From Promicromonospora sp. MEB111 (lineage in GTDB: Bacteria > Actinomycetota > Actinomycetes > Actinomycetales > Cellulomonadaceae), in contig NZ_JARVSD010000002.1 in the NCBI RefSeq assembly GCF_030209445.1, positions 62,001 through 126,000 of the forward strand: a stretch of DNA of 64,000 nucleotides, written 5' to 3'. The first letter of the stretch is position 1. Every line of letters starts with the position of its first letter. This document shows, piece by piece, positions 1 to 64,000 of the stretch. A model generated the notes under the pieces. It was not told the DNA's origin and searched no databases. It saw only the letters and a program-made list of their open reading frames with translations. The position numbers and the translations under genes are program-made.

Positions 1-702
1 TTCGTCGAGGTACTCATCGAAGTAGCTCGCCGAGCGGGGGGATAGCGAGATGTTTGCACTCGAGGGGCCGGCCGAAATTCCGTCGATCACGAGTTTGCCG
101 CGCGTCAGACGCAGGAGGAAATAGGTGCCCGTTCCGACCACAACGAATGTGAAAACGAAGACGGCGAGTGCTGCCAGAGCACTGCTGTCGACTACACGAC
201 TGATCTGCCCGCCCAGTACCAGCAGAGCGGCGACGAGTAGCCCGATGATGGTCGCCGGCAGCACGCCATCGACCTTGCGTCCGCGCGTGGTCCGCCGGAA
301 TCGAGATTTCGGCATTTCTTGAGGTCGTGCCTGGTAGAGAATCTGCTTGACGATCTCCTTCTGGATTTGGTTCGTCGGCGTGGTGGCGGCCGGGTTTGCG
401 TACTCGGCGGTTGAGGTCTTGTCCGGTGCGCCCAGGCTCGACAGAGAGATGCTTACGACGTTGTCGCCATTCTTCTCAAGGTCTCGGACGAGCTGTTGCA
501 GGATGCTGCTCTTTCCGGTGCCGTATGCCCCGGTGAGCGCGATGTTGTGCGCTTCATCGCGCGTGATCGCGTCCTTGAGCAGGTCCAGATACAGACCGTG
601 GTCGCCTACTTCGTATCGTGGGGTGAGCGAGGTCAGCACCACCTCTGGACCGGACGCATCGCTCGAGGGCACCGCGGTCTCGGCACTCGTGCTGTCACCC
701 AT
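1..702 (-). CDS. YobI-like P-loop NTPase, N-terminal part (cut by window edge)
   Basis: The reverse-strand reading starts at ATG 702 and stays open to base 1, giving 234 residues without a stop. After a variable N-terminus comes a Walker A motif, GAYGTGKSS, at about residues 58-66, preceded by NIALT as in YobI-type ATPases. Two hydrophobic segments (about residues 154-166 and 175-193) suggest membrane anchoring. The last visible residues, SYFDEYLDE, match the segment before the main ATPase region in this family. YobI-like NTPases are found in bacterial defence islands, and the TIR and AlbA_2 genes nearby fit that, but an antiphage role here is inference. The rest lies left of the window. A TAGCCT hexamer six bases before the ATG supports a leaderless start. 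Confidence 0.8.
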   Translation of the reverse strand, partial: MGDSTSAETAVPSSDASGPEVVLTSLTPRYEVGDHGLYLDLLKDAITRDEAHNIALTGAYGTGKSSILQQLVRDLEKNGDNVVSISLSSLGAPDKTSTAEYANPAATTPTNQIQKEIVKQILYQARPQEMPKSRFRRTTRGRKVDGVLPATIIGLLVAALLVLGGQISRVVDSSALAALAVFVFTFVVVGTGTYFLLRLTRGKLVIDGISAGPSSANISLSPRSASYFDEYLDE

Positions 703-714
703 ACGCCGAGGCTA
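703..714 (-). promoter_or_regulatory. Leaderless -10 element of the YobI-like gene
   Basis: Read on the minus strand, TAGCCT (709-714) fits TAnnnT and lies six bases before the ATG at 702, so transcription would begin at or next to the start codon. No convincing -35 element is visible. Confidence 0.5.
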
Positions 715-1261
715 GACGTGTCACCGGTCAGTTGCCCCAAGGATGAGGGGCTATTTCCACCTTTCACCCAGTGGTGTGCGCACACCACGCCTTAGCTGTA
801 TGCGGCGTGGAGGAGCGACCGACCACGCCAGCGAGAGGCCACTGGGTCTCCTCCGGTCACCGTCGACGGGTGGGCTCTCTCGTAGGGTCGGTCGCATTAC
901 TGCTGATGTGGACTTCTGCCAGGTCGTGCCATCTACCCGGACCATGCCCAGGCCAACGCCGTGGCTGAGTTGCTAGTTGCTCGGCGGCTGGCGACGAGCG
1001 TGCACTTCGCAGGGCCCGGTCACGACCAGGTTCTGGTGGGACGGTGCGGTGTCCGACGCGCAGCCCCCAAATCGGAAGGCCCATCACCACCCTGCTCCAG
1101 GCCGACCAGGTGCCGATCACCGCTCCGCAGACGACATCGACCGCGGCACGGCGCTACGAGCGTGGGAGACGGTGCCGACCACATGCCAGCTCAGAGGGCT
1201 GGCTGCCGAACTCTGTAGAAATGCCGGGCGTGGTGGTGCCTTGGGGACGAGGATAGTCATC
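703..1261. other. Gene-free divergent intergenic region with an 18-base palindrome
   Basis: This stretch separates the minus-strand NTPase from the plus-strand gene at 1262. Short open frames on both strands show no recognisable protein, and an open frame runs in phase into the 1262 gene from 977, but its extra 95 residues look non-coding. The only clear structure is the perfect palindrome GTGGTGTGCGCACACCAC at 771-788, a plausible operator about 57 bases upstream of the NTPase -10 element. Confidence 0.55.
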
Positions 1262-2131
1262 ATGGACGAAACCGCAGTCGACGGCTGGTCGCCAGCAGAC
1301 CACCCCTACGGAATCGCCGTATCGGAGGCACAGTGGGCACTGGGTGACGTCGAGTTGTGCGTCAGGCGCATCCATGCTGGCGGTGAAGTGGTCAGCGGGT
1401 TCGACTCTCGGCAGATCGACGCGAGGCATCTGTGTCTCGCGCTGGCACAGTTGCTGACGGCGGAGACGTTGGAGCAGGAAGCCCTGGCCGATCTAGGCAT
1501 GGACCCGGAAGTCAGACAGGCACTGGGACAGGCACGCAAGCGATTCGAACTGGCGCTGCCGAATATCGCGCTAATCCGAAACGGGCTGGTCCACTTCGAG
1601 AGCTGGTCGCGTGGCCGGGGCCACGGGCCGCAGAGACAGCGGGTCAATGCTGGTGACGAACCGCGCGATGTGGCTCGCGCCTTCTGGGGTTTCGGCTACG
1701 ACGCCACGACCGACACTGTCTCCATGGGGCCCTACCAAGTCAACGTCACCACCGCCGGGCAGGCTGCTGCCGAATTGGCCAGTTCGATCTATATGGCCGC
1801 GCGCGCTGTCGACGCGAAGAGGACCGCCGACGATCGTGAGGCCGCCTCGCAAGTCCTCACCAACGCCGAAGTCTGGGGTCCGATCCAAGTCTCCGTAGGG
1901 TTCGACGGACGAGTGTGGCTCTCACTCGACTGCGCGACCGTCGCGGAGGAGTCCGAACGCCACATGGTGGCTAGGAGAGCAATCTCCGCACTCGCTGGCG
2001 CAGGGTTCGGTATCACGCCGCTCGGGCACTTTCAGGCTGACGATCCAGCTCTCCAACTCGCTGCTGGACAGGCGCTCCGCATCGAACCACGCGCCGCACG
2101 GCAAGCGCTCGCGACCGAGCCGCAGGACTGA
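1262..2131 (+). CDS. Unknown protein with HEPN-like RNxxxH motif
   Basis: This 289-residue protein is not assigned to a family. ATG 1262 was chosen over in-frame upstream starts because AGGA lies eight bases before it and the upstream extension looks non-coding. The N-terminal part is predicted mostly helical and carries R106-N107-G-L-V-H111 in a run of hydrophobic helices. That matches the Rx4-6H signature, with Asn after Arg, of HEPN ribonuclease domains. The C-terminal third (about residues 190-265) looks like alternating strands and helices and was not recognised. It sits between a YobI-like NTPase and a TIR gene, where HEPN toxins or effectors are often found. The motif is short, so HEPN assignment is only a hypothesis. 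Confidence 0.6.
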   Translation: MDETAVDGWSPADHPYGIAVSEAQWALGDVELCVRRIHAGGEVVSGFDSRQIDARHLCLALAQLLTAETLEQEALADLGMDPEVRQALGQARKRFELALPNIALIRNGLVHFESWSRGRGHGPQRQRVNAGDEPRDVARAFWGFGYDATTDTVSMGPYQVNVTTAGQAAAELASSIYMAARAVDAKRTADDREAASQVLTNAEVWGPIQVSVGFDGRVWLSLDCATVAEESERHMVARRAISALAGAGFGITPLGHFQADDPALQLAAGQALRIEPRAARQALATEPQD

Positions 2132-2361
2132 AGGGCAACAGCGCCACTGTGGAGAACCTGCTTGATCCGATCTCCGACCCCTAGGATGCGAATCCGTCGT
2201 CGATCGATTTCGTTGCGTATTCAACCGGCGGCTCGTCGAGCAGGCATGCCGCACCTCATCACGACGGCACCTGGCTCACATCCATGCAGCGGTCCCGGGT
2301 GAACTTAAGCGGGTTGCCTCGAACGAGCGCTTCGACGCTGCCCGCGCCCAGGACCAGTGGT

Positions 2362-2367
2362 TATCTT
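2362..2367 (+). promoter_or_regulatory. Leaderless -10 element of the TIR gene
   Basis: TATCTT matches TAnnnT and lies exactly six bases before ATG 2374. This supports that ATG over an in-frame start at 2284 and implies a leaderless transcript. Confidence 0.55.
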
Positions 2368-2373
2368 GAGCCC

Positions 2374-3873
2374 ATGATCGACGCGGTTGGCAAGCACGTC
2401 TTCGTCTCCTACGTGCACGAGGACGGTGACGAGGTCGACCAGTTGTGTGCAGTCTTGGAGGCAGCGCAGATTCCGTACTGGCGCGATCGCAAGTCTCTCG
2501 GCCCCGGCGATGCGTGGAAGGCAGAGATTCGCCGGGCAATCCGCAGCGGATCGCTCGTGTTCCTTGGATGCTTCTCGGACAACCAACGCCGGAAAGATGC
2601 CTCGCATATGAACGAGGAACTGACCCTCGCCATCGAGGAGTACCGCAAGAGACCTCCCGGTCGGACCTGGCTCATACCAGTCCGGTTCGATTCAGGCGAA
2701 GTCCCCGAGTGGGACCTCGGTGCGGGACGAACCCTGAGCGACCTGAACTACGTGGACCTGTTCGGGACCGGCTACCCGGCCCAAGCCGCTGCGTTGGTGA
2801 CGACGATTCACGGCGTCATGGGTGACAAGCAGCTCAGCCCAGCAGCAGCCCTGGAAGCGGTCGAGCAGGCAACAGATGTGGATCGGGCCGACCTATTGAA
2901 GAGGCTCACCAAGGAGATGCTTCTCGATTCCAGGAGACGGATCGAGCTGGATGACCTGGTGTCTCAGGAGGTCCAGCGCGTTCTCAAGGCGATCAACGAT
3001 CCGGACCGGGTGGCCGGGCCACTTGCCGGTGACGGGAAAGACCAGATTGTGAGCGTAGCCACCGCGGCCAGAGAGCTATGGGGCTTGACCAAGCCCTTCT
3101 GTTCGTCACTCCAGGTCGCTGCACGGTGGGGAGAACCCGAAGCGCTGGCGCCGTGGGCCAGTGGTCTCCGGTCGTTCGTTCAGTCCTCCATCAAGACACA
3201 GGCCGGCCTACAGGCGCTGCTCGACCTTCGGCACCTGCCCGGCGTGGCTTCTCTGATGACCGCTGGCATGGGATGCGTGTCGAGTCAGAAGTGGGGGAAC
3301 CTCAAGACGCTCATGGTCGACCCAATGGTCAGGGGCGGCTACGAAAACAAGCCGGAGGCTCTGCTGGAGGCGACTGATCCATACGCCCCGTTCGGCCAGC
3401 CAGAGCTGGCTGTGCATGCACTCGCCCGGGCCAGCATCGAAGGGAAGCCGCTCGCGGACGCGCTGACGGACTTTACTGAAAGGCGCGTGGGCAAATACCA
3501 CACGCCCGTCGCGGAGTGGCTTCACAAGGAACTGCGGCCCGTGTTCTCGGACCAGTTGCCGGACGACGAAGAGTTCACGGCGATGTTCGACCGTACTGAG
3601 GCTGTTCTCGGGGTACTGGCCCAGGACGCCGTCAACGTCCGCATCACTGCCCGAGGCGGTGGCTGGGGTCAGTCACGCTGGTTCGGGCGGTCGACCTGGC
3701 GCGCGTGGCGCACTGGCAACGCGGTCGAGGACCTACAACAGGAACTCGCGGCCGAGGGCACGATGTGGGGTCCGTTGCGCGGCGGGCTCTTCGGAGGCGA
3801 TGCCGACCGTGCCAAGGCAGCACTGGACAAGTACGCCGAAGTCTTCGGGACGATCGCCAAACAACGGTTTTAG
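2374..3873 (+). CDS. TIR-domain protein
   Basis: The 499-residue protein opens with a TIR domain (about residues 6-135). It has the first-strand box KHVFVSYVHEDGD, the WRDR/GPGDAW region, and the HMNEELTLA helix carrying Glu81/Glu82, where bacterial TIR NADases have their catalytic glutamate. The remaining 360 residues have no motif I recognise; they are mixed helical and could be a sensor, an oligomerisation module or a second effector. TIR proteins in defence systems typically deplete NAD+ or make cyclic ADP-ribose signals. That activity is inferred from the family, not shown. The start is set by the TATCTT element six bases upstream. It lies about 240 bases after the HEPN-like gene and could act with it. 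Confidence 0.82.
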   Translation: MIDAVGKHVFVSYVHEDGDEVDQLCAVLEAAQIPYWRDRKSLGPGDAWKAEIRRAIRSGSLVFLGCFSDNQRRKDASHMNEELTLAIEEYRKRPPGRTWLIPVRFDSGEVPEWDLGAGRTLSDLNYVDLFGTGYPAQAAALVTTIHGVMGDKQLSPAAALEAVEQATDVDRADLLKRLTKEMLLDSRRRIELDDLVSQEVQRVLKAINDPDRVAGPLAGDGKDQIVSVATAARELWGLTKPFCSSLQVAARWGEPEALAPWASGLRSFVQSSIKTQAGLQALLDLRHLPGVASLMTAGMGCVSSQKWGNLKTLMVDPMVRGGYENKPEALLEATDPYAPFGQPELAVHALARASIEGKPLADALTDFTERRVGKYHTPVAEWLHKELRPVFSDQLPDDEEFTAMFDRTEAVLGVLAQDAVNVRITARGGGWGQSRWFGRSTWRAWRTGNAVEDLQQELAAEGTMWGPLRGGLFGGDADRAKAALDKYAEVFGTIAKQRF

Positions 3874-3918
3874 CGCCAGCACGATGGATCGCCGCATGCC
3901 AGCCGGCTCATGGGCCCG

Positions 3919-4932
3919 CTACCGGTCGCGAACGCTGCGCCCGCCTAGTCGCTGCGACACAACGGCGGCGGGCTCAAAACCCAACTGGTAGGCGTCCGCC
4001 CGCAGTCGCCACTCGCGCAGGGCATCCTCAGGGTCGCTCACCCAAGCCGGCTCCCGGATAGAGTACCCGGCAAGGACTTCCTCGTTGATCCTCTCGACGG
4101 GAGACCGAACAACGCTCCGGCCGGGATTGGAAACCAGCCACGCATAGATCGCCTGCTCGGCAAACAACCGCACGAGGTTTCCCGGTGCGTCCGTCAAGGG
4201 AGACGACCAGAGCGCTTCCATCTCTCTCGGGACCCTCCACCGGTCGGTGGGCGACTGCCCTTGAGGCGCGATCCAGCGGAGGCGATCGTTCCCATCGGGA
4301 CATCCGGCCAGGCACGCCCACGGATGCGCGACCCACCACATCCTGTCGAGCTCCACCAACCTGTTAGTTCCGTTCTCAAGAAGCTCGCGCGCCGCATAAG
4401 CGGATACCGCAGTAAACCCGTCCGCGCCCTGCGTAAGCGCGTCAACACACCCGGCGCCACTGTAGCTGGACCCAGGATAGAGCGGGTTGTAGAGGACGTA
4501 GACGGGGACGACGCCGGCCGCGTTGGCGGCCATGATCAGCTTGTCGACCTGCCGGTGCTGGCCCGCGCCGGTGTAGCCGATGTCGTAGCCCGCGTAGGAG
4601 GCGCGTGGCTTGAGCTTTTTTGCTTGCACGTAGAACGAGAACCACCCATGGGTGCCGCCGACGCACCAGATCCAGTCAGCCCCACGGACGCCCTCGTCGG
4701 CCTGGGTCAGCATCTTGATGTCCAGGCGGCTCCTAAGTCTCTGATGCAGGTCGAGCAGTACCGTCTCGGTGATTGTCGTTTCTTGTTGGCGGATCCCCGC
4801 GTCCTCGCCTTGCGCTATCCGTGCACCGAGAGTGGATGCCTCGTCGGTCAGGGCTCGCCGAAGCGCCTCTCGCTCGTGCGGGCCTGGAACCGCAGGGACC
4901 GCGCTCGGGGACGAGGAGGGCATGGCGGACAT
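3919..4932 (-). CDS. DUF6615-like protein with nuclease-like residues
   Basis: This 337-residue protein resembles DUF6615 proteins: an ETTITETVLLDL segment (Glu51), then GADWIW (Asp86) and YVQAKKL (Gln103, Lys105), followed by a Q-x-D-x-LI helix and PVYVLYNP. The spacing E...GADW...QxK is like a PD-(D/E)xK nuclease core with Gln in the usual Glu position, so a nuclease-type function is possible but unproven. The C-terminal half (about residues 150-330) was not recognised. ATG 4932 gives the longest form; ATG 4923 three codons later has GAAGA nine bases upstream and may be the true start. It is convergent with the TIR gene (45 bases apart) and downstream of the AlbA_2 gene on the same strand. 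Confidence 0.65.
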   Translation of the reverse strand: MSAMPSSSPSAVPAVPGPHEREALRRALTDEASTLGARIAQGEDAGIRQQETTITETVLLDLHQRLRSRLDIKMLTQADEGVRGADWIWCVGGTHGWFSFYVQAKKLKPRASYAGYDIGYTGAGQHRQVDKLIMAANAAGVVPVYVLYNPLYPGSSYSGAGCVDALTQGADGFTAVSAYAARELLENGTNRLVELDRMWWVAHPWACLAGCPDGNDRLRWIAPQGQSPTDRWRVPREMEALWSSPLTDAPGNLVRLFAEQAIYAWLVSNPGRSVVRSPVERINEEVLAGYSIREPAWVSDPEDALREWRLRADAYQLGFEPAAVVSQRLGGRSVRDR

Positions 4933-5192
4933 TCTTCACGACCAAGAGGCATCGCGCAGCGCGGGCGGCGCAGACAGCGGTTCGTCCACAGATCCGATCG
5001 GCGAACTTGGCGATTGCATCGCCGCCCCCTGGGACCTCGCTACCTGCGCTCGTAGCTCGCCGCGGCTTCAGGTTGTGGTCAAGCGTCGCCTGGGCAATCC
5101 CGCGTTGAAGCGCCTGCGGCGGGCCATCGCCTCGTCACATGGAGTTGTCGCTCGCACGTATGCGAAGCACTACCTCGTACGAGGCCCCGGTC

Positions 5193-6665
5193 CTAGCGAT
5201 GGCCGCTACGCCGCTCAAGCAAGGGGATGCCGCACTCGTTTGCCCAAGCCTCCACCTCGCGCAGCCAAGCCTGCCGCAATTGAAGTGAATCAATCTGCCC
5301 AGCGGCGGTCAGCAATGTCGAGTCACTCATGCCGTCCTCAGCGAGCATGTCGACTGTGAGGCGACGAACGGTCATCACCAGTTCCTGGGCGCTCTCAGCG
5401 ATCGCATCGAGCGGCGCGGTTACCTGGACAGACTCCCCGTCAACACGACGAGCGTGTGCAAGCTCACTCTCATCGGGTGTCCTGGACACGTCGATCAGAA
5501 GTGGAATTCCAGCCCGGATCGCTTGGCCCGTCCGCGTACTGTCCGGCGTGGAGACTGAGACATCCAACGAGTCATCCTCCCAGGCAGGGAGGAGTTGGGC
5601 GACGAAGATACCGTCCCCGGCAGCGCCGGCACGTACTGCGTGTTTGACCAGTAGGTCCACGAGCCGCAGGATGGCGAACTCCAGCTCGGGCTGTTCGACG
5701 TTCGTCCACTGGAGCGTGCGAGCGCGCTTCAGGGATCCGACAGCGGCCGCGGCGAATCCACTGCCGTCAAGCCAGAGTTCGTGGTGCTGATAATGCGAGA
5801 CCGGGGACGATGGGTCCGACGTGACTACGATCCGCTTGCGGCGGACCCTTGCATCTAAGCTCCGGTGCTGGGCTGGTTCTAGTGGCATCTCGCCCTGCCA
5901 GCGGTACACAAGGTCAAGGGCGGCGTCTGGTTCGGCGGCTGAGAGGGGCAGTTCACCCGGCAGACTCGGGATGAACGCGACAGCAACCCATGCGTTGCCC
6001 GCCCTGGCCAGAGCTGGTCGTGCCAACTCGATGATTTCCTGAGCGCGGTCCTGGTCCGAGCGAGCCATTTCGAGTCTATTCCTGTATCGGTCGGCTACCT
6101 CAGACTCCGATAGGTAGACCGTCATCGTGGAACGCCGGACCGGGTAACTGAGCTGGGGCTGGTTCACGACCGCATGCGGTGAGTTCGGGCTCCGCGGAAT
6201 CGCGACAATGCCGATACCTGTCCCGGGCGAGTCAGGGTTCGGCACCCACCGCACGTGAACCTGTGGAAGCTTCGGCGCTATGCGGCTAGCAGTGATCGAT
6301 TGGACTCGCTCCTCGAAGTCGTCAAGCTGGTTGACTGGCGACAAGCCGGCCGCGACGTCACGGCCATCGTCGTTGACTCCGTAGATGAGGACCCCGCCAG
6401 TTGCATTGGCGAACGCGGCACAGTCCTTCGCGAACTCCTTGGTGTTGTCCCACCATTGGCTCTTAAATTCCAGGTCGGCCGCCTCAGGAGTCTGCAGGCT
6501 GATGGCCCGTTGGACTGCCTGCCAGACTTCGTCGCCGGTTGCGTCAAACAACCCAGTGGTCAAAGCGAGGGCCTGTTCGACGCGGAGGAACCGGGCTGCC
6601 ATAGCAGCAAGGTAGTCCTGTACTGAACGCGTGTCGACGAGATAGTGGCACCCGGCCTGGACCAC
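5193..6665 (-). CDS. AlbA_2 / Schlafen-type domain protein
   Basis: The 490-residue protein has an AlbA_2 (Schlafen-related) domain at about residues 45-190: DLEFKSQWW, then DCAAFANATGGVLIYGV with the ND-D-G turn, and later YPVRRSTMTVYLSESEV. In bacteria these domains are thought to bind nucleic acid or nucleotides and occur in regulators, AAA-4 proteins and defence genes. Residues 200-490 are unassigned. The first codon used is GTG 6665; ATG 6602 (residue 22) would remove a dispensable-looking tail and cannot be excluded. The gene is divergent from the membrane protein at 6864 and precedes the DUF6615-like gene on the same strand, with a gap of 260 bases in which I see nothing. Confidence 0.75.
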   Translation of the reverse strand: MVQAGCHYLVDTRSVQDYLAAMAARFLRVEQALALTTGLFDATGDEVWQAVQRAISLQTPEAADLEFKSQWWDNTKEFAKDCAAFANATGGVLIYGVNDDGRDVAAGLSPVNQLDDFEERVQSITASRIAPKLPQVHVRWVPNPDSPGTGIGIVAIPRSPNSPHAVVNQPQLSYPVRRSTMTVYLSESEVADRYRNRLEMARSDQDRAQEIIELARPALARAGNAWVAVAFIPSLPGELPLSAAEPDAALDLVYRWQGEMPLEPAQHRSLDARVRRKRIVVTSDPSSPVSHYQHHELWLDGSGFAAAAVGSLKRARTLQWTNVEQPELEFAILRLVDLLVKHAVRAGAAGDGIFVAQLLPAWEDDSLDVSVSTPDSTRTGQAIRAGIPLLIDVSRTPDESELAHARRVDGESVQVTAPLDAIAESAQELVMTVRRLTVDMLAEDGMSDSTLLTAAGQIDSLQLRQAWLREVEAWANECGIPLLERRSGHR

Positions 6666-6863
6666 GCCGGATCGCTCGAAGCACAGTAGGAGGGGCTCAA
6701 CTCGACATCACTGCATCGAGCGGAACCTCACCCTCCGCACAACCAGGCTCCGGCACTGCATCGGGTGAGCGGCGGATGAAGTCCGCGCTACGGGAGTGGG
6801 CGTTCAGGAAACTTCCAGTTCAATGTTGACCACCGGGCGCCCGACTTTTCCGATCGGAGCCTG

Positions 6864-7679
6864 ATGTCCGGAACGACCCCAGCCGAACCAAAAGATCCGC
6901 CCAAGGACCCATCCAAGCCCGCTCGTCAACCGCGCTCCACACGCCGTCGCAGACCGGGCAACCCCACCGTCAAAGCCGCCGTCATCACGGGCCTCGCGTC
7001 GATCGTCGTCGGGGCGATCGGAGGATGGTCCGCCATCGCAGCAAGCAAGGTGCCCGTACCTACGCCCGACGGCCTAGTCACGATCAACGTGATTCAGGAG
7101 CAGTCTCAAGGGCTCGAGACGAAGGTCGACGAGCTCACCGAAACCAATAGTGAGCTTGTTGAGGAGATCGAGAGCCTTCGCGAGCCGACGCCCAGTCCCA
7201 CTCCCACCACGAGCACTGGGCCTACCGAAACTACGGAGGTTCCGTCTGAGCTCATCTATCAGGATCGCGAGTTCACGATCGTCGGCTCTGAGCAGTCGGG
7301 ACGTACCGCCGTCGTCGACTTCGACATGAAGGGAAACTTCGCCCTCCAGGACGACGAGTGGGACGACATCCAGGACGCAGACGGACCGGCCTCGGATTCC
7401 GCAGATATGGCGATCGAGGACTACGACTACCTGGTCTTCGCAAGGACGATCGGGCACAGCAGCCACGACGTGGCTCCGGCACCCGACGACCCGGCCGCCT
7501 GCCTCGCCGATGCCAGGTCGGGCGAGGACGACGAACTCTACGTTTCCGACGAGCTCCAGGTCAACGACGTGATCTGCACGCAGACCACTGCGGGCGCTGT
7601 GGCCAGACTCGTGGTGACCGACGTAAACAGCGAGGACTATCCCTACAGCGTTCAGCTGTCCGTCACCCTCTGGGCATGA
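6864..7679 (+). CDS. Single-pass membrane protein with coiled coil and acidic exodomain
   Basis: Unknown 271-residue protein. Residues 1-36 are Pro/Arg-rich and presumably cytoplasmic. One membrane helix lies at about 37-60 (AAVITGLASIVVGAIGGW), followed by a heptad-like stretch (about 78-106), a Pro/Thr-rich linker (about 107-130) and an acidic C-terminal domain of about 140 residues with two cysteines. The topology suggests an extracytoplasmic sensor or binding domain. GGAG five bases before ATG 6864 supports the start. It is followed by hairpins and then the converging end of the relaxase gene. No family was recognised, and it may belong to the accessory island or to the mobile element. 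Confidence 0.65.
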   Translation: MSGTTPAEPKDPPKDPSKPARQPRSTRRRRPGNPTVKAAVITGLASIVVGAIGGWSAIAASKVPVPTPDGLVTINVIQEQSQGLETKVDELTETNSELVEEIESLREPTPSPTPTTSTGPTETTEVPSELIYQDREFTIVGSEQSGRTAVVDFDMKGNFALQDDEWDDIQDADGPASDSADMAIEDYDYLVFARTIGHSSHDVAPAPDDPAACLADARSGEDDELYVSDELQVNDVICTQTTAGAVARLVVTDVNSEDYPYSVQLSVTLWA

Positions 7680-7691
7680 CAAGCCTGACGA

Positions 7692-7764
7692 CTCGGCGCG
7701 GTCACCTCTTGTGGGCGCGCCGAGCTCGTCGAGCGGGCATATAGCGGCCCGGCCAGAGCCGGGC
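7692..7764. terminator. Paired hairpins between convergent genes
   Basis: Two inverted repeats follow the membrane-protein stop: nine-base arms at 7692-7700 and 7716-7724 (CTCGGCGCG and its complement), and a perfect seven-base stem with a four-base loop at 7747-7764 (GCCCGGC-CAGA-GCCGGGC). The second, lying between two converging genes, is the better terminator candidate. Neither has a T-run, as is usual in actinobacteria. Confidence 0.5.
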
Positions 7765-7844
7765 TGACGGGAAACTGGATCCCTATGAGCACGTTTCAGT
7801 TGGTCGTCGAGGGCGGTGAGATCTCGGCCGCCGACCGGTCTCGT

Positions 7845-10800
7845 CTACCAGTGGCCCCGGTCGGTCACCCGGTCGTGTTCCCCCTCGGCGCGGTCGCGGC
7901 GAACGCGTTCGTCGGCCTCTCGGCGCATCCGCTCGGCGCTGGCCCGCGCGTCGGCTAGCACGACCGGTACCCGTTCCATCGGCTTCGGGCCAGACCAGGC
8001 CACAGGCCGGGCCGCGGACCGGGTTCCGGTGTCGCTGGTGGTGATGGTGTCCAGGGCCCGGTCAGCGATAGCGCGCGCGTCGCCGCGTTCACCCACTCCG
8101 CCTTCCGGCCCGAGCGGGTGGACGGGGTCGGTGATCTGGTACCGGTCGCGGTATGCCAGCACCTGCCGCATCGCGGCCATCCACGCCTCGCGTGGGGGGC
8201 CGGGTGGGGGCGGTGGGGTGATGCTCTGCATCCACAACTGCGGGTCGGTCAGTGCGTCCTGGACCAGGGTGTCCAGGCGGGCGGCGATCAGGTGGGCGTG
8301 CCGCACCAGCCAGGTCCGCACCAACGGGTCGGTCACCACTGGTGCCCACCTGGCGTCGCCCTGGTTGCCGTCGCCTGTAGTCAGGTCGGTCTCGGGGCCG
8401 ACGTCCTGCTGAACGCCGTCCAGGATCCTCTGAGCGAGGTGGTCGCACAGGATCTCCCGTACCGAGCCGGCGTCGAGCTGGGCGAGGGTCGCGGCACCTG
8501 GGGCGTCGCCGACGGTACGGGCAATGTGGTCGACCAGGTCCAGCCACTGCTGTGGTTCGACTCGGTCGTAGAGGTGGTCGACCAGGGCGCGCAGGAGGGA
8601 GAGCTGCTGGTCGGGGTGGTCGATGGAGCGGATGTGCTGGAGGTTGGGTTCCATCGCGAACCACACGAGCGGCACCGGCCCGGCCAACGCCGCGGTCAGG
8701 GCTTCGGGGTCCTCGAGTGCGACCTGGGCAGGGTCGGCCGGCAGGTCCAGGGCCTGGGCGTGAGCGGCCTCGTGCGGGGTGAGGGCTTCCCAGACGCGAG
8801 CGGCGGCGGTGCGCCCGGCGGTGTCGGGGTCCAGGGCGACGATAAGGTCGCTCAGGTCCCGCCCGGTCGCCTTCCGCACGGCTCGGAGGTGCTGCTGGGT
8901 GATGCCGGTGCCACCAGCCGCAACCGGCACGACGTCGAAACCGGTCTGCTGGGCAAGGAGGGTTGCGGCGAGGTGGAGCGCAACGTGGTCGGTGGGTCCT
9001 TCGACCAGGACCGGCCTCGCGCCTGCTGCCAGGCGGGTGACTGCAGCAGGGTCGAGGCCGTACAGGAGCTCGCCCTTGCGGTAGGCGGCGGTCTCGGGAG
9101 TGTTGAGGTACTTCGGCGCCCGGGCATCTCCCGCGCTGGTGTCGGCGGGATTGATCCGGCCGGTCACGCCGACGACGGCCCCGGTCTGGTCGCGGTAGGG
9201 GAACACGATCCGGTCGCGGAACTTGTCGATCACCCGCCCGTTCCTGGTCCGCGTCGCGACCCCGGCAGCCACGAGCTGGTCCGAGGTGTAGCCGAGGGTC
9301 TGGAGGTGGTCGGTCAGCCCGGTCCACGACGCCGGCGCGACACCGCGCTCGGCGCCCGCCAGGCCGCGGCTGGTCATGTACCGTGTCGCCCACGACTGGG
9401 TGGTGTTCTGCCTGGTCCACCAGGCCCAGGCGTGGGCGGTGATCTCCACCACCAGCGCCCGCTCGCGCGCATCCACCAGCCGCTCCCCTAAGCATTCAGA
9501 GACGTCGGTGCGTGCGACGGCCTGCCCCTGCTGCCCGGTCGTCGCCATCGGGGCTCCCCCGCGCTCCTCGTCCGACTGGGTCACGGTGGTAGGCGTGGTC
9601 GTCTGCGGGGTCGTGGTCCGCTCCCACAGGAGGTTCTGGGTGGTGTCCGGGGCGGTCGTGATCCAGACCGGCAGACCCCGCCCGTCCCCGGCCTTGTCCA
9701 TGCCGTGGGGTCGAGGCAGGTCGATGCGGTGGTGCAGGACTTTCGCGATTGACTTCGCCCCCGCGAAACCCTCCCCGGACGCGTATCGTAGGACGGTCTC
9801 GGGGTCGGTGCCGGCGGCGTCGTGCTGGGACAAGCGCTTGACCAGGGCCGGCCACGCCTCGTCCGCCAACACCACGTTCGCCATCCGCTCCGGGAGCGTG
9901 GCGCGTACCGCCTGGGTGAGGCGTGCGATGCGGTCGGGTTCGAGGAAGGCCAGGTAGGCGTCTTCGTACTCAGGGACCATGCGGGCCAGGGAGTGGGCAT
10001 AGTCCCAGTCGTCCTCGATGACTCGGTGGGCGGACTTCTCCTCGCCGTCACGGTCCAAGGTCGCCTTGAGCGCGTTCAGGACCGCGCGCTCCAGCGCGGG
10101 TTGCCGGTGGGGGTCGAGGTCGAGGACGTCGTCGGTCTCCACGTAGACCCGGTTGGAGTCGGCGCCGCGGGTGATGGCGGTGTAGAGCTCGTTGCGGGTC
10201 ATGCCGACACCGACCATCGCGTGGCAGGTGTCCACGGTCATGCCCTGCACCCGGTGAATCGTCGCCGCGTACCCGAGCTCAACATGCTGAGCGACGTAGT
10301 CCACCGGGAGCACGACCGTCGCGCCGGTGTCCAGGTGCCGGGCCTGCAACGCACCGCCACGACCACGGGCGATGACGCGCCACAGGTCACCGTTCCTGAC
10401 CCAGTCGCGGCCCCGGTCGATGTGCCCGTCGTCGCGCACTGCCCGCAGGTGGCGGTTGTTCAGCCGGGTCACGATCACGTCCCCGACCCCGGCCCTGGTG
10501 TCGTCGTGCAGGGTCACGCCGTCGCCCTCGACCTCACCGCGCGCGACACGATGCAGCCGGGCGCGTGCGGACAGGGTGGTGACCAGGGTGTTGGTCGCGG
10601 CGATCATGATCGTGGACAGGCCCCGGTCGGAGTCGGTCATCCAGTTCGCGAACATCTCCTCCGCCATCTGCGCCGCCGACCCGCCCAGGGTGCGGTGCCG
10701 GGTGACGTAGAAGTCCAGCCCCCGGTGATCCCCATCGCGCAGCTGAAGGGACGCGTCAGCCTCACCCGGGGTGTGGAACCGGTGCACCTGCGTGAGCTCG

Positions 10801-13175
10801 ACCGCCCCGGTCTGCTCGGCGATCAACCGCAGCGCACCGCCGGCAGCGACGGCACCGAGCTGGGCGGGGTCCCCGAGCAGCCGGATGCTGCCGCCGGCTT
10901 GTTGGGTGATGGTCAGGACGTGGGCCAGGGAAAGGGTGCCGGCCAGGCTCGCCTCGTCCACCAACACCACCGTCCCCTCCTCGACCGTGAGCCGTTCACG
11001 CAGCCGCTCCCCACCCGCGCCCTGGTTCGCGAGGAGGAACATGTCCAGGGTCTCCGCGATGATGTCGTCGCCGAGGTCGGCGCCGAGGACTTCCGCGGCC
11101 GCGGCCGACGGCGCGAGCGCGATGACCTTGCCGCCCGACTCCTGGACCGCGACCGCGAGGGCACGCATGGCCGTGGTCTTCCCGGTCCCGGCCGGGCCGA
11201 TCCCCGCCACCAGGCTCATGCTCGAGGCGAAGGACGCAACCAGGTCCCGCTGCCCCGGGTTCAGGACCCGCCCCGTGTCGACCCGCACGCGCTCGATCGC
11301 CCGGTCCACGGCAGCGGGGTCGATGATCAGGCCACCACGTGTGCGGGTGGCGGTCAGGAGCTGGTCCTCGGCCTCCAGGACCGCGAGGGAGGTGTACCTC
11401 GTGGAGCCGTGCACGAAGTACACGCTCTCGCCGTCCTTGCGGCGCATCACGTCCGGCGGCTCGTTCACCTCCGGTGCCGACACCTGCAAACTGCCCGCGA
11501 CCGCGTGCCCGGTGATCGTCGCCGCCACCGCGAGCAGGTCGCTCCCGGTGGGGGCGTGTTCGCGCGCGAGGCGGGTAGCTTCCGCCTGCAGGGTGTACGT
11601 CGTCCACGTCGAATGCCGGTCCGCCACGTTCCGCAAACACGCGTCGACCAGGTCACCCTCCGCCAGCACCCCGCGTGCCAGGTCAACGAGCCTTGCCTGA
11701 CGGGCGGTCGGTGGGCGCCACCGCAGCTGCCGGAACACCCGTGCGCGGGGCCACCGGTGCGCGAGCCGCTCCAGGGCGTCGGTGACATCCTGAGCCGCCC
11801 ACCGGACGACCCGTCGCCCAGCGAGGTCCTGGGCGACCGCCGGCCACAGGTCCTCCGGCCCGTCGACCACGATCCGATCCATCCCGGGCCGGGGGTGTAG
11901 TGCGCTAGTGAGCATCCGCGCGACCCCGTCCGCGCTGCCCAGGACCCGGGCAACGATACCGGCCCACTGCGGGAGACGGTCACGCAGCCCGACCGGGGTG
12001 TCCTTGGCCTGGCGGGTGTCGAGGTTGGCCTGCTGCGTCAGCCCGAACGCCGTCTTCGTTCCCGGCTCATGCCCGTGCTTCGCCCGATACTGCGCGCGGA
12101 GGGTCTCGTAGGACTCCTCGATCGCCGCCCGACGCCGCGAGAACACATCCCGCAACGCCTTCGGGATCCCGGCGATCTCCCGCACACCCTGCTTGCCCCG
12201 ACCCCTCGTCTCGGTGTGGAACACGACCCCGAGACGGTCGACCAGAAGCTGTTCGACCCGGGTGTTGTACCGCTCGCTGGCCGCCACCGCCAGGTGGTGC
12301 AGGACCCGACCGTCCAACGCCCGCCACCCGCCGTCGACACCACGGACCTTGTTCGAGACCGCGACATGGGTATGCAGGTCCGGGTCCCCCGCCCGGGAGT
12401 CCAAGTGGTCGAACGCGACCGCGACCAGGCCATGGGTATCGATCTGCCGCACACCGCCCGCACCCTCCCGCGTCAACGCCCCCTCGGCCTCGATCCACGC
12501 CAGCGTGTCCTGCCAGGCGTCGTTGTGCGCCTTCGTGATCGCCTCCCGGGTCGCCGGATCCCCCAGGCCCCACACGACCGAGATGCTCTTGGACGGAGTG
12601 AACACCAGGTCATACCCCGCTACCGCCCGACGCGGCTGCTGCCCACGCTTGGCCAGCCACGTGGCGACGTCCGCGTCCGTGACCGTGCCACCGCGCTTGT
12701 CGCTCTTCTCCCGTTGCGCCAAGGAGGTCGCGACGTTCCACCGGATCAGGTCCCGCTCTACCCCCGGCTCCGGCGGGCGGTCGTTCTCCCGAGCGAACCG
12801 CTCGAACGCGACCTCCAGCCCGGCACGCAAGCCGTCATCGGGCCGGGCTTCGAACGTCGGGAACGCCCGCCCGATCCATCCCGCCCGATCCGCGTCGTGC
12901 TCCGACGCGCCACGCGCCAGAGCCTCGAGCTCCAGCCGGGCCGCGTCCGGGTGCCGGCCCAGCCCGAACAACGACTTCATCTGCCTCTCCAATACTTGCC
13001 CGGACACCCCGACCTGGTCCAGGCCCGTGCCGACCCACCGGCCCGGCGGGTTGCCGTGCTGCATGTAGTACGCCGTCAACGACATCCCCCGCTCCCGCGG
13101 GACATCACCACTGGCGACCTGCTGGGTCAGGTACGTGTACCCGCTACCCGCGCTGAGCACGTGGACCGTCATCAT
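7845..13175 (-). CDS. MobF-type conjugative relaxase fused to helicase and DnaG-like primase
   Basis: A 1,776-residue multidomain DNA-transfer enzyme. The TrwC/TraI-type relaxase (about residues 1-340) has N-terminal Tyr13 and Tyr15 (GSGYTYLT) as nicking candidates and the metal-binding LHTHV motif near 268. A RecD-like helicase follows: Walker A GPAGTGKTT near 663, Walker B VVLVDEAS near 725, GYAATIHRVQG and LYTAITRG. The C-terminal third adds a DnaG-like primase core (about 1265-1480), with DRIVFPYRDQTGAVVG and TOPRIM-type PVLVEGPTDH (near 1390) and LDPDTAG (near 1448). ATG 13175 was chosen because a strong GGAGGAGG ribosome site precedes it. It should nick oriT, unwind the strand and prime its replacement in the recipient. 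No coupling protein or secretion gene is visible. Confidence 0.92.
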   Translation of the reverse strand: MMTVHVLSAGSGYTYLTQQVASGDVPRERGMSLTAYYMQHGNPPGRWVGTGLDQVGVSGQVLERQMKSLFGLGRHPDAARLELEALARGASEHDADRAGWIGRAFPTFEARPDDGLRAGLEVAFERFARENDRPPEPGVERDLIRWNVATSLAQREKSDKRGGTVTDADVATWLAKRGQQPRRAVAGYDLVFTPSKSISVVWGLGDPATREAITKAHNDAWQDTLAWIEAEGALTREGAGGVRQIDTHGLVAVAFDHLDSRAGDPDLHTHVAVSNKVRGVDGGWRALDGRVLHHLAVAASERYNTRVEQLLVDRLGVVFHTETRGRGKQGVREIAGIPKALRDVFSRRRAAIEESYETLRAQYRAKHGHEPGTKTAFGLTQQANLDTRQAKDTPVGLRDRLPQWAGIVARVLGSADGVARMLTSALHPRPGMDRIVVDGPEDLWPAVAQDLAGRRVVRWAAQDVTDALERLAHRWPRARVFRQLRWRPPTARQARLVDLARGVLAEGDLVDACLRNVADRHSTWTTYTLQAEATRLAREHAPTGSDLLAVAATITGHAVAGSLQVSAPEVNEPPDVMRRKDGESVYFVHGSTRYTSLAVLEAEDQLLTATRTRGGLIIDPAAVDRAIERVRVDTGRVLNPGQRDLVASFASSMSLVAGIGPAGTGKTTAMRALAVAVQESGGKVIALAPSAAAAEVLGADLGDDIIAETLDMFLLANQGAGGERLRERLTVEEGTVVLVDEASLAGTLSLAHVLTITQQAGGSIRLLGDPAQLGAVAAGGALRLIAEQTGAVELTQVHRFHTPGEADASLQLRDGDHRGLDFYVTRHRTLGGSAAQMAEEMFANWMTDSDRGLSTIMIAATNTLVTTLSARARLHRVARGEVEGDGVTLHDDTRAGVGDVIVTRLNNRHLRAVRDDGHIDRGRDWVRNGDLWRVIARGRGGALQARHLDTGATVVLPVDYVAQHVELGYAATIHRVQGMTVDTCHAMVGVGMTRNELYTAITRGADSNRVYVETDDVLDLDPHRQPALERAVLNALKATLDRDGEEKSAHRVIEDDWDYAHSLARMVPEYEDAYLAFLEPDRIARLTQAVRATLPERMANVVLADEAWPALVKRLSQHDAAGTDPETVLRYASGEGFAGAKSIAKVLHHRIDLPRPHGMDKAGDGRGLPVWITTAPDTTQNLLWERTTTPQTTTPTTVTQSDEERGGAPMATTGQQGQAVARTDVSECLGERLVDARERALVVEITAHAWAWWTRQNTTQSWATRYMTSRGLAGAERGVAPASWTGLTDHLQTLGYTSDQLVAAGVATRTRNGRVIDKFRDRIVFPYRDQTGAVVGVTGRINPADTSAGDARAPKYLNTPETAAYRKGELLYGLDPAAVTRLAAGARPVLVEGPTDHVALHLAATLLAQQTGFDVVPVAAGGTGITQQHLRAVRKATGRDLSDLIVALDPDTAGRTAAARVWEALTPHEAAHAQALDLPADPAQVALEDPEALTAALAGPVPLVWFAMEPNLQHIRSIDHPDQQLSLLRALVDHLYDRVEPQQWLDLVDHIARTVGDAPGAATLAQLDAGSVREILCDHLAQRILDGVQQDVGPETDLTTGDGNQGDARWAPVVTDPLVRTWLVRHAHLIAARLDTLVQDALTDPQLWMQSITPPPPPGPPREAWMAAMRQVLAYRDRYQITDPVHPLGPEGGVGERGDARAIADRALDTITTSDTGTRSAARPVAWSGPKPMERVPVVLADARASAERMRREADERVRRDRAEGEHDRVTDRGHW

Positions 13176-13550
13176 GTGTCCCCCACCTCCTCCCAGGCGC
13201 TTGTCGAGCTGTTCCGGGTCGCTTCGGCGACCCCCGCTCACGGCTTGTGCAAGAGGTGTGTGGCCCTCGTCGTAGCGGTCCGCGGGACCCGCAGTCCCGT
13301 CGCCCGGCCGCCCACGTCACGCAGCCACGTACGCCGCGCCGCGTCGCCGCTCGCACGTGCGTCGTCACGCGACTGTGCGTCGCCGTCGCTGTTCATCGCG
13401 TGCCCTGCTGCCTGGTGCCAGCAGAAACGCAGCGTCGGGCCCCTCTACGAGGCGTAAGCGTCATGCGACGCGGCACTGCACCGAACTGAGGTGAGCGCAA
13501 CGCCGTTCCACGGTTGACCAGTGGAACCGGTCTGGAACTACGCTCGACGC
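13176..13550. other. Gene-free region between relaxase and divergent gene; possible oriT
   Basis: No convincing gene is seen here. It contains overlapping inverted repeats at 13277-13289 (GGTCC-GCG-GGACC) and 13283-13299 (CGGGAC-CCGCA-GTCCCG), about 100 bases upstream of the relaxase start. MobF relaxases often nick near their own gene beside such repeats, so this is a candidate transfer origin; the nick site cannot be read from sequence alone. The promoter of the divergent gene lies at its right end. Confidence 0.4.
13514..13544 (+). promoter_or_regulatory. Promoter of the amber-interrupted gene (leaderless)
   Basis: TTGACC (13514-13519) and TACGCT (13539-13544) are separated by 19 bases, slightly long. 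The hexamer is followed by six bases and GTG 13551, the usual actinobacterial leaderless arrangement, and sets the start of the downstream reading frame. Confidence 0.5.
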
Positions 13551-14969
13551 GTGGGACTACGCGACGTAAACACCCGCCAGGTCGAGGTCCTGCAGTGGAT
13601 CGCCGACGGATGCCCTCCCGGTGTGATGGACGGGCACACCTACAAGACAGTCGCTCTTGCACTGCAGGGACGTCGGCTCGCGAATGTCTCCCGTAAGGGC
13701 GGCACATGGTCCGCCTCGCCGACCGATGCAGGGCGCTACTACCTGAAGCACGGTCGTTTCCCGGACGGGCACTGGCCGGCACGTGGCACGGCCCAGAAGC
13801 CCGACGCACACAGCCCTCGACGGCATGTCCCCCCGGCGTCGGAGCGCAGCGTCGAGCACGCGTCTCCAGCCCCTGCGAATGCTCAAGACAGCACTCCCCC
13901 ACAGGCGAGAGCTGTCGATCCTGCCGCACAGCTCGTGGCAGATGTGGTCGCAGCGGGAGGGTCGCTCATCGTCGACGACGAAGACGGCGCGTACCAGAGG
14001 CTTGCGGCTCTCGCGCGGGCGTCGAATCTGGTGCCGACCGGCAAACAGCTCGTGATCGGCTACGGCGGGAACTGGTCGAAGAAGGAGATCTCCCTCGTAG
14101 ACCGGCCAGCCTGGATGGACGAAGCGCTGCCCAGTGTTCCCGTCGGCCAGATGCTCAGGAGCCCCCACCCGATCGTCGCCGAACTCCGCGCCGACTAGAA
14201 TAAGCTTCAGTTCTCGAAGGACGCACGGCAGCGCGCACTTCTGATCCTGGACGCCGTCGCCAAAGAGGCTCTACGGCGCGGCTGGACGGTGGCCCGCGCG
14301 CAACGTACCGGCACTATCCATGTCGCGGTGCGTGGGCACGGCGTCGACATCATCGTCAAGGAGCGCTCCACCCGTTCAGACCATGTCCTGACTGCGAAGG
14401 AGCAGCGCGACAAGGAGCGGTACTCGTGGTCGTACGCCCCAAGGTACGACTTCACACCGACCGGACGTCTGCATCTGGAACTGTCAGGCGGCGGCGCCAT
14501 CCGACAGGGCACCTTTCAAGACACCAAGACGCAGCAGGTGGAGACCAAGCTGGCGGTCCTGCTCCAGGAGATCGGGCTGCGCGCTGACGCCGCCGACGAG
14601 CATGAACGACGGCTCGAACGCGAGAGACAGGCACGAGAGGCGCACTGGGAACGCGTCCGGGCTCGGGCCGCCGTACGGCTCCAGGAGCACCACCAGGCCG
14701 AGACCCTCGCGACACAGGTCGACCGGTGGCACCACCATCGCCTGGAAGGCGACTACATCGCCGCCCTGGAGCAGCGCACGAAAGAGCTGGCGGGCGATGA
14801 ACGCGCCGCGGCCGAGGAGTGGGTCTCGTGGGCCAGACGGCACCACGATTCGTCCGACCCGTTGCAGGGTGCCATCGCCATGCCCGAAGTGGTGCAGCCG
14901 ACGCCTGACGCACTGGCCCCGTTCATGGAAGGCCTCTCCCCGTATGGTCCGCGGCACCAGTCGTGGTAG
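13551..14969 (+). pseudogene. Mobile-element protein interrupted by a single in-frame TAG
   Basis: One reading frame runs from GTG 13551 to TAG 14967-14969, broken only by TAG at 14196-14198 (codon 216). The residues on both sides read as one protein: HPIVAELRAD, stop, NKLQFSKDARQRALLILDAV. The N-terminal part begins GLRDVNTRQVEVLQWIADG and contains GVMDGHTYK and TDAGRYYLKHG, as in a family of unknown, winged-helix-like actinobacterial proteins found on mobile elements. The C-terminal part has a long charged helical region (about residues 340-440). There is no frameshift, so this is a nonsense mutation, a base-call error, or suppressed amber. If translated separately, the halves would be 215 residues and a fragment with an internal ATG at 14289. 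Confidence 0.75.
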
Positions 14970-15308
14970 CGGGCAGGCCCCCAGGCTGGGCCCTTATGGG
15001 CCCTAACTCACCCCTACCTGGCCCCACTTGAGGCCAATCTGGACCACGGATAACCCCACGCGCACCCATTACAGCATTACAATAGGACCAGGTCAGCGGT
15101 CATTTTCGACCGGTTGGTCCACATCAACCGAACTCCATGCAGCATGGCTTCCAAACTGATTGCGCGGGTTCGAATTTCTCGCTCGATCAGATTGGGGACT
15201 AGGTCAGAAGCCGCCTCCGTCCTTGGACGTCCATGTGACCGCGCAGGCACCGCTCCCTTGGCGATAGGCCGAAGCTTGACGCGGTCACCTTCCGCACGGA
15301 CCAGGCCA
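14970..15308. other. Gene-free region with repeats, lower GC
   Basis: No gene is supported here. After the hairpin at 14988-15003 the sequence becomes less GC-rich. It contains a near-tandem CATTACAG/CATTACAA (15067-15082), a nested inverted repeat (GGACCA 15085-15090 with TGGTCC 15115-15120, and CGGTC 15097-15101 with GACCG 15108-15112), and near 15163-15180 a GGGTTCGAATTTC segment that recalls a tRNA T-arm without a matching stem. It may mark the end of the mobile element. Confidence 0.4.
14988..15003 (+). terminator. Hairpin after the amber-interrupted gene
   Basis: GGGCCC-TTAT-GGGCCC forms a perfect six-base stem with a four-base loop 18 bases after the stop codon at 14969. This is a plausible factor-independent terminator without a T-tract. 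Confidence 0.45.
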
Positions 15309-15791
15309 CTAGCTGAGGAACTCCTTTGAGTGCTCCTCGTCGAGCACGGACAAGATCGCCTGAGCAGCCTGCCATGCGTTGAACGAGTCTCGCTGGGTAG
15401 CGGTCCACAGCAGAGACCAGTAGCCCTTCATCGCCTCGGCGTGACACCGCTCGCGCAGGTCTCCGTTACCGACTGCGACTTCCGACCGTGCGGAGTGGCC
15501 CACGACGATCCTGCCGAGAACGTCCAGCGATGGCACTAGGTTGGCTGCCGGGATGGAATTCTCAGCAATGGCCGCGACAATCACCGAGACCACGGCCGGA
15601 GCGCACTCAAAGAGGTCACCCTGCGCCTCGATCGCATTCTCCAGGCGCTCGTACGCTCCGTCGCCCGCTAGCTCTTCTTCGAAGAGGAGCATCCGAAGGT
15701 CTTCACCTACGCGACCAGCATCACCGCTACCCGCGCGCAAGCTGCGCCACGGGATCAATCGCAGTTGTCTATCCGCGAGCAGCGGGATCAC
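15309..15791 (-). CDS. Unknown alpha-helical protein
   Basis: A 160-residue protein beginning at GTG 15791, with no family recognised. It looks almost wholly helical, with repeated amphipathic helices, including EDLRMLLFEEELAGDGAYE and DSFNAWQAAQAILSVLDEE. This would suit a HEAT-like or immunity-type protein. It is the last gene of a three-gene minus-strand set (gaps of 24 and 37 bases), directly after the YYSERG protein, which itself resembles immunity proteins. The ribosome site is weak, so translation may be coupled. The region is less GC-rich than the metabolic genes to the right. Confidence 0.55.
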   Translation of the reverse strand: MIPLLADRQLRLIPWRSLRAGSGDAGRVGEDLRMLLFEEELAGDGAYERLENAIEAQGDLFECAPAVVSVIVAAIAENSIPAANLVPSLDVLGRIVVGHSARSEVAVGNGDLRERCHAEAMKGYWSLLWTATQRDSFNAWQAAQAILSVLDEEHSKEFLS

Positions 15792-15815
15792 CTGCCCAAG
15801 CCATTGCCGACGCGC

Positions 15816-16067
15816 TCACGCGTTGTGCTCGTTCATCCATTCGCGGACGGCACGGTCGTTGAGCAGCCGGCTGAAGAGTTCGTCACAGGCTGCCGACTCT
15901 GCGAGCACCTTCTCGGCGTTCCGGTTGCCTCGTTCACTGTAGTAGACGTGCCAGCCGTCAGGCTCCTGGATGAGACAGTAGGTCTCGTTCTCGTCGCGCC
16001 CGATGCTGTACGCGAGTTCTGGAACCTGCCTGCGCTGCAATTCCGCCCGCAGCTCGTCGATCGTCAC
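15816..16067 (-). CDS. Small YYSERG-motif protein, immunity-like
   Basis: This 83-residue protein starts at GTG 16067 with AGGGA eight bases upstream. It contains ELAYSIGRDENETYCLIQ, then WHVYYSERGNRNAEKV and a helical end with SAACDELFSRLL. The pattern Y-S-I ... E-x-Y-C ... W-x-V-Y-Y-S-E-R-G ... A-C is one I recall from small proteins encoded next to polymorphic toxins, where they act as immunity factors. No toxin gene is visible beside it, so it would be an orphan immunity protein or have another role. It is the middle gene of the three-gene set. Confidence 0.65.
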   Translation of the reverse strand: MTIDELRAELQRRQVPELAYSIGRDENETYCLIQEPDGWHVYYSERGNRNAEKVLAESAACDELFSRLLNDRAVREWMNEHNA

Positions 16068-16104
16068 CAGCCGTTCCCTTCGTCATCCATCGTGGGCGAA
16101 CCGA

Positions 16105-16608
16105 CTAGGCCTCGACGGCCTCGAGACGAGCGCGCATGTCGTCGCGGCCTGTGGGCAGGTCGTGCGCACGGAGCCAGGCAGCAAGCCGTTCGGGTTCAGC
16201 GAGCTTGGCCCGACCCGGCCATCGGTGACACTCGATCGACTCCGGCAGGTCGATCCGAATTACCTCGATCAGCGCGCCCTCGGTGTCGAAGAACTCGATG
16301 ACAAGGTCACCAGTACACATGCACAACAGGTCAGTGACCCCGCCGACCGCCAGTGAGCTGACCAGCGCCGCCAGGTCGGCCAGGCCCGGGGTGCGGACGA
16401 CCGGCCCGCGGCGGTGAACAGCCACACGTTTGAGGGTCTCGTCGGCCAGCACGTCCTGATCGGGGTCGACAGCGAAGACGAGGCTGCCGCCCATTCCGAC
16501 CTCGGCGCGAACAGCTCGCGCCAGACCATGGTCGAGAGCATCGAGGTCGAACGTCGCTGCACCGGAAAAGTGCAGTTCGGAGCCCGGCCTTCGTGCCTTT
16601 CTTCCCAT
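16105..16608 (-). CDS. Unknown soluble protein
   Basis: ATG 16608 gives 167 residues; an in-frame start at 16668 would add only a basic, unconserved-looking tail. No family was recognised. The protein has an alternating strand/helix pattern (residues 10-110) with GGSLVFAVDPDQDVLADETLKR, then a strand-rich part with DLVIEFFDTEGALIEVIRIDLPE, and ends in a helix containing HRWPGRAKLAEPERLAAWL. It is the first gene of a probable minus-strand operon with the YYSERG protein and the helical protein, and it lies back-to-back with the small membrane protein gene at 16687. Confidence 0.6.
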   Translation of the reverse strand: MGRKARRPGSELHFSGAATFDLDALDHGLARAVRAEVGMGGSLVFAVDPDQDVLADETLKRVAVHRRGPVVRTPGLADLAALVSSLAVGGVTDLLCMCTGDLVIEFFDTEGALIEVIRIDLPESIECHRWPGRAKLAEPERLAAWLRAHDLPTGRDDMRARLEAVEA

Positions 16609-16686
16609 GGGACCGAACCTACCGGCACACCAGCCCCGACGAGTCCGGCGCACTTTCGAGGCTCGCAACCGTGGCCAATTCCTACC

Positions 16687-17067
16687 ATGGCGGTCATGGG
16701 GACCGACGTCTGGTACTACCTGACCTTCTCGCCCCTTGCCGCGATCATGGTCTGGGCGCCGGTAACCAGCTCTCCGCTGCGGTTCACGGTCGTGGTGGCT
16801 CTGTGCACAGTGGGGCTAGCGACGCTCGAAACCCATCACGAGCGAACCGTTGGCGTCAGGATGCGCCGGGCCGGCCGCCGAGGCATCGCAGTTCTGATCG
16901 GAGTGGGCGTGGTCTTCCTCGGGCTCATGATCACCTCATTCGCACTCGTCGTCGCGGGCCAGGCGGAGTTGACTCTCCTCTGCGCCGCCATAACTTTCGC
17001 GGCGATGTTCTTGGGCGCGCGCCTCTACGACGCGAGCGTGCGCCCCGAAATGACGCCCAGCCACTGA
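16687..17067 (+). CDS. Small multi-pass membrane protein
   Basis: This 126-residue protein is predicted to have four hydrophobic segments, at about residues 8-25, 30-45, 65-87 and 92-108, joined by a basic loop (RTVGVRMRRAGRR). It was not recognised. The start could be ATG 16687 or ATG 16696; neither has a clear ribosome site. It lies between the unknown operon on the minus strand and the cellulase promoter and is probably independent of both. Confidence 0.55.
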   Translation: MAVMGTDVWYYLTFSPLAAIMVWAPVTSSPLRFTVVVALCTVGLATLETHHERTVGVRMRRAGRRGIAVLIGVGVVFLGLMITSFALVVAGQAELTLLCAAITFAAMFLGARLYDASVRPEMTPSH

Positions 17068-17124
17068 CACGCGGGTCCTGCCCAGGTCTCGCTCCGACCG
17101 AGCAACCGAACCAAACCGCAACCC

Positions 17125-17176
17125 TTGACACGCTCCCCCACCTCCCAACACCATGGTCAGACTGGGAGCGCTTCCA
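17125..17176 (+). promoter_or_regulatory. Cellulase promoter with CebR-type operator
   Basis: TTGACA at 17125-17130 is a perfect -35 element; the -10 is not clear. TGGGAGCGCTTCCA at 17163-17176 differs at one base from the palindromic CebR operator TGGGAGCGCTCCCA known from Streptomyces and Thermobifida cellulase genes. It lies 84 bases before the GH6 start codon, at or just after the expected transcription start, where a LacI-type repressor would block transcription until cello-oligosaccharide binds it. Confidence 0.75.
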
Positions 17177-17260
17177 CAATATTCCAGTTCTGTGCACGTC
17201 CCATGCAGCACCGCGACGAACACGCAACGACGCGTTCGCAGAGACCCTGGGAGATCCCTC

Positions 17261-18559
17261 ATGAAACGACCCCGCCGGCTCTTCGCCGCGCTCACCGCGT
17301 GCGCGCTCGGCGCAACCCTGCTCAGCAGCGGCGGCGCCACCCCAGCCTGGGCAGCCAACGACGTCCTCGGCCCCGGAACCAAGCTCTACAACAACCCCCA
17401 GAGCTCCACGAAGGAAGCGGCGCACGCCCTTCGCGGCCAGGCCAAGCGGGACGCGCTGCTGCTCAGCACGATCCCCAGCTCCACCTGGTTCACGGACGGC
17501 AGCCCCGCCGAGGTAAGGAAGGACGTCCATAAGCTGGTGAAGCACACCGGCACCAAAGTCCCCGTGCTGGTCGCGTACAACATCCCGTTCCGCGACTGCG
17601 CGCTCTACTCGGCCGGCGGCGCCCGCGACGTCGAGGAGTACAAGGCGTGGATCGACGGCTTCGCTGCGGGCATCGGCCGCGAGGAGGTCGCCGTCGTCCT
17701 GGAGCCGGACGGGCTCGGCGTCATCCCCTGGTACACGACGCTGGACGGGCAGCTCGAGAACTGCCGGCCGCCGGAGTACGACCCCGAGACCACCGGCAGG
17801 GACGCCGCGGCGGAGCGGTTCGAGATGCTCAACTACGCCGTCGACCGGCTGCAGGAGCTGCCGAACGCCGTCGTGTACCTGGACGGCACGGGCGCGTCCT
17901 GGCTGAACGTGGGCGAGTCCGCCGACCGGCTCGTCAAGGCCGGCGTCGAGCGCGCGGACGGGTTCTTCCTGAACGTGTCCAACTACGAGTTCACCGAGAA
18001 CAGCGTCGCCTACGGCACCTGGATCTCCCAGTGCATCGCTTACGTCACGCAGGTCTCGCCCGGCGACTACGCCGGCTGCGGCAACCAGTACTGGAGCGGC
18101 GGCCCGGCGAACGACTGGACCGGCGTGACGCTGTCCAACCAGGGCGTCTGGAGCCCGACGGCGGCAGACCCGGCGCTGAACACCGCGGGCATCGACTCGC
18201 GCTACGAGCTGGTGCTGGGCGACGTCGAGCCCACCACCCACTTCGTCGTCGACACCAGCCGCAACGGCCGGGGCGCCTGGGCCGCGCCCGCGGGGGTCTA
18301 TCCCGACGCCGAGACGTGGTGCAACCCGCCCGACCGCGGACTGGGCCCGCGGCCCACGACCGACACCGGCAACGAGCTCGTCGACGCCCTGCTGTGGATC
18401 AAGATTCCCGGCGAGTCCGACGGCGAGTGCTTCCGCGGCCTCGGCGGACCGGAGGACCCCGAGCGCGGCATGGTCGACCCGCCCGCCGGCCAGTGGTTCC
18501 CCGAGCAGGCACGAGAGCTCATCGAGCTCGCCCAGCCGCCGCTCGGCGCCCACCACTGA
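17261..18559 (+). CDS. Secreted GH6 cellulase
   Basis: A 432-residue exported glycoside hydrolase family 6 enzyme, cleaving beta-1,4-glucosidic bonds in cellulose with inversion. A signal peptide covers about residues 1-32 (RRLFAALTACALGATLL, ending PAWA-AN). The mature part has the GH6 barrel: VPVLVAYNIPFRDC, VAVVLEPDGLG with the candidate catalytic Asp, NAVVYLDGTGASWLNVGE, and LLWIKIPGESDGEC near the C-terminus, where a conserved Asp is expected. No carbohydrate-binding module is present. Loop lengths would decide between endoglucanase and cellobiohydrolase; the short length favours endoglucanase. A CebR-type operator lies upstream, and the GH16 gene follows 70 bases later on the same strand. 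Confidence 0.93.
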   Translation: MKRPRRLFAALTACALGATLLSSGGATPAWAANDVLGPGTKLYNNPQSSTKEAAHALRGQAKRDALLLSTIPSSTWFTDGSPAEVRKDVHKLVKHTGTKVPVLVAYNIPFRDCALYSAGGARDVEEYKAWIDGFAAGIGREEVAVVLEPDGLGVIPWYTTLDGQLENCRPPEYDPETTGRDAAAERFEMLNYAVDRLQELPNAVVYLDGTGASWLNVGESADRLVKAGVERADGFFLNVSNYEFTENSVAYGTWISQCIAYVTQVSPGDYAGCGNQYWSGGPANDWTGVTLSNQGVWSPTAADPALNTAGIDSRYELVLGDVEPTTHFVVDTSRNGRGAWAAPAGVYPDAETWCNPPDRGLGPRPTTDTGNELVDALLWIKIPGESDGECFRGLGGPEDPERGMVDPPAGQWFPEQARELIELAQPPLGAHH

Positions 18560-18629
18560 CGGCGTCCACCACCAGCCAGGCACAGCAAAAACCAGGCACC
18601 ACCCACCACGAGTACCAACGGAGGCACGC

Positions 18630-19427
18630 ATGCGATCAACGACGACACAGCACCGCTCCCCCTCCCGACGCCGGCTCCTGGGCCTGGCCCCGGCACTGGC
18701 CCTCGGCCTGCTGCTCGGCCTCTCGGCGACACCGGGTCTGACACCCCCTGCCGCCGCGGTCGGCGGCAGCTTCACCGACAACCTCGACACCTACAACACC
18801 GGGCGCTGGCACAAGGCCGACGGGTGGACCAACGGCGGGATGTTCAACGCGGGCTGGCGGGCCGACCACGTCTGGCACAACGGCGGCGTCCTGGGCCTGA
18901 ACCTGGACAACGCCTCCTGCCCGGGCGGCTGCTCGGGCAGGCCGTACGCCTCCGGGGAGTACCGCAGCAACGAGCTGTACTCCTACGGGCGCTTCGAGGT
19001 ACGGATGAAGGCGGCGTCCGGGTCGGGCATCGTCACGTCGTTCTTCACCTACACCGGGCCGGGCGACGGCCAGCCGTGGGACGAGATCGACGTGGAGATC
19101 CTCGGCAAGAACACCCGGCAGATGCAGACCAACTACTTCACCAACGGCGTCGGCGGCCACGAGGCGGTCATCGACCTCGGCTTCGACGCCGCGGCCGGTT
19201 ACCACGACTACGCCATCGAGTGGTGGAACGGCGGCACGATCAACTGGTTCGTCGACGGGCGCCTCGTCCACCACGAGAACGGCTCGCGCGGCCCGCTCCC
19301 GACGCGTCCGCAGCGCATCATGATGAACCTGTGGCCGGGTACCGGCGTCGACGGCTGGCTCGGGCCGTTCAACTACACCGGCCAGCGGACGGCGACCTAC
19401 GAGTGGGTCAAGTACACGCAGTACTGA
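18630..19427 (+). CDS. Secreted GH16 beta-glucanase (lichenase type)
   Basis: A 265-residue exported glycoside hydrolase family 16 enzyme. The signal peptide (about residues 1-41) has a basic start, SPSRRRLLGLAPALALGLLL, and a PAAA-VGG cleavage region. The catalytic motif WDEIDVEILG holds the two glutamates and the aspartate of beta-1,3-1,4-glucanases in the DEIDVEI form typical of lichenases. GEYRSNELYSYGRFEVRMK and YAIEWWNGGTINWFVDG are also family hallmarks. It should cleave mixed-linkage beta-glucan outside the cell. CGGAGG stands five bases before ATG 18630. No separate operator is visible in the 70-base gap, so it is probably cotranscribed with the GH6 gene. Confidence 0.93.
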   Translation: MRSTTTQHRSPSRRRLLGLAPALALGLLLGLSATPGLTPPAAAVGGSFTDNLDTYNTGRWHKADGWTNGGMFNAGWRADHVWHNGGVLGLNLDNASCPGGCSGRPYASGEYRSNELYSYGRFEVRMKAASGSGIVTSFFTYTGPGDGQPWDEIDVEILGKNTRQMQTNYFTNGVGGHEAVIDLGFDAAAGYHDYAIEWWNGGTINWFVDGRLVHHENGSRGPLPTRPQRIMMNLWPGTGVDGWLGPFNYTGQRTATYEWVKYTQY

Positions 19428-19428
19428 C

Positions 19429-20445
19429 CTAGCCCGGCGCGGACGCCCGCACGACCAGGCGGGTCGGCAGGATGACCGGGGTCGGCGACTCCCCACCGAT
19501 CAGACGCACCAGCATCGTGGCCATCTCCTGACCGAGGCCACGGATCGGCTGGCTGACGGTGGTGAGCGCCGGCTCCGTGTGGCGCGCGATCTCCAGGTCG
19601 TCGAAGCCGACCACCGCGACGTCGTCGGGCACGCGGCGGCCCTGCGCCTTCAGGGTGCGCACGGCGCCGGCCGCCATGTTGTCGGAGGCGGCGAAGACGC
19701 CGTCGATGTCGGGGTTTACGGCGAGCAGCCGCGTCATCGCCTGGGCGCCGCCCTCGAAGCTGAAGTCGGCGTGCTCGACCATGTCCGAGCCACGTCCAGC
19801 CACCGCCATGGCGTCGACGAACCCGTCGTACCGGGCGACGGAGGCCTGCAGGTCCATCGGGCCCGTGATGGTGGCGATGCGGGTGCGCCCGGATCCGAGC
19901 AGGTGCTCGGTGGCGAGTCGGGCGCCGCCCCGGTTGTCGACGTCGACGTACCACCGCGCCTCACCGCGCAGCGGCCGGCCACCGAGCACGACCGGCAGCT
20001 CGCTCGCCGCCACGAGCCGGTTCAGCGGGTCGTCCCCGCGCAGGGCCATGAGCATCAACCCGTCGGAGCGCCGCGACCGCAGCAGCCGGTCGAGCCGGGC
20101 CTGACCGCGCTCCGACGACGCGAGCATCAGCGTCAGGTCCAGCTCCGACCGGTCCAGGGCCCCCGCCACGCCGACGAGCACCTGCGAGAAGAAGGGGTCG
20201 CCGAACAGCGCCGGGTCGTCGTCGGAGACGGCGAAGACCACCGACCCGCCCGTGCTCGTCGCCAGGGCGCGGGCCGTCGCGTTCGGGACGTAGCCGAGCT
20301 CGGTCGCCGCCCGGGCGACCGCCTCCCGCTTGGCCGGGCTCACGTTGCGGGCGTTGTTCATCGCCCGGGACGCCACCGAACGCGACACTCCGGCCCGCTG
20401 CGCGACCTCGTCGAGGGTGGGCACCTTGAGCACGCGGTCGGGCAT
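19429..20445 (-). CDS. LacI-family repressor
   Basis: A 338-residue regulator with an N-terminal LacI helix-turn-helix (TLDEVAQRAGVSRSVASRAMNNARNV in two parts, residues 10-35), the hinge region and a periplasmic-binding-protein-like sensor domain (about 65-338), including GVFAASDNMAAGAV, DDVAVVGFDDLEIARHTEPALTTVSQP and a typical end. It converges on the GH16 gene, with only one base between the stop codons. This position beside two glucanases and a CebR-type operator suggests that it controls them, although its recognition helix has not been matched to that operator. A TAGGCT element seven bases before ATG 20445 indicates a leaderless transcript. Confidence 0.9.
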   Translation of the reverse strand: MPDRVLKVPTLDEVAQRAGVSRSVASRAMNNARNVSPAKREAVARAATELGYVPNATARALATSTGGSVVFAVSDDDPALFGDPFFSQVLVGVAGALDRSELDLTLMLASSERGQARLDRLLRSRRSDGLMLMALRGDDPLNRLVAASELPVVLGGRPLRGEARWYVDVDNRGGARLATEHLLGSGRTRIATITGPMDLQASVARYDGFVDAMAVAGRGSDMVEHADFSFEGGAQAMTRLLAVNPDIDGVFAASDNMAAGAVRTLKAQGRRVPDDVAVVGFDDLEIARHTEPALTTVSQPIRGLGQEMATMLVRLIGGESPTPVILPTRLVVRASAPG

Positions 20446-20452
20446 GCGGCTC

Positions 20453-20506
20453 AGCCTAGTGCGGGACGTCGCGGCGTCGGCCCGGACGCAACGGGACTTT
20501 GGTCCC
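20453..20506 (-). promoter_or_regulatory. LacI-gene -10 element and DosR/DevR-like box
   Basis: On the minus strand TAGGCT (20453-20458) lies seven bases before the repressor ATG. Further upstream, 20493-20506 reads GGGACTTTGGTCCC, five-base arms around TTTG, matching the core of the DosR/DevR (NarL-type) box known from mycobacteria and other actinobacteria. It is 48 bases upstream of the repressor start and 89 bases upstream of the small plus-strand gene at 20595, so either could be controlled by it. Confidence 0.55.
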
Positions 20507-20594
20507 TGGCGGGGCGGCCGTCACCCGGCGACGCTGGACCAGTGCTCACCGCGACCACGGTGGGGAAGAGACCACCGACCGACGGGACCGAGGC

Positions 20595-20846
20595 ATGAAC
20601 CGTGCGTGGAAGGCCGCGATGGAGCTGCTCGACGCCGGCGGCATCCGGCGCGACGACCCGGCCACCGCTTTCGACGTCGCGCGCTCCACGCCGACGGGTC
20701 CATGGCCGGAGGGCCCCGGGTACCTCGTGCCCGGCGGGGACTACGCGGTCCGTCGGATCATCGAGGAGCTGGCGCGCGCGAGGTCGTTGGCCGATCAGCT
20801 GGCCAGCCGGCTGGCGCGAGCTGCCACGCCGTCGTCGCCCGCCTAG
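20595..20846 (+). CDS. Small unknown protein
   Basis: An 83-residue protein, starting at ATG 20595, that was not recognised. It is predicted helix (residues 3-15), a loop rich in Pro and Gly (GPWPEGPGYLVPGG), then one long helix (about 48-75: YAVRRIIEELARARSLADQL). It has no membrane segment or signal peptide. The DosR/DevR-like box 89 bases upstream suggests hypoxia or redox control, which is inference. A helix-loop-helix protein of this size could be a small regulator or partner protein. Confidence 0.5.
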   Translation: MNRAWKAAMELLDAGGIRRDDPATAFDVARSTPTGPWPEGPGYLVPGGDYAVRRIIEELARARSLADQLASRLARAATPSSPA

Positions 20847-20916
20847 CTCTGGGAAGCCGCCAGGATGGCAGCGAGCCGGCCACTCGTGTTGGCAGCTGCG
20901 GGCTGGCGATCCGCTG

Positions 20917-21459
20917 TCAGACTGGTCCGGGAGTTGCCCTTCCAGGCACCACCGTGGTCGTCCCTTCATCAACATCGATGATCGGCAGCTCACGATGAGC
21001 CAACGGCACACCACCAACGTTCAGCGTGGCTGATCCACTGACCGGACCGTGCCGGACCCCGAGCACGTGCCCGGACTCCACGACGACGGTTGCGCCGACG
21101 ATCTGCAACAGCACTTCAACCTCAAGGTTCAGGACAGGCTGCCGCTTGCCGTCCACCGTGGCTTCGACGACCGGCTCCTGCACGGAACGGATCGTGTGTT
21201 CGAGCAGGCGCACGGTCTCGCGTTGCCCAGGCACAGCTGACGTGCGCTTCTTGGCATCGAGGACGTCCTGGTGCGCACGCCACGCCTTGAAGGCCAGATT
21301 GCCGACAGGCTGGTCGAGCAGGTCGGTGAGCATTCCGGTCGCCTCGGCCGTCCAAGGGACGAAGCCGCCTCCGGACCGCACGGTCTCTGCCAGATCTGAG
21401 GTAAGTCGCTGCTGTTCAGCCTGGTCGTTCAGGCCGAGGAGCGACCTCAGCGTGGTCAC
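20917..21459 (-). CDS. Unknown soluble protein of the AAA/TPR cluster
   Basis: GTG 21459, preceded by AAGGAGG four bases upstream, overlaps the TGA of the upstream gene (GTGA), giving 180 residues; longer in-frame starts are not needed. The N-terminal half is helical and polar (LRSLLGLNDQAEQQRL and FVPWTAEATGMLTDLLDQP). The C-terminal half (about 105-180) is strand-rich with repeated V-E-V and VVV segments, resembling a small beta-sandwich. No catalytic motif is seen. It is translationally coupled to the membrane-anchored protein upstream and is the third gene of the AAA operon, so it probably works with them. Confidence 0.6.
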   Translation of the reverse strand: MTTLRSLLGLNDQAEQQRLTSDLAETVRSGGGFVPWTAEATGMLTDLLDQPVGNLAFKAWRAHQDVLDAKKRTSAVPGQRETVRLLEHTIRSVQEPVVEATVDGKRQPVLNLEVEVLLQIVGATVVVESGHVLGVRHGPVSGSATLNVGGVPLAHRELPIIDVDEGTTTVVPGRATPGPV

Positions 21460-22574
21460 GGTTCCTCCTTGCGAACGATACCTGTCACGTCGTGCTCCGG
21501 ACGCATCCGCGCATGGAGCGTGATGGCAGGCCCGCGGTCGTTGCCGACGGTCTGCGCCCACTTGGACTGGATGACCTCCCAGTGGACATTCGGTGATCGC
21601 GACCGGGCTCGCTGTCGCGTGAGCAGCAGCGCTGCAACAGCGAGCAGCGCGGCTACGACGACCGCGATCTGCAGCGGGAGCAGCGAGGGAGCCGACGCCG
21701 TCTCGGTGGCACCAGCCTCGTCCCCACCCGGCCCCGGTTCGTCGCCTCCTTGTCCCGGAGTCTGTGCCGATGGTGACGTCGATGTCTGTGTGCGGGCCGA
21801 GAGATTGTCGAGGATGATGACGGCGTCGGGCAGAAGGGGAGGGCGCAGGTGCACCTCGACGGTCACGATCCGTCCTTCTTCATCTTGCACCGCGACGGGG
21901 CGCACGGCGGGCGTCGATGCATCGGTGCGCAGGTCCCCCGTGCCGGCGCTGCCCAGCACGTTCCCCGCGTCGTCACGAGCAACGAGGTTCACCCTCGCGG
22001 CGACCTGCTGCACGGAGCCAGGCCTCTCTAGTCCCTCCGCCGTCTCGGGTGTCCCCGATGTTTCCAGGGAGTCAACCTCTCCCTCGACCTCAACATCGGG
22101 CGAGAGCTCAGGCCCGGGCGTGGGTGTGTGAGGGGGAGAGGGAGGGGGCTCGGGCGTGGGCGGGAGCTCGGGCTCGGACGGGAGCTCGGACTCGGAAGGG
22201 AGCTCGGGCAAGACCAAGAGCCCGACCATCACCTGGACGGATTGCTGCGGGATCGAGAATCGCATCTCAAGGCCCCTGAAACATTCCCCCCTCGCGAAGC
22301 ATCCTGAGGCAAGGACCCGATGGGGCGACGCCGCCAGCTCGGTCTCAGCAAGGACGACCGCCTTGCCAAGATCGACCCCGGCGTATGCCGCCCCGACAGG
22401 GGTCTCCGGCTTCAGGTCGTCGTCGAAGTTCAGAATTATCGTCGCCGGCCCGTCGCCATCGGCGCGGGCACCACCGCCCGTGAACGTCATGCCGAACGCC
22501 AGCAGGCTGGCGGAGCACACGAGCGCGACGCCGACACGCACCGCGGCCAGATGGCTGCAAATGGCAAACCGCAC
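21456..22574 (-). CDS. Secreted, membrane-anchored Pro-rich protein
   Basis: Unknown 372-residue protein with a signal peptide (about 1-38, RVGVALVCSASLLAFGMTF ... ARADG), an extracytoplasmic domain (about 40-120) with two Cys (CFARGEC), a long Pro/Glu/Ser-rich linker (about 122-175), a second strand-rich domain (about 185-255), a Gly/Pro/Thr stretch, one membrane helix (about 300-322) and a cytoplasmic tail of about 50 residues. The tail ends just where the coupled 180-residue protein starts. Its architecture suggests an envelope receptor or structural factor whose cytoplasmic tail could contact the AAA+ or soluble partner. The gap to the AAA gene upstream is 97 bases. Confidence 0.65.
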   Translation of the reverse strand: MRFAICSHLAAVRVGVALVCSASLLAFGMTFTGGGARADGDGPATIILNFDDDLKPETPVGAAYAGVDLGKAVVLAETELAASPHRVLASGCFARGECFRGLEMRFSIPQQSVQVMVGLLVLPELPSESELPSEPELPPTPEPPPSPPHTPTPGPELSPDVEVEGEVDSLETSGTPETAEGLERPGSVQQVAARVNLVARDDAGNVLGSAGTGDLRTDASTPAVRPVAVQDEEGRIVTVEVHLRPPLLPDAVIILDNLSARTQTSTSPSAQTPGQGGDEPGPGGDEAGATETASAPSLLPLQIAVVVAALLAVAALLLTRQRARSRSPNVHWEVIQSKWAQTVGNDRGPAITLHARMRPEHDVTGIVRKEEP

Positions 22575-22671
22575 CGGCCCACACCTCCTGGATCGAGGTT
22601 GCCCCCGTACCCGGAAGGAGCCGAGGCAGACGAACCTGATACCCGGTGCGGATCAACTTCCCCCGACGGAT

Positions 22672-23985
22672 CTACCGCCGCCGCTTCTTGAGGTAGGCGG
22701 CCAGCTCGTCGTACGCGCCGGCCTCGTTGCCGTACATCGCGTAGTTCTTCGCGGTTTCCATCCACTCCCCGATGCTGGGTCGCACGGACTTCGCCGCCTC
22801 CTGCAGGTGGCGCTGGGTGATCGGCACCACCCGGCCGGACGCCATCGACTCCTCCATCGCCGACTCCGTCGCCTGCTCGCACACCAGCGCCAGGTCGGCC
22901 CCGGACATGCCATCCGTCGCCCGGGCGACCTTGACGAGGTCGAGCCGCTCGGTCGGGCGTCCGCGCAGGTGGAGCCGCAGGATCGACTCGCGGCTCTCGA
23001 CGTCGGGCGGCAGCACCAGCACGGTCCGATCGAACCGCCCCGGCCGGAGGAGCGCCGAGTCGATGTCCCACGGGTGGTTGCTCGCACCAAGCACGAAGAG
23101 CCCGTCATTCTCCGTGCTCGCGCCGTCCAGCTCGGACAGCATCTGGTTCACGACGCCCCGCATGGCCGACCCGCCTGCACGGAGGTTCGACCGCTTCTGG
23201 CCCAGCGCATCCATCTCGTCGAAGAACAGGACGCACGGCCGGTTCCGGCGTGCTGTCTCGAAGATGCTGCGCAGGTTGCGTTCACTGCTGCCGATCCACA
23301 TGTCGAGGACGTCGCTCAGGCCGATCTCGTAGAAGCTCGCGCCGAGCTCCCCCGCGAGCGCCCGGGCGATGAACGTCTTGCCGCACCCGGGCGGGCCCCA
23401 CAGCAGGAGACCGCCGCGCAGCGACTTGCCGAACTCCCTGCTCAGCTCCGGGTTGCGCAGGGGCGTGAGAAACGACTGGTCGAGCCGCTTCTTCACGCTC
23501 GCGAGACCGCCGACGTCCGCCAGTGTGACCCCCGCCTGCCCGAGCGTGCCGAGGGCAGGCTCCGCGACGGGCTCGCTGTCGGACCACTGCTCGAGGATCT
23601 CGTCGGCGGTGTCGGGGATGGCGGCCGCGGCCCCGTGCGGCGCGTCCGCAGGGGCCGGGACCGGCGTCGGGGCCGTACCTGCGGACGCCGTCGCCGCGGT
23701 CGTCCCGGCCGGGGCGACCGGCGGGTCCATGGGATCGAGGGCGTCAGCGAGACGGGCGTAGGACGCCGCCTTGGGGTCGTCCCCGAGCGTGCGTGCGGCG
23801 TCGGCTGCGATGCGCAGCGCCTCGACGTGATCCGGTACGGCCGCGAGCACGGCGGTGGCGTGCGTGAGCGCCTCCTCCGGGCGGCCGGCCTCCGTCAGCA
23901 GTCTCGCGACGTGTGCGCGCACCGCGTGGTTGGCGGGATCAGCGGTCAGCGCGACGAGCAGTGCGTCGATCACCGGGTGCGTCAT
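22672..23985 (-). CDS. AAA+ ATPase, Cdc48/ClpX-like core with TPR-like N-terminus
   Basis: From ATG 23985 the protein has 437 residues. Residues 1-80 form TPR-like helical pairs (HPVIDALLVALTADPANHAVR; LLTEAGRPEEALTHATAVL; AADAARTLGDDPKAASYARL). A Pro/Ala linker leads to one AAA+ module (about 165-400) with Walker A GPPGCGKTF, Walker B VLFFDEMDA, and LLRPGRFDRTV with the arginine finger. This is the Cdc48/FtsH-like clade, which remodels or unfolds proteins; no protease domain is present. TACCGT seven bases before the ATG supports a leaderless start, preferred over GTG 24012. It heads a three-gene operon and is divergent from a TPR membrane protein. Confidence 0.82.
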   Translation of the reverse strand: MTHPVIDALLVALTADPANHAVRAHVARLLTEAGRPEEALTHATAVLAAVPDHVEALRIAADAARTLGDDPKAASYARLADALDPMDPPVAPAGTTAATASAGTAPTPVPAPADAPHGAAAAIPDTADEILEQWSDSEPVAEPALGTLGQAGVTLADVGGLASVKKRLDQSFLTPLRNPELSREFGKSLRGGLLLWGPPGCGKTFIARALAGELGASFYEIGLSDVLDMWIGSSERNLRSIFETARRNRPCVLFFDEMDALGQKRSNLRAGGSAMRGVVNQMLSELDGASTENDGLFVLGASNHPWDIDSALLRPGRFDRTVLVLPPDVESRESILRLHLRGRPTERLDLVKVARATDGMSGADLALVCEQATESAMEESMASGRVVPITQRHLQEAAKSVRPSIGEWMETAKNYAMYGNEAGAYDELAAYLKKRRR

Positions 23986-24095
23986 GCGCCGAACGGTACC
24001 GGATTGGGGCACTTTGACCGGTCGTGCCCGGGCCTCTACGGTGTGCTCGATTCATGCTCGAACCCGAGCCATGACCGTCCTGTGCTGGGGTGGGG

Positions 24096-25322
24096 ATGAA
24101 CGAGACTGCGGCTGCCGCTGAGCAGCGTGGCCAGGCACTGCTCGAGCTCGGTCGTGGCCGGGAGGCGGAGGAGCAGTTCCGCATCGCGCTGGCCGCGACC
24201 CCGGGCGACCCGGACCTCCTGACCCGGCTGGCACAGGCGCTGCTGGAGCAGGACCGCTACCAGGAGGCGCACGACGCCAGCCGTGCGGCCGTGAGCGCGG
24301 CGCCCGAGCACATGATCGCCTTTTCGGTCCTCTCGGCGTCGCTCGCCGGCCTCGAGCGCCTGCCCGAGGCGCGCGAGGCGGTCCGGCGGGCACTCGCACT
24401 CGCCCCGCACTTCGCCGGACTGCACGTCCAGGAGGCCCGCGTGCTGCTGGCCCAGGACCTGTCCGACGAGGCACTGGCGAGCGTCGCGCGGGCACGCGCG
24501 CTCGACCCGGAGGACGCCGACGGCGCTGCGGTGCAGGCCCTGGCCCTGTACGAGACGCAGCGGTTCGGTGAGGCCGACGCTGCGGTGCAGGAGGCCCTGC
24601 GTCTGGACCCGCAGAACGTGGCCGCGCACCGTATCCAGGGCCTGCTGGCACTACGTCGTGGCGGCGGTGCGCCTGCGGTCGAGGCACACCGGACCGCCCT
24701 GCGCCTGTCGCCCACGGACTCAGGCGCTCGCGAGGGTCTCGCCGTCTCGCTCAAGTCGCGCAACCCGATCTACGGCCTGCTACTGCGGTACAGCATGTGG
24801 CTCCAGGCGCAGCCGAAGGCGCTGCGGATCGGGATGGTCGTCCTGCCGGTGATCCTGACCAGGTTGCTGCGCCCCTTCGACGACCAGCCGTGGGCAACGG
24901 CGCTGATCGTCGTGGTGCTCGCATACGTCGTGCTCAGCTGGAGCCTCGAACCGCTGATGAACACCGTCCTGCTGCTCAGCAACGACCGGCACGTCCTCGG
25001 TCGGCCGGAACGGTTGGCGACCTACGCCTTCCTCGGCTTCGCCGGCACGGCTGTCGTGGTGCTGGTGGTCGGCCTGGCCGGAAACATTCCGCTCTTCCTG
25101 ACCCTGGCGCTCGGGCTAGGCCTGTGGACGATGTCCATCGGCTCCGCACACACGGTCCAGGCCGGACGCGTCAAGGTGCTAACCATCGGAGCCGGTGTTG
25201 CCGCGCTCCTGGCCGTCGTGGCGTTCGCAGGCACCCTGGCAGGGCTGGATGGCCTGGGCATCGCGGTGATGACCGTGCTGTTGGGCGGCGTCGCCGCGCT
25301 CTGGTTCACCGCCTTCGCCTGA
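24096..25322 (+). CDS. TPR-repeat membrane protein
   Basis: A 408-residue protein. Residues 1-220 hold about six TPR units of roughly 34 residues, recognised by repeated patterns such as EAEEQFRIALAATPGDPDLL, EAREAVRRALALAPHFAGLH and EADAAVQEALRLDPQNVAAH. Residues 235-408 contain about six hydrophobic helices, e.g. ALRIGMVVLPVILTRLL, ATALIVVVLAYVVLSW and LGLWTMSIGSAHT. GTG 24090 is an alternative start two codons upstream. TPR proteins act as scaffolds; here the partner is plausibly the AAA+ ATPase encoded divergently, which has TPR-like repeats of its own. That link is inference. Confidence 0.78.
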   Translation: MNETAAAAEQRGQALLELGRGREAEEQFRIALAATPGDPDLLTRLAQALLEQDRYQEAHDASRAAVSAAPEHMIAFSVLSASLAGLERLPEAREAVRRALALAPHFAGLHVQEARVLLAQDLSDEALASVARARALDPEDADGAAVQALALYETQRFGEADAAVQEALRLDPQNVAAHRIQGLLALRRGGGAPAVEAHRTALRLSPTDSGAREGLAVSLKSRNPIYGLLLRYSMWLQAQPKALRIGMVVLPVILTRLLRPFDDQPWATALIVVVLAYVVLSWSLEPLMNTVLLLSNDRHVLGRPERLATYAFLGFAGTAVVVLVVGLAGNIPLFLTLALGLGLWTMSIGSAHTVQAGRVKVLTIGAGVAALLAVVAFAGTLAGLDGLGIAVMTVLLGGVAALWFTAFA

Positions 25323-25370
25323 GGGCACAAGTCGTCGACGCGAAGAGACCGGCCGCCGGGACGGGCGCCG

Positions 25371-25457
25371 TCGCGGACAACAGTGGCCTCACGCGACTCC
25401 GTGTCGACCGCAACGATCCAGGCACCCGACTCGAACAGCAGTGTGTCCTCGGATTGG
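25371..25457 (-). pseudogene. Remnant duplicate of the sigma-fusion gene
   Basis: Read on the minus strand this segment encodes TLLFESGAWIVAVDT-ESREATVV, nearly identical to the sequence in the C-terminal domain of the sigma-fusion protein (nucleotides 26497-26580). By eye, about 66 of 73 bases match. It lies on the same strand as that gene but has no start or context and is out of continuity on both sides. It is a leftover of a duplication or recombination. Confidence 0.7.
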
Positions 25458-25964
25458 TCACCCCATCTCATTCATGACCAGGTGGTCCTGCGGCCGCTCC
25501 CCCAGCGTGATCAGTGCATGAGCAAAATCAGAGTGCCTACTCATCGGGAACCACGGCAGCTTGCGCAGATCGCAGGGCCGGATCGACACACGCTGCTCAC
25601 CATCGGAGACCTCGAGGTCGTAAATTCCTGATCCCGTGATTCCCCCAGAACGGATGAGGTTGACGCCTCTTGGAGTACGCCGCACAGTCCATCGGGGACT
25701 GGAATCGCCATAGCCCCACACCTCAACGGCATCGAGCAAGACCACCAGGATGACCGCGGCAGACTTCGCCGTTGCGTAGCCGCTGAGCGGGATCTGCCCC
25801 AGAACCAGCGGCCAACCTGGCCGCAGCCTCTCGACCTGTCGGACCATCCGCGCGCACTGTCTGCGCCCGATGACCGACCACGGCAGGAGCACCACCACGA
25901 AGACGAACATGCCAACCCCGAACACCGCGAGAACACCGAGCGCGACACCTGGGCCGTCCCCCAT
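25458..25964 (-). CDS. Membrane protein, possible downstream half of a split gene
   Basis: ATG 25964 gives 168 residues: one strong membrane helix at about residues 5-28 (GVALGVLAVFGVGMFVFVVVLLPW in the mature reading), then a basic segment with RRQCARMVRQVERLRPGWPLVLG, a further short hydrophobic stretch (ATAKSAAVILVVLLDAVEVWG), and a soluble C-terminus rich in Trp and Arg. No family was recognised. The start is uncertain: the frame stays open upstream to 26183 but with unconvincing sequence, and just upstream a short frame (25970-26092) encodes what looks like a preceding membrane helix, suggesting a frameshifted two-helix protein. The remnant of the sigma-fusion gene begins directly after its stop. 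Confidence 0.5.
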   Translation of the reverse strand: MGDGPGVALGVLAVFGVGMFVFVVVLLPWSVIGRRQCARMVRQVERLRPGWPLVLGQIPLSGYATAKSAAVILVVLLDAVEVWGYGDSSPRWTVRRTPRGVNLIRSGGITGSGIYDLEVSDGEQRVSIRPCDLRKLPWFPMSRHSDFAHALITLGERPQDHLVMNEMG

Positions 25965-25969
25965 CCAGG

Positions 25970-26092
25970 TCACCCAGCGACTGGCAGCACAGCTACGAGC
26001 ACCAGGACCGACACGAGCCCGAACCAAAGCTTTGGGATCCAACGGCGTTCTGCGACCAGGTCGATCGGTGAGTACGGCCGGTTGCCTGTCAT
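25970..26092 (-). CDS. Short frame with one membrane helix, likely split N-terminus
   Basis: ATG 26092 encodes 40 residues starting MTGNRPYSPIDLVAERRW and then a hydrophobic stretch (WFGLVSVLVLVAVLPVAG) that stops at TGA 25970-25972. The stop is six bases from ATG 25964 of the next frame, which carries a second helix. A single-base indel near 25970-25990 would join them into one protein of about 210 residues. Alternatively it is a true small membrane peptide coupled to the downstream gene. Confidence 0.4.
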   Translation of the reverse strand: MTGNRPYSPIDLVAERRWIPKLWFGLVSVLVLVAVLPVAG

Positions 26093-26201
26093 AGAGGCCA
26101 TTCATATCAGTACAGATGCGCCAATCTGCCCAGATCACCGTCCGCAGGCAAGCCGCTACTCGACCGCGGCGCGGGCGACCCACGATCGTCCGCAGTCGCT
26201 C

Positions 26202-28331
26202 TCACCACGACGTCCGCACGTACACCACGGTCTGGTGCAGGTCCATGTAGCTCCACGAGTCCTGGTCCTGGAAGCTCTTCATCTCCGCGCTGTCGTGCTC
26301 GGTCCACACGACCCGCTGCCCACCGCCGGCGACGTCCAGCCACGCGTCCCCGTCACCGTCCGGTCCAGGACCGAGCATGGTCAGGGCCGGCACGGCGACG
26401 CCCTCCCTGGGCTGGACCCGCAGGAAGTAGATGTTCTCGCCGTCGGCCCAGAGGACGCCGTCGTCGAACGCGCTGACCGTCCACGCGGCGTCCTCCCGGA
26501 CAACGGTGGCCTCGCGCGAGTCCGTGTCGACCGCCACGATCCAGGCGCCTGACTCGAACAGCAGCGTGTCTCCGGACAGGTACGCGTAGTGGTTCCACGC
26601 CGTGTTCTGGTCGAGCCGCACGAGGTCACGTAGTCCCGATCCGGCCGAGAGCAGCCCGATCGTGCTGGGCCCGTCAGCCGGGTTGCGTGACACGACCACA
26701 CCGTCGTCGCTGTCGGAGACTGCGCACACGTCCGTGACTGCGTCCCGAACGATGTCGGCCTGGGGTGCCTCTAGGTCGACCAGATCGACGCGCCCGTCGC
26801 ACCGGTCCGGGTCGGCGGGAGTTTCGTTGGTGATGTACAGGATCGCCAGCGTTCGCCCGCCTGTTGCGATCCTCCAGAGGTGCCGGTCAGGGTCCGGCTC
26901 GTAGGTCGCGATCGTGCGGACCTCACCATCAGGCCCCTGCGCCTTCACCACGGCGGTCCTGTCCTCGAGGAACCCCTCGGCCCACGCAACGTGCGTGTTG
27001 GTAAGGACGGGGCTGCCGACCCCGGAGTAGCTGCGCTGCTCCCTGTCGGAGCCGGGCGCGCCGGTGGTGAGCTGCCAGTGCTCCAGCACGGACTCGCCGT
27101 CCTCCCCGACGACCGGCCGCGCCAGCGCGGTGATCGGCTCGGAGCCGGGTCCGACGTCGGGCTGGGCCAGGGACGCGATCAGCGTCCCGTCGCGACGAAC
27201 CGCGAACGGGACGTTGGGGTCGATCCCGATGCTGGAGCCGACCATGACCTCCGGAGGGCTTCCGAGCTCCACCCGGTGGTCGGTGATGTAGTCGACGCAC
27301 TCGATCGCCGGGCGGGCGTCCTCGGCGTCGAGCGCCTGGACGATCGTGTAGTCGCCGGTCGGGGCGTCCGCGGGAACGGGGATGGTCCGGGTTGCGTCCG
27401 GCGTCGCGAGATCCTGCCCGGTGCAGTCGACGGCGGGGGCAGCCATCTCCGGGATGTCGATGTCGCCCAGCCCGACGGCGGCGTCCTGCCCGACCACCGC
27501 GTCATCACCCCGGACCGCGTCGTCGTCCTCGACGGGGGTGTCGTCACGACGGGTGTCGGAGGTGTCAGGGCGCAGGTCGAACGTCTCCACCAGCCAGCGG
27601 TGAGCCGGGTCCGCGACGGCGTCCAGGACCGGTAGCCCCACCGGGCCGTGCGCGACCAGCGCGATGAACGCGCACACCACCACCGCCGCGCCGGTGAGCG
27701 CACCGTTGCGGCGGGCCCGACGTGCCGCCGCGGCCTTGCTGCGGGTCAGCGTCTCGCGGCCGTCGAAGACCGGCTCGTCCGCGGTCTCCGGAGCAGCGGT
27801 GGTCAGGAGCGAGCGAAGCCGTTCGAGTCCGCGGGAGCTCGCGGCCTTGACGGTGCCGACCGAGCGCCCGATCTCGCGGGCTACCTGCTCCTCCGGCAGG
27901 TCGAGGACGTGTCGCAGCACCACGACCCGTCGCTGCTGCGGCGAGAGCGCCCCCAGCGCCCGGGCGAGCTCGTCCCGGAGCGCAACGTGCGCGGCGTGGT
28001 CGTCCGCGTGAGCCGCCGGAAGGTTGTCGTCACCCGGGACGTCGGTCAGCCGCGTCCGTCGCCACGCATCGGTCCGGAGGTTGACCAGCACCTTCCGCGC
28101 GTACGCGCGCGGGACGCCGTCCCGGGCCTTGTCCCAGTGCCGGTAGACACGTTCGAAGGTGCCCTGGACCAGATCCTCGGCCAGGGCCCGCTCGCCGACC
28201 AGGAAGAACGCCGTCCTGAACAGGTACGGGCCGTCCGACTCCACGAACGCGACGAACTCCTCGTCCCGCGTGCGGCCGGCCACACGGACCTCGACCGGCT
28301 CTCCCGAAAGTGTCTCCATGCCCTCATCCAC
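26202..28331 (-). CDS. ECF sigma factor fused to transmembrane helix and exodomain
   Basis: The 709-residue protein starts at GTG 28331 (GAGGGG eight bases upstream). Residues about 20-95 are sigma region 2 (DEEFVAFVESDGPYLFRTAF, LAEDLVQGTFERVYRHW), and 115-172 are region 4 (LSPQQRRVVVLRHVLDLPEE, EIGRSVGTVKAASSRGLERL), as in SigE-type ECF factors. A membrane helix follows at about 212-233, then an acidic linker and roughly 440 extracytoplasmic residues with repeated strand segments (VHWAEGF, GDTLLFESGAWIVAVDT, GENIYFLRV), propeller-like. It thus links an envelope sensor to a transcription factor in one chain. How RNA polymerase is engaged while the factor is tethered, or whether it is cleaved, is unknown. 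Confidence 0.85.
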   Translation of the reverse strand: MDEGMETLSGEPVEVRVAGRTRDEEFVAFVESDGPYLFRTAFFLVGERALAEDLVQGTFERVYRHWDKARDGVPRAYARKVLVNLRTDAWRRTRLTDVPGDDNLPAAHADDHAAHVALRDELARALGALSPQQRRVVVLRHVLDLPEEQVAREIGRSVGTVKAASSRGLERLRSLLTTAAPETADEPVFDGRETLTRSKAAAARRARRNGALTGAAVVVCAFIALVAHGPVGLPVLDAVADPAHRWLVETFDLRPDTSDTRRDDTPVEDDDAVRGDDAVVGQDAAVGLGDIDIPEMAAPAVDCTGQDLATPDATRTIPVPADAPTGDYTIVQALDAEDARPAIECVDYITDHRVELGSPPEVMVGSSIGIDPNVPFAVRRDGTLIASLAQPDVGPGSEPITALARPVVGEDGESVLEHWQLTTGAPGSDREQRSYSGVGSPVLTNTHVAWAEGFLEDRTAVVKAQGPDGEVRTIATYEPDPDRHLWRIATGGRTLAILYITNETPADPDRCDGRVDLVDLEAPQADIVRDAVTDVCAVSDSDDGVVVSRNPADGPSTIGLLSAGSGLRDLVRLDQNTAWNHYAYLSGDTLLFESGAWIVAVDTDSREATVVREDAAWTVSAFDDGVLWADGENIYFLRVQPREGVAVPALTMLGPGPDGDGDAWLDVAGGGQRVVWTEHDSAEMKSFQDQDSWSYMDLHQTVVYVRTSW

Positions 28332-28386
28332 GCGCCGGACCCCTCGCAGGTTGAGACGGTACCTGGACCCGGATCGGCGTTTCGAT

Positions 28387-29331
28387 CTAGCGCGCGTTCA
28401 GCTCGTCGAGGGCGCGATGGCCCCGCCTGACCACCCCTGGAACGGCATCGTGGCGCCCGTGACGGATGGGGATCTCGAGCATGTGCAGGATGTGTGCCGC
28501 GGCGAGCATCGCCGCCCCCTCCCGGCCGACCAGGTCGAGGATCCTCGTCCACAGCCGCCCTCGGACGCCGTCCAGCAGCGGGTCCTGGAAGGTGTACCAC
28601 CCGAGGGCGGTGAGATCGATCGCCCGCGTGCCGCTACCTGCGTTCCCGATGTCCACGACCGCCACCACCGCTCCGTCACGGACCAGGATGTTGCTGGGGG
28701 TCGCGAGATCGGCATGGACCATGTCAGGTGCCTCTCGTGGTGGCGGGACGTCGGCACACACGAGTCGCAGCCGCTCGATCAAGGCCGACACCTCGGAGGA
28801 ATACCCCGAGAGCCTGGCAATGGACTCGCGAAGAGGCGACTGCTCCGGCGGCTCGTCGAGATCCGGCCTGGCTACATCCGATTCCTGGCCGGTGGCGACC
28901 CGCCAGGCGTACGACCAGTGGTCGTACGGTTCGGAGGCCTGGCCGGCCTGGAGCTCGATGATCTCCATCAGCTGCTCCACGAGGGACGGGGTCAGCTCTG
29001 GCGCGGGAGCGGCGTCGACGAAGTCCGTCAGGTGCCAGACATGCGTGGCGGTGGCCCCCACCCCGAGCCATGCCGGGGTGGGATAACCGCGCCCACGCAT
29101 GTGCTCGACCACTCTCTGGGCTCGCAACGTCTCGTCCAGGTGGCCGGGGTGTGCGCGGGGCACCGCTTTGAGCACCGCATCTGCCCTTCCGGCCAGCTGG
29201 ACGCGTACCGCACCCCCGTTGACGCCTCCAGGTAGGCGCCCGAGAAGGTTGACCTCTGTCCCGAGCATATTGGCGACGTCGTCCAGGACCTCGCGCTCGT
29301 CGGTCAGGGCCCGGTGACGCGAAGGACTCAT
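28387..29331 (-). CDS. Aminoglycoside phosphotransferase-fold kinase
   Basis: A 314-residue member of the APH/choline kinase superfamily. It has GGVNGGAVRVQLAG (nucleotide-binding loop) near residue 35, AVLKAVPRAH carrying the ATP-contacting lysine, the catalytic loop VHADLATPSNILV (HxDxxxxN) near 205, and the metal site VVDIGNAGSG (D replacing the usual DxD/E context). The fold transfers phosphate from ATP to an alcohol; the substrate, an antibiotic or a metabolite, cannot be told. ATG 29331 was chosen because a CATACT element lies six bases upstream, while the longer in-frame start at 29424 adds a non-conserved tail. It lies downstream of nothing on its strand and is followed by the sigma-fusion gene. 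Confidence 0.8.
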   Translation of the reverse strand: MSPSRHRALTDEREVLDDVANMLGTEVNLLGRLPGGVNGGAVRVQLAGRADAVLKAVPRAHPGHLDETLRAQRVVEHMRGRGYPTPAWLGVGATATHVWHLTDFVDAAPAPELTPSLVEQLMEIIELQAGQASEPYDHWSYAWRVATGQESDVARPDLDEPPEQSPLRESIARLSGYSSEVSALIERLRLVCADVPPPREAPDMVHADLATPSNILVRDGAVVAVVDIGNAGSGTRAIDLTALGWYTFQDPLLDGVRGRLWTRILDLVGREGAAMLAAAHILHMLEIPIRHGRHDAVPGVVRRGHRALDELNAR

Positions 29332-29510
29332 CCGGCCAGTATGCCGCGAGCCCACCAGGCTGAGGGGTGACCCTGGCAAAGGCATGTTCGCCTCTGTTGC
29401 GCTCAGGTCCGTCGACCGCGGCACCCCTCAACTTGTTCCTCGCACACCAGACGCCTCCGCCACACGCGTCACGACGCGCCAGTGGAGACGCCCTGTGGCA
29501 GCGTGTCGAC

Positions 29511-30248
29511 ATGAGGCCCGCACCGCACCGCAGCCCCGGGCGCGGTCCGCAGACCGCCGGGGCAGCGCGATCGACCGCAGGTCGCGCACGCCGCCTCGTA
29601 CGCGCCGTGCTGACCGGTGTCGCGACCGGCGTCGTCGTCGTCGTCATCGCCCTTCTCGTGCGCGAACAGTGGCCGCCGCTCGTCCAGCTCGACCAGCGGG
29701 CCGTGACCGCCGGAACAGCGTTCTCCGCAGCGCACCCCGAGCTGCTGCGCGCGCTCGTCGTCTGGCAGTGGGTCTTCCTCGCGGCGCACCTGCTCATACC
29801 CGTCGTCGCGATCTGCCTCGTCTACTGGTGGCGCACCGGCAACGCCACGCGCACATGGTGGGCGGTCTCGACGATCCTTGCGGCCTGGGGGCTGTCCAAC
29901 CTGCTGAAGGAGCTCGTGCGACGCACGCGACCGGTGCTGGACCAGCCGGTGGAGAGCGCGGGCGGCTTCTCGTTCCCGTCGGGGCACGCCGCGAACACGG
30001 CGGCGATGACCACGGCGCTGGTGGTGCTCGTGTGGCCGTCGCTCAGATCGCGGGTCGTGCGGGTCGCTGCGGTGGCGGGGGCGGCGGTGCTCACTGCCGC
30101 CACAGCGGTCGACCGGGTCATGCTCGGCGTCCACTACCCCTCCGACGTGCTGGCCGGCGTTCTCTTCGGTGTCGGTTTCGTGCTGGCGTCGTACCTCGCC
30201 TACCGGCACTGGTCGACGCCGCGCCGCGAGCGCGGTACGGCGTCCTGA
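29511..30248 (+). CDS. PAP2-family membrane phosphatase
   Basis: A 245-residue integral membrane lipid-phosphate phosphatase. The phosphatidic acid phosphatase signature is complete: KELVRRTRP (K-x6-RP), PSGHAANTA and DRVMLGVHYPSD (R-x5-H-x3-D). About six helices are visible, starting with LTGVATGVVVVVIALLV. The N-terminal 30 residues are basic and probably cytoplasmic. Such enzymes dephosphorylate phosphatidate, undecaprenyl diphosphate or related lipids at the outer membrane face. Its stop codon overlaps the start of a second PAP2 gene (TGATG), so the two are translationally coupled. Confidence 0.88.
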   Translation: MRPAPHRSPGRGPQTAGAARSTAGRARRLVRAVLTGVATGVVVVVIALLVREQWPPLVQLDQRAVTAGTAFSAAHPELLRALVVWQWVFLAAHLLIPVVAICLVYWWRTGNATRTWWAVSTILAAWGLSNLLKELVRRTRPVLDQPVESAGGFSFPSGHAANTAAMTTALVVLVWPSLRSRVVRVAAVAGAAVLTAATAVDRVMLGVHYPSDVLAGVLFGVGFVLASYLAYRHWSTPRRERGTAS

Positions 30249-30955
30249 TGCTCGACCTCGATCGGTGGGCGGACGACCCGTCGGCACCTGGAGGGCGCGA
30301 GGTGGGGCGCGACCTCGGCCTTCGTGTCGGGGTCCCGGCAGCGGTGTGGTGGGCGGTCGTCGTCGGGCTCGGGTTCCTGCTCACCGGCCCGCTGGCAGGG
30401 CTCAGAGAGCGGGAGACCGCGGTCAGCGAGTGGTTCGTCCAGCAGCGCACGGCGGCCCTCGACACCCTCACCGAAGTGTGGAGCGTGTTGGGGACCACCG
30501 AGACGATCATCGGGATCTGCCTCGTCGTGTCCGGCGTCGTCTGGTGGCGTACCCGGCAGTGGTGGTACGCGGTGGTCCCGGCGATCGCGGTCGCCGTCCA
30601 GGCGGCGGTCTTCATGCTGGCGGCGCTCGTCGTGAGTGCCGAACGCCCCGAGGTGGAGCAGCTCGACCCGGCACCGCCTACCTCGAGCTTCCCGAGCGGC
30701 CACTCCGGCGCCTCGATAGCGCTCTACGTCTCGCTGGCGCTGATGGCCCAGCGGATCGGGAACGCGTGGTTGCGTGTGAGCGTGACCGTCGTGCTGTTCG
30801 TGCTGCCCCTGCTCGTCGTCTGCTCCCGGCTGTACCGGGGGATGCACTACCCGAGCGACGTCGTCGTCGGGGTGCTCAACGGCCTCGTGTGCGTCGTGCT
30901 CGGGTGGTACTGGCTGCGGCGGACGCCCGGTCGTGTCGAGCAGGGCGGCGGCTGA
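30248..30955 (+). CDS. Second PAP2-family membrane protein, altered first motif
   Basis: A 235-residue paralogue of the gene before it. PSGHSGASIA and SRLYRGMHYPSD are intact, but in the first motif the lysine of K-x6-RP is replaced (ALVVSAERP), as in some LssY/YwoA-type members. About six membrane helices are predicted (VWWAVVVGLGFLL, VVPAIAVAVQAAVFMLAALV and others). Start ATG 30248 overlaps the upstream TGA. Together the genes may recycle carrier or phospholipid phosphates, but the missing lysine could reduce or change activity. Confidence 0.82.
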   Translation: MLDLDRWADDPSAPGGREVGRDLGLRVGVPAAVWWAVVVGLGFLLTGPLAGLRERETAVSEWFVQQRTAALDTLTEVWSVLGTTETIIGICLVVSGVVWWRTRQWWYAVVPAIAVAVQAAVFMLAALVVSAERPEVEQLDPAPPTSSFPSGHSGASIALYVSLALMAQRIGNAWLRVSVTVVLFVLPLLVVCSRLYRGMHYPSDVVVGVLNGLVCVVLGWYWLRRTPGRVEQGGG

Positions 30956-30962
30956 GCACCCG

Positions 30963-31613
30963 TCACCGCCGGGTCATCACGAACCCCGCGTGGTGCAGCG
31001 TGCCGTCCAGCAGCTCGCCGAAGGCCCAGAACCCCGAATCGTCGAGGTACGTGATCCGGTCGTCGCGAACCCAGTAGCGACCCGTGTAGGCGTCTGGCCG
31101 CCCGTTCCGGGTCTCCGAGTAGCGTCCGTCGGCTGTCAGGTGCTGCGCCAGCCCCCGGCCCGGGTCCACCCACGTGCCGACCCACGTCTCCCCGACGGCC
31201 GGGTCTGCCAGGTCCACGCCCGCGGGGCGCGTGGGTCGTCCGTCGTGCGCCTCCAGGTGGCCGGACACGTACACCGCGGCCAGGTCCGCGGGATGGACCA
31301 CGAGCATGCGACGGATCTGCGACTCGCCGACGGCACGGCGTACCAGGGCGAATGTGGCGCGGTTGCCCGGCACCAGGTCGTAGCTGCCCCGTTGTGATGC
31401 GGGGCGTTGTGCCACGGCGCTGTCCACCATGAGCGGGACCGCGTACGCGCCCCTCGCGTCGACCACCTCGGTGTCGTCGTCCGGCGGCTCTGCGGCGAGG
31501 ACACCCGCCGAGACGTACAGGGCGTCACGAGCGGGTGTGCTCGGCGTCCTCATGACGGTCGCACCGGTCAGCACGAACGGTCCGTCGATCTGCTCGGTCA
31601 CCTGTCGCTCCAT
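30963..31613 (-). CDS. Atu4866-domain protein with amidohydrolase-like N-terminus
   Basis: The 216-residue protein ends with an Atu4866-type domain (about 137-214): VGTWVDPGRGLAQHLTADGRYSE, YTGRYWVRDDRITYLDDSGF and GTLHHAGFVMTRR, a small beta-barrel fold of unknown function. The N-terminal part (about 10-60: FVLTGATVMRTP, ALYVSAGVL, VVDARGAYAVPLMVDS) resembles the small beta-domain that opens amidohydrolases, without the metal-binding barrel. It lies 55 bases downstream of the Na+/H+ antiporter on the same strand, so the two may be cotranscribed. Confidence 0.7.
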   Translation of the reverse strand: MERQVTEQIDGPFVLTGATVMRTPSTPARDALYVSAGVLAAEPPDDDTEVVDARGAYAVPLMVDSAVAQRPASQRGSYDLVPGNRATFALVRRAVGESQIRRMLVVHPADLAAVYVSGHLEAHDGRPTRPAGVDLADPAVGETWVGTWVDPGRGLAQHLTADGRYSETRNGRPDAYTGRYWVRDDRITYLDDSGFWAFGELLDGTLHHAGFVMTRR

Positions 31614-31668
31614 TCCTTGAGATGTCGTCGGATGCGGGTGGGCCGCACCCGTCTGGTGCGTGGGGCGG

Positions 31669-33210
31669 TCACGGGGCCTGCGTCACGTGCGACACGTGCA
31701 CGGCCTCGGCGTCCAGGACGCTCTCCTCTGCGCGCAGGACGTCGTCGTCCAGGGTTCCCTCGGCCCGGATCCGACCGAGCTCGTCCCGTTTGACGTCGAG
31801 CACGGCGGTGCGCAGCGCGCGCGCAGCAGAGGGATCGTCGGTCTCCTGCTCCGGGAGATACGACTCCTCGGCGATTCCGCTGGCGGCGCGCGGGGCAGGG
31901 AACTGCTCCAGCAGCGCCGGGAGCTCGCGCTGGACCCGGGCTGCGATCCGCTGCCGCACGAGCTCCGCCTCGCGGGCCCCCTCGTGGTCGGCGGGCAGTC
32001 GGACGGCCCGGGTGACGAGAGGGAGGGTCGGGCCGAGCAGCACGAGGGTCAGCGTGACGGTGACGGCGGTGATGAAGACGATCGCGTCGCGCTGCTCGAT
32101 CGGCGCGCCCGAGGCGGTCGCGACCGGGACGGTGAGCGCGGCGGCCAGCGAGATCGCGCCGCGCATACCTGCCCAGGCGATGGGTAGCCGCTCGCGGGGG
32201 CTGATGCGCAGCGAGCGCTGAGCGGCACGGCGGTCGAGGGCCCGCACGACGTACGGCACCGTGTAGAACCAGGCGAGACGCACGACGATGACGGTCAGTG
32301 CCACCAGGACCGCGATCACCGTCGCGTCCCGTAGACCGGTGGAGGACAGACCGCCCACGACGCCGGGAATCTGGGTGCCGATGAGGACGAACAGGGCGCC
32401 GTTGAGGAGGAACGCCGTCACCTCCCAGAACGCGTACGACTGGCGGCGGGCCTGGGCCTCGATGTGGCGTGGTGCGATACGGCTCGTGAGCAGACCGCAC
32501 GTGACGACCGCCAGCACCCCGGAGACATGGATGAGCTCGGCCGGCAGGAATGCCAGCATCGGGGTGGCGACGCTCAGACCGCTGTGCAGGATCGGCTCGC
32601 CCAGCCGGCGCCGTAGCGGGACGAGCAGGTAGGCGACGGCGGCGCCGATCGCGATGCCGCCCCCAAAGGACTCCGCCAGGCGCAGCGCGGTGCCGCCGAC
32701 GGACAGCGGCTGCCCCTCGACGAGGAACTCCAGGGTGACCGCCAGCAGGACGAGGGCCGTGCCGTCGTTCAGGAGGCTCTCGGTGCGCAGCACGGTGAGC
32801 GTGCGACGCGGCAGCGAGCCGGAGACTGCGGAGACCGCTACCGCGTCGGTCGGGGCGAGGACCGCACCGAGCACGAGCCCGATGGGCCAGGGCAGTCCCA
32901 GCAGGTGGGCGACGGCCGCGACCGCCGCGGCCGTGGCGATGACCAGGAGGGTCGCCTGGAGCGTGATGGCCCGCAGGTTGCTGCGGATCAGGTGGACCGA
33001 GGAGTTCAGGGCCTCCCAGTACAGCAGTGCCGGGAGGAACAGGAACAGCACGACGTGGGGTGACAGCTCGGCGTCGCCCAGCGGGGTGAGGCCGATCAGC
33101 ACGCCGACGGCGAGCAGGACGACGGGTTCGCTCAGGCGAAACCGGCGGGAGAGCCAGGCGCCGGCGAGCACGGCCACCACCACGGCGGCCACGAGTTCAA
33201 GGGTGTGCAT
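31669..33210 (-). CDS. CPA1-type Na+/H+ antiporter
   Basis: A 513-residue monovalent cation:proton antiporter, CPA1/NhaP-like. Twelve or so helices span about residues 1-405: LVLGAVLAPTDAVAVSAV carries the family's ApTDAVAVS motif with the transport Asp, and LNDGTALVLLAV the second conserved acidic site. Residues 405-513 form a charged cytoplasmic tail. It exchanges protons for Na+ or K+ and contributes to pH and salt tolerance. The start is ATG 33210. It lies between the amidohydrolase gene (22 bases upstream, same strand) and the Atu4866-domain gene. Confidence 0.9.
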   Translation of the reverse strand: MHTLELVAAVVVAVLAGAWLSRRFRLSEPVVLLAVGVLIGLTPLGDAELSPHVVLFLFLPALLYWEALNSSVHLIRSNLRAITLQATLLVIATAAAVAAVAHLLGLPWPIGLVLGAVLAPTDAVAVSAVSGSLPRRTLTVLRTESLLNDGTALVLLAVTLEFLVEGQPLSVGGTALRLAESFGGGIAIGAAVAYLLVPLRRRLGEPILHSGLSVATPMLAFLPAELIHVSGVLAVVTCGLLTSRIAPRHIEAQARRQSYAFWEVTAFLLNGALFVLIGTQIPGVVGGLSSTGLRDATVIAVLVALTVIVVRLAWFYTVPYVVRALDRRAAQRSLRISPRERLPIAWAGMRGAISLAAALTVPVATASGAPIEQRDAIVFITAVTVTLTLVLLGPTLPLVTRAVRLPADHEGAREAELVRQRIAARVQRELPALLEQFPAPRAASGIAEESYLPEQETDDPSAARALRTAVLDVKRDELGRIRAEGTLDDDVLRAEESVLDAEAVHVSHVTQAP

Positions 33211-33231
33211 CGAAGTCGCTCTACCGTTCGC

Positions 33232-34665
33232 TCACGGCCGGCCGGGCACGGAGAGTGCCGCCGCGGCCTCACCGGCCCGTGCGAGGATCCCCGCGCGGGA
33301 CGCGTGCACGCTGCGCCGCAGCTCGCCGAGGTCCACGTCGACGAGCTCGCCGTCCCACTTGCGCGCGCGTCCGCCGACGAACACGGCCCGGACGTTGCGC
33401 GGGTCGCTGCCGAGCACGAGGGTGCCGACGGCGTCGTTGAGGGGCATGTTGTTGACCGCCTCGGCGTCGACCAGGATCAGGTCGGCCTGCTTGCCGGGCG
33501 TGACGGAGCCGGTCACGTGGTCGAGCCCGTTGGTCCGGGCGCCCTGGAGCGTCGCGAGGTCGAGCACGTCGCGCGCAGTGATGCGCCGCACCTCGTCGGT
33601 GGTGCCGTAGGCGGCGTTGACCGCCCGCATCCGCTGGATCGCGAGCAGCGCGCGCATCTGGGTGAACATGTCGCTCGCGAGGGCGACCTCGACATCGATG
33701 CTCAGCCCCGGGCGGATCCCGACCGCCAGTGCCTCGTCGACGGCGGGGATCGCGGTCTCCAGGCCGATCTGCGCCTCGGATGTCGGAGCGAGCGCGACGG
33801 TCGCCCCGGCGTCGCCCATGGCCTGCCACGCCTCCGTCGTCAGACCCGTGGCGTGGATCAGCGTGGTGCTCGGGCCGAGGATGCCCTGGCGCGCCCACTC
33901 CAGCACCGCGCGGGAGGAGGGCTCGCCGAAGACGGCGTCGACGCTCACGCCGATGCCGAGCTCGCGCGCGACCCGCGCGAGCCGGGGACCGTACGCGATC
34001 TCGGGCCCGGCGATCTCGTCCGTCGCGAGCGCCGCGACGCGCAGGGTGAGCAGCTGGTCGTCGCTCGCGAAATAGGTGGAGCGCAGCCGGGTCAGGTCGG
34101 CCGGCCACTGGTGGTCCCAGTCGCCGAAGTGCGGGCCCATCGACGCGTGCACCCCGCGGATCCCCGAGTCGGCCAGCGCCGCGATGGCACGGTCGGAGTG
34201 CTCCGCGGAGCGGGAGTTGTGCGCGAAGTCGAGCATGCAGGTGATCCCGCTGTCCAGCGCGGTGAGGGCGGCCAGGCGGGTGCCCGTGTACACGTCCTCG
34301 GGGTCGAGCACCGGGGCGACGCCGCTGAGCGTCGACACGACGTACTCACCGAGGTCGTTCACGTCGGGGATGCTGCGCCGGAGCGTCGCCTCCCAGGCGT
34401 GCCGGTGCGTGTCCACCAGGCCGGGCGCCACGATCGACCCTTCCGCGTCGATGACCAGGGCGCCGTCCTCCGCGCCCTGGGCGGAGAGGTCCGGCCCCAC
34501 CGACGCGATCCGGCTGCCCTCGATCAGCACGTCACCTCGGGGCAGGTCGGGCACCGCCGGATCCATCGTGACGACGTACGCGCCCTTCACGAGGATCCGG
34601 CGGCGGTCGTCGAAGGCGCTGCGCAGGACGTGGTTCGAGACGGCGTCGGCGGGCAGGGAGTTCAT
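33232..34665 (-). CDS. Amidohydrolase (cytosine deaminase-like family)
   Basis: A 477-residue metal-dependent amidohydrolase. The start is ATG 34665 with GGAAGGAAG six bases upstream; a longer in-frame start at 34833 is unlikely. APGLVDTHRHAWEATLRRSIP holds the HxH metal pair (split here across the motif), followed by GVHASMGPHFGDWD, TLIHATGLTTEAWQAMGD with a His ligand, and VALAPTSEAQIGL. These place it near the S-adenosylhomocysteine/chlorohydrolase/cytosine deaminase group, which deaminates or dechlorinates heterocycles. A divergent XRE/MmyB regulator gene lies 261 bases upstream and probably controls it. Confidence 0.85.
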   Translation of the reverse strand: MNSLPADAVSNHVLRSAFDDRRRILVKGAYVVTMDPAVPDLPRGDVLIEGSRIASVGPDLSAQGAEDGALVIDAEGSIVAPGLVDTHRHAWEATLRRSIPDVNDLGEYVVSTLSGVAPVLDPEDVYTGTRLAALTALDSGITCMLDFAHNSRSAEHSDRAIAALADSGIRGVHASMGPHFGDWDHQWPADLTRLRSTYFASDDQLLTLRVAALATDEIAGPEIAYGPRLARVARELGIGVSVDAVFGEPSSRAVLEWARQGILGPSTTLIHATGLTTEAWQAMGDAGATVALAPTSEAQIGLETAIPAVDEALAVGIRPGLSIDVEVALASDMFTQMRALLAIQRMRAVNAAYGTTDEVRRITARDVLDLATLQGARTNGLDHVTGSVTPGKQADLILVDAEAVNNMPLNDAVGTLVLGSDPRNVRAVFVGGRARKWDGELVDVDLGELRRSVHASRAGILARAGEAAAALSVPGRP

Positions 34666-34926
34666 GGGGGCTTCCTTCCGGTCGGGTGGACTGCCCCCAT
34701 GCTCGGCGGGTCTCCCGATGCCGAACCAGGCCGCCGCGCACCCAGGAAGCGCACGGCGACCCATCGCCCGGCGGTGCCGGGACTCCTCGATCCGTGCTGA
34801 CCGCGACCGAACCAGGTGGTAACGGTTCGGCAACAGGAGCGCGTTAGGATCGTCTCGCAGTCAGGTACCACCGTGCGACACCCTCCATGCGGAGGTTCAC
34901 AGAACGCCGCGACCGTCGCCCGTCCG

Positions 34927-35775
34927 ATGGGAGCGAACGTGAGCGAGCTGGGCGATTTCCTCCGGGCCAAGCGGGCTGCGGCCTCCGTCGAGGCGCTGCC
35001 CTTCCCCTCCTCGGGACGACGACGCGTCCCGGGCCTCCGCCGGGACGAGGTCGCCCTGCTCGCCGGGGTGAGCGTGGACTACTACACGCGGCTCGAGCAG
35101 GGGCGGGAGACGAACCCGTCGGCACAGGTGCTGGACGCCCTCGCCCACTCCCTGGACCTCACCGTCCACGAGCGGCGCTACGCCTACGGGCTCGCGCAGA
35201 TCGCGTGGGTCCCGGAGCTCGCCGAGGCCCCGGAGCCGGTCGACGCCACCCTCACGCGCCTGATGGAGCGCTGGCCCGGAGCAGCGTGCTTCGTGCTCGA
35301 CCCGCTGCTCGACATCGTGGCGATGAACCGGCTCGCGACCGCCATGTTCGAGCCGTTCTCCACGACGCGGAACCTGGTCGAGATGGTCTTCCTCGACCCC
35401 GAGGGCCGGGCCTTCTACGCCGACTGGGAACGCGCGGCCACCGGATGCGTGGCCAACCTGCGGGCCACCTCCGGCCTCTACGCCGGCACAGCGCGCCGCA
35501 AGGAGCTCCTGGACCGGCTCACCACCGGCAGCGCGTACTTCTCCGAGCTGTGGGCCGCGCACGAGGTGGAGCCCAAGACCCACGACCAGAAGACGCTCCG
35601 GCACCCGGCCGTCGGTGAGTTCGTGATCGACTTCGACGCCTTCGAGGTCTCCGCCCTGCCCGGGCACCAGCTCGTCGTCTACCGTGCCGAGCCGGCGAGC
35701 GCCGGCGAGCGGGCGTTCCACGAGCTGTCCGCGCTGCCTGCGACCGCGACGCAGGACGGCCTGGTCACCGGCTGA
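34927..35775 (+). CDS. XRE/MmyB-type transcriptional regulator
   Basis: A 282-residue regulator. ATG 34927 starts MGANVSELGDFLRAKRAA; residues 3-75 form an XRE helix-turn-helix with VPGLRRDEVALLAGVSVDYY and TRLEQGRETNPS. Residues 105-280 form the MmyB-like ligand-binding domain (WPGAACFVLDPLLDIVAMN, FLDPEGRAFYADWERAATG, HDQKTLRHPAVGEFVIDFD), a PAS-like fold that binds fatty-acid-like ligands in this family. An in-frame extension upstream is not needed. A CCTCC-ATGC-GGAGG inverted repeat (34882-34895) lies upstream. It is divergent from the amidohydrolase, a frequent arrangement for regulators and target enzymes. Confidence 0.88.
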   Translation: MGANVSELGDFLRAKRAAASVEALPFPSSGRRRVPGLRRDEVALLAGVSVDYYTRLEQGRETNPSAQVLDALAHSLDLTVHERRYAYGLAQIAWVPELAEAPEPVDATLTRLMERWPGAACFVLDPLLDIVAMNRLATAMFEPFSTTRNLVEMVFLDPEGRAFYADWERAATGCVANLRATSGLYAGTARRKELLDRLTTGSAYFSELWAAHEVEPKTHDQKTLRHPAVGEFVIDFDAFEVSALPGHQLVVYRAEPASAGERAFHELSALPATATQDGLVTG

Positions 35776-35875
35776 GCACGCGCCGGGCGCACCCCGTGCC
35801 GCCGCCGTGCACCCGCGTGCGCCTGGCAGGAGCAGGGCCAGGCTCGTCCGGCGTGGCGCGGCTAGCGTGCCGACC

Positions 35876-36370
35876 GTGCATGCCCCGAACGCCCGACCGG
35901 TCCTGCCGCTCCCGGAGCACGAACCGGCCGTCGTCCTGGACGGCGGCCTGCTCGTCGTCGACGCGAACCGGCGGTGGCGGTCCCTCCATCTCCCCTTCGC
36001 CGACCGATCCGACGTCGGCCGCATGGTGTTCCGCGACCCGGCGGCCGCGACGTTCTTCGTGAACCGCCGGCACGAGGAGTACGACGTGGTGGCGGCGCTG
36101 CTCGACGGGATCGGCACGGAGCACACCCGGGAGGCAGCGCAGGCCGCCGTCCGGGACCTCAGGGAGGAGAGCCCGCACTTCGACGCCCTGTGGGGCGGTC
36201 TGCGCGTGCGCCAGCGGCTGGTGGACACCTACGTGGTGCGCCACCCCGACCTCGGCGAGCTGACCTTCGACCGCCGGACGGCACGGCACGACGGTCTCCT
36301 GCTGCGTGTCGCCACGCCTCGTCCGGCGACGTCGCGCCTGCTGCCGCTGCTCGATCACCTGCCCGGCTGA
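35876..36370 (+). CDS. Orphan MmyB-like domain protein without DNA-binding domain
   Basis: This 164-residue protein matches the C-terminal part of XRE/MmyB regulators (RRWRSLHLPFADRSDVGRMVF and DPAAATFFVNRRHEEYDVVAA and LVDTYVVRHPDLGELTFDRR), but there is no helix-turn-helix. TAGCGT (35863-35868) seven bases before GTG 35876 marks a leaderless start, so the gene seems to be expressed on its own and not just truncated. It follows the complete regulator by 100 bases. It could bind the same ligand and modulate that regulator, or be a decaying partial duplicate. Confidence 0.65.
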   Translation: MHAPNARPVLPLPEHEPAVVLDGGLLVVDANRRWRSLHLPFADRSDVGRMVFRDPAAATFFVNRRHEEYDVVAALLDGIGTEHTREAAQAAVRDLREESPHFDALWGGLRVRQRLVDTYVVRHPDLGELTFDRRTARHDGLLLRVATPRPATSRLLPLLDHLPG

Positions 36371-36524
36371 ACGCCGTGCCCGGCGGCCATCAGGTACCGC
36401 TCGTCCGCGCACCCTGGCTGCGGCACTGCTAGGAAACTGGCGGCCTGGTTCGCCGTGGGCCCGGGCATGAATCTGGATGTGCCCCCGAACGAGGGGCGGT
36501 AGCACCAGACAAGGAGTCATCACC

Positions 36525-37301
36525 ATGAGCGGAATCATCATCCCCGGGGCCCTCGACGGACGCGTGGCGGTCATCACGGGCGCATCCAGCGGCATCGGCG
36601 AGGCCACCGCGGAGACGTTCGCCGCACTCGGTGCGAAGGTTGCCCTGCTCGCCCGGCGAGGCGACCGGCTCGACGCCGTCGTGGCACGCATCAAGGAGAA
36701 GGGCGGCACGGCGATCGCGGTGCCGACCGACGTCACCGACCGCGCACAGGTCCTGGCCGCCGCCGAGCGGGTCCGGGACGAGCTCGGCGGGGCGGACCTC
36801 GGGTTCGCGAACGCCGGCGTCCAGCTCATCGCCTCGATCAGCGACCTGAAGGTCGAGGACTGGGACGCCCAGATCGACCTGAACATCAAGGGCGTCATGA
36901 ACACGATCCAGGCGTTCCTGCCTGACCTGGAGACCGCTGCGGCGGCCGGCCGGACGGCGGACCTCGTGACCACCTCGTCCATCGCCGCGACGCGGATCCT
37001 GGAGAAGTTCCAGGTCTACTCGGGCACCAAGGCCTATGTCAGCCACATCACCCGCCTGCTGCGCACGGAGCTCGGCCGCAAGAACATCCGCGTGTCGACC
37101 GTCGAGCCCGGCATGGTCGACACCGAGCTGCCCGACCACGTGACCGACCCCGACGCGAGCAGCCTCATGGCCGACCTGATCGAGCAGATCGACGTGCTGC
37201 AGTCCCAGGACGTCGCCGAGACCGTCGCGTTCGTGGCGGGCCTGCCGAAGCACGTGAACCTCACCGAGATCACGATCCTGCCCACGCAGCAGATCATCTG
37301 A
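36525..37301 (+). CDS. SDR oxidoreductase
   Basis: A 258-residue classical short-chain dehydrogenase. It has the cofactor motif TGASSGIG (about residues 19-26), NAGVQ, the serine TTSSIAATR and the YSGTKAYVSH motif (Y-x3-K) near 166-175, and the usual PGMVDTE segment. ALLARRGDR after the second strand suggests NADP preference. AAGGAG precedes ATG 36525 by nine bases. A flavin reductase-like gene follows nine bases after the stop codon, so the two form an operon; the pair suggests a small redox pathway with a carbonyl substrate that cannot be identified. Confidence 0.9.
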   Translation: MSGIIIPGALDGRVAVITGASSGIGEATAETFAALGAKVALLARRGDRLDAVVARIKEKGGTAIAVPTDVTDRAQVLAAAERVRDELGGADLGFANAGVQLIASISDLKVEDWDAQIDLNIKGVMNTIQAFLPDLETAAAAGRTADLVTTSSIAATRILEKFQVYSGTKAYVSHITRLLRTELGRKNIRVSTVEPGMVDTELPDHVTDPDASSLMADLIEQIDVLQSQDVAETVAFVAGLPKHVNLTEITILPTQQII

Positions 37302-37310
37302 GGCCTCGTC

Positions 37311-37874
37311 ATGGACGACCGATTCACGCCGTATCCGCTGGACAAGGTCCATCGCCTGTTCGAGCCCGGGCCCGTCGTGCTGGTCTCGACCTTCGACGGG
37401 CACCGCGCGAACCTGATGACCAACGGGTTCAACATGCCGGTACGGCACTCCGCGACGATCGCTCTCGTCGTCGGGCCCTGGGACCACTCGTACGAGGCGC
37501 TCCGGGACACCGGTGAGTGCGTCATCGGCATCCCCGGCCGCGACATCCTCGAGACGGTCGTCGACATCGGCAACGTGTCGGGCACCGACGTCGACAAGTG
37601 GGACCGCTTCGGCCTGACGCCGGCACCCGCGGCCACGGTCCGGGCTCCGCTCGTCACGGAATGCTTCGCCAACGTCGAGTGCACCGTGGCCGACGACCGC
37701 CTCGTGGACGACCACGACCTGTGGCTGCTGCGGGTCGAGCGGGCGTGGATCGATCCGGCCGTCCCCGTGGGCGCCGAGGTCCACCACCGCGGCGACGGCA
37801 CGTTCTCGGCCAACGGCGAGCTGATCGACCTGCGGGCGCGCATGACCAAGTGGGAGGCGCTCACCCGCGACTGA
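37311..37874 (+). CDS. Flavin reductase-like (DIM6/NTAB family) protein
   Basis: A 187-residue FMN-binding split-barrel protein of the flavin reductase group. It has GPVVLVSTFDGHRANLMTNGF, typical of the first strands, VVGPWDHSYEALRDTGECVIGIP, then GNVSGTDVDKWDRFGLTP and ECFANVECTVADDRLVDDHD. The family reduces FMN or FAD with NAD(P)H or uses bound flavin in other reductions. It is cotranscribed with the SDR gene nine bases upstream and followed by a strong hairpin at 37915. Confidence 0.82.
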   Translation: MDDRFTPYPLDKVHRLFEPGPVVLVSTFDGHRANLMTNGFNMPVRHSATIALVVGPWDHSYEALRDTGECVIGIPGRDILETVVDIGNVSGTDVDKWDRFGLTPAPAATVRAPLVTECFANVECTVADDRLVDDHDLWLLRVERAWIDPAVPVGAEVHHRGDGTFSANGELIDLRARMTKWEALTRD

Positions 37875-37914
37875 CAGGCCGCGCTGACCAGCGGCCCTGA
37901 CCAGCCGCACAGAC

Positions 37915-37944
37915 CGGGCCCGGGAACACAGGTTCCCGGGCCCG
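37915..37944 (+). terminator. Strong hairpin terminator
   Basis: A perfect 13-base stem, arms 37915-37927 and 37932-37944 (CGGGCCCGGGAAC and its complement), encloses a four-base loop, 41 bases after the flavin reductase stop. It has no T-tract but is a typical actinobacterial terminator. Confidence 0.7.
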
Positions 37945-37956
37945 TCGTGCGACAGG

Positions 37957-38103
37957 GTGCTGAGCAACGCCGTCGACCCCGGATGGGTCCCCACCCGCAT
38001 CGGCGGGGCCGGCGCCCCGGACGACCTCGAGCTGGGCCCAGGTACGTGCCGCGCTGAGAGGCGACGACGACAGCGACCTCGTCGCCATCCATCGGAGGTG
38101 TGA
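37957..38103 (+). pseudogene. Remnant of an SDR oxidoreductase C-terminus
   Basis: GTG 37957 opens a frame reading VLSNAVDPGWVPTRIGGAG followed by APDDLELG, the conserved C-terminal portion of a group of SDR enzymes (DPGWVPTxxGG, APDDLExG). After about 26 residues the frame degenerates into Arg-rich sequence and ends at 38103. The Rossmann core is missing, so it is a relic, probably of an SDR gene that once followed the present operon. Confidence 0.6.
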
Positions 38104-38284
38104 CGCGGAGGGGCGGTTCCGCGCCGAAGCCGAGTTCCGCCAGGTCGCCGCGGAGTGGGCGCTCTGGCGTACGTTCGAGTCCGAGGTGGACGGCGCAGAC
38201 GTGATCGCACAGACTCCTGCGGACCGGGACGGCTTGCGCGAGCGGTACGCCGAGTGGCTGTCCAGCGAGCCGACGGGGCTGTGA
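38033..38284 (+). pseudogene. Open frame without start codon; possible truncated gene
   Basis: In another frame a protein-like reading ends at TGA 38282-38284: AALRGDDDSDLVAIHRRCDA, then EGRFRAEAEFRQVAAEWALW and RTFESEVDGADV, about 80 residues with balanced composition and low Ser/Pro/Arg bias. The frame is open back to 37964 but has no ATG, GTG or TTG. It either begins with an unusual codon or is the C-terminus of a broken gene. Its family is unknown. Confidence 0.4.
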
Positions 38285-38386
38285 ACATCCCGCACTCACG
38301 TCCTTGCTCGGCGACCTCAACTGCTCGGCCGCCCCTGACTGTTGACCAGCGCAGCCGTGTCACAGCCCACCGCTATGGTGTCGGCC

Positions 38387-38884
38387 ATGCCAGTACCGGA
38401 CGTCATCCCGATCGCCCACGAGCCGGGCTACCGCACCGACACGATCGGCCGGTTCGAGGGCGGCCAGTTCTTCGCGTCTGTCACGTACGCATACCGCGAC
38501 GGCTATACCCAGGCGTGGGGGCCGCGGGAAGACCACAAGCACGTCTTCGCCGTCCTGCACACGTTCGATGCCGCGGGGAATCATCTCGGCTCGGACATCT
38601 GGCGCGCGGGAACCTCCGGCGAACAACGTCGGCTGCAGGACTCGTCGCCCGGCGACGACCCAGCGACCCGGGCCGAAGCTCGACTCGCCCAACTCCTTGA
38701 GGCACTCCCGGGGCGTGAGTACGCGGATATCGCAGTCCGTCCGTTCCAGGTCGAGTTCGACCAGGTCTCCTTCGGGCTGATGATCGAGCAGCACGGCGAG
38801 GACGAGACCGAGGACAACTGGGTTGAGCTCTACCCGGACCGGCTCGGGTTTTCCGAGCCGTGGAACGGCATCTACGACACGTGA
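38387..38884 (+). CDS. Unknown soluble protein
   Basis: A 165-residue protein with no recognised family. TATGGT seven bases before ATG 38387 sets a leaderless start. It begins with a strand pair (IGRFEGGQFFASVTYAYRDG), contains HKHVFAVLHTFDAAGNHLGS and a helical region (RAEARLAQLLEALPGREYAD), and ends with strands and an acidic loop (GEDETEDNWVELYP). The alternating pattern suggests a small alpha/beta protein. No membrane segment or signal peptide is present. It stands alone between degraded sequence and a convergent flavoprotein gene. Confidence 0.55.
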   Translation: MPVPDVIPIAHEPGYRTDTIGRFEGGQFFASVTYAYRDGYTQAWGPREDHKHVFAVLHTFDAAGNHLGSDIWRAGTSGEQRRLQDSSPGDDPATRAEARLAQLLEALPGREYADIAVRPFQVEFDQVSFGLMIEQHGEDETEDNWVELYPDRLGFSEPWNGIYDT

Positions 38885-38990
38885 CACCGTGACCCGTCGC
38901 CGGCATGAGACACCGACGGCCCGAGCCCGCACAGCCGGGTCGGCGTGCCGCAGACACCAGACTCTGACCTGCGCGCTCACGCCGCGGTTC

Positions 38991-39527
38991 CTAGGATCCA
39001 GGCGGTCGAGCCACCGTCGTGAGGATCTCGTCCCACGGAAAGTCGTCCGCCGCCCCATCGCCCGGCTCGTGCGGCTCGCTCGGGCCGATCACCACGTTCA
39101 CGCCCCACTCCTTGAGGGTGGTCAGACTCCCCTGATAGGTCGGGTGGGCGGCGAACCTGATGTTGGTATACGGCGCCACGGTGATCGGGACGCCCCGGCC
39201 GACCTGTTCGGCCAGGCGGGTCAGGACGTAGGTATCCGCGATACCCAGCGCCCACTTGGTGATCGTGTTGTAGGTCGCCGGCGCCACGACCACGGCGTCC
39301 GGATCGGGCAGCGAGTAGCCGACCGCCGTGTGGAAGTCCGTCCGCACCGGGCGTCCCGTGGCCTCCGCGATCTGCCGCATCGTCTCGGGAAAGGTGCTCA
39401 GCGCCTGCTCGGTGGCCAGGACGTGCACGTCCCAGCCCTGCTCGGCGGCCAGCGGCAGGAGCCGGGACGGCACCTGCCGGGTCGCTCCGGCAGCCGTCAC
39501 CACGACGTACAGCACGCCCAGACTCAT
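38991..39527 (-). CDS. Flavoprotein-family (HFCD-like) protein
   Basis: A 178-residue Rossmann-type flavoprotein like the FMN-binding domain of phosphopantothenoylcysteine decarboxylase. The start MSLGVLYVVVTAAGATRQV supplies the phosphate loop, DVHVLATEQALSTF the second strand, and VVVAPATYNTITKWALGIADTY the motif (APATYNTIxKxAxGxAD) that binds FMN and forms the active site. The family acts on thiol-containing or pantothenate-like substrates, but this short member is not coaBC. TAGCCT six bases before ATG 39527 indicates a leaderless transcript. It is a single-gene unit. Confidence 0.82.
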   Translation of the reverse strand: MSLGVLYVVVTAAGATRQVPSRLLPLAAEQGWDVHVLATEQALSTFPETMRQIAEATGRPVRTDFHTAVGYSLPDPDAVVVAPATYNTITKWALGIADTYVLTRLAEQVGRGVPITVAPYTNIRFAAHPTYQGSLTTLKEWGVNVVIGPSEPHEPGDGAADDFPWDEILTTVARPPGS

Positions 39528-39580
39528 GGCGCGAGGCTACTGGGTCCGCGGCCGGGCCGGACCAGCCATACGCCGACCGC

Positions 39581-40045
39581 TCAACCGGCGCGTTCGAGCA
39601 GTCTGTCCCTGAAACCGCGTGCCCGGGCGACGACCAGCCAGCACACGATCGGACCCGCGGCCGACATGAGCCACGCGAACATCCAGGTCTTGTCGTCGGG
39701 GTAGTAGACGTTTTCGCCACCAGGTGCGACGACGACGGGGTACACCGTCACTCCTGTCGCCCGCGGCCGGTCGCCGCCGCCCAAGCTCCAGAGACTCGCG
39801 TCGGCGATCTCGTAGGTTCTGTCGTAGGACCGGAACTCACCGTCGTTCCAGGTGCAGCGCCTGAAGCACTCGGGACCGGACGTGGTGAACTCGCCCCTGA
39901 TCCCACCGTGCGTCGCCCGCCAACTGTCGATCGTCATGGAGGCGCCGGCGGCGACGAGCGCGAACGCCAGGGCGACCCCGAGCACCCATGCCGGTCCCAC
40001 GATCAGCCAGAGGGTCAGGTGTCGACGGAACCGAGACGGCGGCAT
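39581..40045 (-). CDS. Two-helix membrane protein
   Basis: A 154-residue protein starting at ATG 40045, preceded by TAAGGT eight bases upstream. Helix 1 is at about residues 9-36 (LTLWLIVGPAWVLGVALAFAL), helix 2 at about 117-140 (WMFAWLMSAAGPIVCWLVV). The intervening exodomain has two cysteines (PECFRRCTW) likely to form a disulfide. It ends in a basic cytoplasmic tail. No family was recognised. It lies 31 bases from the DUF2625 gene on the same strand. Confidence 0.55.
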   Translation of the reverse strand: MPPSRFRRHLTLWLIVGPAWVLGVALAFALVAAGASMTIDSWRATHGGIRGEFTTSGPECFRRCTWNDGEFRSYDRTYEIADASLWSLGGGDRPRATGVTVYPVVVAPGGENVYYPDDKTWMFAWLMSAAGPIVCWLVVARARGFRDRLLERAG

Positions 40046-40076
40046 GACCAGGGACCTTATCGGTACCCGACAACAG

Positions 40077-40802
40077 TCAGCCGAACGTCCCCAGCTCGCC
40101 CAGGTCGACGTCGTCGATCTGCGCAGCGGTAGACCGCGCCATCCCGACCAGCTCCGACATCGGCACCACCGCCCGGCTCGTGGCGCCAAGATCCTCGTGC
40201 GCCTCCTTCGACCACAGCGGCGGGTAGAAGTTCAACCCGCTGTCCCCGCTCAGGCCGCGGGTCTCGGCGTCCCAGCCGTCCCACCGCAGGCCCTCCGTGA
40301 AGTCGGCCAGCCCGCCGTCGAGCACCCACGTGAGCCACGCCGCGTAGCCCGCCTCCAGCGGCTCCCACTGGAGCGTGTCGGGAGCGAGATAGGTCATCTC
40401 GCCAGGACTTCCCGGCCTCCCGACCGATCCGGGGTGCGGCCCGTTGAGCACGTACGTCCCGCCGAGCACGTCGTGCGCGACGACGAGCCCGTGCGCCGCG
40501 TACCAGGACGCCTCAGGCACGAGGGGGAACTCGTTCACCGCGGCCAGCCCGGGCAGGGCGCCGACGTCGTCCGGGCTCCCGTACACCCGCAGCCACCCGT
40601 GGTCGATCAGCAGCCCGCCGGTATGCACGACGACAGCACCGAGAAACGACCCCGTCGTCACCTGGAGCTGTTCGAGCGTGCGCCGGCTGGTCGCGTCGTC
40701 AGGGGCCAGGACCTCGGCGGTCACCGCCGCCTCCTCGACGAGCCTCTGCAGCTCCGGCCAGGCAGGACGCTGCGTCGCGGTCAGGTTCTCGAACAGTCGC
40801 AC
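40077..40802 (-). CDS. DUF2625 family protein
   Basis: A 241-residue protein with the features of DUF2625: LENLTATQRPAWPELQRLVE at the N-terminus, GSFLGAVVVHTGGLLIDHGWLRVYG, GLVVAHDVLGGTYVLNG and the YLAPDTLQWEPLEAGYAAWLTW region (given in part). The family is alpha/beta, cytoplasmic and of unknown function. GTG 40802 is the start, with TAGGAT five bases upstream. The gene is back-to-back with the MFS transporter at 40905. Confidence 0.8.
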   Translation of the reverse strand: MRLFENLTATQRPAWPELQRLVEEAAVTAEVLAPDDATSRRTLEQLQVTTGSFLGAVVVHTGGLLIDHGWLRVYGSPDDVGALPGLAAVNEFPLVPEASWYAAHGLVVAHDVLGGTYVLNGPHPGSVGRPGSPGEMTYLAPDTLQWEPLEAGYAAWLTWVLDGGLADFTEGLRWDGWDAETRGLSGDSGLNFYPPLWSKEAHEDLGATSRAVVPMSELVGMARSTAAQIDDVDLGELGTFG

Positions 40803-40866
40803 ACTCGATCCTAGTCCGGCACGGGCAGCACCCTGAGCGCAGGCACGCGCCCGGGAAGACCGCCCG

Positions 40867-40897
40867 TTGACCCTCGACCCGCTCGATCCCCCAGGCT
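40867..40897 (+). promoter_or_regulatory. MFS promoter with 19-base MerR-type spacer
   Basis: TTGACC (40867-40872), a 19-base spacer, and CAGGCT (40892-40897) stand seven bases before ATG 40905. The elongated spacer is typical of promoters activated by MerR proteins. GACCCTCGACCC at 40869-40880 is the exact reverse complement of 42099-42110 upstream of the MerR gene that follows this one. Confidence 0.5.
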
Positions 40898-40904
40898 CCC
40901 GGCC

Positions 40905-42095
40905 ATGCCCGTCAAGCTCCCCCATTCCTGGCTCGCCTTCCTCGCCGCGAGCACCCTCAGCCAGCTCGGCAGCTCGGTCCTCTGGTTCGCCCTGGGCTGG
41001 GCCGCGGCGTCGCACGGCGGCCAGGTGGCCGCGCTCGTCCTGACGGCGTCCGGCCTGCCGCGGCTGCTCCTGGTGCTGGTGGGCGGCTCGGTCGCCGACC
41101 GGGTCGGCGCCCGACGCCTGCTCCTGTGCACCGAGTCCGTCATGGTCGCGGTCTGCCTCGCCCTCGCCGTCGCGCTCCGCTCCACCGGCCCGACGCCGTG
41201 GCTCCTCGCCGCCGCCGGCCTCGCCTCCGGCGTGGTCTCGGCGTTCTCCCTGCCCGCCCTCGGCTCGATGCCGCGCCGCCTCGTGGACGACGCCGCGCTC
41301 CCCCACGCGATGGCCCTGCGCCAGGGCCTGAGCCAAGCCGTGCTGCTCGCCGGCGCCCCGCTCGGCGGCGTCCTGGTCGCCACCGTGGGTCTGCCCGCGA
41401 TCGCGGTCGCCGACGCCGCCGGCTTCGCCGTCGTCCTGCTCGTCCTCGCGGTGATCCGGCCCGCGCGCGGCGTCGGCCCCTCCACGGAGCCGTTCTGGCG
41501 CTCCCTGTCCGACGGCGCCCGCGGGGTCGCCCGGACGCGGGGCCTCGCGGCGGCGCTCGGGCTGACGGGCGCCGTGGCCGCCGTCGTGCTGCCGGTGTCG
41601 TCGCTGCTCGTGCCGCTGCTGGGGCAGGCCTCCGGGTGGGGCGCCGGAGCGACGGGGGTGGTGGTCGCCACGCAGGCGGCGGGGTCGATCGGCGCGGCGC
41701 TCGTCGTGGCCCGGACCGGGACGGCGCGGCGGACCGGGCCGGCCGTGGCGCTGGGGCTGGCCGCGACAGCGGGCGGCGTGGCGTTGCTCGCCTCCGGGAG
41801 CTCGCCGGCTCTAGTGGCCGGCGCGGCCGGCGTCGTCGGGGCGGGGACGGGCGTCGCCGTCGCGCACCTGGGGCCGTTCGTGCTGGGCAGCGCACCGCGC
41901 ACCCACCTGGCGCGGGTCCAGGCGTGGACCGCGCTGGCGCAGCTCGCTCCGGTCGTCGTGTCGAACAACCTGCTCGGCGCGCTCGCCGAGCGAGTCTCCC
42001 CCGGCGTCGCACTGGGCTGCTGCGCAGCCGCCCTCGGGCTGTGCGCGCTGGCGGCCACCCGGCTGCTCGCACGTCGTGACCCGGCTGGACCCTGA
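40905..42095 (+). CDS. MFS transporter, drug-exporter type
   Basis: A 396-residue transporter with 12 predicted helices in two bundles. The motif GGSVADRVGARRLLL in the first loop is the MFS loop-2 signature, and ALVVARTGTARRTG is its second-half counterpart. The sequence LAALGLTGAVAAVVLPVSSLLVP sits at the helix 7 region. It is most like MFS_3/enterobactin-type exporters, probably extruding a toxic compound. The MerR-family gene starts 28 bases after its stop, and a MerR-type promoter drives it, suggesting ligand-induced efflux. Confidence 0.88.
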   Translation: MPVKLPHSWLAFLAASTLSQLGSSVLWFALGWAAASHGGQVAALVLTASGLPRLLLVLVGGSVADRVGARRLLLCTESVMVAVCLALAVALRSTGPTPWLLAAAGLASGVVSAFSLPALGSMPRRLVDDAALPHAMALRQGLSQAVLLAGAPLGGVLVATVGLPAIAVADAAGFAVVLLVLAVIRPARGVGPSTEPFWRSLSDGARGVARTRGLAAALGLTGAVAAVVLPVSSLLVPLLGQASGWGAGATGVVVATQAAGSIGAALVVARTGTARRTGPAVALGLAATAGGVALLASGSSPALVAGAAGVVGAGTGVAVAHLGPFVLGSAPRTHLARVQAWTALAQLAPVVVSNNLLGALAERVSPGVALGCCAAALGLCALAATRLLARRDPAGP

Positions 42096-42116
42096 AGTGG
42101 GTCGAGGGTCGATGCT
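42086..42116 (+). promoter_or_regulatory. MerR-type promoter and operator dyad
   Basis: TGGACC (42086-42091), a 19-base spacer and GATGCT (42111-42116) are followed by six bases and GTG 42123. The dyad GACCCT (42088-42093) / AGGGTC (42105-42110), separated by 11 bases, lies in the spacer, as expected for a MerR regulator that remodels an overlong promoter. It supports autoregulation and a leaderless start. Confidence 0.55.
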
Positions 42117-42122
42117 GTACCC

Positions 42123-43163
42123 GTGTACCCCGCAACGATGCTGACCGTCGGCGCGTTCTCGCGCGCCTCGGGCCTCCCCGTCAGCGCCCTGCGCTACTAC
42201 GACGCCGCAGGCCTGCTCCGTCCCGCGCACGTGGACTCCGCCACCGGCTACCGCTGGTACGCGCCGGACCAGGTGGAACGGGGCAGGCTGGTCGCCCGGA
42301 TGCGCCAGACGGGCATGCCGGTCGCCGACATCTGCCGCGTCATCACGAGCGACCCCGTCACGGCCCGCCGGGTCGTCGACGCGCACCAGCGCCGCCTGGA
42401 GGCCGAGCTCGCCACGGCGTCCGCCCACCTCGCCGACGTGCGCGAGCTGCTGGCGGCGACCACCAGCCTCACGGTCGACGACGACGCGCTGCGCGCCGCG
42501 CTCCGCGCCGTCCGGCACGCCGTGAGCGAGGACGCCGGCTGGCCGGCGCTGCGCGGCGTCCTGTTCGACGTCGACGACGTCGGCCTCCGGCTCGTCGCCA
42601 CGGACCGCCACCACATGGCCGTCGCCGGTGTGCCGGTGGCCGACGTGTCGGGCCGGGCGGCGCGCGTCATCGTGCCGGTCGCGGTCGTGGACGCCTTCCT
42701 GGACCGCGCAAAGACCGCACGGGTGGACATGTCCCTGGCCGCGCACCGGATCACGCTCGGCGGCCTGGACGGCGCGCCGATCGATGCGCTCTACCCCGAC
42801 TACCAGGCCCTTCTCGCGGCGCACGGGTCCTGGCCGGGGGACGCGCGGCCGGTCGCGGTCGGTGTGACCGTGCCTGCGCCGGACCTCCTGGAGCGGGTCC
42901 TGCGGTCCGACGTCGGGAGCGGGCCGAACGGCCAACGGCGGGGCGACCTGGTGCTGATCAGCCTCGACCCCGCGGAGGTCCGCGTCGGTGAGGCGCCGGG
43001 CACCGTCGCCTTCGACCGGGAGTTTCTCGCCGACGCCGTCCGTTCGTTCGGCGACGCCGACCTGCTGCTGACGGTCGGCGAGCGCGACGCGATGCGCCTC
43101 GCGGCGGTACACGGTCCGGACGCCGTCGTCCTCCTCATGCCGGTACGACGCGACGCTGCCTGA
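42123..43163 (+). CDS. MerR regulator fused to DNA sliding-clamp-like domains
   Basis: A 346-residue protein. Residues 6-115 form a MerR domain: TVGAFSRASGLPVSALRYYD, then AGLLRPAHVDSATGYRWY and a dimerisation coiled coil (RRVVDAHQRRLEAELATASAH). Residues 130-346 resemble domains 2 and 3 of the beta clamp DnaN: VGLRLVATDRHHMAVAGV, VIVPVAVVDAFLDRA, DALYPDYQALL and a C-terminal VVLLMPVR, like the DnaN end. GTG 42123 is used because of the promoter just upstream; ATG 42138 is possible. Clamp-like folds could sense ligand, dimerise or bind DNA; this is unknown. It probably controls the MFS gene upstream. Confidence 0.85.
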   Translation: MYPATMLTVGAFSRASGLPVSALRYYDAAGLLRPAHVDSATGYRWYAPDQVERGRLVARMRQTGMPVADICRVITSDPVTARRVVDAHQRRLEAELATASAHLADVRELLAATTSLTVDDDALRAALRAVRHAVSEDAGWPALRGVLFDVDDVGLRLVATDRHHMAVAGVPVADVSGRAARVIVPVAVVDAFLDRAKTARVDMSLAAHRITLGGLDGAPIDALYPDYQALLAAHGSWPGDARPVAVGVTVPAPDLLERVLRSDVGSGPNGQRRGDLVLISLDPAEVRVGEAPGTVAFDREFLADAVRSFGDADLLLTVGERDAMRLAAVHGPDAVVLLMPVRRDAA

Positions 43164-43210
43164 AGCCCTGAACCGTGGGCCCGGGAACCCACCCTCGCTA
43201 GTCTGCGCAG

Positions 43211-43756
43211 ATGGCAGACCTCGGACCCGTCACCTGGCCACCCGCCCCCATCAGGACCGAGCGGCTCCTGCTCCGGCAGCCCGTCGCCGCGGACCGCGCA
43301 GCGATCATCGAGCTGAGCGCCTCCCCCGAGGTGGGCACGTACATCGGCGGCGCCCGACCGCGTGACGAGCTCGAGCGCACGATCTCCGCGGTGCCGAAGG
43401 CGCACCCGGGCCAGTTCGTCGTCGACCTCGACGGAGCGATGATCGGGCTGGTCCAGCTCGACCGGCGCAACGGGGACTATCTGGTCGGCCCGGCCGTCGG
43501 GAAGGTCGAGCTGGGCTACCTGTTCCTCCCAGAGGTGTGGGGGCAGGGGTACGCCGCCGAGGCCTGCGCGGCGGCGCTCGACTGGTTCGCCGGCGCGGTC
43601 CCGGACGAGCCGGTCGTGCTGGTCACGCAGTCCGCCAACGAACGCTCGATGCGTCTCGCGGCGCGGCTGGGGTTCGTCGAGGAGGGCCGGTTCGAGGCGT
43701 GGGACGCCGAGCAGTGGTTCGGCGTGCGGCCGGCGTCGGCGTCCGGACGGGTCTGA
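43211..43756 (+). CDS. GNAT acetyltransferase, RimJ/RimL-like
   Basis: A 181-residue N-acetyltransferase of the RimJ/RimL subgroup. It begins PAPIRTERLLLRQPVAADRA, then has KVELGYLFLPEVWGQGYAAEACAAALD, whose Q-G-x-A motif binds acetyl-CoA, and NERSMRLAARLGFVEEGRFE near the C-terminus. The acceptor is unknown. TAGTCT six bases before ATG 43211 implies a leaderless transcript. It stands apart from the MerR gene by 47 bases. Confidence 0.88.
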   Translation: MADLGPVTWPPAPIRTERLLLRQPVAADRAAIIELSASPEVGTYIGGARPRDELERTISAVPKAHPGQFVVDLDGAMIGLVQLDRRNGDYLVGPAVGKVELGYLFLPEVWGQGYAAEACAAALDWFAGAVPDEPVVLVTQSANERSMRLAARLGFVEEGRFEAWDAEQWFGVRPASASGRV

Positions 43757-43844
43757 GGTTCACCAGGAACGGGTGAGGGTACGGGGGCCACCACGGCGCT
43801 GAGATGAGGAGACTCACCGCAGGTGCCCTCGGCAAGGAGCCAAC

Positions 43845-44291
43845 ATGTCCGGCAAGTACGCCCCCGGATCCGACCCGTACCCCGGGCTGACCCCGGTCGC
43901 CGGCTACGGCCCGCCGACGTCGGTGGCGGTCACCTCGTCGGGCTTCGCAGGGACGATGCTCGTCCTGGCGGCCCTGTTCCAGATCCTCCAGGGGATCGCG
44001 GCCCTGGCGGCGGACACGTCGGCCATGGTCAGCGTCGAGTACATCTACGAGCTCGACGTGACGACCTGGGGCTGGATCCACATCAGCGTGGGCGCCGCCG
44101 CGTTCGCCGCGGGCCTCGGCGTTCTGCGCAAGCAGACCTGGGCGTACGTCGCAGGGCTTGCCCTCGCGATCCTGGCGAGCATCGTGAACTTCGCCTTCCT
44201 GCCCTACTACCCCCTCTGGAGCGCGGTCATCATCGCCCTCACCCTGGCGGTCATCTGGGCACTGATCTTCCTTCTCGGCCGGCGGAGCTGA
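43845..44291 (+). CDS. DUF7144-like membrane protein
   Basis: A 148-residue protein with four helices after a soluble N-terminus. TTWGWIHISVGAAAFAAGLGVL and NFAFLPYYPLWSAVIIALTLAVIWAL match the pattern of actinobacterial DUF7144 proteins (GWxH, FLPYYPLW). Function is unknown. AAGGAG precedes ATG 43845 by five bases. Its 3' end overlaps the converging MFS gene by 41 bases. Confidence 0.75.
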   Translation: MSGKYAPGSDPYPGLTPVAGYGPPTSVAVTSSGFAGTMLVLAALFQILQGIAALAADTSAMVSVEYIYELDVTTWGWIHISVGAAAFAAGLGVLRKQTWAYVAGLALAILASIVNFAFLPYYPLWSAVIIALTLAVIWALIFLLGRRS

Positions 44292-45531
44292 GCAGCCGGA
44301 ACGACGGCACCACGAACGGCGTCAGCGCCAGCACCGCGTACGCCACCCCCACGGCCCAGAGCGTGGGCACCAGCCCGACCCCGTCGACGAGCACGCCCGC
44401 CACCAGCGGCCCGAGCGGCAGCCCCAGCCACGCCAGCGACTTCACCGCGCCCAGCACCCTGGGCAGCATCTCCGTCGGGATGCGCTCGTACTGCACCGCG
44501 CCCAGCACGGGATTGATGCCACCCATCGCGAGCCCGCAGAGCACCACCACCGCCAGCACGGGCACCACCTCGTCACTCACCGCGAGCGCGAGGAACCACG
44601 GCGCGCCGCCGAGCAGGAACCCGAAGGAGTACAGCGCCCAGCGGTTCACCCGCGGCGCCACCCACGCTCCGACCAGGCTCCCCGCCAGGGCGCCCAGGGA
44701 GAACCCGCCGGCCACGGTGCCGACGGCGGCCACCGGCAGCTCGTGCTCCCGCACCCAGGACGGGAGATAGACGCTGGCCAGCCCGGCGTTCAGCAGGTTG
44801 CCGACGGCGACCATCACGACCACCCCCAGCAGCACCCGGTCGCGCGCGAGGAAGGCGAGGCCGGCGCCGAGTCGGCGCAGGTAGGGGTCCGCGACGTCGT
44901 CCCGCGCCGCCGGTGCGCCCACGGTGCGCGGGACGCACAGCGCGACGAGCATCGCGGCGACGAAGAACGCTCCCCCGCTCACGATCAGGACCGTCGGCGG
45001 GGAGATCACGGTCAGGAGGACGGCGGCGATCGGCGCGCCGACGAGCTGGCCGCCCTGGCTGGCCGAGGCGTGCAGCCCGGCCGCCCGTTCGAGCGGCACT
45101 GCGGCCAGGCGGGCGACGGCGGGGACGAGCGGCGCGCTGCCGCAGTCGGCCACGCCCCGGAACGCGCCGGCACAGGCGATGACCACGAGCAGCGCCCCGA
45201 ACCCGAGGTGCCCGTTGACGTACAGCACGGGGACGACGAGCAGCGCCACGCCGGCGGCCAGGTTGGCCGTCCAGCTCGACCGTCGCGGCCCGAACCGCTC
45301 CACCGCAGGACCGGCGGTGGCCTGCATCAGCACGTACGGCGCCATCTCGGCCGTCACGACGAGCCCCGTCTGGGCCGCGCTCCCCGTGGTCGTGAGCACG
45401 AACCACGGGATCGCGATGGCCGACACGGCCGTGCAGGTCACGGAGACGACGTAGGCCGCCAGCACCGCGGCCAGCGGAAGCCGACGGCGCGCCGCCGCGA
45501 TCTCGGCCGTCGTCTGCTCGGCGGCCGTCAC
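44251..45531 (-). CDS. MFS transporter coupled to an ArsR-like regulator
   Basis: A 426-residue transporter with 12 predicted helices. It includes AAVLAAYVVSVTCTAVSAIAIP, an altered loop-2 motif GPAVERFGPRRSSW, and GSLVGAWVAPRVNRWAL in the second half. The start GTG 45531 overlaps the stop of the regulator gene (ATGA/GTGA region). It probably exports a drug-like compound and is repressed by the ArsR-like protein encoded first in this operon. Confidence 0.85.
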   Translation of the reverse strand: MTAAEQTTAEIAAARRRLPLAAVLAAYVVSVTCTAVSAIAIPWFVLTTTGSAAQTGLVVTAEMAPYVLMQATAGPAVERFGPRRSSWTANLAAGVALLVVPVLYVNGHLGFGALLVVIACAGAFRGVADCGSAPLVPAVARLAAVPLERAAGLHASASQGGQLVGAPIAAVLLTVISPPTVLIVSGGAFFVAAMLVALCVPRTVGAPAARDDVADPYLRRLGAGLAFLARDRVLLGVVVMVAVGNLLNAGLASVYLPSWVREHELPVAAVGTVAGGFSLGALAGSLVGAWVAPRVNRWALYSFGFLLGGAPWFLALAVSDEVVPVLAVVVLCGLAMGGINPVLGAVQYERIPTEMLPRVLGAVKSLAWLGLPLGPLVAGVLVDGVGLVPTLWAVGVAYAVLALTPFVVPSFRLLSSAGREGRSVPR

Positions 45532-46190
45532 GCGGGTGCCCCCGTGCCGCCCTCGTCGTCGTCCGGCAGGAGCTGGTACTGGAAGACCGCCCGGTGTCGC
45601 TCCGGCCCGTCCGCGTCCGGGCCTCCCGGGCCGCGGGCGCGGCCCGCCTGGTCCCGGCGGAACGCGGCGACGGCCTCGACCACGCGTGCCGAGAGCTCGC
45701 GGGCCTCGGCGTACGTGAGCGACAGGTCGATGTAGCCGAGCTGCCAGGGCAGCTCACGAACCTCTTCGCCCCGCTCGGGCAGACCGTTCACGTAGCCCAG
45801 TACCCGCTCGTGCCCCACCTGGGCGACCATGCGCAGGTACCGCGCCGCCGTCTCGAGCTGCTCGGCGTCGCCCTGCTGGTCGGGCACGCGCAACGTGAAG
45901 GTGACGTTCTCGTGCGCGGCCCGCCACCAGCGGTCGCGCCGGTTGCCGAGCTCCTCGTCCTCGACCACGAGCCCGGCGTCCGCGAGCGTGCGCAGGTGGT
46001 AGCTCGTCACGCCGCTGGAGTGGCCCACCCGCTGCGCCAGGCCCGACGCCGTGGCGGGTCCGTCCTCGCGCAGCAGCCGGAGCAGGGCGAACCGGATCGG
46101 GTGCGCCAGCGCCTGCACGTTGTGCGGGGTCAGCGTCGCGTAACGCTCCGGGTCGAACCAGGGCGGTGGCCAGCCCTCTTGCTCGGTCAT
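45528..46190 (-). CDS. ArsR-like (HTH_20) transcriptional regulator
   Basis: A 220-residue protein. The N-terminal winged helix (residues 18-85) reads NVQALAHPIRFALLRLLREDG, GLAQRVGHSSGVTSYHLRTLA and GLVVEDEELGNRRDRWW, the pattern of HTH_20/ArsR-type regulators. A helical C-terminal domain (about 90-220) probably dimerises or binds ligand. It is followed by an MFS gene whose start overlaps its stop. An inverted repeat (TTGCAAA-GCACA-TTTGCAA, 46219-46237) lies 29 bases upstream of its start codon and is the likely operator. Confidence 0.85.
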   Translation of the reverse strand: MTEQEGWPPPWFDPERYATLTPHNVQALAHPIRFALLRLLREDGPATASGLAQRVGHSSGVTSYHLRTLADAGLVVEDEELGNRRDRWWRAAHENVTFTLRVPDQQGDAEQLETAARYLRMVAQVGHERVLGYVNGLPERGEEVRELPWQLGYIDLSLTYAEARELSARVVEAVAAFRRDQAGRARGPGGPDADGPERHRAVFQYQLLPDDDEGGTGAPA

Positions 46191-46218
46191 GCGACCACGC
46201 TACGACCGCAAAGGCTTT

Positions 46219-46237
46219 TTGCAAAGCACATTTGCAA
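46219..46237. promoter_or_regulatory. Operator of the ArsR-like/MFS operon
   Basis: TTGCAAA-GCACA-TTTGCAA is a perfect seven-base inverted repeat in an AT-rich stretch, standing out in GC-rich DNA, 29 bases upstream of the regulator start. It fits a winged-helix dimer site. Confidence 0.65.
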
Positions 46238-46260
46238 TTGATTCGTTCGGCAGGTCCGGC

Positions 46261-47136
46261 TCAGTCCACCGGGTGTACCTGCTGCCCGACGGCGCTCCGC
46301 AGCGCCGCCCGGAACTCCCCCGGCCGCTCCAGCCAGGGGTGATGTCCGGCCCCGGGGATGATGGTCACCGCGCACCCCAGCTCCGCGCCCAACGAGCGCA
46401 GGAGCGCGGCGGGGCGCGGGTCGCCGGCGCCGCCGATGATCGCCGAACCAGCAGGCAGCACCGCGCGCAGCCGGTCGATCGCGTGCTCCAGCGGGTCGAC
46501 GCGTTTGTCGGCGTTGAGCTGGGCGTTCATCACCCAGTTGATCGGCCGCATCGCGCGAACGGACGCCAGCGCCCACGTCCAGGCGTTGTCCTGGTCGGCG
46601 TGGTCGGTGAACCACGACAGCGCCAGGTACTCGACCTCCTCGTCGTCGCAGCGCGAGGCGAGCGAGTCAAGGTGGTCGAGCCGATCCTGCTGGGCGGGCG
46701 AGCGACGCGCCCGTTCCGCGACGCGGGTCGGCTCGCGCCACGGCCCCACGAAGGGCCCGCAGAGGTAGACCACTCCGGCGACGCGCTCCGGGTGCGCCAG
46801 CGCGAAGAAGCTCACCAGGTCGGTCCCGTAGGAGTGCCCCACCAGGATCATCCGGTCGTGGCCCCACGCGTCCATCAGGTTCTCGAGGTCCCGCACGTGG
46901 CGGGCCACGGTGTGCCGACCGCTCCACCCGGACCCTCCGGTGCCGCGCTGGTCGTAGCGGTACACCCGGGTCAGGTCGTCGATCAGGGCGGAGACGGGTT
47001 CGAGGTAGTCCGGGAGCCCCGGCCCGCCGTGGACCAGCACGACCGGGGGCCGGCCCGCGCCCGCTACCCCCGCGGGGCCGGACTGCCAGGTGCGCAGCCG
47101 GACGCCGTCGTCCACCTCGACCCAGGCCACCGTCAT
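46261..47136 (-). CDS. Alpha/beta hydrolase, S33 peptidase-like
   Basis: A 291-residue alpha/beta hydrolase. VVLVHGGPGLPDYL supplies the oxyanion-hole HGGPG of proline-iminopeptidase-like enzymes, YDQRGTGGSGW the following strand, and LVGHSYGTDLVS the nucleophile elbow with Ser115. The terminal GAGHHPWLERPGEF contains the catalytic histidine. Substrate (peptide, amide or ester) is uncertain. TAGGGT eight bases before ATG 47136 suggests a leaderless start. Confidence 0.85.
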   Translation of the reverse strand: MTVAWVEVDDGVRLRTWQSGPAGVAGAGRPPVVLVHGGPGLPDYLEPVSALIDDLTRVYRYDQRGTGGSGWSGRHTVARHVRDLENLMDAWGHDRMILVGHSYGTDLVSFFALAHPERVAGVVYLCGPFVGPWREPTRVAERARRSPAQQDRLDHLDSLASRCDDEEVEYLALSWFTDHADQDNAWTWALASVRAMRPINWVMNAQLNADKRVDPLEHAIDRLRAVLPAGSAIIGGAGDPRPAALLRSLGAELGCAVTIIPGAGHHPWLERPGEFRAALRSAVGQQVHPVD

Positions 47137-47239
47137 AGTGCCGCACCCTACGGCGACCGGCCGGCGGGTGGGCCGATGAGTCCGTCCGCTCCCCCAGGTC
47201 TACCCGATGAGGCAGAGACCACTCATCAGGGAGCACACC

Positions 47240-47872
47240 ATGGGCATCATCCAGATCGAGCTGTTCGCCACCCTCGACCTCGTCGCGCAGGCGCCCGGCG
47301 GACCCGAGGAGGACCCGGAGGGGTTCCCGTTCGGCGGCTGGCAGGCCCCGCTGCTCGACGACGTCACCGGCACCCAGATCGACGCCGCCTACCGGGGCAC
47401 CGACGCCCTGCTGCTCGGCCGGCGCACCTACGACATCTTCGCGGCCTACTGGCCGCAGCACGAGGGCGACCAGGACTTCGAGATCGCCGAGCTCTTCAAC
47501 CGCGTGCCCAAGTACGTGGCCTCCCGCGGCACGCCCGACCTCGCGTGGGCCGGCTCCACGCAGCTCGGCCCGGACCTGCCCGCCGCGGTGCGCGAGATCC
47601 GGGACCGCCACGAGAACATCAAGGTGGTCGGCAGCCTGGACCTGGTGCAGACCCTGCTGCGCGAGAAGCTCTTCGACCGACTCGACCTGTGGGTGCACCC
47701 CATCCTGCTCGGCGTCGGCAAGAAGGTGTTCGACGGCGGCGCGGTGCCCTCCAACCTCACCCTCCTCGAACCGCCGGCGACCAGCCCGAACGGCACGGTG
47801 CACCTGCTCTACGGTCTCGCCGAGGGCACCCCGGGCACGGGCGACATGGGCGCCCCCGACCGCGGGGTGTGA
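47240..47872 (+). CDS. Dihydrofolate reductase-like (RibD C-terminal) protein
   Basis: A 210-residue protein of the RibD C-terminal/DHFR-like family. It begins with IIQIELFATLDLVAQAPGG, then has GTDALLLGRRTYDIFAAYWP (typical GRxTY motif), NIKVVGSLDLVQTLL and RLDLWVHPILLGVGKKVFDGG. These enzymes reduce pterin- or flavin-precursor-like substrates with NAD(P)H; the true one is unknown. GGAG six bases before ATG 47240 supports the start. A hairpin follows at 47912. Confidence 0.85.
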   Translation: MGIIQIELFATLDLVAQAPGGPEEDPEGFPFGGWQAPLLDDVTGTQIDAAYRGTDALLLGRRTYDIFAAYWPQHEGDQDFEIAELFNRVPKYVASRGTPDLAWAGSTQLGPDLPAAVREIRDRHENIKVVGSLDLVQTLLREKLFDRLDLWVHPILLGVGKKVFDGGAVPSNLTLLEPPATSPNGTVHLLYGLAEGTPGTGDMGAPDRGV

Positions 47873-47911
47873 GCCGGCCGCCCCGAGGAGGCGAAGCTGC
47901 GCGCGGCGGGC

Positions 47912-47932
47912 GTGCCCGTGCCGCACGGGCGC
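47912..47932 (+). terminator. Hairpin after the RibD-like gene
   Basis: GCCCGTG (47914-47920) and CACGGGC (47924-47930) form a perfect stem around CCG, extendable by two more pairs, one a G-U, to 47912-47932. It lies 40 bases after the stop codon. Confidence 0.5.
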
Positions 47933-47976
47933 TGATGGGAGTTATCAGGGCATGGATCCCCGCACGTCCCGTGCGG

Positions 47977-48012
47977 TAACCTCCGGGGAGCAGGTACATG
48001 ACAGCGCTGTCA
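47977..48012 (+). promoter_or_regulatory. Promoter and LacI-type operator of the large secreted enzyme
   Basis: TAACCT (47977-47982) fits a -10 element. The perfect palindrome TGACAGCGCTGTCA at 47999-48012 has the central CG and outer TG/CA of LacI-family sites and would lie just after the transcription start. The flanking hairpin CCGCAC-GTCCC-GTGCGG (47960-47976) lies just upstream. Confidence 0.6.
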
Positions 48013-48027
48013 GCACGGGAGGAACCC

Positions 48028-51000
48028 ATGGCCACCCACCGCATCCGATCCGGCGCGGGGGCGCCGTTCCGCCGAGCGGTCGCGGGGCTCGCCGTCGTCG
48101 GCCTGGCCCTGCCGATCGCCACCCTCGCGATCACCCCGGCCCAGGCCGCCGGCCCCCGGACGGGACCGCCCGCGGCCGCACAGGCCGCGTACGGCGCCCC
48201 CGACGAGACCGCCGCGAACTACTACACGGCGCTTCTGCGGCACACGCGCTGGGTCGAGACGGTCTGGGACGAGTCGGCGGGCGTCTACCAGGCCAAGGAC
48301 ATGAACTTCGCCGTGGTGCTGGGCAACGCGGTGCTGCTCACGCACGGCGAGTACGACGCCGACCTGGCCGGCGTCCCCGAGGGCATCCTCCGCGAGCACA
48401 CGCTCGCGACCATCGAGCACTACGCCGCGACCAATCGCCTCGTGGACCCGGCGGGCACCTGGGGTCGTCAGCTCTTCTGGGACTCGACGTTCCAGTCCTA
48501 CTTCCTGGCCGCCGGCACCCTGCTCTGGGACGAGCTCGACGCCGCGACGCAGGCCAACCTGACCACCATCGCGACCGGCCAGTCCCGGTACACGGCGGAC
48601 CTCGACTTCACGGACGACCCCCTGTCGGGCAGCTGGACCACCGAGTGGCCCGCGGGCAAGTACCGCGGCGACACCGCGCAGGAGGAGGTCGGCGTCTACA
48701 CGCAGGCCCTCGCGCCCGGGCTGGCGTGGGCGCCCGAGGATCCCGACGCCGGCCGCTGGGCCGAGCAGCTCGCCGACTGGGGCCGCAACGCCGCAGGTCA
48801 GCCGACCGCCGACCGCAACAACCCGGCGGTCGTCGCGGGCAAGCCGGTCTCGTCCAACACGATGCACAACATCCACGACACGTACATCGTGGAGAACCAC
48901 GAGTCGTTCGGGCCGCACTACCAGTCCGACTCGTGGCGCTCGGGGGCCCGCAACGCGATCCACTTCCTGCTGCGCGACGAGCCGCTGCCGGAGATCCTCA
49001 CGCGGCAGCCGAACTCGGCTGAGCTGTGGGAGTCCATCAAGCTGGTCATGTCCGACCAGGGCGAGCCGTTCATGCCCATGGTCCGCGACCGCGAGTTCCT
49101 CTACGGGCGCGACGTGATCCCGATGGCGTTCCTCGCGCAGGTGCTGCGCGACCCCGACGCGGCGCGCGCCGAGGTGAACCTCGCCGCGGCGCTGGAGGAC
49201 TACCAGGCGTACGCGCCGGTGGACCGCCTCACCAAGTTCTCGGGCGAGCCCAAGTACGAGCCGGAGGCCCGCGCCGAGATCGCGATCTCCTACCTGCTGC
49301 ACGTCGAGGCCGCGGAGTCCGCCGAGGGTCCCGTGGAGCCGACGCCGCAGGACGTCTTCTTCGAGCGGCTGTCCGGCGTGCGCGACTTCGGCGCGGTGCC
49401 CGGCCTCACGGTGCAGCAGACGCCGCAGTCATGGGCGGGCGCCGTGAGCCGCAAGGGCTTCGTCAAGTTCCCCTGGGTGCCGGGGCACGACTCGTGGCTG
49501 TTCTACGCCTCGGGCTCGTCGACGTTCCTCTACCCGGACTCGAACGCGACCGTGGCCGAGCGCCACGTGACCACGTACACGCAGCCGCGCGACGGCTTCG
49601 AGGGCACGTCCTCGGTGTTCCGGATCCGCGACGGGTACGCGGGCCAGGCCACGCTCCCGACGGGCGCGGCGGTGTACGCGTCCTCGGGCGCGGGGCCGGA
49701 CGACGCGAGCCTGTCGGTACGCAACCTCGCCATGGGCGGCTACGCCGGGCTGGACGGGTCGCGTACCTATACGACGGCGGAGGGCGCCACCACCGTCGCC
49801 GAACCGGAGCCGGACCCGGCGGACGCCAACGTCGCCCGCCTCGACACGCTGGACCTCGTGCCCGCGGGGGCGACCGAGCCCGCCCCGGTCACCGCGCGGT
49901 ACGTGCGGATGCAGGGTGTGCAGGGCCACCCGCAGTACGGCTACTCGCTCTATCACCTGCGCGCGTTCTCCCCTGCCGGGGACGACGTCGCGGCCGGGCG
50001 CCCCGCGACGGCGTCGAGCGCCGACACGGGCCGGGCCGCGAGCGCCGTCACCGACGGCAGCGGGACGACCCGCTGGGCGGTGTCCCGTGCGGACCGGACG
50101 CGCCCCGACTCGTGGGTCCAGGTGGACCTGGGCGCGCCCACGGAGGTGGCGCGGGTGCAGCTCGGGTGGGAGTCCGCGGCGGGCGAGCGGTACCGGGTGC
50201 AGGCGTCGCTGGACGGTGTGACCTGGCACGACGCGGCGTCGTTCGACGCCTCCGAGCCGCTGCTGTCGAGCGCGGGCGCGTGGCTGAATGTCGAGGGTTC
50301 GGCCGGGTTCGTCGTCCGCGGCAGCGGGGCGCCGATCACGGTGTCGCGGGCGGACGCCACGCGGCACGTGGTCCGGCTGGCGGACGGTGCGGCCGGGCCG
50401 CGGCTGGTGGAGATGGTGCCGGGCGACGCCGCGGCGACGTCGGCCCAGGCGGCCCGGCCCGTCCCGGTGGCGGACGCCGACGGGGTGCGCGTGAGCCTGG
50501 TCGACGGCTATCTGGTCGCGTTCAACCTGACGGGCGCGGACGTGACGACGACGGTCACGGTGCCGCACGGGAGCAGCCCCCGCGGCACGGACGGTGCCGT
50601 GCCCGTGTTCGCGGGCGAGCAGACGATCAGCGCGGACTCGTCGGCCCTGAAGCTGACGATCCCCGCCGGCGATGCCGTGGTGCTCGCCCCGCGCGCGACC
50701 GTGGCCGGGCCCCGCGGGCGCACGGCGGAGGGCATCACCGTGGACGTCACGGACGCCCGTACCGTCACGCTGACCGGCCGGGGTCCGGTGACGGTGCGGC
50801 ACGCGGAGACCGGGGCGACGCGCCCGGCGGCCGCGACGCCGCGGGGCACCACGGTGCGCTTCGTGGACGGCACGCCGTTCCCCGTGGCCGACCTGGCGCT
50901 GAGCACGTTCACTTACCCGGCGTCGGTGCTGCCCGAGGGTATGACGTCGCCGTCGAACGCCGTGGACGGCGACCGCGGCACGGCGTGGGTGCCGGGGCGG

Positions 51001-51273
51001 GACGGGCGCATGGTGACCGACCTGGGCGCACCGCGGGAGATCGGCGCGGTGGTGGCCGAGTGGGCGCGCCGCCGGACGCCGTCCGCGGTCGTCTCGGTGA
51101 GCGACGACGGGCTCACGTTCACCGACGTCGGCACGCTGCGGGCCGGCCGGGCTGAGGCCACCCTCGACGTCGGCCGCACGGCCCGCTACGTGGCGATCAC
51201 GACGTCGTGGCGCCCGGGCGACCCCGGCCTGACGGCCGTGAAGGTGCTGCCCCCGGCAGCAGCAGAGAACTGA
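48028..51273 (+). CDS. Large secreted carbohydrate-active protein with discoidin domains
   Basis: A 1,081-residue exported protein; GGGAGGA precedes ATG 48028. The signal peptide is about 1-40 (RRAVAGLAVVGLALPIATLA ... AQA). Residues 45-430 form a helix-rich region with repeated Trp and acidic residues (LLRHTRWVETVWDESAGVYQ, WGRQLFWDSTFQSYF, EEVGVYTQALAPGLAWAPED, HNIHDTYIVENHESFGPHYQ), resembling the alpha/alpha-toroid of lyases and hydrolases. A strand-rich part follows. F5/8 type C (discoidin/CBM32-like) modules seem to lie at about 620-750 and 960-1075. The exact enzyme family was not recognised. It is transcribed toward a strong hairpin at 51279. Confidence 0.75.
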   Translation: MATHRIRSGAGAPFRRAVAGLAVVGLALPIATLAITPAQAAGPRTGPPAAAQAAYGAPDETAANYYTALLRHTRWVETVWDESAGVYQAKDMNFAVVLGNAVLLTHGEYDADLAGVPEGILREHTLATIEHYAATNRLVDPAGTWGRQLFWDSTFQSYFLAAGTLLWDELDAATQANLTTIATGQSRYTADLDFTDDPLSGSWTTEWPAGKYRGDTAQEEVGVYTQALAPGLAWAPEDPDAGRWAEQLADWGRNAAGQPTADRNNPAVVAGKPVSSNTMHNIHDTYIVENHESFGPHYQSDSWRSGARNAIHFLLRDEPLPEILTRQPNSAELWESIKLVMSDQGEPFMPMVRDREFLYGRDVIPMAFLAQVLRDPDAARAEVNLAAALEDYQAYAPVDRLTKFSGEPKYEPEARAEIAISYLLHVEAAESAEGPVEPTPQDVFFERLSGVRDFGAVPGLTVQQTPQSWAGAVSRKGFVKFPWVPGHDSWLFYASGSSTFLYPDSNATVAERHVTTYTQPRDGFEGTSSVFRIRDGYAGQATLPTGAAVYASSGAGPDDASLSVRNLAMGGYAGLDGSRTYTTAEGATTVAEPEPDPADANVARLDTLDLVPAGATEPAPVTARYVRMQGVQGHPQYGYSLYHLRAFSPAGDDVAAGRPATASSADTGRAASAVTDGSGTTRWAVSRADRTRPDSWVQVDLGAPTEVARVQLGWESAAGERYRVQASLDGVTWHDAASFDASEPLLSSAGAWLNVEGSAGFVVRGSGAPITVSRADATRHVVRLADGAAGPRLVEMVPGDAAATSAQAARPVPVADADGVRVSLVDGYLVAFNLTGADVTTTVTVPHGSSPRGTDGAVPVFAGEQTISADSSALKLTIPAGDAVVLAPRATVAGPRGRTAEGITVDVTDARTVTLTGRGPVTVRHAETGATRPAAATPRGTTVRFVDGTPFPVADLALSTFTYPASVLPEGMTSPSNAVDGDRGTAWVPGRDGRMVTDLGAPREIGAVVAEWARRRTPSAVVSVSDDGLTFTDVGTLRAGRAEATLDVGRTARYVAITTSWRPGDPGLTAVKVLPPAAAEN

Positions 51274-51278
51274 CCGGC

Positions 51279-51338
51279 GTTCAGCAGGCTCCTGGGTACC
51301 GTATGGCGGCGCACACGGTACCCGGGAGCCTGCTGAAC
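51279..51338. terminator. 24-base stem hairpin between convergent genes
   Basis: Arms 51279-51302 and 51315-51338 are complementary over 24 bases with one G-U pair, separated by a 12-base loop. It begins five bases after the secreted-protein stop and faces a minus-strand gene ending at 51369, so it is a likely two-way terminator. The stem is unusually long. Confidence 0.85.
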
Positions 51339-51368
51339 CCACCTCAGGAACCGAGGGCGGCGGGCCGC

Positions 51369-51560
51369 TCAGCCCGAGCGGCCCCTACGCACGGCACCGA
51401 CGATCAGCACGATCCCGACCACGGCGAGGATCGGCTCGACGACCGCCCACAGCGTCACGCCCGTCATCGGGCTGCCGGCGAGGTAGCCGAGCCCCTGCAC
51501 GGTGAACACGCAGCCGATGGCGACGAGCACCAGGCCGGCCACGATCAGGCCAGATCTCAT
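51369..51560 (-). CDS. Small two-helix membrane protein
   Basis: A 63-residue protein, GGAGG five bases before ATG 51560. Two helices are at about residues 4-26 (LIVAGLVLVAIGCVFTVQGL) and 38-56 (LWAVVEPILAVVGIVLIVGA) with a short Gly/Pro loop and a basic tail (RRGRSG). It resembles small actinobacterial inner-membrane proteins of unknown function. Confidence 0.7.
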   Translation of the reverse strand: MRSGLIVAGLVLVAIGCVFTVQGLGYLAGSPMTGVTLWAVVEPILAVVGIVLIVGAVRRGRSG

Positions 51561-51602
51561 CGTTGCCTCCGAGGACGGGGACCGGTCACCCCGACCGTAC
51601 CG

Positions 51603-51893
51603 TCAGTACTTGTGGGTGCCCAGGGTGGACGACGAGATCATCGCGTCGTCGGCGTAGCAGTAGCCCCAGCCCTCGCCCGGCTCGACGGAGCGCATGAGCA
51701 CGTGCCCCGACTCCTTGTAGTGGGCGGTCGCGTGCTTGGCCGGGGAGGAGTCGCAGCAGCCCACCTGCCCGCACACCAAACAGCTGCGCAGGTGCACCCA
51801 GGTGCCGCCGAGGGCGAGGCACTCGGGGCAGCCCTCCCTGTTCTCGGGTTCGAGGACCGCGACCTGGTCCAGATGCGTGCACTCGTCGGTCAT
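51603..51893 (-). CDS. UBP-type zinc-finger protein
   Basis: A 96-residue protein; GAGGA precedes ATG 51893 by eight bases, preferred over an in-frame start at 51944. The Cys/His pattern C-x-H (ECTHLDQ), C-x2-C (GCPEC), C-x2-C (SCLVCGQVGCCDS), H (KHATAHYKESGH) and the end GWGYCYADDA match the ubiquitin-specific-protease-type zinc finger. In bacteria without ubiquitin its ligand is unknown. It lies between a small membrane protein gene and the LacI regulator on the same strand. Confidence 0.82.
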   Translation of the reverse strand: MTDECTHLDQVAVLEPENREGCPECLALGGTWVHLRSCLVCGQVGCCDSSPAKHATAHYKESGHVLMRSVEPGEGWGYCYADDAMISSSTLGTHKY

Positions 51894-51965
51894 CGTTCGA
51901 TCCTCACGTCGCTCCGGCAGGTCTCCCGCCGCGGCCGGTACCACCCGCGGCGGATGGCACAGAGT

Positions 51966-52991
51966 CTAGGCCGGGAACGACGCCGCGGGCGGGCCGCCGG
52001 TGGTGCTCTCCCGCGCCGTGATCCGGTGGGGCACCACCACGTGCTCGGTCGGCGCGTCCGGCTCGGCGATGCGCCGCATCACCAGGCGCACCGCCTCGGC
52101 CGCGAGCCGGGGCAGGTCAGGCGTCACGGTGGTCAGCGACGGCACGGAGAACTGGCCGTCCTCGATGCCGTCGAAGCCGGCCACGGCCACGTCGTCGGGC
52201 ACCCGCAGACCGCCGTCGTGCAGGGCGCGCAGCGCGCCCAGGGCCATCAGGTCGTTGAAGCAGAACACGGCGTCGAAGTCGACGCCGCGGGAGAGCAGCC
52301 GCGCCACGGCGTCGGCGCCGCTGGCCCGGTGGTAGTCGGTGCACTCGACCACGAGGTCCGGGTCCACGGCCACGCCCGCCTCGGCGAGCGCCGCCAGGTA
52401 GCCCTCGCCGCGCAGCCGCCCGGTCCCGTCGCCGCTCTGCAGACCGATCCCCGCGATCCGACGCCGGCCCAGGTCCAGGAGGTGCCGCGTGACGTCCCGG
52501 GCCGCAGCCACGTTGTCCACGCCCACGTGGTCCACGCCCGCCGGCTCGCCGTACTCCCCCAGCAGCACGAGCGGCGTGCCGTCCCGCCGCTCGACGACCT
52601 CCGCGGCCGGGGTGACGAGCGGGCTGAAGAAGACGCCGTCGACCAGGTGGCTGGGCAGGCCGTCGAGCACCGCGCGCTCCCCCGCCAGGTCGCCCGACGT
52701 CTCCTCGATGAGCACCGACTGGCCCACCGCCCGCGCCGCCGCCGCGAGCTCGGAGGCCAGGCCCGCGAAGTAGGGCGACGTGAGCTCCGGCAGCGCGATC
52801 GCCAGGAACCCGGCCCGCCCGTGGCGCAGGCTGCGGGCCGACGTGTTGGGGCGGTACCGCAGCTCCGCGATGGCGGTCTGGACCCGCTCCCGGGTCTCCG
52901 GCCGCACGTTCGGGTGCCCGTTGATCACGTTCGACACCGTCTTGAACGAGACCCCGGCGCGTTCCGCCACGTCGCGCAACGTCACCCTCAC
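51966..52991 (-). CDS. LacI-family regulator of the GH43/discoidin locus
   Basis: A 341-residue regulator starting at GTG 52991 (AGGGG six bases upstream). The helix-turn-helix reads TLRDVAERAGVSFKTVSNVI and NGHPNVRPETRERV; the sensor domain (about 60-341) includes VVFCFNDLMALGALRALHDG and VAVAGFDGIEDGQFSVPSLTTVTP in typical order. Neighbouring genes suggest it represses the discoidin and GH43 genes, and operator-like sequences precede both. A CGGAGC-AGC-GCTCCG inverted repeat lies upstream at 53046-53060. A longer in-frame start at 53075 would precede it with a non-conserved extension. Confidence 0.88.
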   Translation of the reverse strand: MRVTLRDVAERAGVSFKTVSNVINGHPNVRPETRERVQTAIAELRYRPNTSARSLRHGRAGFLAIALPELTSPYFAGLASELAAAARAVGQSVLIEETSGDLAGERAVLDGLPSHLVDGVFFSPLVTPAAEVVERRDGTPLVLLGEYGEPAGVDHVGVDNVAAARDVTRHLLDLGRRRIAGIGLQSGDGTGRLRGEGYLAALAEAGVAVDPDLVVECTDYHRASGADAVARLLSRGVDFDAVFCFNDLMALGALRALHDGGLRVPDDVAVAGFDGIEDGQFSVPSLTTVTPDLPRLAAEAVRLVMRRIAEPDAPTEHVVVPHRITARESTTGGPPAASFPA

Positions 52992-53194
52992 TGATAGCCC
53001 CTGACCTGGCCGCGAACTCGATCCGCCCGCGCCCTGCGGGCCCGGCGGAGCAGCGCTCCGTGCGGGTCGGGACACTGCTCCGACAAGGCTAGACCACTGT
53101 CAGGATCCGCCGGGCGGACGACCGGTCGGGGTTAGCCTCTCACCGGCGTGCCCGATCGGGCCGCGCCGGCGTGGCAGTCGCGAGAGGAAGAGCA

Positions 53195-53701
53195 GTGGAA
53201 CGAACCCGGGTCCGTGAGACGACCGACCAGGACGAGGCGGTCGTGCTCCGGCTCATGACCGAGTACATGACGTGGGCACTCGCGACCTTCGAGGAGACCT
53301 ACGGGTTCGCGATGGGTCTGGACGCGCGGCACACCAGCGCCGACCTGGACACGTTCCGCCGGCCCACCGGGCTGATGGCGCTCGCCGACGTCGACGGTTC
53401 ACCCGCCGGCGTCGCCGCGCTGCGCGCTCAGGACGACGGCGTGGTCGAGATCAAGCGGATGTTCGTGCGCCCCGAGCACCGCGGGGAGCACCTGGGCTCG
53501 GCGATGCTGGACTGGCTGCTGGAGCGCTCCCGGGCGGACTTCGGCGCGCGGACCGTGCGGCTGGACAGCAACCGCTTCATGACCGGGGCGCACCGGCTCT
53601 ACGAGTCGCGCGGGTTCGTCGAGCGCACGCCCTACCCGGGCTCCGAGATCCCGGGCGAGCTCCAGCACCTGTGGCGGTTCTACGAGCTGTCGCTGGACTG
53701 A
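53195..53701 (+). CDS. GNAT acetyltransferase
   Basis: A 168-residue acetyltransferase. GGAAG precedes GTG 53195 by four bases, favoured over GTG 53171. VVEIKRMFVRPEHRGEHLGSAMLDWLL contains the acetyl-CoA-binding R-G-x-x-L-G motif, and NRFMTGAHRLYESRGFVER the conserved C-terminal Y-x-x-x-G-F. The acceptor is unknown. It lies between the LacI and GH43 genes but shows no functional link to them. Confidence 0.85.
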   Translation: MERTRVRETTDQDEAVVLRLMTEYMTWALATFEETYGFAMGLDARHTSADLDTFRRPTGLMALADVDGSPAGVAALRAQDDGVVEIKRMFVRPEHRGEHLGSAMLDWLLERSRADFGARTVRLDSNRFMTGAHRLYESRGFVERTPYPGSEIPGELQHLWRFYELSLD

Positions 53702-53721
53702 TCAGCCCCTTGCCGACCGCA

Positions 53722-53761
53722 GGTTATCCGTTGTAACTTCGCGCGTGGTTATCCGTTGTAA
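53722..53761 (+). repeat. Two direct copies of a 15-base operator-like sequence
   Basis: GGTTATCCGTTGTAA occurs at 53722-53736 and again at 53747-53761, 25 bases from start to start. Each has GTTA at one end and TAA(C) at the other with a central CG, the shape of a LacI-family site, and the second copy lies 61 bases before the GH43 start codon. Confidence 0.65.
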
Positions 53762-53821
53762 AGGAGCGACGGCCACGTCATCGAGGACGTGGCGCGCGGC
53801 CGCCCGAAGGGACGATCACCC

Positions 53822-56128
53822 ATGGAGATACGGTTCGTAGCCGCCCTCGCCACGCTCGCGCTGGTCGTCAGCGCCGTGGCCCTGCCCGGTACCGGAGGTG
53901 CGGCGGCGGCCCCCGCGGAAGCCGCGCCACCGCCGTCGGGCACCACCTATACCAACCCCGTGACCGACCCGTTCTCGGACACCTACGCCGACCCGGCGGT
54001 GATCCGCGGCAAGGACGGCTGGTGGTACCTGTACGCGACCAGCGACCCGCTGGTGTCGGGCGGCCCGTTCGGCAACATGCACGTGGCGAAGTCGCGCGAC
54101 CTGGCCACGTGGGAGTACGTCGGCACCGTCTTCGACGGCGAGAACCGGCCCGCGTGGGCCGCGGAGGCGTCCTACTTCTGGGCGCCGGACATCCGGTACG
54201 TGGACGGCCGGTACGTCATGTACTACACCGTCACGGACACGGCGGCGAACCCCGACGCGTGGGACTACACGATCGGCGTCGCGACGGCGCCCACCCCGAC
54301 GGGGCCGTGGACGGACTCGGGCGGGCCGGTCCTGGACCCGCGTCCCGCACCGGGCGGCGGGTACCTCAACACGATCGACCCGGCCCTGTTCGCCGACGAC
54401 GACGGCTCCCGCTACCTCTACTTCGGCGGCTTCAACGGCGGCATCTGGGTCACGGAGCTGGACGAGACCGGCACCCGCGCCGTGGGTGAGCCCACGCGCG
54501 TGACCGTGGCGGACCGCTACGAGGGCGCGTTCGTGGTCAAGCGGGACGGCTGGTACTACCTCATGGGGTCGTCGGCCAACTGCTGCTCCGGCCCCGTGAC
54601 CGGGTACAGCGTCTACACCGGCCGGTCGCGCTCGCCGCTGGGCCCGTTCACCGACCACGAGGGTGTGGGCATGAACGAGTCGCGCGTGGGCGGCACCCTC
54701 GTCGTGGCGCAGAACGGCAACCGGTGGATCGGCGTGGGGCACCACGCGGTGTTCTCCGACGTGTCCGGGCAGGACTGGATGCTCTACCACGGCATCGACC
54801 GCGACAACGCGTGGCTGAACCAGCCCGGCGGCGTGAACCGCCGGCCCACGCTGCTCGACCGGCTCGACTGGATCGACGGCTGGCCCGTGGTCAACGCCGG
54901 GGCGGGCCCGAGCGAGGGCGCGCAGACCGCGCCGGTGGCCGCGAGCGAGCTGGGCATCGTCAGCGCCGACCCCGCTTCGGGGCACGCGCTGCGGCGCGTC
55001 ACGGGCACGCTGGCCCGGGGTTCGGACGGCGCCGGCGACGCGGGGTCGATCGCGCGCCTGGTCCCGGACCGGCGGCACGCCGCCGTCGTGCGGACGGCGC
55101 CCGCGCCGCGGGACGTGCGGGTCGAGACGGACGTGCGGCTGCCCGACGCCGACGGGTCGTTCACGGTCACGGTCGGCGGGCCCGGCTCGGCCGGGGTGTC
55201 GGTGCGGCTGGACACGCAGGAGCGCGAGCTCGTCGTCGGACAGGGACGGCAGAAGGTGCGGACGGCGCTGCCGGCGAACGCGGACCTGACCTCCTGGCAC
55301 GTGCTGAGCGTCGAGGTGCGCGACGGCGTGGCCGCGGCCCGGCTGTCGTCGAGCGGCCTGGGTGACGTGGACGCCGAGGCGCGGCTCGAGCCGCGGACGC
55401 CGCTGCCCCGCAAGGCGCCGGTGCGCCTCGTGGCCGACGGCGCCGAGGCGCAGCTCGACAACCTGACCGTCGTGGCGGCGCACGAGCCGGTGACCGAGCG
55501 CGTCGCCGAGCCGCAGGCGGGTGCGGTCACGTTCGCCGAGGAGTTCGACGGCGCCCTGGACGCGGGCTGGCGCTGGCAGCACTCCCCCGCCGCCGTCAGC
55601 ATCACGGACGGCGCCCTGACCTGGCCGCTGACCGGCCACGACCTGGTGGGCACGCGGAACGACGCGCCGGTGCTGCTGCGCGACGCTCCCGAGGGCGACT
55701 ACGTACTGGAGGCCACCGTGCGCCTGCCGCTGGGCGAGGACACGGTGCGCAACTTCCAGCAGGCGGGCCTCATGGTGCACGCGGGCGACGACGACTTCCT
55801 GCGGCTCGGCTCGGTGGCGATCGGCCGGACCCGCCAGGTCGAGTTCGGCAAGGAGCTCACGGCCGACGGCACCGTCCGGTTCGGCGGCTTCGTCTCCGGT
55901 CCGGTGGCCGACACCATGCACCTGCGGCTGTTCCACACCACTGACCCGACCACGGGCGAGCACCGCTACCGCTCCGCCACGTCGCGCGACGGTGACCACT
56001 GGCGCTTCGGGGCCACGTGGACGCTCCCGGCCGACACGGACCCGGCGATCGGGATCTACGCGGGCGGCGGGGCGGCGCCGGCGGTCAGCGCGGTGTTCGA
56101 GGAGGTGCTGGTCCGCGACCTGGGCTAG
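53822..56128 (+). CDS. Secreted GH43 glycosidase with C-terminal module
   Basis: A 768-residue exported enzyme of glycoside hydrolase family 43. A signal peptide covers about 1-33 (FVAALATLALVVSAVALPG). The five-bladed propeller (about 40-350) includes TDPFSDTYADPAVIRGKDGWW with the candidate base Asp, FWAPDIRYVDGRYVMYYTV, DPALFADDDGSRYLYFGGF and EGAFVVKRDGWYYLMGSSA, where a Glu acid is expected. GH43 enzymes act on arabinans, xylans and related side chains. Residues about 430-768 hold strand-rich lectin-like regions, including GDYVLEATVRLPLGE and NFQQAGLMVHAGDDDFLRL, similar to the C-terminal sandwich of beta-xylosidases. Two repeats (53722-53761) precede it. Confidence 0.9.
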   Translation: MEIRFVAALATLALVVSAVALPGTGGAAAAPAEAAPPPSGTTYTNPVTDPFSDTYADPAVIRGKDGWWYLYATSDPLVSGGPFGNMHVAKSRDLATWEYVGTVFDGENRPAWAAEASYFWAPDIRYVDGRYVMYYTVTDTAANPDAWDYTIGVATAPTPTGPWTDSGGPVLDPRPAPGGGYLNTIDPALFADDDGSRYLYFGGFNGGIWVTELDETGTRAVGEPTRVTVADRYEGAFVVKRDGWYYLMGSSANCCSGPVTGYSVYTGRSRSPLGPFTDHEGVGMNESRVGGTLVVAQNGNRWIGVGHHAVFSDVSGQDWMLYHGIDRDNAWLNQPGGVNRRPTLLDRLDWIDGWPVVNAGAGPSEGAQTAPVAASELGIVSADPASGHALRRVTGTLARGSDGAGDAGSIARLVPDRRHAAVVRTAPAPRDVRVETDVRLPDADGSFTVTVGGPGSAGVSVRLDTQERELVVGQGRQKVRTALPANADLTSWHVLSVEVRDGVAAARLSSSGLGDVDAEARLEPRTPLPRKAPVRLVADGAEAQLDNLTVVAAHEPVTERVAEPQAGAVTFAEEFDGALDAGWRWQHSPAAVSITDGALTWPLTGHDLVGTRNDAPVLLRDAPEGDYVLEATVRLPLGEDTVRNFQQAGLMVHAGDDDFLRLGSVAIGRTRQVEFGKELTADGTVRFGGFVSGPVADTMHLRLFHTTDPTTGEHRYRSATSRDGDHWRFGATWTLPADTDPAIGIYAGGGAAPAVSAVFEEVLVRDLG

Positions 56129-56133
56129 ACCCG

Positions 56134-56154
56134 GGGGCGCCCCTCTGGCGCCCC
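56134..56154 (+). terminator. Hairpin after the GH43 gene
   Basis: GGGGCGCC (56134-56141) and GGCGCCCC (56147-56154) form an eight-base stem around CCTCT, just after the GH43 stop codon. It directly precedes the longer hairpin. Confidence 0.55.
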
Positions 56155-56158
56155 TCCC

Positions 56159-56220
56159 CTTCGAGGCCTAAGTTTCTTCGCTTTGAGCGGCCTCAAAGCG
56201 AAGAAACTTAGGCCTCGAAG
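56159..56220. terminator. Perfect 29-base stem hairpin between convergent genes
   Basis: Arms 56159-56187 and 56192-56220 are perfect complements over 29 bases with a CGGC loop. The stem contains AT-rich parts (AAGTTTCTTCG, CTTTGAG), unlike the surroundings. It lies between the GH43 and XRE genes and probably terminates both; the length and AT content are unusual. Confidence 0.75.
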
Positions 56221-56238
56221 AAGGTTGACCCCGTCTGC

Positions 56239-57099
56239 CTACCGCTCCGCCGGCGTGGCCGTCAGGGACCAGCTCGCCAGGAGGCTCAGCGCCCGCTGGG
56301 ACGGCGAGCCCGGCTCGGCCGAGTAGACGTACAGCGTGGTGTCGGGGTCGCCGGGCAGGGCGAGGGTCTCGTACTCGACGGTGAGGTCGCCGACCACGGG
56401 GTGTCGCAGCCGCTTGGACCCGTAGGTGCGCTGGTAGACGCGGTGCTCCGTCCACCAGACGGCGAACTCGTCGCTGGCCTCGCGCAGCTCCGCGATCAGC
56501 GCGGCCGTGGCCCGGTCTGCGGGGTCGTTCCCCGCCTCCAGCCGCAGGTTCTCGACGGCGGCACGGGCCTGCTCCTCCCAGTCGACGAACAGCGACCGCG
56601 CGCCGTCGTCGAGGAACATCCAGCGCGCATAGTTGCGCCGCGGCGCCGGGAACCGCTCGAAGTCGGTGAACAGGGCCCGGCCCATGCGGTTCTGGGCGAG
56701 CACGTGGGCGCGGCGGCCCAGAACGAGCACGGGCGCGTCGCCGAGCGCGTCGAGCAGCTGGTACAGCCCGGGGCGGACCCGCTGGACGGGACGGGTGCGC
56801 GGCTGGACCGACCCCGAGCCGAGCCCGATGAGGTCGGCCAGGTGGGCACGGCCGGCCTGGTCCAGCCCGAGCGCGCGCCCGATGGCGTCCACGACCGACG
56901 GCGACGGCACGATGCGCCGGCCCTGCTCCAGGCGGGCGTAGTAGTCGGTCGAGACGCCGGCCAGGAACGCGACCTCCTCGCGGCGCAGGCCGGGCACGCG
57001 GCGCACCCGGCCGTCGGCGGGCAGGCCGGCGCGCGACGCGTCGCCCTGGCTCCGTGCGCGACGCAGGAAGTCCGCCAGCTCCGTGTTCTTCTCGGCCAT
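56239..57099 (-). CDS. XRE/MmyB-type transcriptional regulator
   Basis: A 286-residue regulator starting at ATG 57099 (a longer start at 57135 is possible). The helix-turn-helix reads VPGLRREEVAFLAGVSTDYYA and RLEQGRRIVPSPSVV, and the C-terminal MmyB domain includes GDAPVLVLGRRAHVLAQN, FLDDGARSLFVDWEEQARA and YGSKRLRHPVVGDLTVEYE. It is divergent from the SDR gene at 57278, as in many XRE/MmyB-SDR pairs, and probably represses it. The 178-base intergenic region carries both promoters, which I could not define. Confidence 0.88.
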   Translation of the reverse strand: MAEKNTELADFLRRARSQGDASRAGLPADGRVRRVPGLRREEVAFLAGVSTDYYARLEQGRRIVPSPSVVDAIGRALGLDQAGRAHLADLIGLGSGSVQPRTRPVQRVRPGLYQLLDALGDAPVLVLGRRAHVLAQNRMGRALFTDFERFPAPRRNYARWMFLDDGARSLFVDWEEQARAAVENLRLEAGNDPADRATAALIAELREASDEFAVWWTEHRVYQRTYGSKRLRHPVVGDLTVEYETLALPGDPDTTLYVYSAEPGSPSQRALSLLASWSLTATPAER

Positions 57100-57277
57100 G
57101 CCTCCATTCTGGGCAGGCCGCCTCGCGCGGCGCACCCGTCAGGGTGGACCTCCGCGTCCTAGTCAGCCGCGACCCAGGACGCAGGGGGCCGGACATGGCG
57201 CCCTGCGGCGCGGTTCCGGGCGGAAGTCTTGACGTGTCGGCACGCCCCGCCGACCTGACCCTCCCGAGGAGACCACC

Positions 57278-58144
57278 ATGTCCTACCCCACCGACCGCCC
57301 CGCGACCTGGTTCGTCACCGGCGCCTCTCGCGGGCTCGGCCTCGAGCTCGTCCGGCAGCTCCTGGAGCGCGGCGAGAACGTCGCCGCCACCACCCGGTCC
57401 ACCGAGCGCCTGACGAGCGCGCTCGACGACGTCGACACCTCCCGGCTGCTCGCCCTGCCCGTCGACCTGGCCGACCAGGAACAGGTGAACCGGGCCGTCG
57501 CCGCCACGACGGAGCGCTTCGGCACCCTCGACGTCGTCGTGAACAACGCCGGGTACGGCTACCTGGCCGCCGTCGAGGAGGTCTCGGACGCCGACGCCCG
57601 TGCGATGTTCGACGTCCAGGTCTTCGGCGTCTGGAACGTGCTGCGCGCGGTGCTGCCGGGCTTCCGTGCCCACCGCGGCGGGCACGTGATCAACGTGTCC
57701 TCGATCCTCGGCCTGCTCTCGTTCCCCGGCTGGAGCCTGTACGCGGCGGGCAAGTTCGCGCTGGAGGCGATCACGGAGTCCCTGGCCGCCGAGGTGGCGG
57801 ACCACGGGATCCGCGTGAACCTCGTCGAGCCCGGCTACATGCGCACCGACTTCCTGCGGCCCGTGTCGCTCGGCCTGCCGTCGGACACGAACGAGGCCTA
57901 CCCCGCCGTCCGCGAGATGGTCGAGCAGCACCTCGGGATGCCGGGCACCCAGCTCGGCGACCCCGCCAAGGCGGCCGCGGCGATCATCACCGTCGCGACC
58001 TCCGGCGAGGCGCCCCTGCACCAGCTCCTCGGCTCGGACTCGCTGGGGTTGGCTGCGGGACGCCTGCAGAGCCTGTCCGACGACGTCGAGGCGTCCCGCC
58101 CGCTGGCGACCACCACGGACATCGCTGAGACGCCGGCGGCCTGA
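57278..58144 (+). CDS. SDR oxidoreductase
   Basis: A 288-residue classical short-chain dehydrogenase. ATWFVTGASRGLGLELVRQL carries TGASRGLG, VNNAGYGY the NAG motif, INVSSILGLLSF the catalytic serine region and YAAGKFALEAITESL the Y-x3-K pair. NPGY-like VEPGYMRTDFLRP follows. AGGAG precedes ATG 57278 by six bases. It is divergent from an XRE/MmyB regulator that likely controls it. Substrate is unknown. Confidence 0.92.
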   Translation: MSYPTDRPATWFVTGASRGLGLELVRQLLERGENVAATTRSTERLTSALDDVDTSRLLALPVDLADQEQVNRAVAATTERFGTLDVVVNNAGYGYLAAVEEVSDADARAMFDVQVFGVWNVLRAVLPGFRAHRGGHVINVSSILGLLSFPGWSLYAAGKFALEAITESLAAEVADHGIRVNLVEPGYMRTDFLRPVSLGLPSDTNEAYPAVREMVEQHLGMPGTQLGDPAKAAAAIITVATSGEAPLHQLLGSDSLGLAAGRLQSLSDDVEASRPLATTTDIAETPAA

Positions 58145-58154
58145 GGCTTCTCGC

Positions 58155-58168
58155 GCCGGGCGCCCGGC
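58155..58168. terminator. GC-rich palindrome between convergent genes
   Basis: GCCGGGCGCCCGGC is a perfect 14-base palindrome, 11 bases after the SDR stop and directly before the end of the convergent epimerase gene. It could act as a two-way terminator, but without a true loop. Confidence 0.4.
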
Positions 58169-59074
58169 CTAGACCGCGGCCGTCGTCGAGTAGGCGCCGG
58201 CCGCGATGTCCTCGACCAGCGTCGGGCCCGTCGGCGTCCAGCCGAGCAGCTCACGCGTCGCGGTGCTCGTCGCGGACCCCTCCATGCCGAAGAACCCGCC
58301 GATCCAACCGAAGTGCGCGGCGACGTCGTCGGGCGCGATCGAGGCGACCGGCAGGTCGAGGGCCGCTCCGATCGCCTCGGCGATCTCGCGGCTCGTGACC
58401 CCTTCCTCGGCCACGGCGTGCAGCCGGGAGCCGGACGGGGCCTTGGCCAGGCCGAGCGCCACGAGGCGCGCGGCGTCGGAGCGGTGCACGGCGGCCCAGC
58501 GGTTGCTGCCGTCGCCCGGGTAGCCGGACACACCGTGGCGGCGGGCGGCGTCGGCGATCACCGAGATGAAGCCGTGGTCGCCCGCCCCGTGCACCGTGGG
58601 CGAGAAGCGCAGGCTCACGACCCGCACGTCGCGGTCGACGTACTCCAGCGCCAGGTTCTCGGCGCCGCCGCGCGGTGAGCCGGGGCCGTGGGCCGACGAG
58701 GCGTCCGCCTCGGTGGCGGGGCGGCCCTGTGCCAGCCCGGCGGTACCCGCCGCGAAGAGGAACGGCCGGCCCGAGCCGGCGAGGGTGTCGGCGAAGGTCT
58801 GCACGGCGGCCCGCTCGGCGGCGTTGGACGCGGCCGGGTTCGAGAAGTCGTGCTTGTTGGCCAGGTGCAGCACCGCCTCGGCGGCGTCGGCGCCCCGGCG
58901 GAGGCCGTCGAGGTCGTCCAGGTCGCCGCGCTGCACACGGACCCCCTTGGCCTCCAGCGCGTCCGCGGACGCGTCGGACCGGGCGAGCGCGGTGACGGCG
59001 TGGCCGTCCGCGAGCAGCTCGTCGACGGCGGCCGACCCGATCCAGCCGGATGCTCCGGTCACGAAAACGTGCAT
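58169..59074 (-). CDS. NAD-dependent epimerase/SDR-type protein
   Basis: A 301-residue extended SDR-like protein. MHVFVTGASGWIGSAAVDEL carries the N-terminal TGASGWIG, ALARSDASADAL the second strand, and VVSLRFSPTVHGAGDHGFIS a region typical of atypical SDRs; a classical YxxxK is not evident, so it belongs to the atypical NAD(P)H-binding/epimerase-like group. GGAGG precedes ATG 59074 by six bases. It is divergent from a TetR gene with a large palindrome between them, so it is probably repressed by that regulator. Confidence 0.88.
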   Translation of the reverse strand: MHVFVTGASGWIGSAAVDELLADGHAVTALARSDASADALEAKGVRVQRGDLDDLDGLRRGADAAEAVLHLANKHDFSNPAASNAAERAAVQTFADTLAGSGRPFLFAAGTAGLAQGRPATEADASSAHGPGSPRGGAENLALEYVDRDVRVVSLRFSPTVHGAGDHGFISVIADAARRHGVSGYPGDGSNRWAAVHRSDAARLVALGLAKAPSGSRLHAVAEEGVTSREIAEAIGAALDLPVASIAPDDVAAHFGWIGGFFGMEGSATSTATRELLGWTPTGPTLVEDIAAGAYSTTAAV

Positions 59075-59088
59075 GGTGAACCTCCAGT

Positions 59089-59120
59089 GATGTCAGTGAC
59101 TGTTGTCAGTCACAGACATC
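59089..59120. promoter_or_regulatory. 32-base palindromic operator between SDR and TetR genes
   Basis: GATGTC-A-GTGACTG-TTGT-CAGTCAC-A-GACATC is perfectly palindromic over 32 bases apart from the central loop. It lies 15 bases upstream of the epimerase start and 46 bases upstream of the TetR start, an ideal position for a TetR-type repressor to control both. Confidence 0.8.
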
Positions 59121-59130
59121 ACCATACGCG

Positions 59131-59159
59131 TGACGTCAGCCTCTGTCATCACCTAGACT
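59131..59159 (+). promoter_or_regulatory. TetR-gene promoter
   Basis: TGACGT (59131-59136), a 17-base spacer and TAGACT (59154-59159) stand six bases before ATG 59166, indicating leaderless transcription. The 32-base palindrome lies just upstream of the -35 element. Confidence 0.55.
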
Positions 59160-59165
59160 GGAGCC

Positions 59166-59756
59166 ATGGTCAGATGGCAGCCCGGGACGAGCGAACGACT
59201 GCAGGCCGCCGCGCTGGACCTCTTCGCGAGCCAGGGCTACGAGCAGACGACGGCCGCGGAGATCGCGCAGTCCGTCGGCCTGACCGAACGCACCTTCTTC
59301 CGGCACTTCAGCGACAAGCGCGAGGTGCTGTTCCACGGGCAGCAGCTCCTGGTCGACGCGTTCCTCGCCGGGATGGCGGCGGCGCCGGACGACGCCACGC
59401 CGATGGAGCTGGTCGCGGCCGCGCTGGAGTCGGCGGCCGAGTTCTTCCCGGACGAGCGCCGCGAGCACTCCCGGCTGCGGCAGACCGTGATCGACCAGAA
59501 CCCGGCACTGCAGGAGCGGGAGCGGCACAAGCTGTCGGTGCTGGCGGCGACGGTCGGCGAGGCGCTGCGCGCCCGGGGCGTCACGGAGCCGGCGGCCACC
59601 CTCGCGGCGGAGTCGGGCGCCACGGTGTTCGGCGTCGCCTTCACGCAGTGGATCGCGCCGGGCGAGACCCGGCCCATCACGCAGATCGAGCGCGCGGTGC
59701 TCGCCGAGCTGCGCGGCCTGGCCGCCGTCGGACCCGGCCCTGCCGCCGGGGACTGA
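59166..59756 (+). CDS. TetR-family repressor
   Basis: A 196-residue TetR regulator. The DNA-binding domain is residues 9-55: LQAAALDLFASQGYEQTTAAEIAQ, SVGLTERTFFRHFSDKREVLF. The C-terminal helical domain (about 60-196) binds ligand, with WIAPGETRPITQIERAVLAEL at the end. It is divergent from an epimerase-like gene and probably autoregulated through the 32-base palindrome upstream. Confidence 0.9.
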   Translation: MVRWQPGTSERLQAAALDLFASQGYEQTTAAEIAQSVGLTERTFFRHFSDKREVLFHGQQLLVDAFLAGMAAAPDDATPMELVAAALESAAEFFPDERREHSRLRQTVIDQNPALQERERHKLSVLAATVGEALRARGVTEPAATLAAESGATVFGVAFTQWIAPGETRPITQIERAVLAELRGLAAVGPGPAAGD

Positions 59757-59762
59757 CGCCGG

Positions 59763-60539
59763 TCAGCCCCAGCGGAACAGCAGCGCCGCGGTCACCGAGC
59801 CGACGACCACCGTCACGCCCAGGCTGATCAGGTGCACGGGCTCGACGGGAGCCCCCACCCAGGCCGCCGCGAGCGCCTGGACCGCCGCCCCGAAGGGCAG
59901 CCGTTCGCCGACGGCGGCGAACGGCTCGGGCAGGCTGCCGGGGCCGCCGAACATGCCGCCGAGGGCACCGAGCGCGAAGAAGCCGACGAGCCCGATCGCG
60001 ACGGCCGAGTTGGGCGTGGGCGCTACGGCGGCCACGATCATCCCGACGGCGTACATCGCCGCCATCGCGAGGGCGTAGACCCCGACGGCCGTGGCGGGAT
60101 GCGCGGGCGGGCTCGCACCGAAGCCGAGGAACGCCACGCCGAGGGCGAGCGCCAGCCCGAGGACCGTCTGGAGCACACTGACGATCACCTGGGCGACGAG
60201 CACCATCGCGGGTGACGCCGGGGTGACGGCGAGCCGGCGCAGGATGCCGCTGTGGCGGTAGTAGGCCAGGAAGCTCGGCATGTTGATGACGCCGATGGTC
60301 GCCATGACCATCGTGAGCACCAGGGGCAGCACGTACGCCTCCAGGGCGGAGAACCCGGCGACCACCTCCTGGTCGCCGGCCGCGTGGGCGCTCGTCAGGA
60401 GGATCAGGAGCGGCAGGCCGAGGGGGACGACGAGGCCGGCGGTGTCCCGCGCGACCATCTTGGCCTCGCAGACCACGAGGGTGAGCCAGGCCCTCGGGCC
60501 CGGCCGCCGGACGGTGACAGGGGTGGCGATGGTGCTCAT
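59763..60539 (-). CDS. ABC-2-type exporter permease
   Basis: A 258-residue membrane protein with six helices, the ABC2_membrane pattern (LVVPLGLPLLILLTSAHA, VLPLVLTMVMATIGVIN, YYRHSGILRRLAVTPASPAM, LLVAQVIVSVLQ). RRLAVTPASPAMVLVAQ is the usual cytoplasmic coupling segment. ATG 60539 overlaps the stop of the ATPase gene (ATGA), so the pair is translationally coupled. It is likely a drug or lantibiotic-type efflux pump under the kinase/response-regulator pair encoded at 61415. Confidence 0.88.
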   Translation of the reverse strand: MSTIATPVTVRRPGPRAWLTLVVCEAKMVARDTAGLVVPLGLPLLILLTSAHAAGDQEVVAGFSALEAYVLPLVLTMVMATIGVINMPSFLAYYRHSGILRRLAVTPASPAMVLVAQVIVSVLQTVLGLALALGVAFLGFGASPPAHPATAVGVYALAMAAMYAVGMIVAAVAPTPNSAVAIGLVGFFALGALGGMFGGPGSLPEPFAAVGERLPFGAAVQALAAAWVGAPVEPVHLISLGVTVVVGSVTAALLFRWG

Positions 60540-61300
60540 TCGGCTGCCTCCAGCTGCTTTCCGGTGAGGGCGACGAACGCGTCGTCGAGGGTGTCCGCGC
60601 CCGCTCGCGCGGTCAGCTCTCCCGGCGGTCCGACGGCGACCAGCCGGCCGGCGTCGAGCAGCGCGACCCGGTCGCAGAGCCGTTCGACCTCCTCCATCGC
60701 GTGGCTGACGAGCACGATCGTCACGCCCTCGTCGCGCAGGCGCTCGACGGTCGCCCACATGCGGCGGCGGGCGAGCGGGTCGAGCCCGGTCGTGAGCTCG
60801 TCGAGGATCACGACTCGCGGCCGGCCCACCATCGCGAGCGCGATGGAGACCCGCTGCTGCTGGCCGCCGGACAGCTTCTCGAACCGCACGCGCCGCTGCT
60901 CCTCCAGGCCCACCAGGTCGAGGAGCTCGGCAGCCGGGCGCGGGTCGGGGTAGAAGCTGCGGTACAGGTCCAGCAGCTCGGCCACCGTGAGCGCGCCGTG
61001 CAGGTAGGCCGCCTGGAGCTGCACGCCCAGCACCTGGCACACCTTCGCCCGGTCCCGCCGCGGGTCGAGGCCCAGCACGCGGACGCTCCCCCGGTCCGGC
61101 CGGCGCAGCCCCGCGATCATCTCGACCGTGGTGGTCTTGCCCGCGCCGTTGGTGCCGAGAACACCGAGCACCTCCCCGGCGTCGACCCGCAGGCTGACGT
61201 CGTCGACGGCAACCTTGTCGCGGTACCGCTTGACGAGACCCTCGGCCAGGATCGCCGGCGCTCGCCCGCCGGTGCCGCTCCCGTTCGTGTCGCTGCTCAT
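60536..61300 (-). CDS. ABC exporter ATP-binding protein
   Basis: A 254-residue ATPase. It has Walker A GTNGAGKTT, the signature LSGGQQQRV, Walker B VVILDELTTGLDP and a switch His (VLVSHAMEE). The order is that of DrrA/CcmA-type drug exporters. ATG 61300 was chosen over an in-frame start at 61336. It heads an operon with the permease gene and is divergent from the histidine kinase gene, with 114 bases between. Confidence 0.9.
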   Translation of the reverse strand: MSSDTNGSGTGGRAPAILAEGLVKRYRDKVAVDDVSLRVDAGEVLGVLGTNGAGKTTTVEMIAGLRRPDRGSVRVLGLDPRRDRAKVCQVLGVQLQAAYLHGALTVAELLDLYRSFYPDPRPAAELLDLVGLEEQRRVRFEKLSGGQQQRVSIALAMVGRPRVVILDELTTGLDPLARRRMWATVERLRDEGVTIVLVSHAMEEVERLCDRVALLDAGRLVAVGPPGELTARAGADTLDDAFVALTGKQLEAAE

Positions 61301-61414
61301 GTCCGACGACGCTAGGCGCCGGGCCCGGGCGCGCACCTGTGCCGTTGGTCAGGGATGTGAACCATGACTTTCGGCACGGGCGGGGTCGGGCGCGCCGACC
61401 GTAGGGTGGCTGTC

Positions 61415-62515
61415 ATGCGGCGCCTGGGGACCGAGGAGTGGTCGGGTCTCGCGATGCTCGTGGTCGCGCTGGCCCTGGCCGGGCCGGTGCTGTTCGGGTA
61501 CGCGGCGCCGTCCGTGCCGCGTGGCTGGTGGATCGCGCTGTTCGTCCTCGTGATGGTGACCCTGCTGGGCTCCCTGATGCGGGAGAAGGCCGACCTGCTG
61601 CGGCACACGATGTTCGGGACTGCCGTCGTCGCGTCCTGGGCCGTGGTGCTCACCGCTCCGCAGGTCGGCCTCATGCCGGTGCTGCTGGTCGTCATCGCGA
61701 GCGTGAGCGTCTACGTCGCTCCGCTGGGGGTGGGCTTCGTCGTCGTGGCGCTGAACACCGTGGTGCTGGTCGTGCTCGCGACCCTGCGCGACGACGGGCT
61801 CGCCGACGCCCTGGTGGGTGTCGGTTTCTACCTGCTCATCCAGCTCGCGACGATGCTGAGCTCGATGACGCTCGTCCGCGAGCAGCGCCTGCGCCGCGAG
61901 CTCAGCCAGGCGCACGTCGACCTGCGGGCGGCGTCGGCCCTGCTCACGGAGTCCGCGCGGACGGCGGAGCGGCTGCGGATCTCGCGCGACCTGCACGACC
62001 TCATCGGCCACCAGCTCACCGTGCTCACCCTGGAGCTGGAGGCGGCGCGGCACCGGGACGGCGCGCAGGCCCGCGACCACGTGGAGCGGGCGAACCGGGT
62101 GGCCCGCGACCTGCTGGCCGACGTCCGGGCGACGGTCGGCGAGCTGCGGACGGCGTCGTCGGACCTGACCGAGGCGTTCCGGCAGGTGGTGCGCGACCTG
62201 CCGGACCTGGACGTGTCGATCGCCGTCGGTCCGGACGTGCAGGTGGACGAGGAGCAGACGGCGGCCCTGGTCCGTGCCGTGCAGGAGATCGTCACCAACA
62301 CCCTGCGGCACGCCGATGCCCGTGCGCTGCGGATCGCGGTGGCCGCCGGACCCGGCGGCGTCGTCCTGACCGCGCTGGACGACGGCCGCGGGTTCCACGA
62401 GCTGGTGCCCGGCAACGGGCTGCGCGGCCTGGCGGAGCGGTTCGAGGCCCTGGGCGGCGGCGTCGAGTTCGACGGCGCCGACGGCTTCCGGGTCACGGCG
62501 CGGGTGCCGACGTGA
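61415..62515 (+). CDS. Sensor histidine kinase
   Basis: A 366-residue kinase of the HisKA_3 (NarX/DesK-like) type. Four to five helices span about residues 10-150. RISRDLHDLIGHQLTVLTLE holds the phospho-accepting His (near residue 192), followed by an HATPase with NTLRHADARALRI (N box) and LDDGRGFHE plus GNGLRGLAERFEALGG (G boxes). TAGGGT seven bases before ATG 61415 shows a leaderless start. Its stop overlaps the response regulator start. With the ABC exporter genes divergent, it probably senses an envelope-active compound. Confidence 0.9.
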   Translation: MRRLGTEEWSGLAMLVVALALAGPVLFGYAAPSVPRGWWIALFVLVMVTLLGSLMREKADLLRHTMFGTAVVASWAVVLTAPQVGLMPVLLVVIASVSVYVAPLGVGFVVVALNTVVLVVLATLRDDGLADALVGVGFYLLIQLATMLSSMTLVREQRLRRELSQAHVDLRAASALLTESARTAERLRISRDLHDLIGHQLTVLTLELEAARHRDGAQARDHVERANRVARDLLADVRATVGELRTASSDLTEAFRQVVRDLPDLDVSIAVGPDVQVDEEQTAALVRAVQEIVTNTLRHADARALRIAVAAGPGGVVLTALDDGRGFHELVPGNGLRGLAERFEALGGGVEFDGADGFRVTARVPT

Positions 62516-63156
62516 CCCGCGTCGTCATCGTCGACGACCAGACGCTGGTGCGGCACGGCATCCGGGCCCTCCTGGAGATCGCCGACGTCGACGTGGTGGG
62601 CGAGGCCGACGACGGCGCGGCCGCGCTGGAGGTGATCGCCGCGACCGAACCCGACGTGATCCTGCTGGACCTGCGGATGCCGCGCCACGACGGCCTCTGG
62701 ACCCTGGGCCGGCTGCGGGAGCTGGGCAGCGACGTGCCCGTGCTGGTGCTCACCACGTTCGACGACGACACGCTCGTGCTCGACGCGCTGCGCTCCGGCG
62801 CGCGCGGGTACCTGCTCAAGGACGTGACGGTCGAGCAGCTCACCCGGGCGGTGCACGCGCTGGCCGGCGGCGGGACCCTCGTGGCGCCGTCGATCACGGA
62901 CCGGATGCTGCGCGCGATCCGCGCCGTGCCGCCGGCGAGCGGCGCCGACGCGCTGCCGGTGCAGCGGCTGACCGACCGCGAGCTCGAGGTGCTGCGGCTC
63001 ATGGCCGAGGGCTACACGAACCGCGAGATCTCCGGCGCGCTGTCCCTGGTCGAGGGCACGGTCAAGAACCACGTCTCGACCATCCTGCTCAAGCTCTCGG
63101 CGCGGGACCGGACCAACGCCGTGCTGCGGGCCCTGCACCTGGGCGTGCTCGGCTAG
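62512..63156 (+). CDS. LuxR-type response regulator
   Basis: A 214-residue NarL-type regulator. The receiver (about 1-120) has VVIVDDQTLVRHG, VILLDLRMPRHDG with the phospho-accepting Asp (near residue 52), and GYLLKDV with the conserved Lys. The LuxR helix-turn-helix (about 150-210) reads LTDREEVLRLMAEG in part (LTDRELEVLRLMAEGYTNREIS) and VEGTVKNHVSTILLKL. GTG 62512 overlaps the kinase stop (GTGA). It is the cognate partner of the kinase and probably activates the ABC exporter operon. Confidence 0.92.
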   Translation: MTRVVIVDDQTLVRHGIRALLEIADVDVVGEADDGAAALEVIAATEPDVILLDLRMPRHDGLWTLGRLRELGSDVPVLVLTTFDDDTLVLDALRSGARGYLLKDVTVEQLTRAVHALAGGGTLVAPSITDRMLRAIRAVPPASGADALPVQRLTDRELEVLRLMAEGYTNREISGALSLVEGTVKNHVSTILLKLSARDRTNAVLRALHLGVLG

Positions 63157-63185
63157 CGCGTCTCCTGGCCTAGCGCATCTCCTGG
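63153..63185. repeat. Tandem near-identical 16-base repeat across convergent stops
   Basis: CTAGCGCGTCTCCTGG (63153-63168) and CTAGCGCATCTCCTGG (63170-63185) differ by one base. The first holds the stop codon of the response regulator, the second the stop of the minus-strand permease. A short duplication therefore separates the two genes. Confidence 0.7.
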
Positions 63186-64000
63186 TACGGGATCACCACG
63201 CGCTTGATGACCAGCAGGCCCGCCGCCGCCACCGGGACCGCGACGAGGGCCCCGAGGATGCCGCCGAGCGCCGCGCCCGCCAGGGCCGCGACGATGACCA
63301 GGACGCCGGGCATCGACACCGCGCGGCTCATCACGCGCGGGGACAGGACGTACGCCTCGACCTGCATGTAGACCAGCAGGCACGCCCCGACGACGATCGC
63401 GGCGACGGGGCTCACCGTCAGCGTCGCGAGCGTCACGAGGATGGACCCGATGACCGTGCCCACCACGGGGATCAGGGCCGCGACGAACGCGATGACGGCG
63501 AGCAGGATCGGGGCCGGGCTGCCCGCGAACAGGGTGAGCACCAGCGTGAACGTGGCGTTGATGGTCGCCAGGATGAGCTGCCCGGAGACGTACCGGCCCA
63601 CGGAGTCCAGCACCTCGTCCAGGAGCGACCCGGTCATCTCCCGTCGGGAGCGCGGCACCAGGCGCAGGACGGCGGCGACCATGGTCGGCAGCGTCAGGGC
63701 GAAGTAGATGGTCAGGGCCGTGACGATGATGACCGCCGTGACGCCGTTGATCAGCCCGGTGCCGACCTGCAGCACGCCGCCGGCGATCGCCGAGAGCTGT
63801 CGCGGGTCGCTGAGCAGGTCGGTCAGCGAGGACAGCAGCCCGTTCAGGTCGAGGGCGCCGAGGTTGCTGGTCGCCCACGCGTACCAGGCCTGGTCGGGCA
63901 GTGTGCGCAGCAGGTCCACGAGCTGGGTGCCGAAGCTGCTGACCTGCGGGACGGCGATCGGCAGCACCGCTACGACGACCAGCGCGATCACCACCAGCGA
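63170..64000 (-). CDS. AI-2E family permease (cut by window edge)
   Basis: At least 277 residues are visible, without a start, since the frame stays open to base 64000. The sequence is highly hydrophobic with the pattern of AI-2E/TqsA-type transporters: VTALTIYFALTLPTMVAAVL, then VGRYVSGQLILATINATFTL, VIAFVAALIPVVGTVIGSIL and a C-terminal GGILGALVAVPVAAAGLLVI. These proteins form a channel-like exporter or are involved in autoinducer-2 or Na+/H+ transport; the substrate here is unknown. It converges on the response regulator gene. Confidence 0.85.
   Translation of the reverse strand, partial: SLVVIALVVVAVLPIAVPQVSSFGTQLVDLLRTLPDQAWYAWATSNLGALDLNGLLSSLTDLLSDPRQLSAIAGGVLQVGTGLINGVTAVIIVTALTIYFALTLPTMVAAVLRLVPRSRREMTGSLLDEVLDSVGRYVSGQLILATINATFTLVLTLFAGSPAPILLAVIAFVAALIPVVGTVIGSILVTLATLTVSPVAAIVVGACLLVYMQVEAYVLSPRVMSRAVSMPGVLVIVAALAGAALGGILGALVAVPVAAAGLLVIKRVVIPYQEMR

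Follow-up and report, generated by a model that had tools for sequence, protein, structure and literature searches.

A MerR-type regulator carrying sliding-clamp domains II and III as a putative sensor of clamp-binding compounds in Actinobacteria

According to its predicted structure, a gene of Promicromonospora sp. MEB111 encodes a MerR regulator whose putative sensor half consists of domains II and III of the sliding clamp DnaN. The gene is located in a stretch of 64,000 nucleotides, referred to as the window in the following, within a genome of 6.23 Mb assembled in 35 contigs. We consider it probable that this fusion protein senses clamp-binding compounds by target mimicry, working as a one-component MerR-type activator with the pocket-bearing clamp domains II and III as its ligand domain. 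A broader reading, according to which Actinobacteria have made the clamp a decoy sensor that governs an export response and, in Micromonospora, an origin promoter driving dnaN, so that drug sensing would be coupled to replication control, is put forward more tentatively, as it falls somewhat short of what we would call probable. Architecture, fold, pocket retention, the loss of ring-closing positions, the conserved operator and the genes bearing it are supported by computation. All features of the locus are compiled in Table 1.

Table 1. Features of the fusion locus and its neighbouring exporter gene, in coordinates of the window.
Feature	Position	Strand	Basis or remark
Predicted MerR-type promoter/operator of the MFS gene	40867..40897	+	sequence; 3 mismatches to family consensus; sites in relatives
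MFS promoter elements	TTGACC 40867-40872; CAGGCT 40892-40897; ATG at 40905		spacer 19 bp
Gap between MFS -10 element and ATG			7 nt; leaderless layout
MFS exporter gene, 396 aa	40905..42095	+	Pfam MFS_1 1.7e-22, MFS_3 2.5e-11
Predicted MerR-type promoter/operator of the fusion gene	42086..42116	+	overlaps 3' end of MFS gene
Fusion promoter elements	TGGACC 42086-42091; GATGCT 42111-42116; GTG at 42123		spacer 19 bp
Gap between fusion-gene -10 element and GTG			6 nt; leaderless layout
MerR-clamp fusion gene, 346 aa	42123..43163	+	
MerR winged helix-turn-helix domain, residues 8-74	42144..42344	+	Pfam MerR_1
Long helix, residues 78-110	42354..42452	+	secondary structure of AlphaFold model
Clamp domains II and III, residues 112-343	42456..43151	+	aligned to E. 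coli clamp residues 124-366
Pocket segment VATDRHHM, residues 158-165	42594..42617	+	E. coli 170-177
Pocket segment YPDYQAL, residues 224-230	42792..42812	+	P225 = E. coli P242, L230 = V247
Pocket segment LLMPVR, residues 337-342	43131..43148	+	E. coli V360-R365

The preliminary description of this DNA had claimed MerR and DnaN-like domains in one chain, and both are indeed found by Pfam, with MerR_1 at residues 8-74 (1.7e-12, above the cut-off) and DNA_pol3_beta_2 at residues 118-211 (4.1e-10, 40.4 bits at a cut-off of 27). The NCBIfam model for DnaN, TIGR00663, gives 47.6 bits against a cut-off of 137.65, which leaves the fusion far below threshold. An AlphaFold model built on an alignment of 81 sequences, the window protein and 80 relatives, reached a mean pLDDT of 92.7 and a pTM of 0.78; a single-sequence structure model with a pLDDT of 45.8 was set aside. 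The top Foldseek matches of the AlphaFold model are beta clamps with a best E-value of 5.3e-15, and VIA-align superimposes residues 112-343 on residues ~124-366 of solved clamps with Z values of 20.7-24.1 in the 50 matches listed, among them 8ciz, 8ciy and 6ptv, which are clamps with mycoplanecin or griselimycins bound. The beta-clamp-like structure, on which the earlier proposal had been made to stand or fall, has thus survived the comparison; the clamp region had been correctly recognized as such, and it extends slightly beyond the residues 130-346 stated there. Alignment of the fusion profile with ten DnaN sequences by hhalign gave 99.8% at an E-value of 3.3e-28.

In the model, clamp domain I is absent, and the MerR domain together with the helix of residues 78-110 stands in its place. 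The N-terminal winged-helix domain and a long helix following the DNA-binding domain are both features of the MerR family, and from established knowledge of that family we take helix 78-110 to occupy the place of the dimerisation coiled coil. The three-domain organization of a DnaN is lacking, the alignment covering the clamp from ~124 to 366 only. A TipAS domain was not among the Pfam matches of the fusion protein up to an E-value of 1, the same region having the clamp fold, nor was a GyrI-like domain among its Pfam matches. A complete DnaN scoring above the cut-off was found exactly once per genome in all 19 genomes searched, that of the window included, and the fusion is additional to it where present.

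Searching contigs with the window protein alone as query returned no relative, while an alignment query did find relatives, the best 80 of 512 relatives including members of Streptomyces, Micromonospora, Blastococcus, Cellulomonas, Kitasatospora and Pseudonocardia. A handful of metagenome bins also appear among these best 80, together with one record bearing the label of an unverified Bacillus. With the own genome counted in each case, matches to the fusion occur in 27 of 200 genomes of the family at an E-value of 1e-25 and in 15 of 394 genomes of the class at 1e-28. Eight plasmid records, seven from Streptomyces and one from Embleya, match the fusion as well, in five cases with 80% or more of the protein covered, and six of the eight are annotated as 'MerR family transcriptional regulator'.

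The part of the clamp that has been retained is the one bearing its peptide pocket, a point that goes beyond the preliminary description. The clamp-binding motifs of polymerases and repair proteins normally dock in this pocket, as stated in PMC11139829, and griselimycin and mycoplanecin occupy the same pocket, with Met362 of the clamp moving and Arg365 forming a hydrogen bond upon antibiotic binding, as described in PMC10817943. We compared 114 fusion sequences, the window protein included, with ten DnaN sequences, leaving out proteins shorter than 300 aa, those with unknown residues (L020, L033, L046 and L062 among them) and copies with an identical core. The 18 pocket positions were taken from PMC11139829, as were seven of the nine dimer-face positions, to which we added R269 and E276. 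On this basis, the mean BLOSUM similarity to DnaN amounts to 3.64 for the 18 pocket positions and to 0.02 for the other positions. In 20,000 permutations the pocket similarity was never reached, also when limited to positions conserved in DnaN, and the pocket columns vary less than the other clamp columns that are conserved in DnaN itself. No variation was seen at the equivalents of Met362 and Pro363 in the 114 sequences, and the DnaN residues Pro242 (112/114), Leu155 and Arg176 (111/114 each) and Arg365 (97/114) are kept in most of them. The window protein retains Met339, Pro340 and Arg342 and departs at several pocket positions, with H164 for R176, A229 for R246, D298 for N320 and M165 for L177; the corresponding residues of the DnaN set are Arg, Arg or Ser, Asn and Leu, respectively.

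The dimer face behaves in the opposite manner. Its nine positions, eight of which vary little within the ten DnaN sequences, have a mean similarity of -2.45 across the 114 fusions with gaps scored as -4 in a stretch that aligns loosely, and in this stretch the position of L273 is a gap in 113 of 114 sequences. The loose alignment is itself part of the result. Judged from these alignments, the computation supports the view that the pocket for polymerase peptides, griselimycin and mycoplanecin has been retained and that the ring-closing positions have been lost. The clamp-binding compounds that had been suggested as inducers would agree with the conserved pocket.

A pocket can also be conserved for a fixed protein partner, in which case the clamp part would be a structural arm or docking module with no sensing role. 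A string resembling a clamp-binding motif, which such an explanation could draw on, is present at one domain-III strand in 40 of the 114 sequences; it is probably structural and is absent from the window protein. The low variability of the pocket columns speaks weakly against a docking module, being compatible with a fixed partner as well, and overall we regard this explanation as very improbable. The related idea of a built-in clamp motif filling the pocket was set aside because the only recurrent motif-like string is this core strand.

MerR factors act on promoters with spacers of 19-20 bp and activate through distortion of the DNA. The 19-base spacers reported earlier for both promoters of the window were confirmed from the sequence, and the element TTGACCCTCGACCnGGTCGAGGnnnCAGnnT, a MerR-type promoter having a 19-bp spacer with an inverted repeat, lies a few bases 5' of the start codon of the fusion in most loci. 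The operator consensus comprises 31 bases with 25 fixed positions. After collapsing loci with an identical upstream stretch and leaving out very short ones, 97 of 98 distinct fusion loci have an upstream operator at no more than seven mismatches, with none of 490 mononucleotide shuffles falling below eight, and 25 of 28 MFS genes have one at no more than six, the best of 560 shuffles having eight; these statistics are partly circular because the consensus was derived from the same loci. The three MFS genes without an operator are all located directly downstream of a fusion gene. Counted by locus, the neighbouring MFS exporter is preceded by the operator in 25 of 26 loci of the window's family. 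In the window, the promoter of the fusion is the weaker one, with seven mismatches and a decayed left arm, compared to three mismatches for that of the MFS gene.

The preliminary description had further pointed to a 12-base motif recurring as reverse complement, which turns out to be one arm of the operator. Exact copies occur precisely twice in the window, at 40869-40880 on the plus strand and at 42099-42110 on the minus strand, where 0.07 exact matches are expected, and two copies were seen in none of 100 dinucleotide shuffles. When one mismatch is permitted, these two places remain the only ones, at an expectation of 1.76, a count not above chance. Searches of whole genomes with 31-base patterns gave few matches, and none for the reversed control pattern. 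A shorter 20-base pattern searched in twelve genomes was matched by the reversed control too and is hence not used as evidence, and one operator-like match with a single mismatch in a scan of 19 genomes (G407:C6) had no assigned gene and was taken as chance. The fusion protein presumably binds and acts at these operators, and their conservation supports the shared control of exporter and regulator that had been suggested before. The short distance between -10 element and start codon suggests that the transcripts of fusion and exporter may be leaderless.

The exporter noted beside the fusion in the window is a conserved neighbour within its family: of the 27 loci in the family sample, 26 have an MFS exporter close to the fusion gene, and the remaining one is truncated by the end of a contig. 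Neighbouring genes were scored by profile and tblastn in place of our own gene caller, which overlooked some of the fusions and many genes for membrane proteins. The exporter lies directly downstream of the fusion in L034, L046 and L048 and in one Streptomyces locus, L164. Across 97 loci with wide flanks, an MFS gene was detected by profile within 3 kb in 19 and none in 78, a few of these flanks being shorter. Adjacency alone was therefore rejected as functional proof outside the window's family, where most loci lack an MFS neighbour. In a second family, presumed to be Streptomycetaceae from its tree position among named Streptomyces sequences, 33 operator sites were found in 32 of 101 genomes; 32 of them lie at fusion genes (27 fetched loci, L408 and four by position), and one lies 152 bp before a match to the window-type MFS (L407). 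As most wide-flank loci have no MFS gene within 3 kb and the Streptomycetaceae sites are mostly at the fusion itself, the exporter link is not universal.

A larger set of operator-bearing genes emerges in Micromonospora, a genus identified here by one protein that matches its counterpart in Micromonospora sp. RP3T at 100% identity. Operator sites were found in 112 of 121 Micromonospora genomes, with none for the reversed control pattern, and 114 of the 121 have a match to the fusion at 1e-50. All seven genomes without such a match are among the nine without a site, the other two having the fusion and no site at this stringency. The chance that these seven would show no non-fusion site is P 0.006, given that such sites occur in at least 61 of the 121 genomes, and the chance of no dnaA-dnaN site is P 0.023, with at least 49 genomes bearing one; neither value is corrected for kinship. 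We classified 119 sites in 70 genomes, namely 69 of the 112 site-bearing ones and one further genome (G657). All 119 could be assigned, with 50 between dnaA and dnaN, 39 at the fusion gene, 18 at a second group of MFS genes (mfs2), two at window-type MFS genes (L380 and L389), seven in the vicinity of a TPR-like gene and three at a YunG gene, shares that are not frequencies because later fetches aimed mainly at non-fusion sites. Non-fusion sites classified in other genera of the same family comprise four at mfs2, three at TPR-like genes and one at YunG. The inferred start codon of mfs2 lies within about 10 bases of the operator in 17 of 18 cases. MFS_1 and MFS_3 recognize the exporter of the window and mfs2 alike, but BLASTP detects no relation between the two (E 3.6); two unlike groups of exporters thus share the operator.

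The dnaA-dnaN operator, present in 50 of the 70 genomes examined, faces dnaN, the second observation that the preliminary description did not contain. It lies 658-684 bp before the dnaN start in poorly conserved upstream sequence, the columns of the search pattern being conserved by construction, and is adjoined by repeats resembling DnaA boxes; owing to this distance and these repeats, an effect on dnaN is not certain, and we only infer one. The site raises the question of an internal replication sensor, in which the pocket would bind the cell's own polymerase or repair motifs, read clamp shortage or replication stress and adjust clamp supply or origin activity. The pocket is the usual docking site of such motifs, according to PMC11139829, and the dnaN-facing operator would suit this explanation too. 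A purely internal signal, however, leaves unexplained why exporters of two dissimilar MFS groups stand under the operator, and a search allowing up to two mismatches found no operator before dnaN in the window's own genome (2.8 kb) or in 18 relatives (up to 1.5 kb), so that we consider an internal sensor unlikely.

The exporters could alternatively be read as the signature of a general multidrug sensor, whose clamp fold would merely offer a greasy pocket recruited as in BmrR and TipA for compounds with targets other than the clamp. MerR-type control of an exporter is a common multidrug layout, and varied small molecules are found in clamp-pocket crystals according to the titles of several structural matches. 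A generic pocket of this kind is hard to reconcile with the fact that most of the peptide pocket, with its invariant Met-Pro, has been kept, and the dnaN-facing operator points to clamp ligands; we therefore rate a multidrug sensor as still less likely than an internal one. Export combined, in Micromonospora, with a promoter facing dnaN fits clamp poisons better than either an internal signal or a general multidrug sensor.

The target-mimic account is favoured because it joins the behaviour of MerR factors with the conservation of the pocket and the identity of the operator-bearing genes. A clamp poison, be it a cyclic peptide resembling griselimycin or mycoplanecin or another clamp binder, would also fill the pocket of the regulator, whereupon the MerR dimer would twist the over-long 19-bp spacer and allow RNA polymerase to start. 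The regulator would thereby raise its own level and that of the MFS exporter, and in Micromonospora the promoter in the dnaA-dnaN gap would fire towards dnaN, so that the amount of the target could rise. Activation rather than repression, as well as an exogenous clamp-binding compound as the ligand, are what we infer from this combination.

No description of a MerR-clamp fusion was present among the matches listed in a search of open-access full-text literature, and one may exist elsewhere. If the proposal is true, a transcription factor uses a piece of the replication machine as its sensor, which implies that natural products directed against the clamp occur in soil often enough to have selected for a dedicated detector. 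Such a detector could be used as a reporter for new clamp-binding antibiotics and would flag exporters that probably transport them, and in Micromonospora it would tie drug sensing to the dnaA-dnaN region in a way that can be tested.

BmrR is known for the control of an exporter. With the TipA/SkgA and BmrR class the fusion shares the N-terminal MerR domain, the predicted linking coiled coil and, putatively, a C-terminal drug-binding domain and autoregulation, although its ligand domain is a sliding-clamp fragment in place of a TipAS or GyrI-like domain; for TipA, this architecture and autoregulation are described in PMC7762955. Compared to DnaN, the fusion is devoid of domain I, has lost the ring-closing positions, carries an attached DNA-binding domain and coexists with a complete DnaN. 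Second clamps are encoded as GriR and MypR in the griselimycin and mycoplanecin clusters, where MypR, like GriR, is a second DnaN and putative self-resistance gene according to PMC10817943. Common to these and the fusion is a clamp homologue tied to clamp-targeting antibiotics, a tie that is proposed in the case of the fusion, which is a predicted transcription factor without clamp domain I and not a full-length second DnaN. The beta-lactam sensor BlaR1 is a membrane protein working by signalling, whose sensor domain descends from the very target of the drug. The fusion likewise has a target-derived sensor domain, but places it in a one-component MerR factor.

Among the 119 sites of the MerR-type operator with its 19-bp spacer that were classified in 70 Micromonospora genomes, a set biased towards sites away from the fusion gene, 50 lie in the dnaA-dnaN stretch, at its edge, where the adjoining repeats resemble DnaA boxes. 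Transcription starting at such an operator would be directed through the dnaA-dnaN stretch. In some Micromonosporaceae, the operator is closely followed on its 3' side by members of two recurrent small-protein families (see table).

The fusion gene itself is found in a stable gene setting in Micromonospora (e.g. loci L134, L137 and L155), with the same gene downstream in 22 loci, which by eye we take to resemble a seryl-tRNA synthetase. At locus L321 of genome G940, the operator precedes the beginning of a fusion-like MerR reading frame whose similarity is soon lost, and this frame looks like a decayed copy.

In the window, a second MFS transporter is encoded a short way downstream of the fusion gene, immediately behind an ArsR-like regulator. 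Further away, the gene for a 1798-aa relaxase-helicase-primase protein adjoins a lower-GC stretch (1-8000) and is therefore probably part of a mobile element. Near the relaxase lie genes for a Schlafen AlbA_2 protein and for a TIR-domain protein with a match to the PADLOC candidate PDC-S65; both represent possible defence cargo.

Coordinates of operator sites and genes in the window and in the fetched loci (L)
Feature	Location	Strand
MerR-type operator, dnaA-dnaN edge	L200:4086-4116; L213:1501-1531; further Micromonospora loci	
TPR-like small protein behind operator	L224, L371, L374, L379	
YunG small protein behind operator	L226, L227, L297	
TIR-domain protein	window 2284-3873	+
Schlafen AlbA_2 protein	window 5193-6665	-
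TrwC relaxase, AAA helicase, primase-type DNAG_N and Toprim domains in one protein	window 7845-13241	-
Second MFS transporter and ArsR-like regulator	window 44251-46190	-
Host DnaN	L076:1501-2631	

The host's own DnaN ends in LLVPIR, as does DnaN of the 12 other genomes of the genus compared, placing Val at the usual Met362 position (E. coli numbering) of the pocket. Val also occupies this position in the clamp of L072, a locus from the same order as the host. The fusion differs from the host's replicative DnaN here, carrying Met where DnaN has Val.
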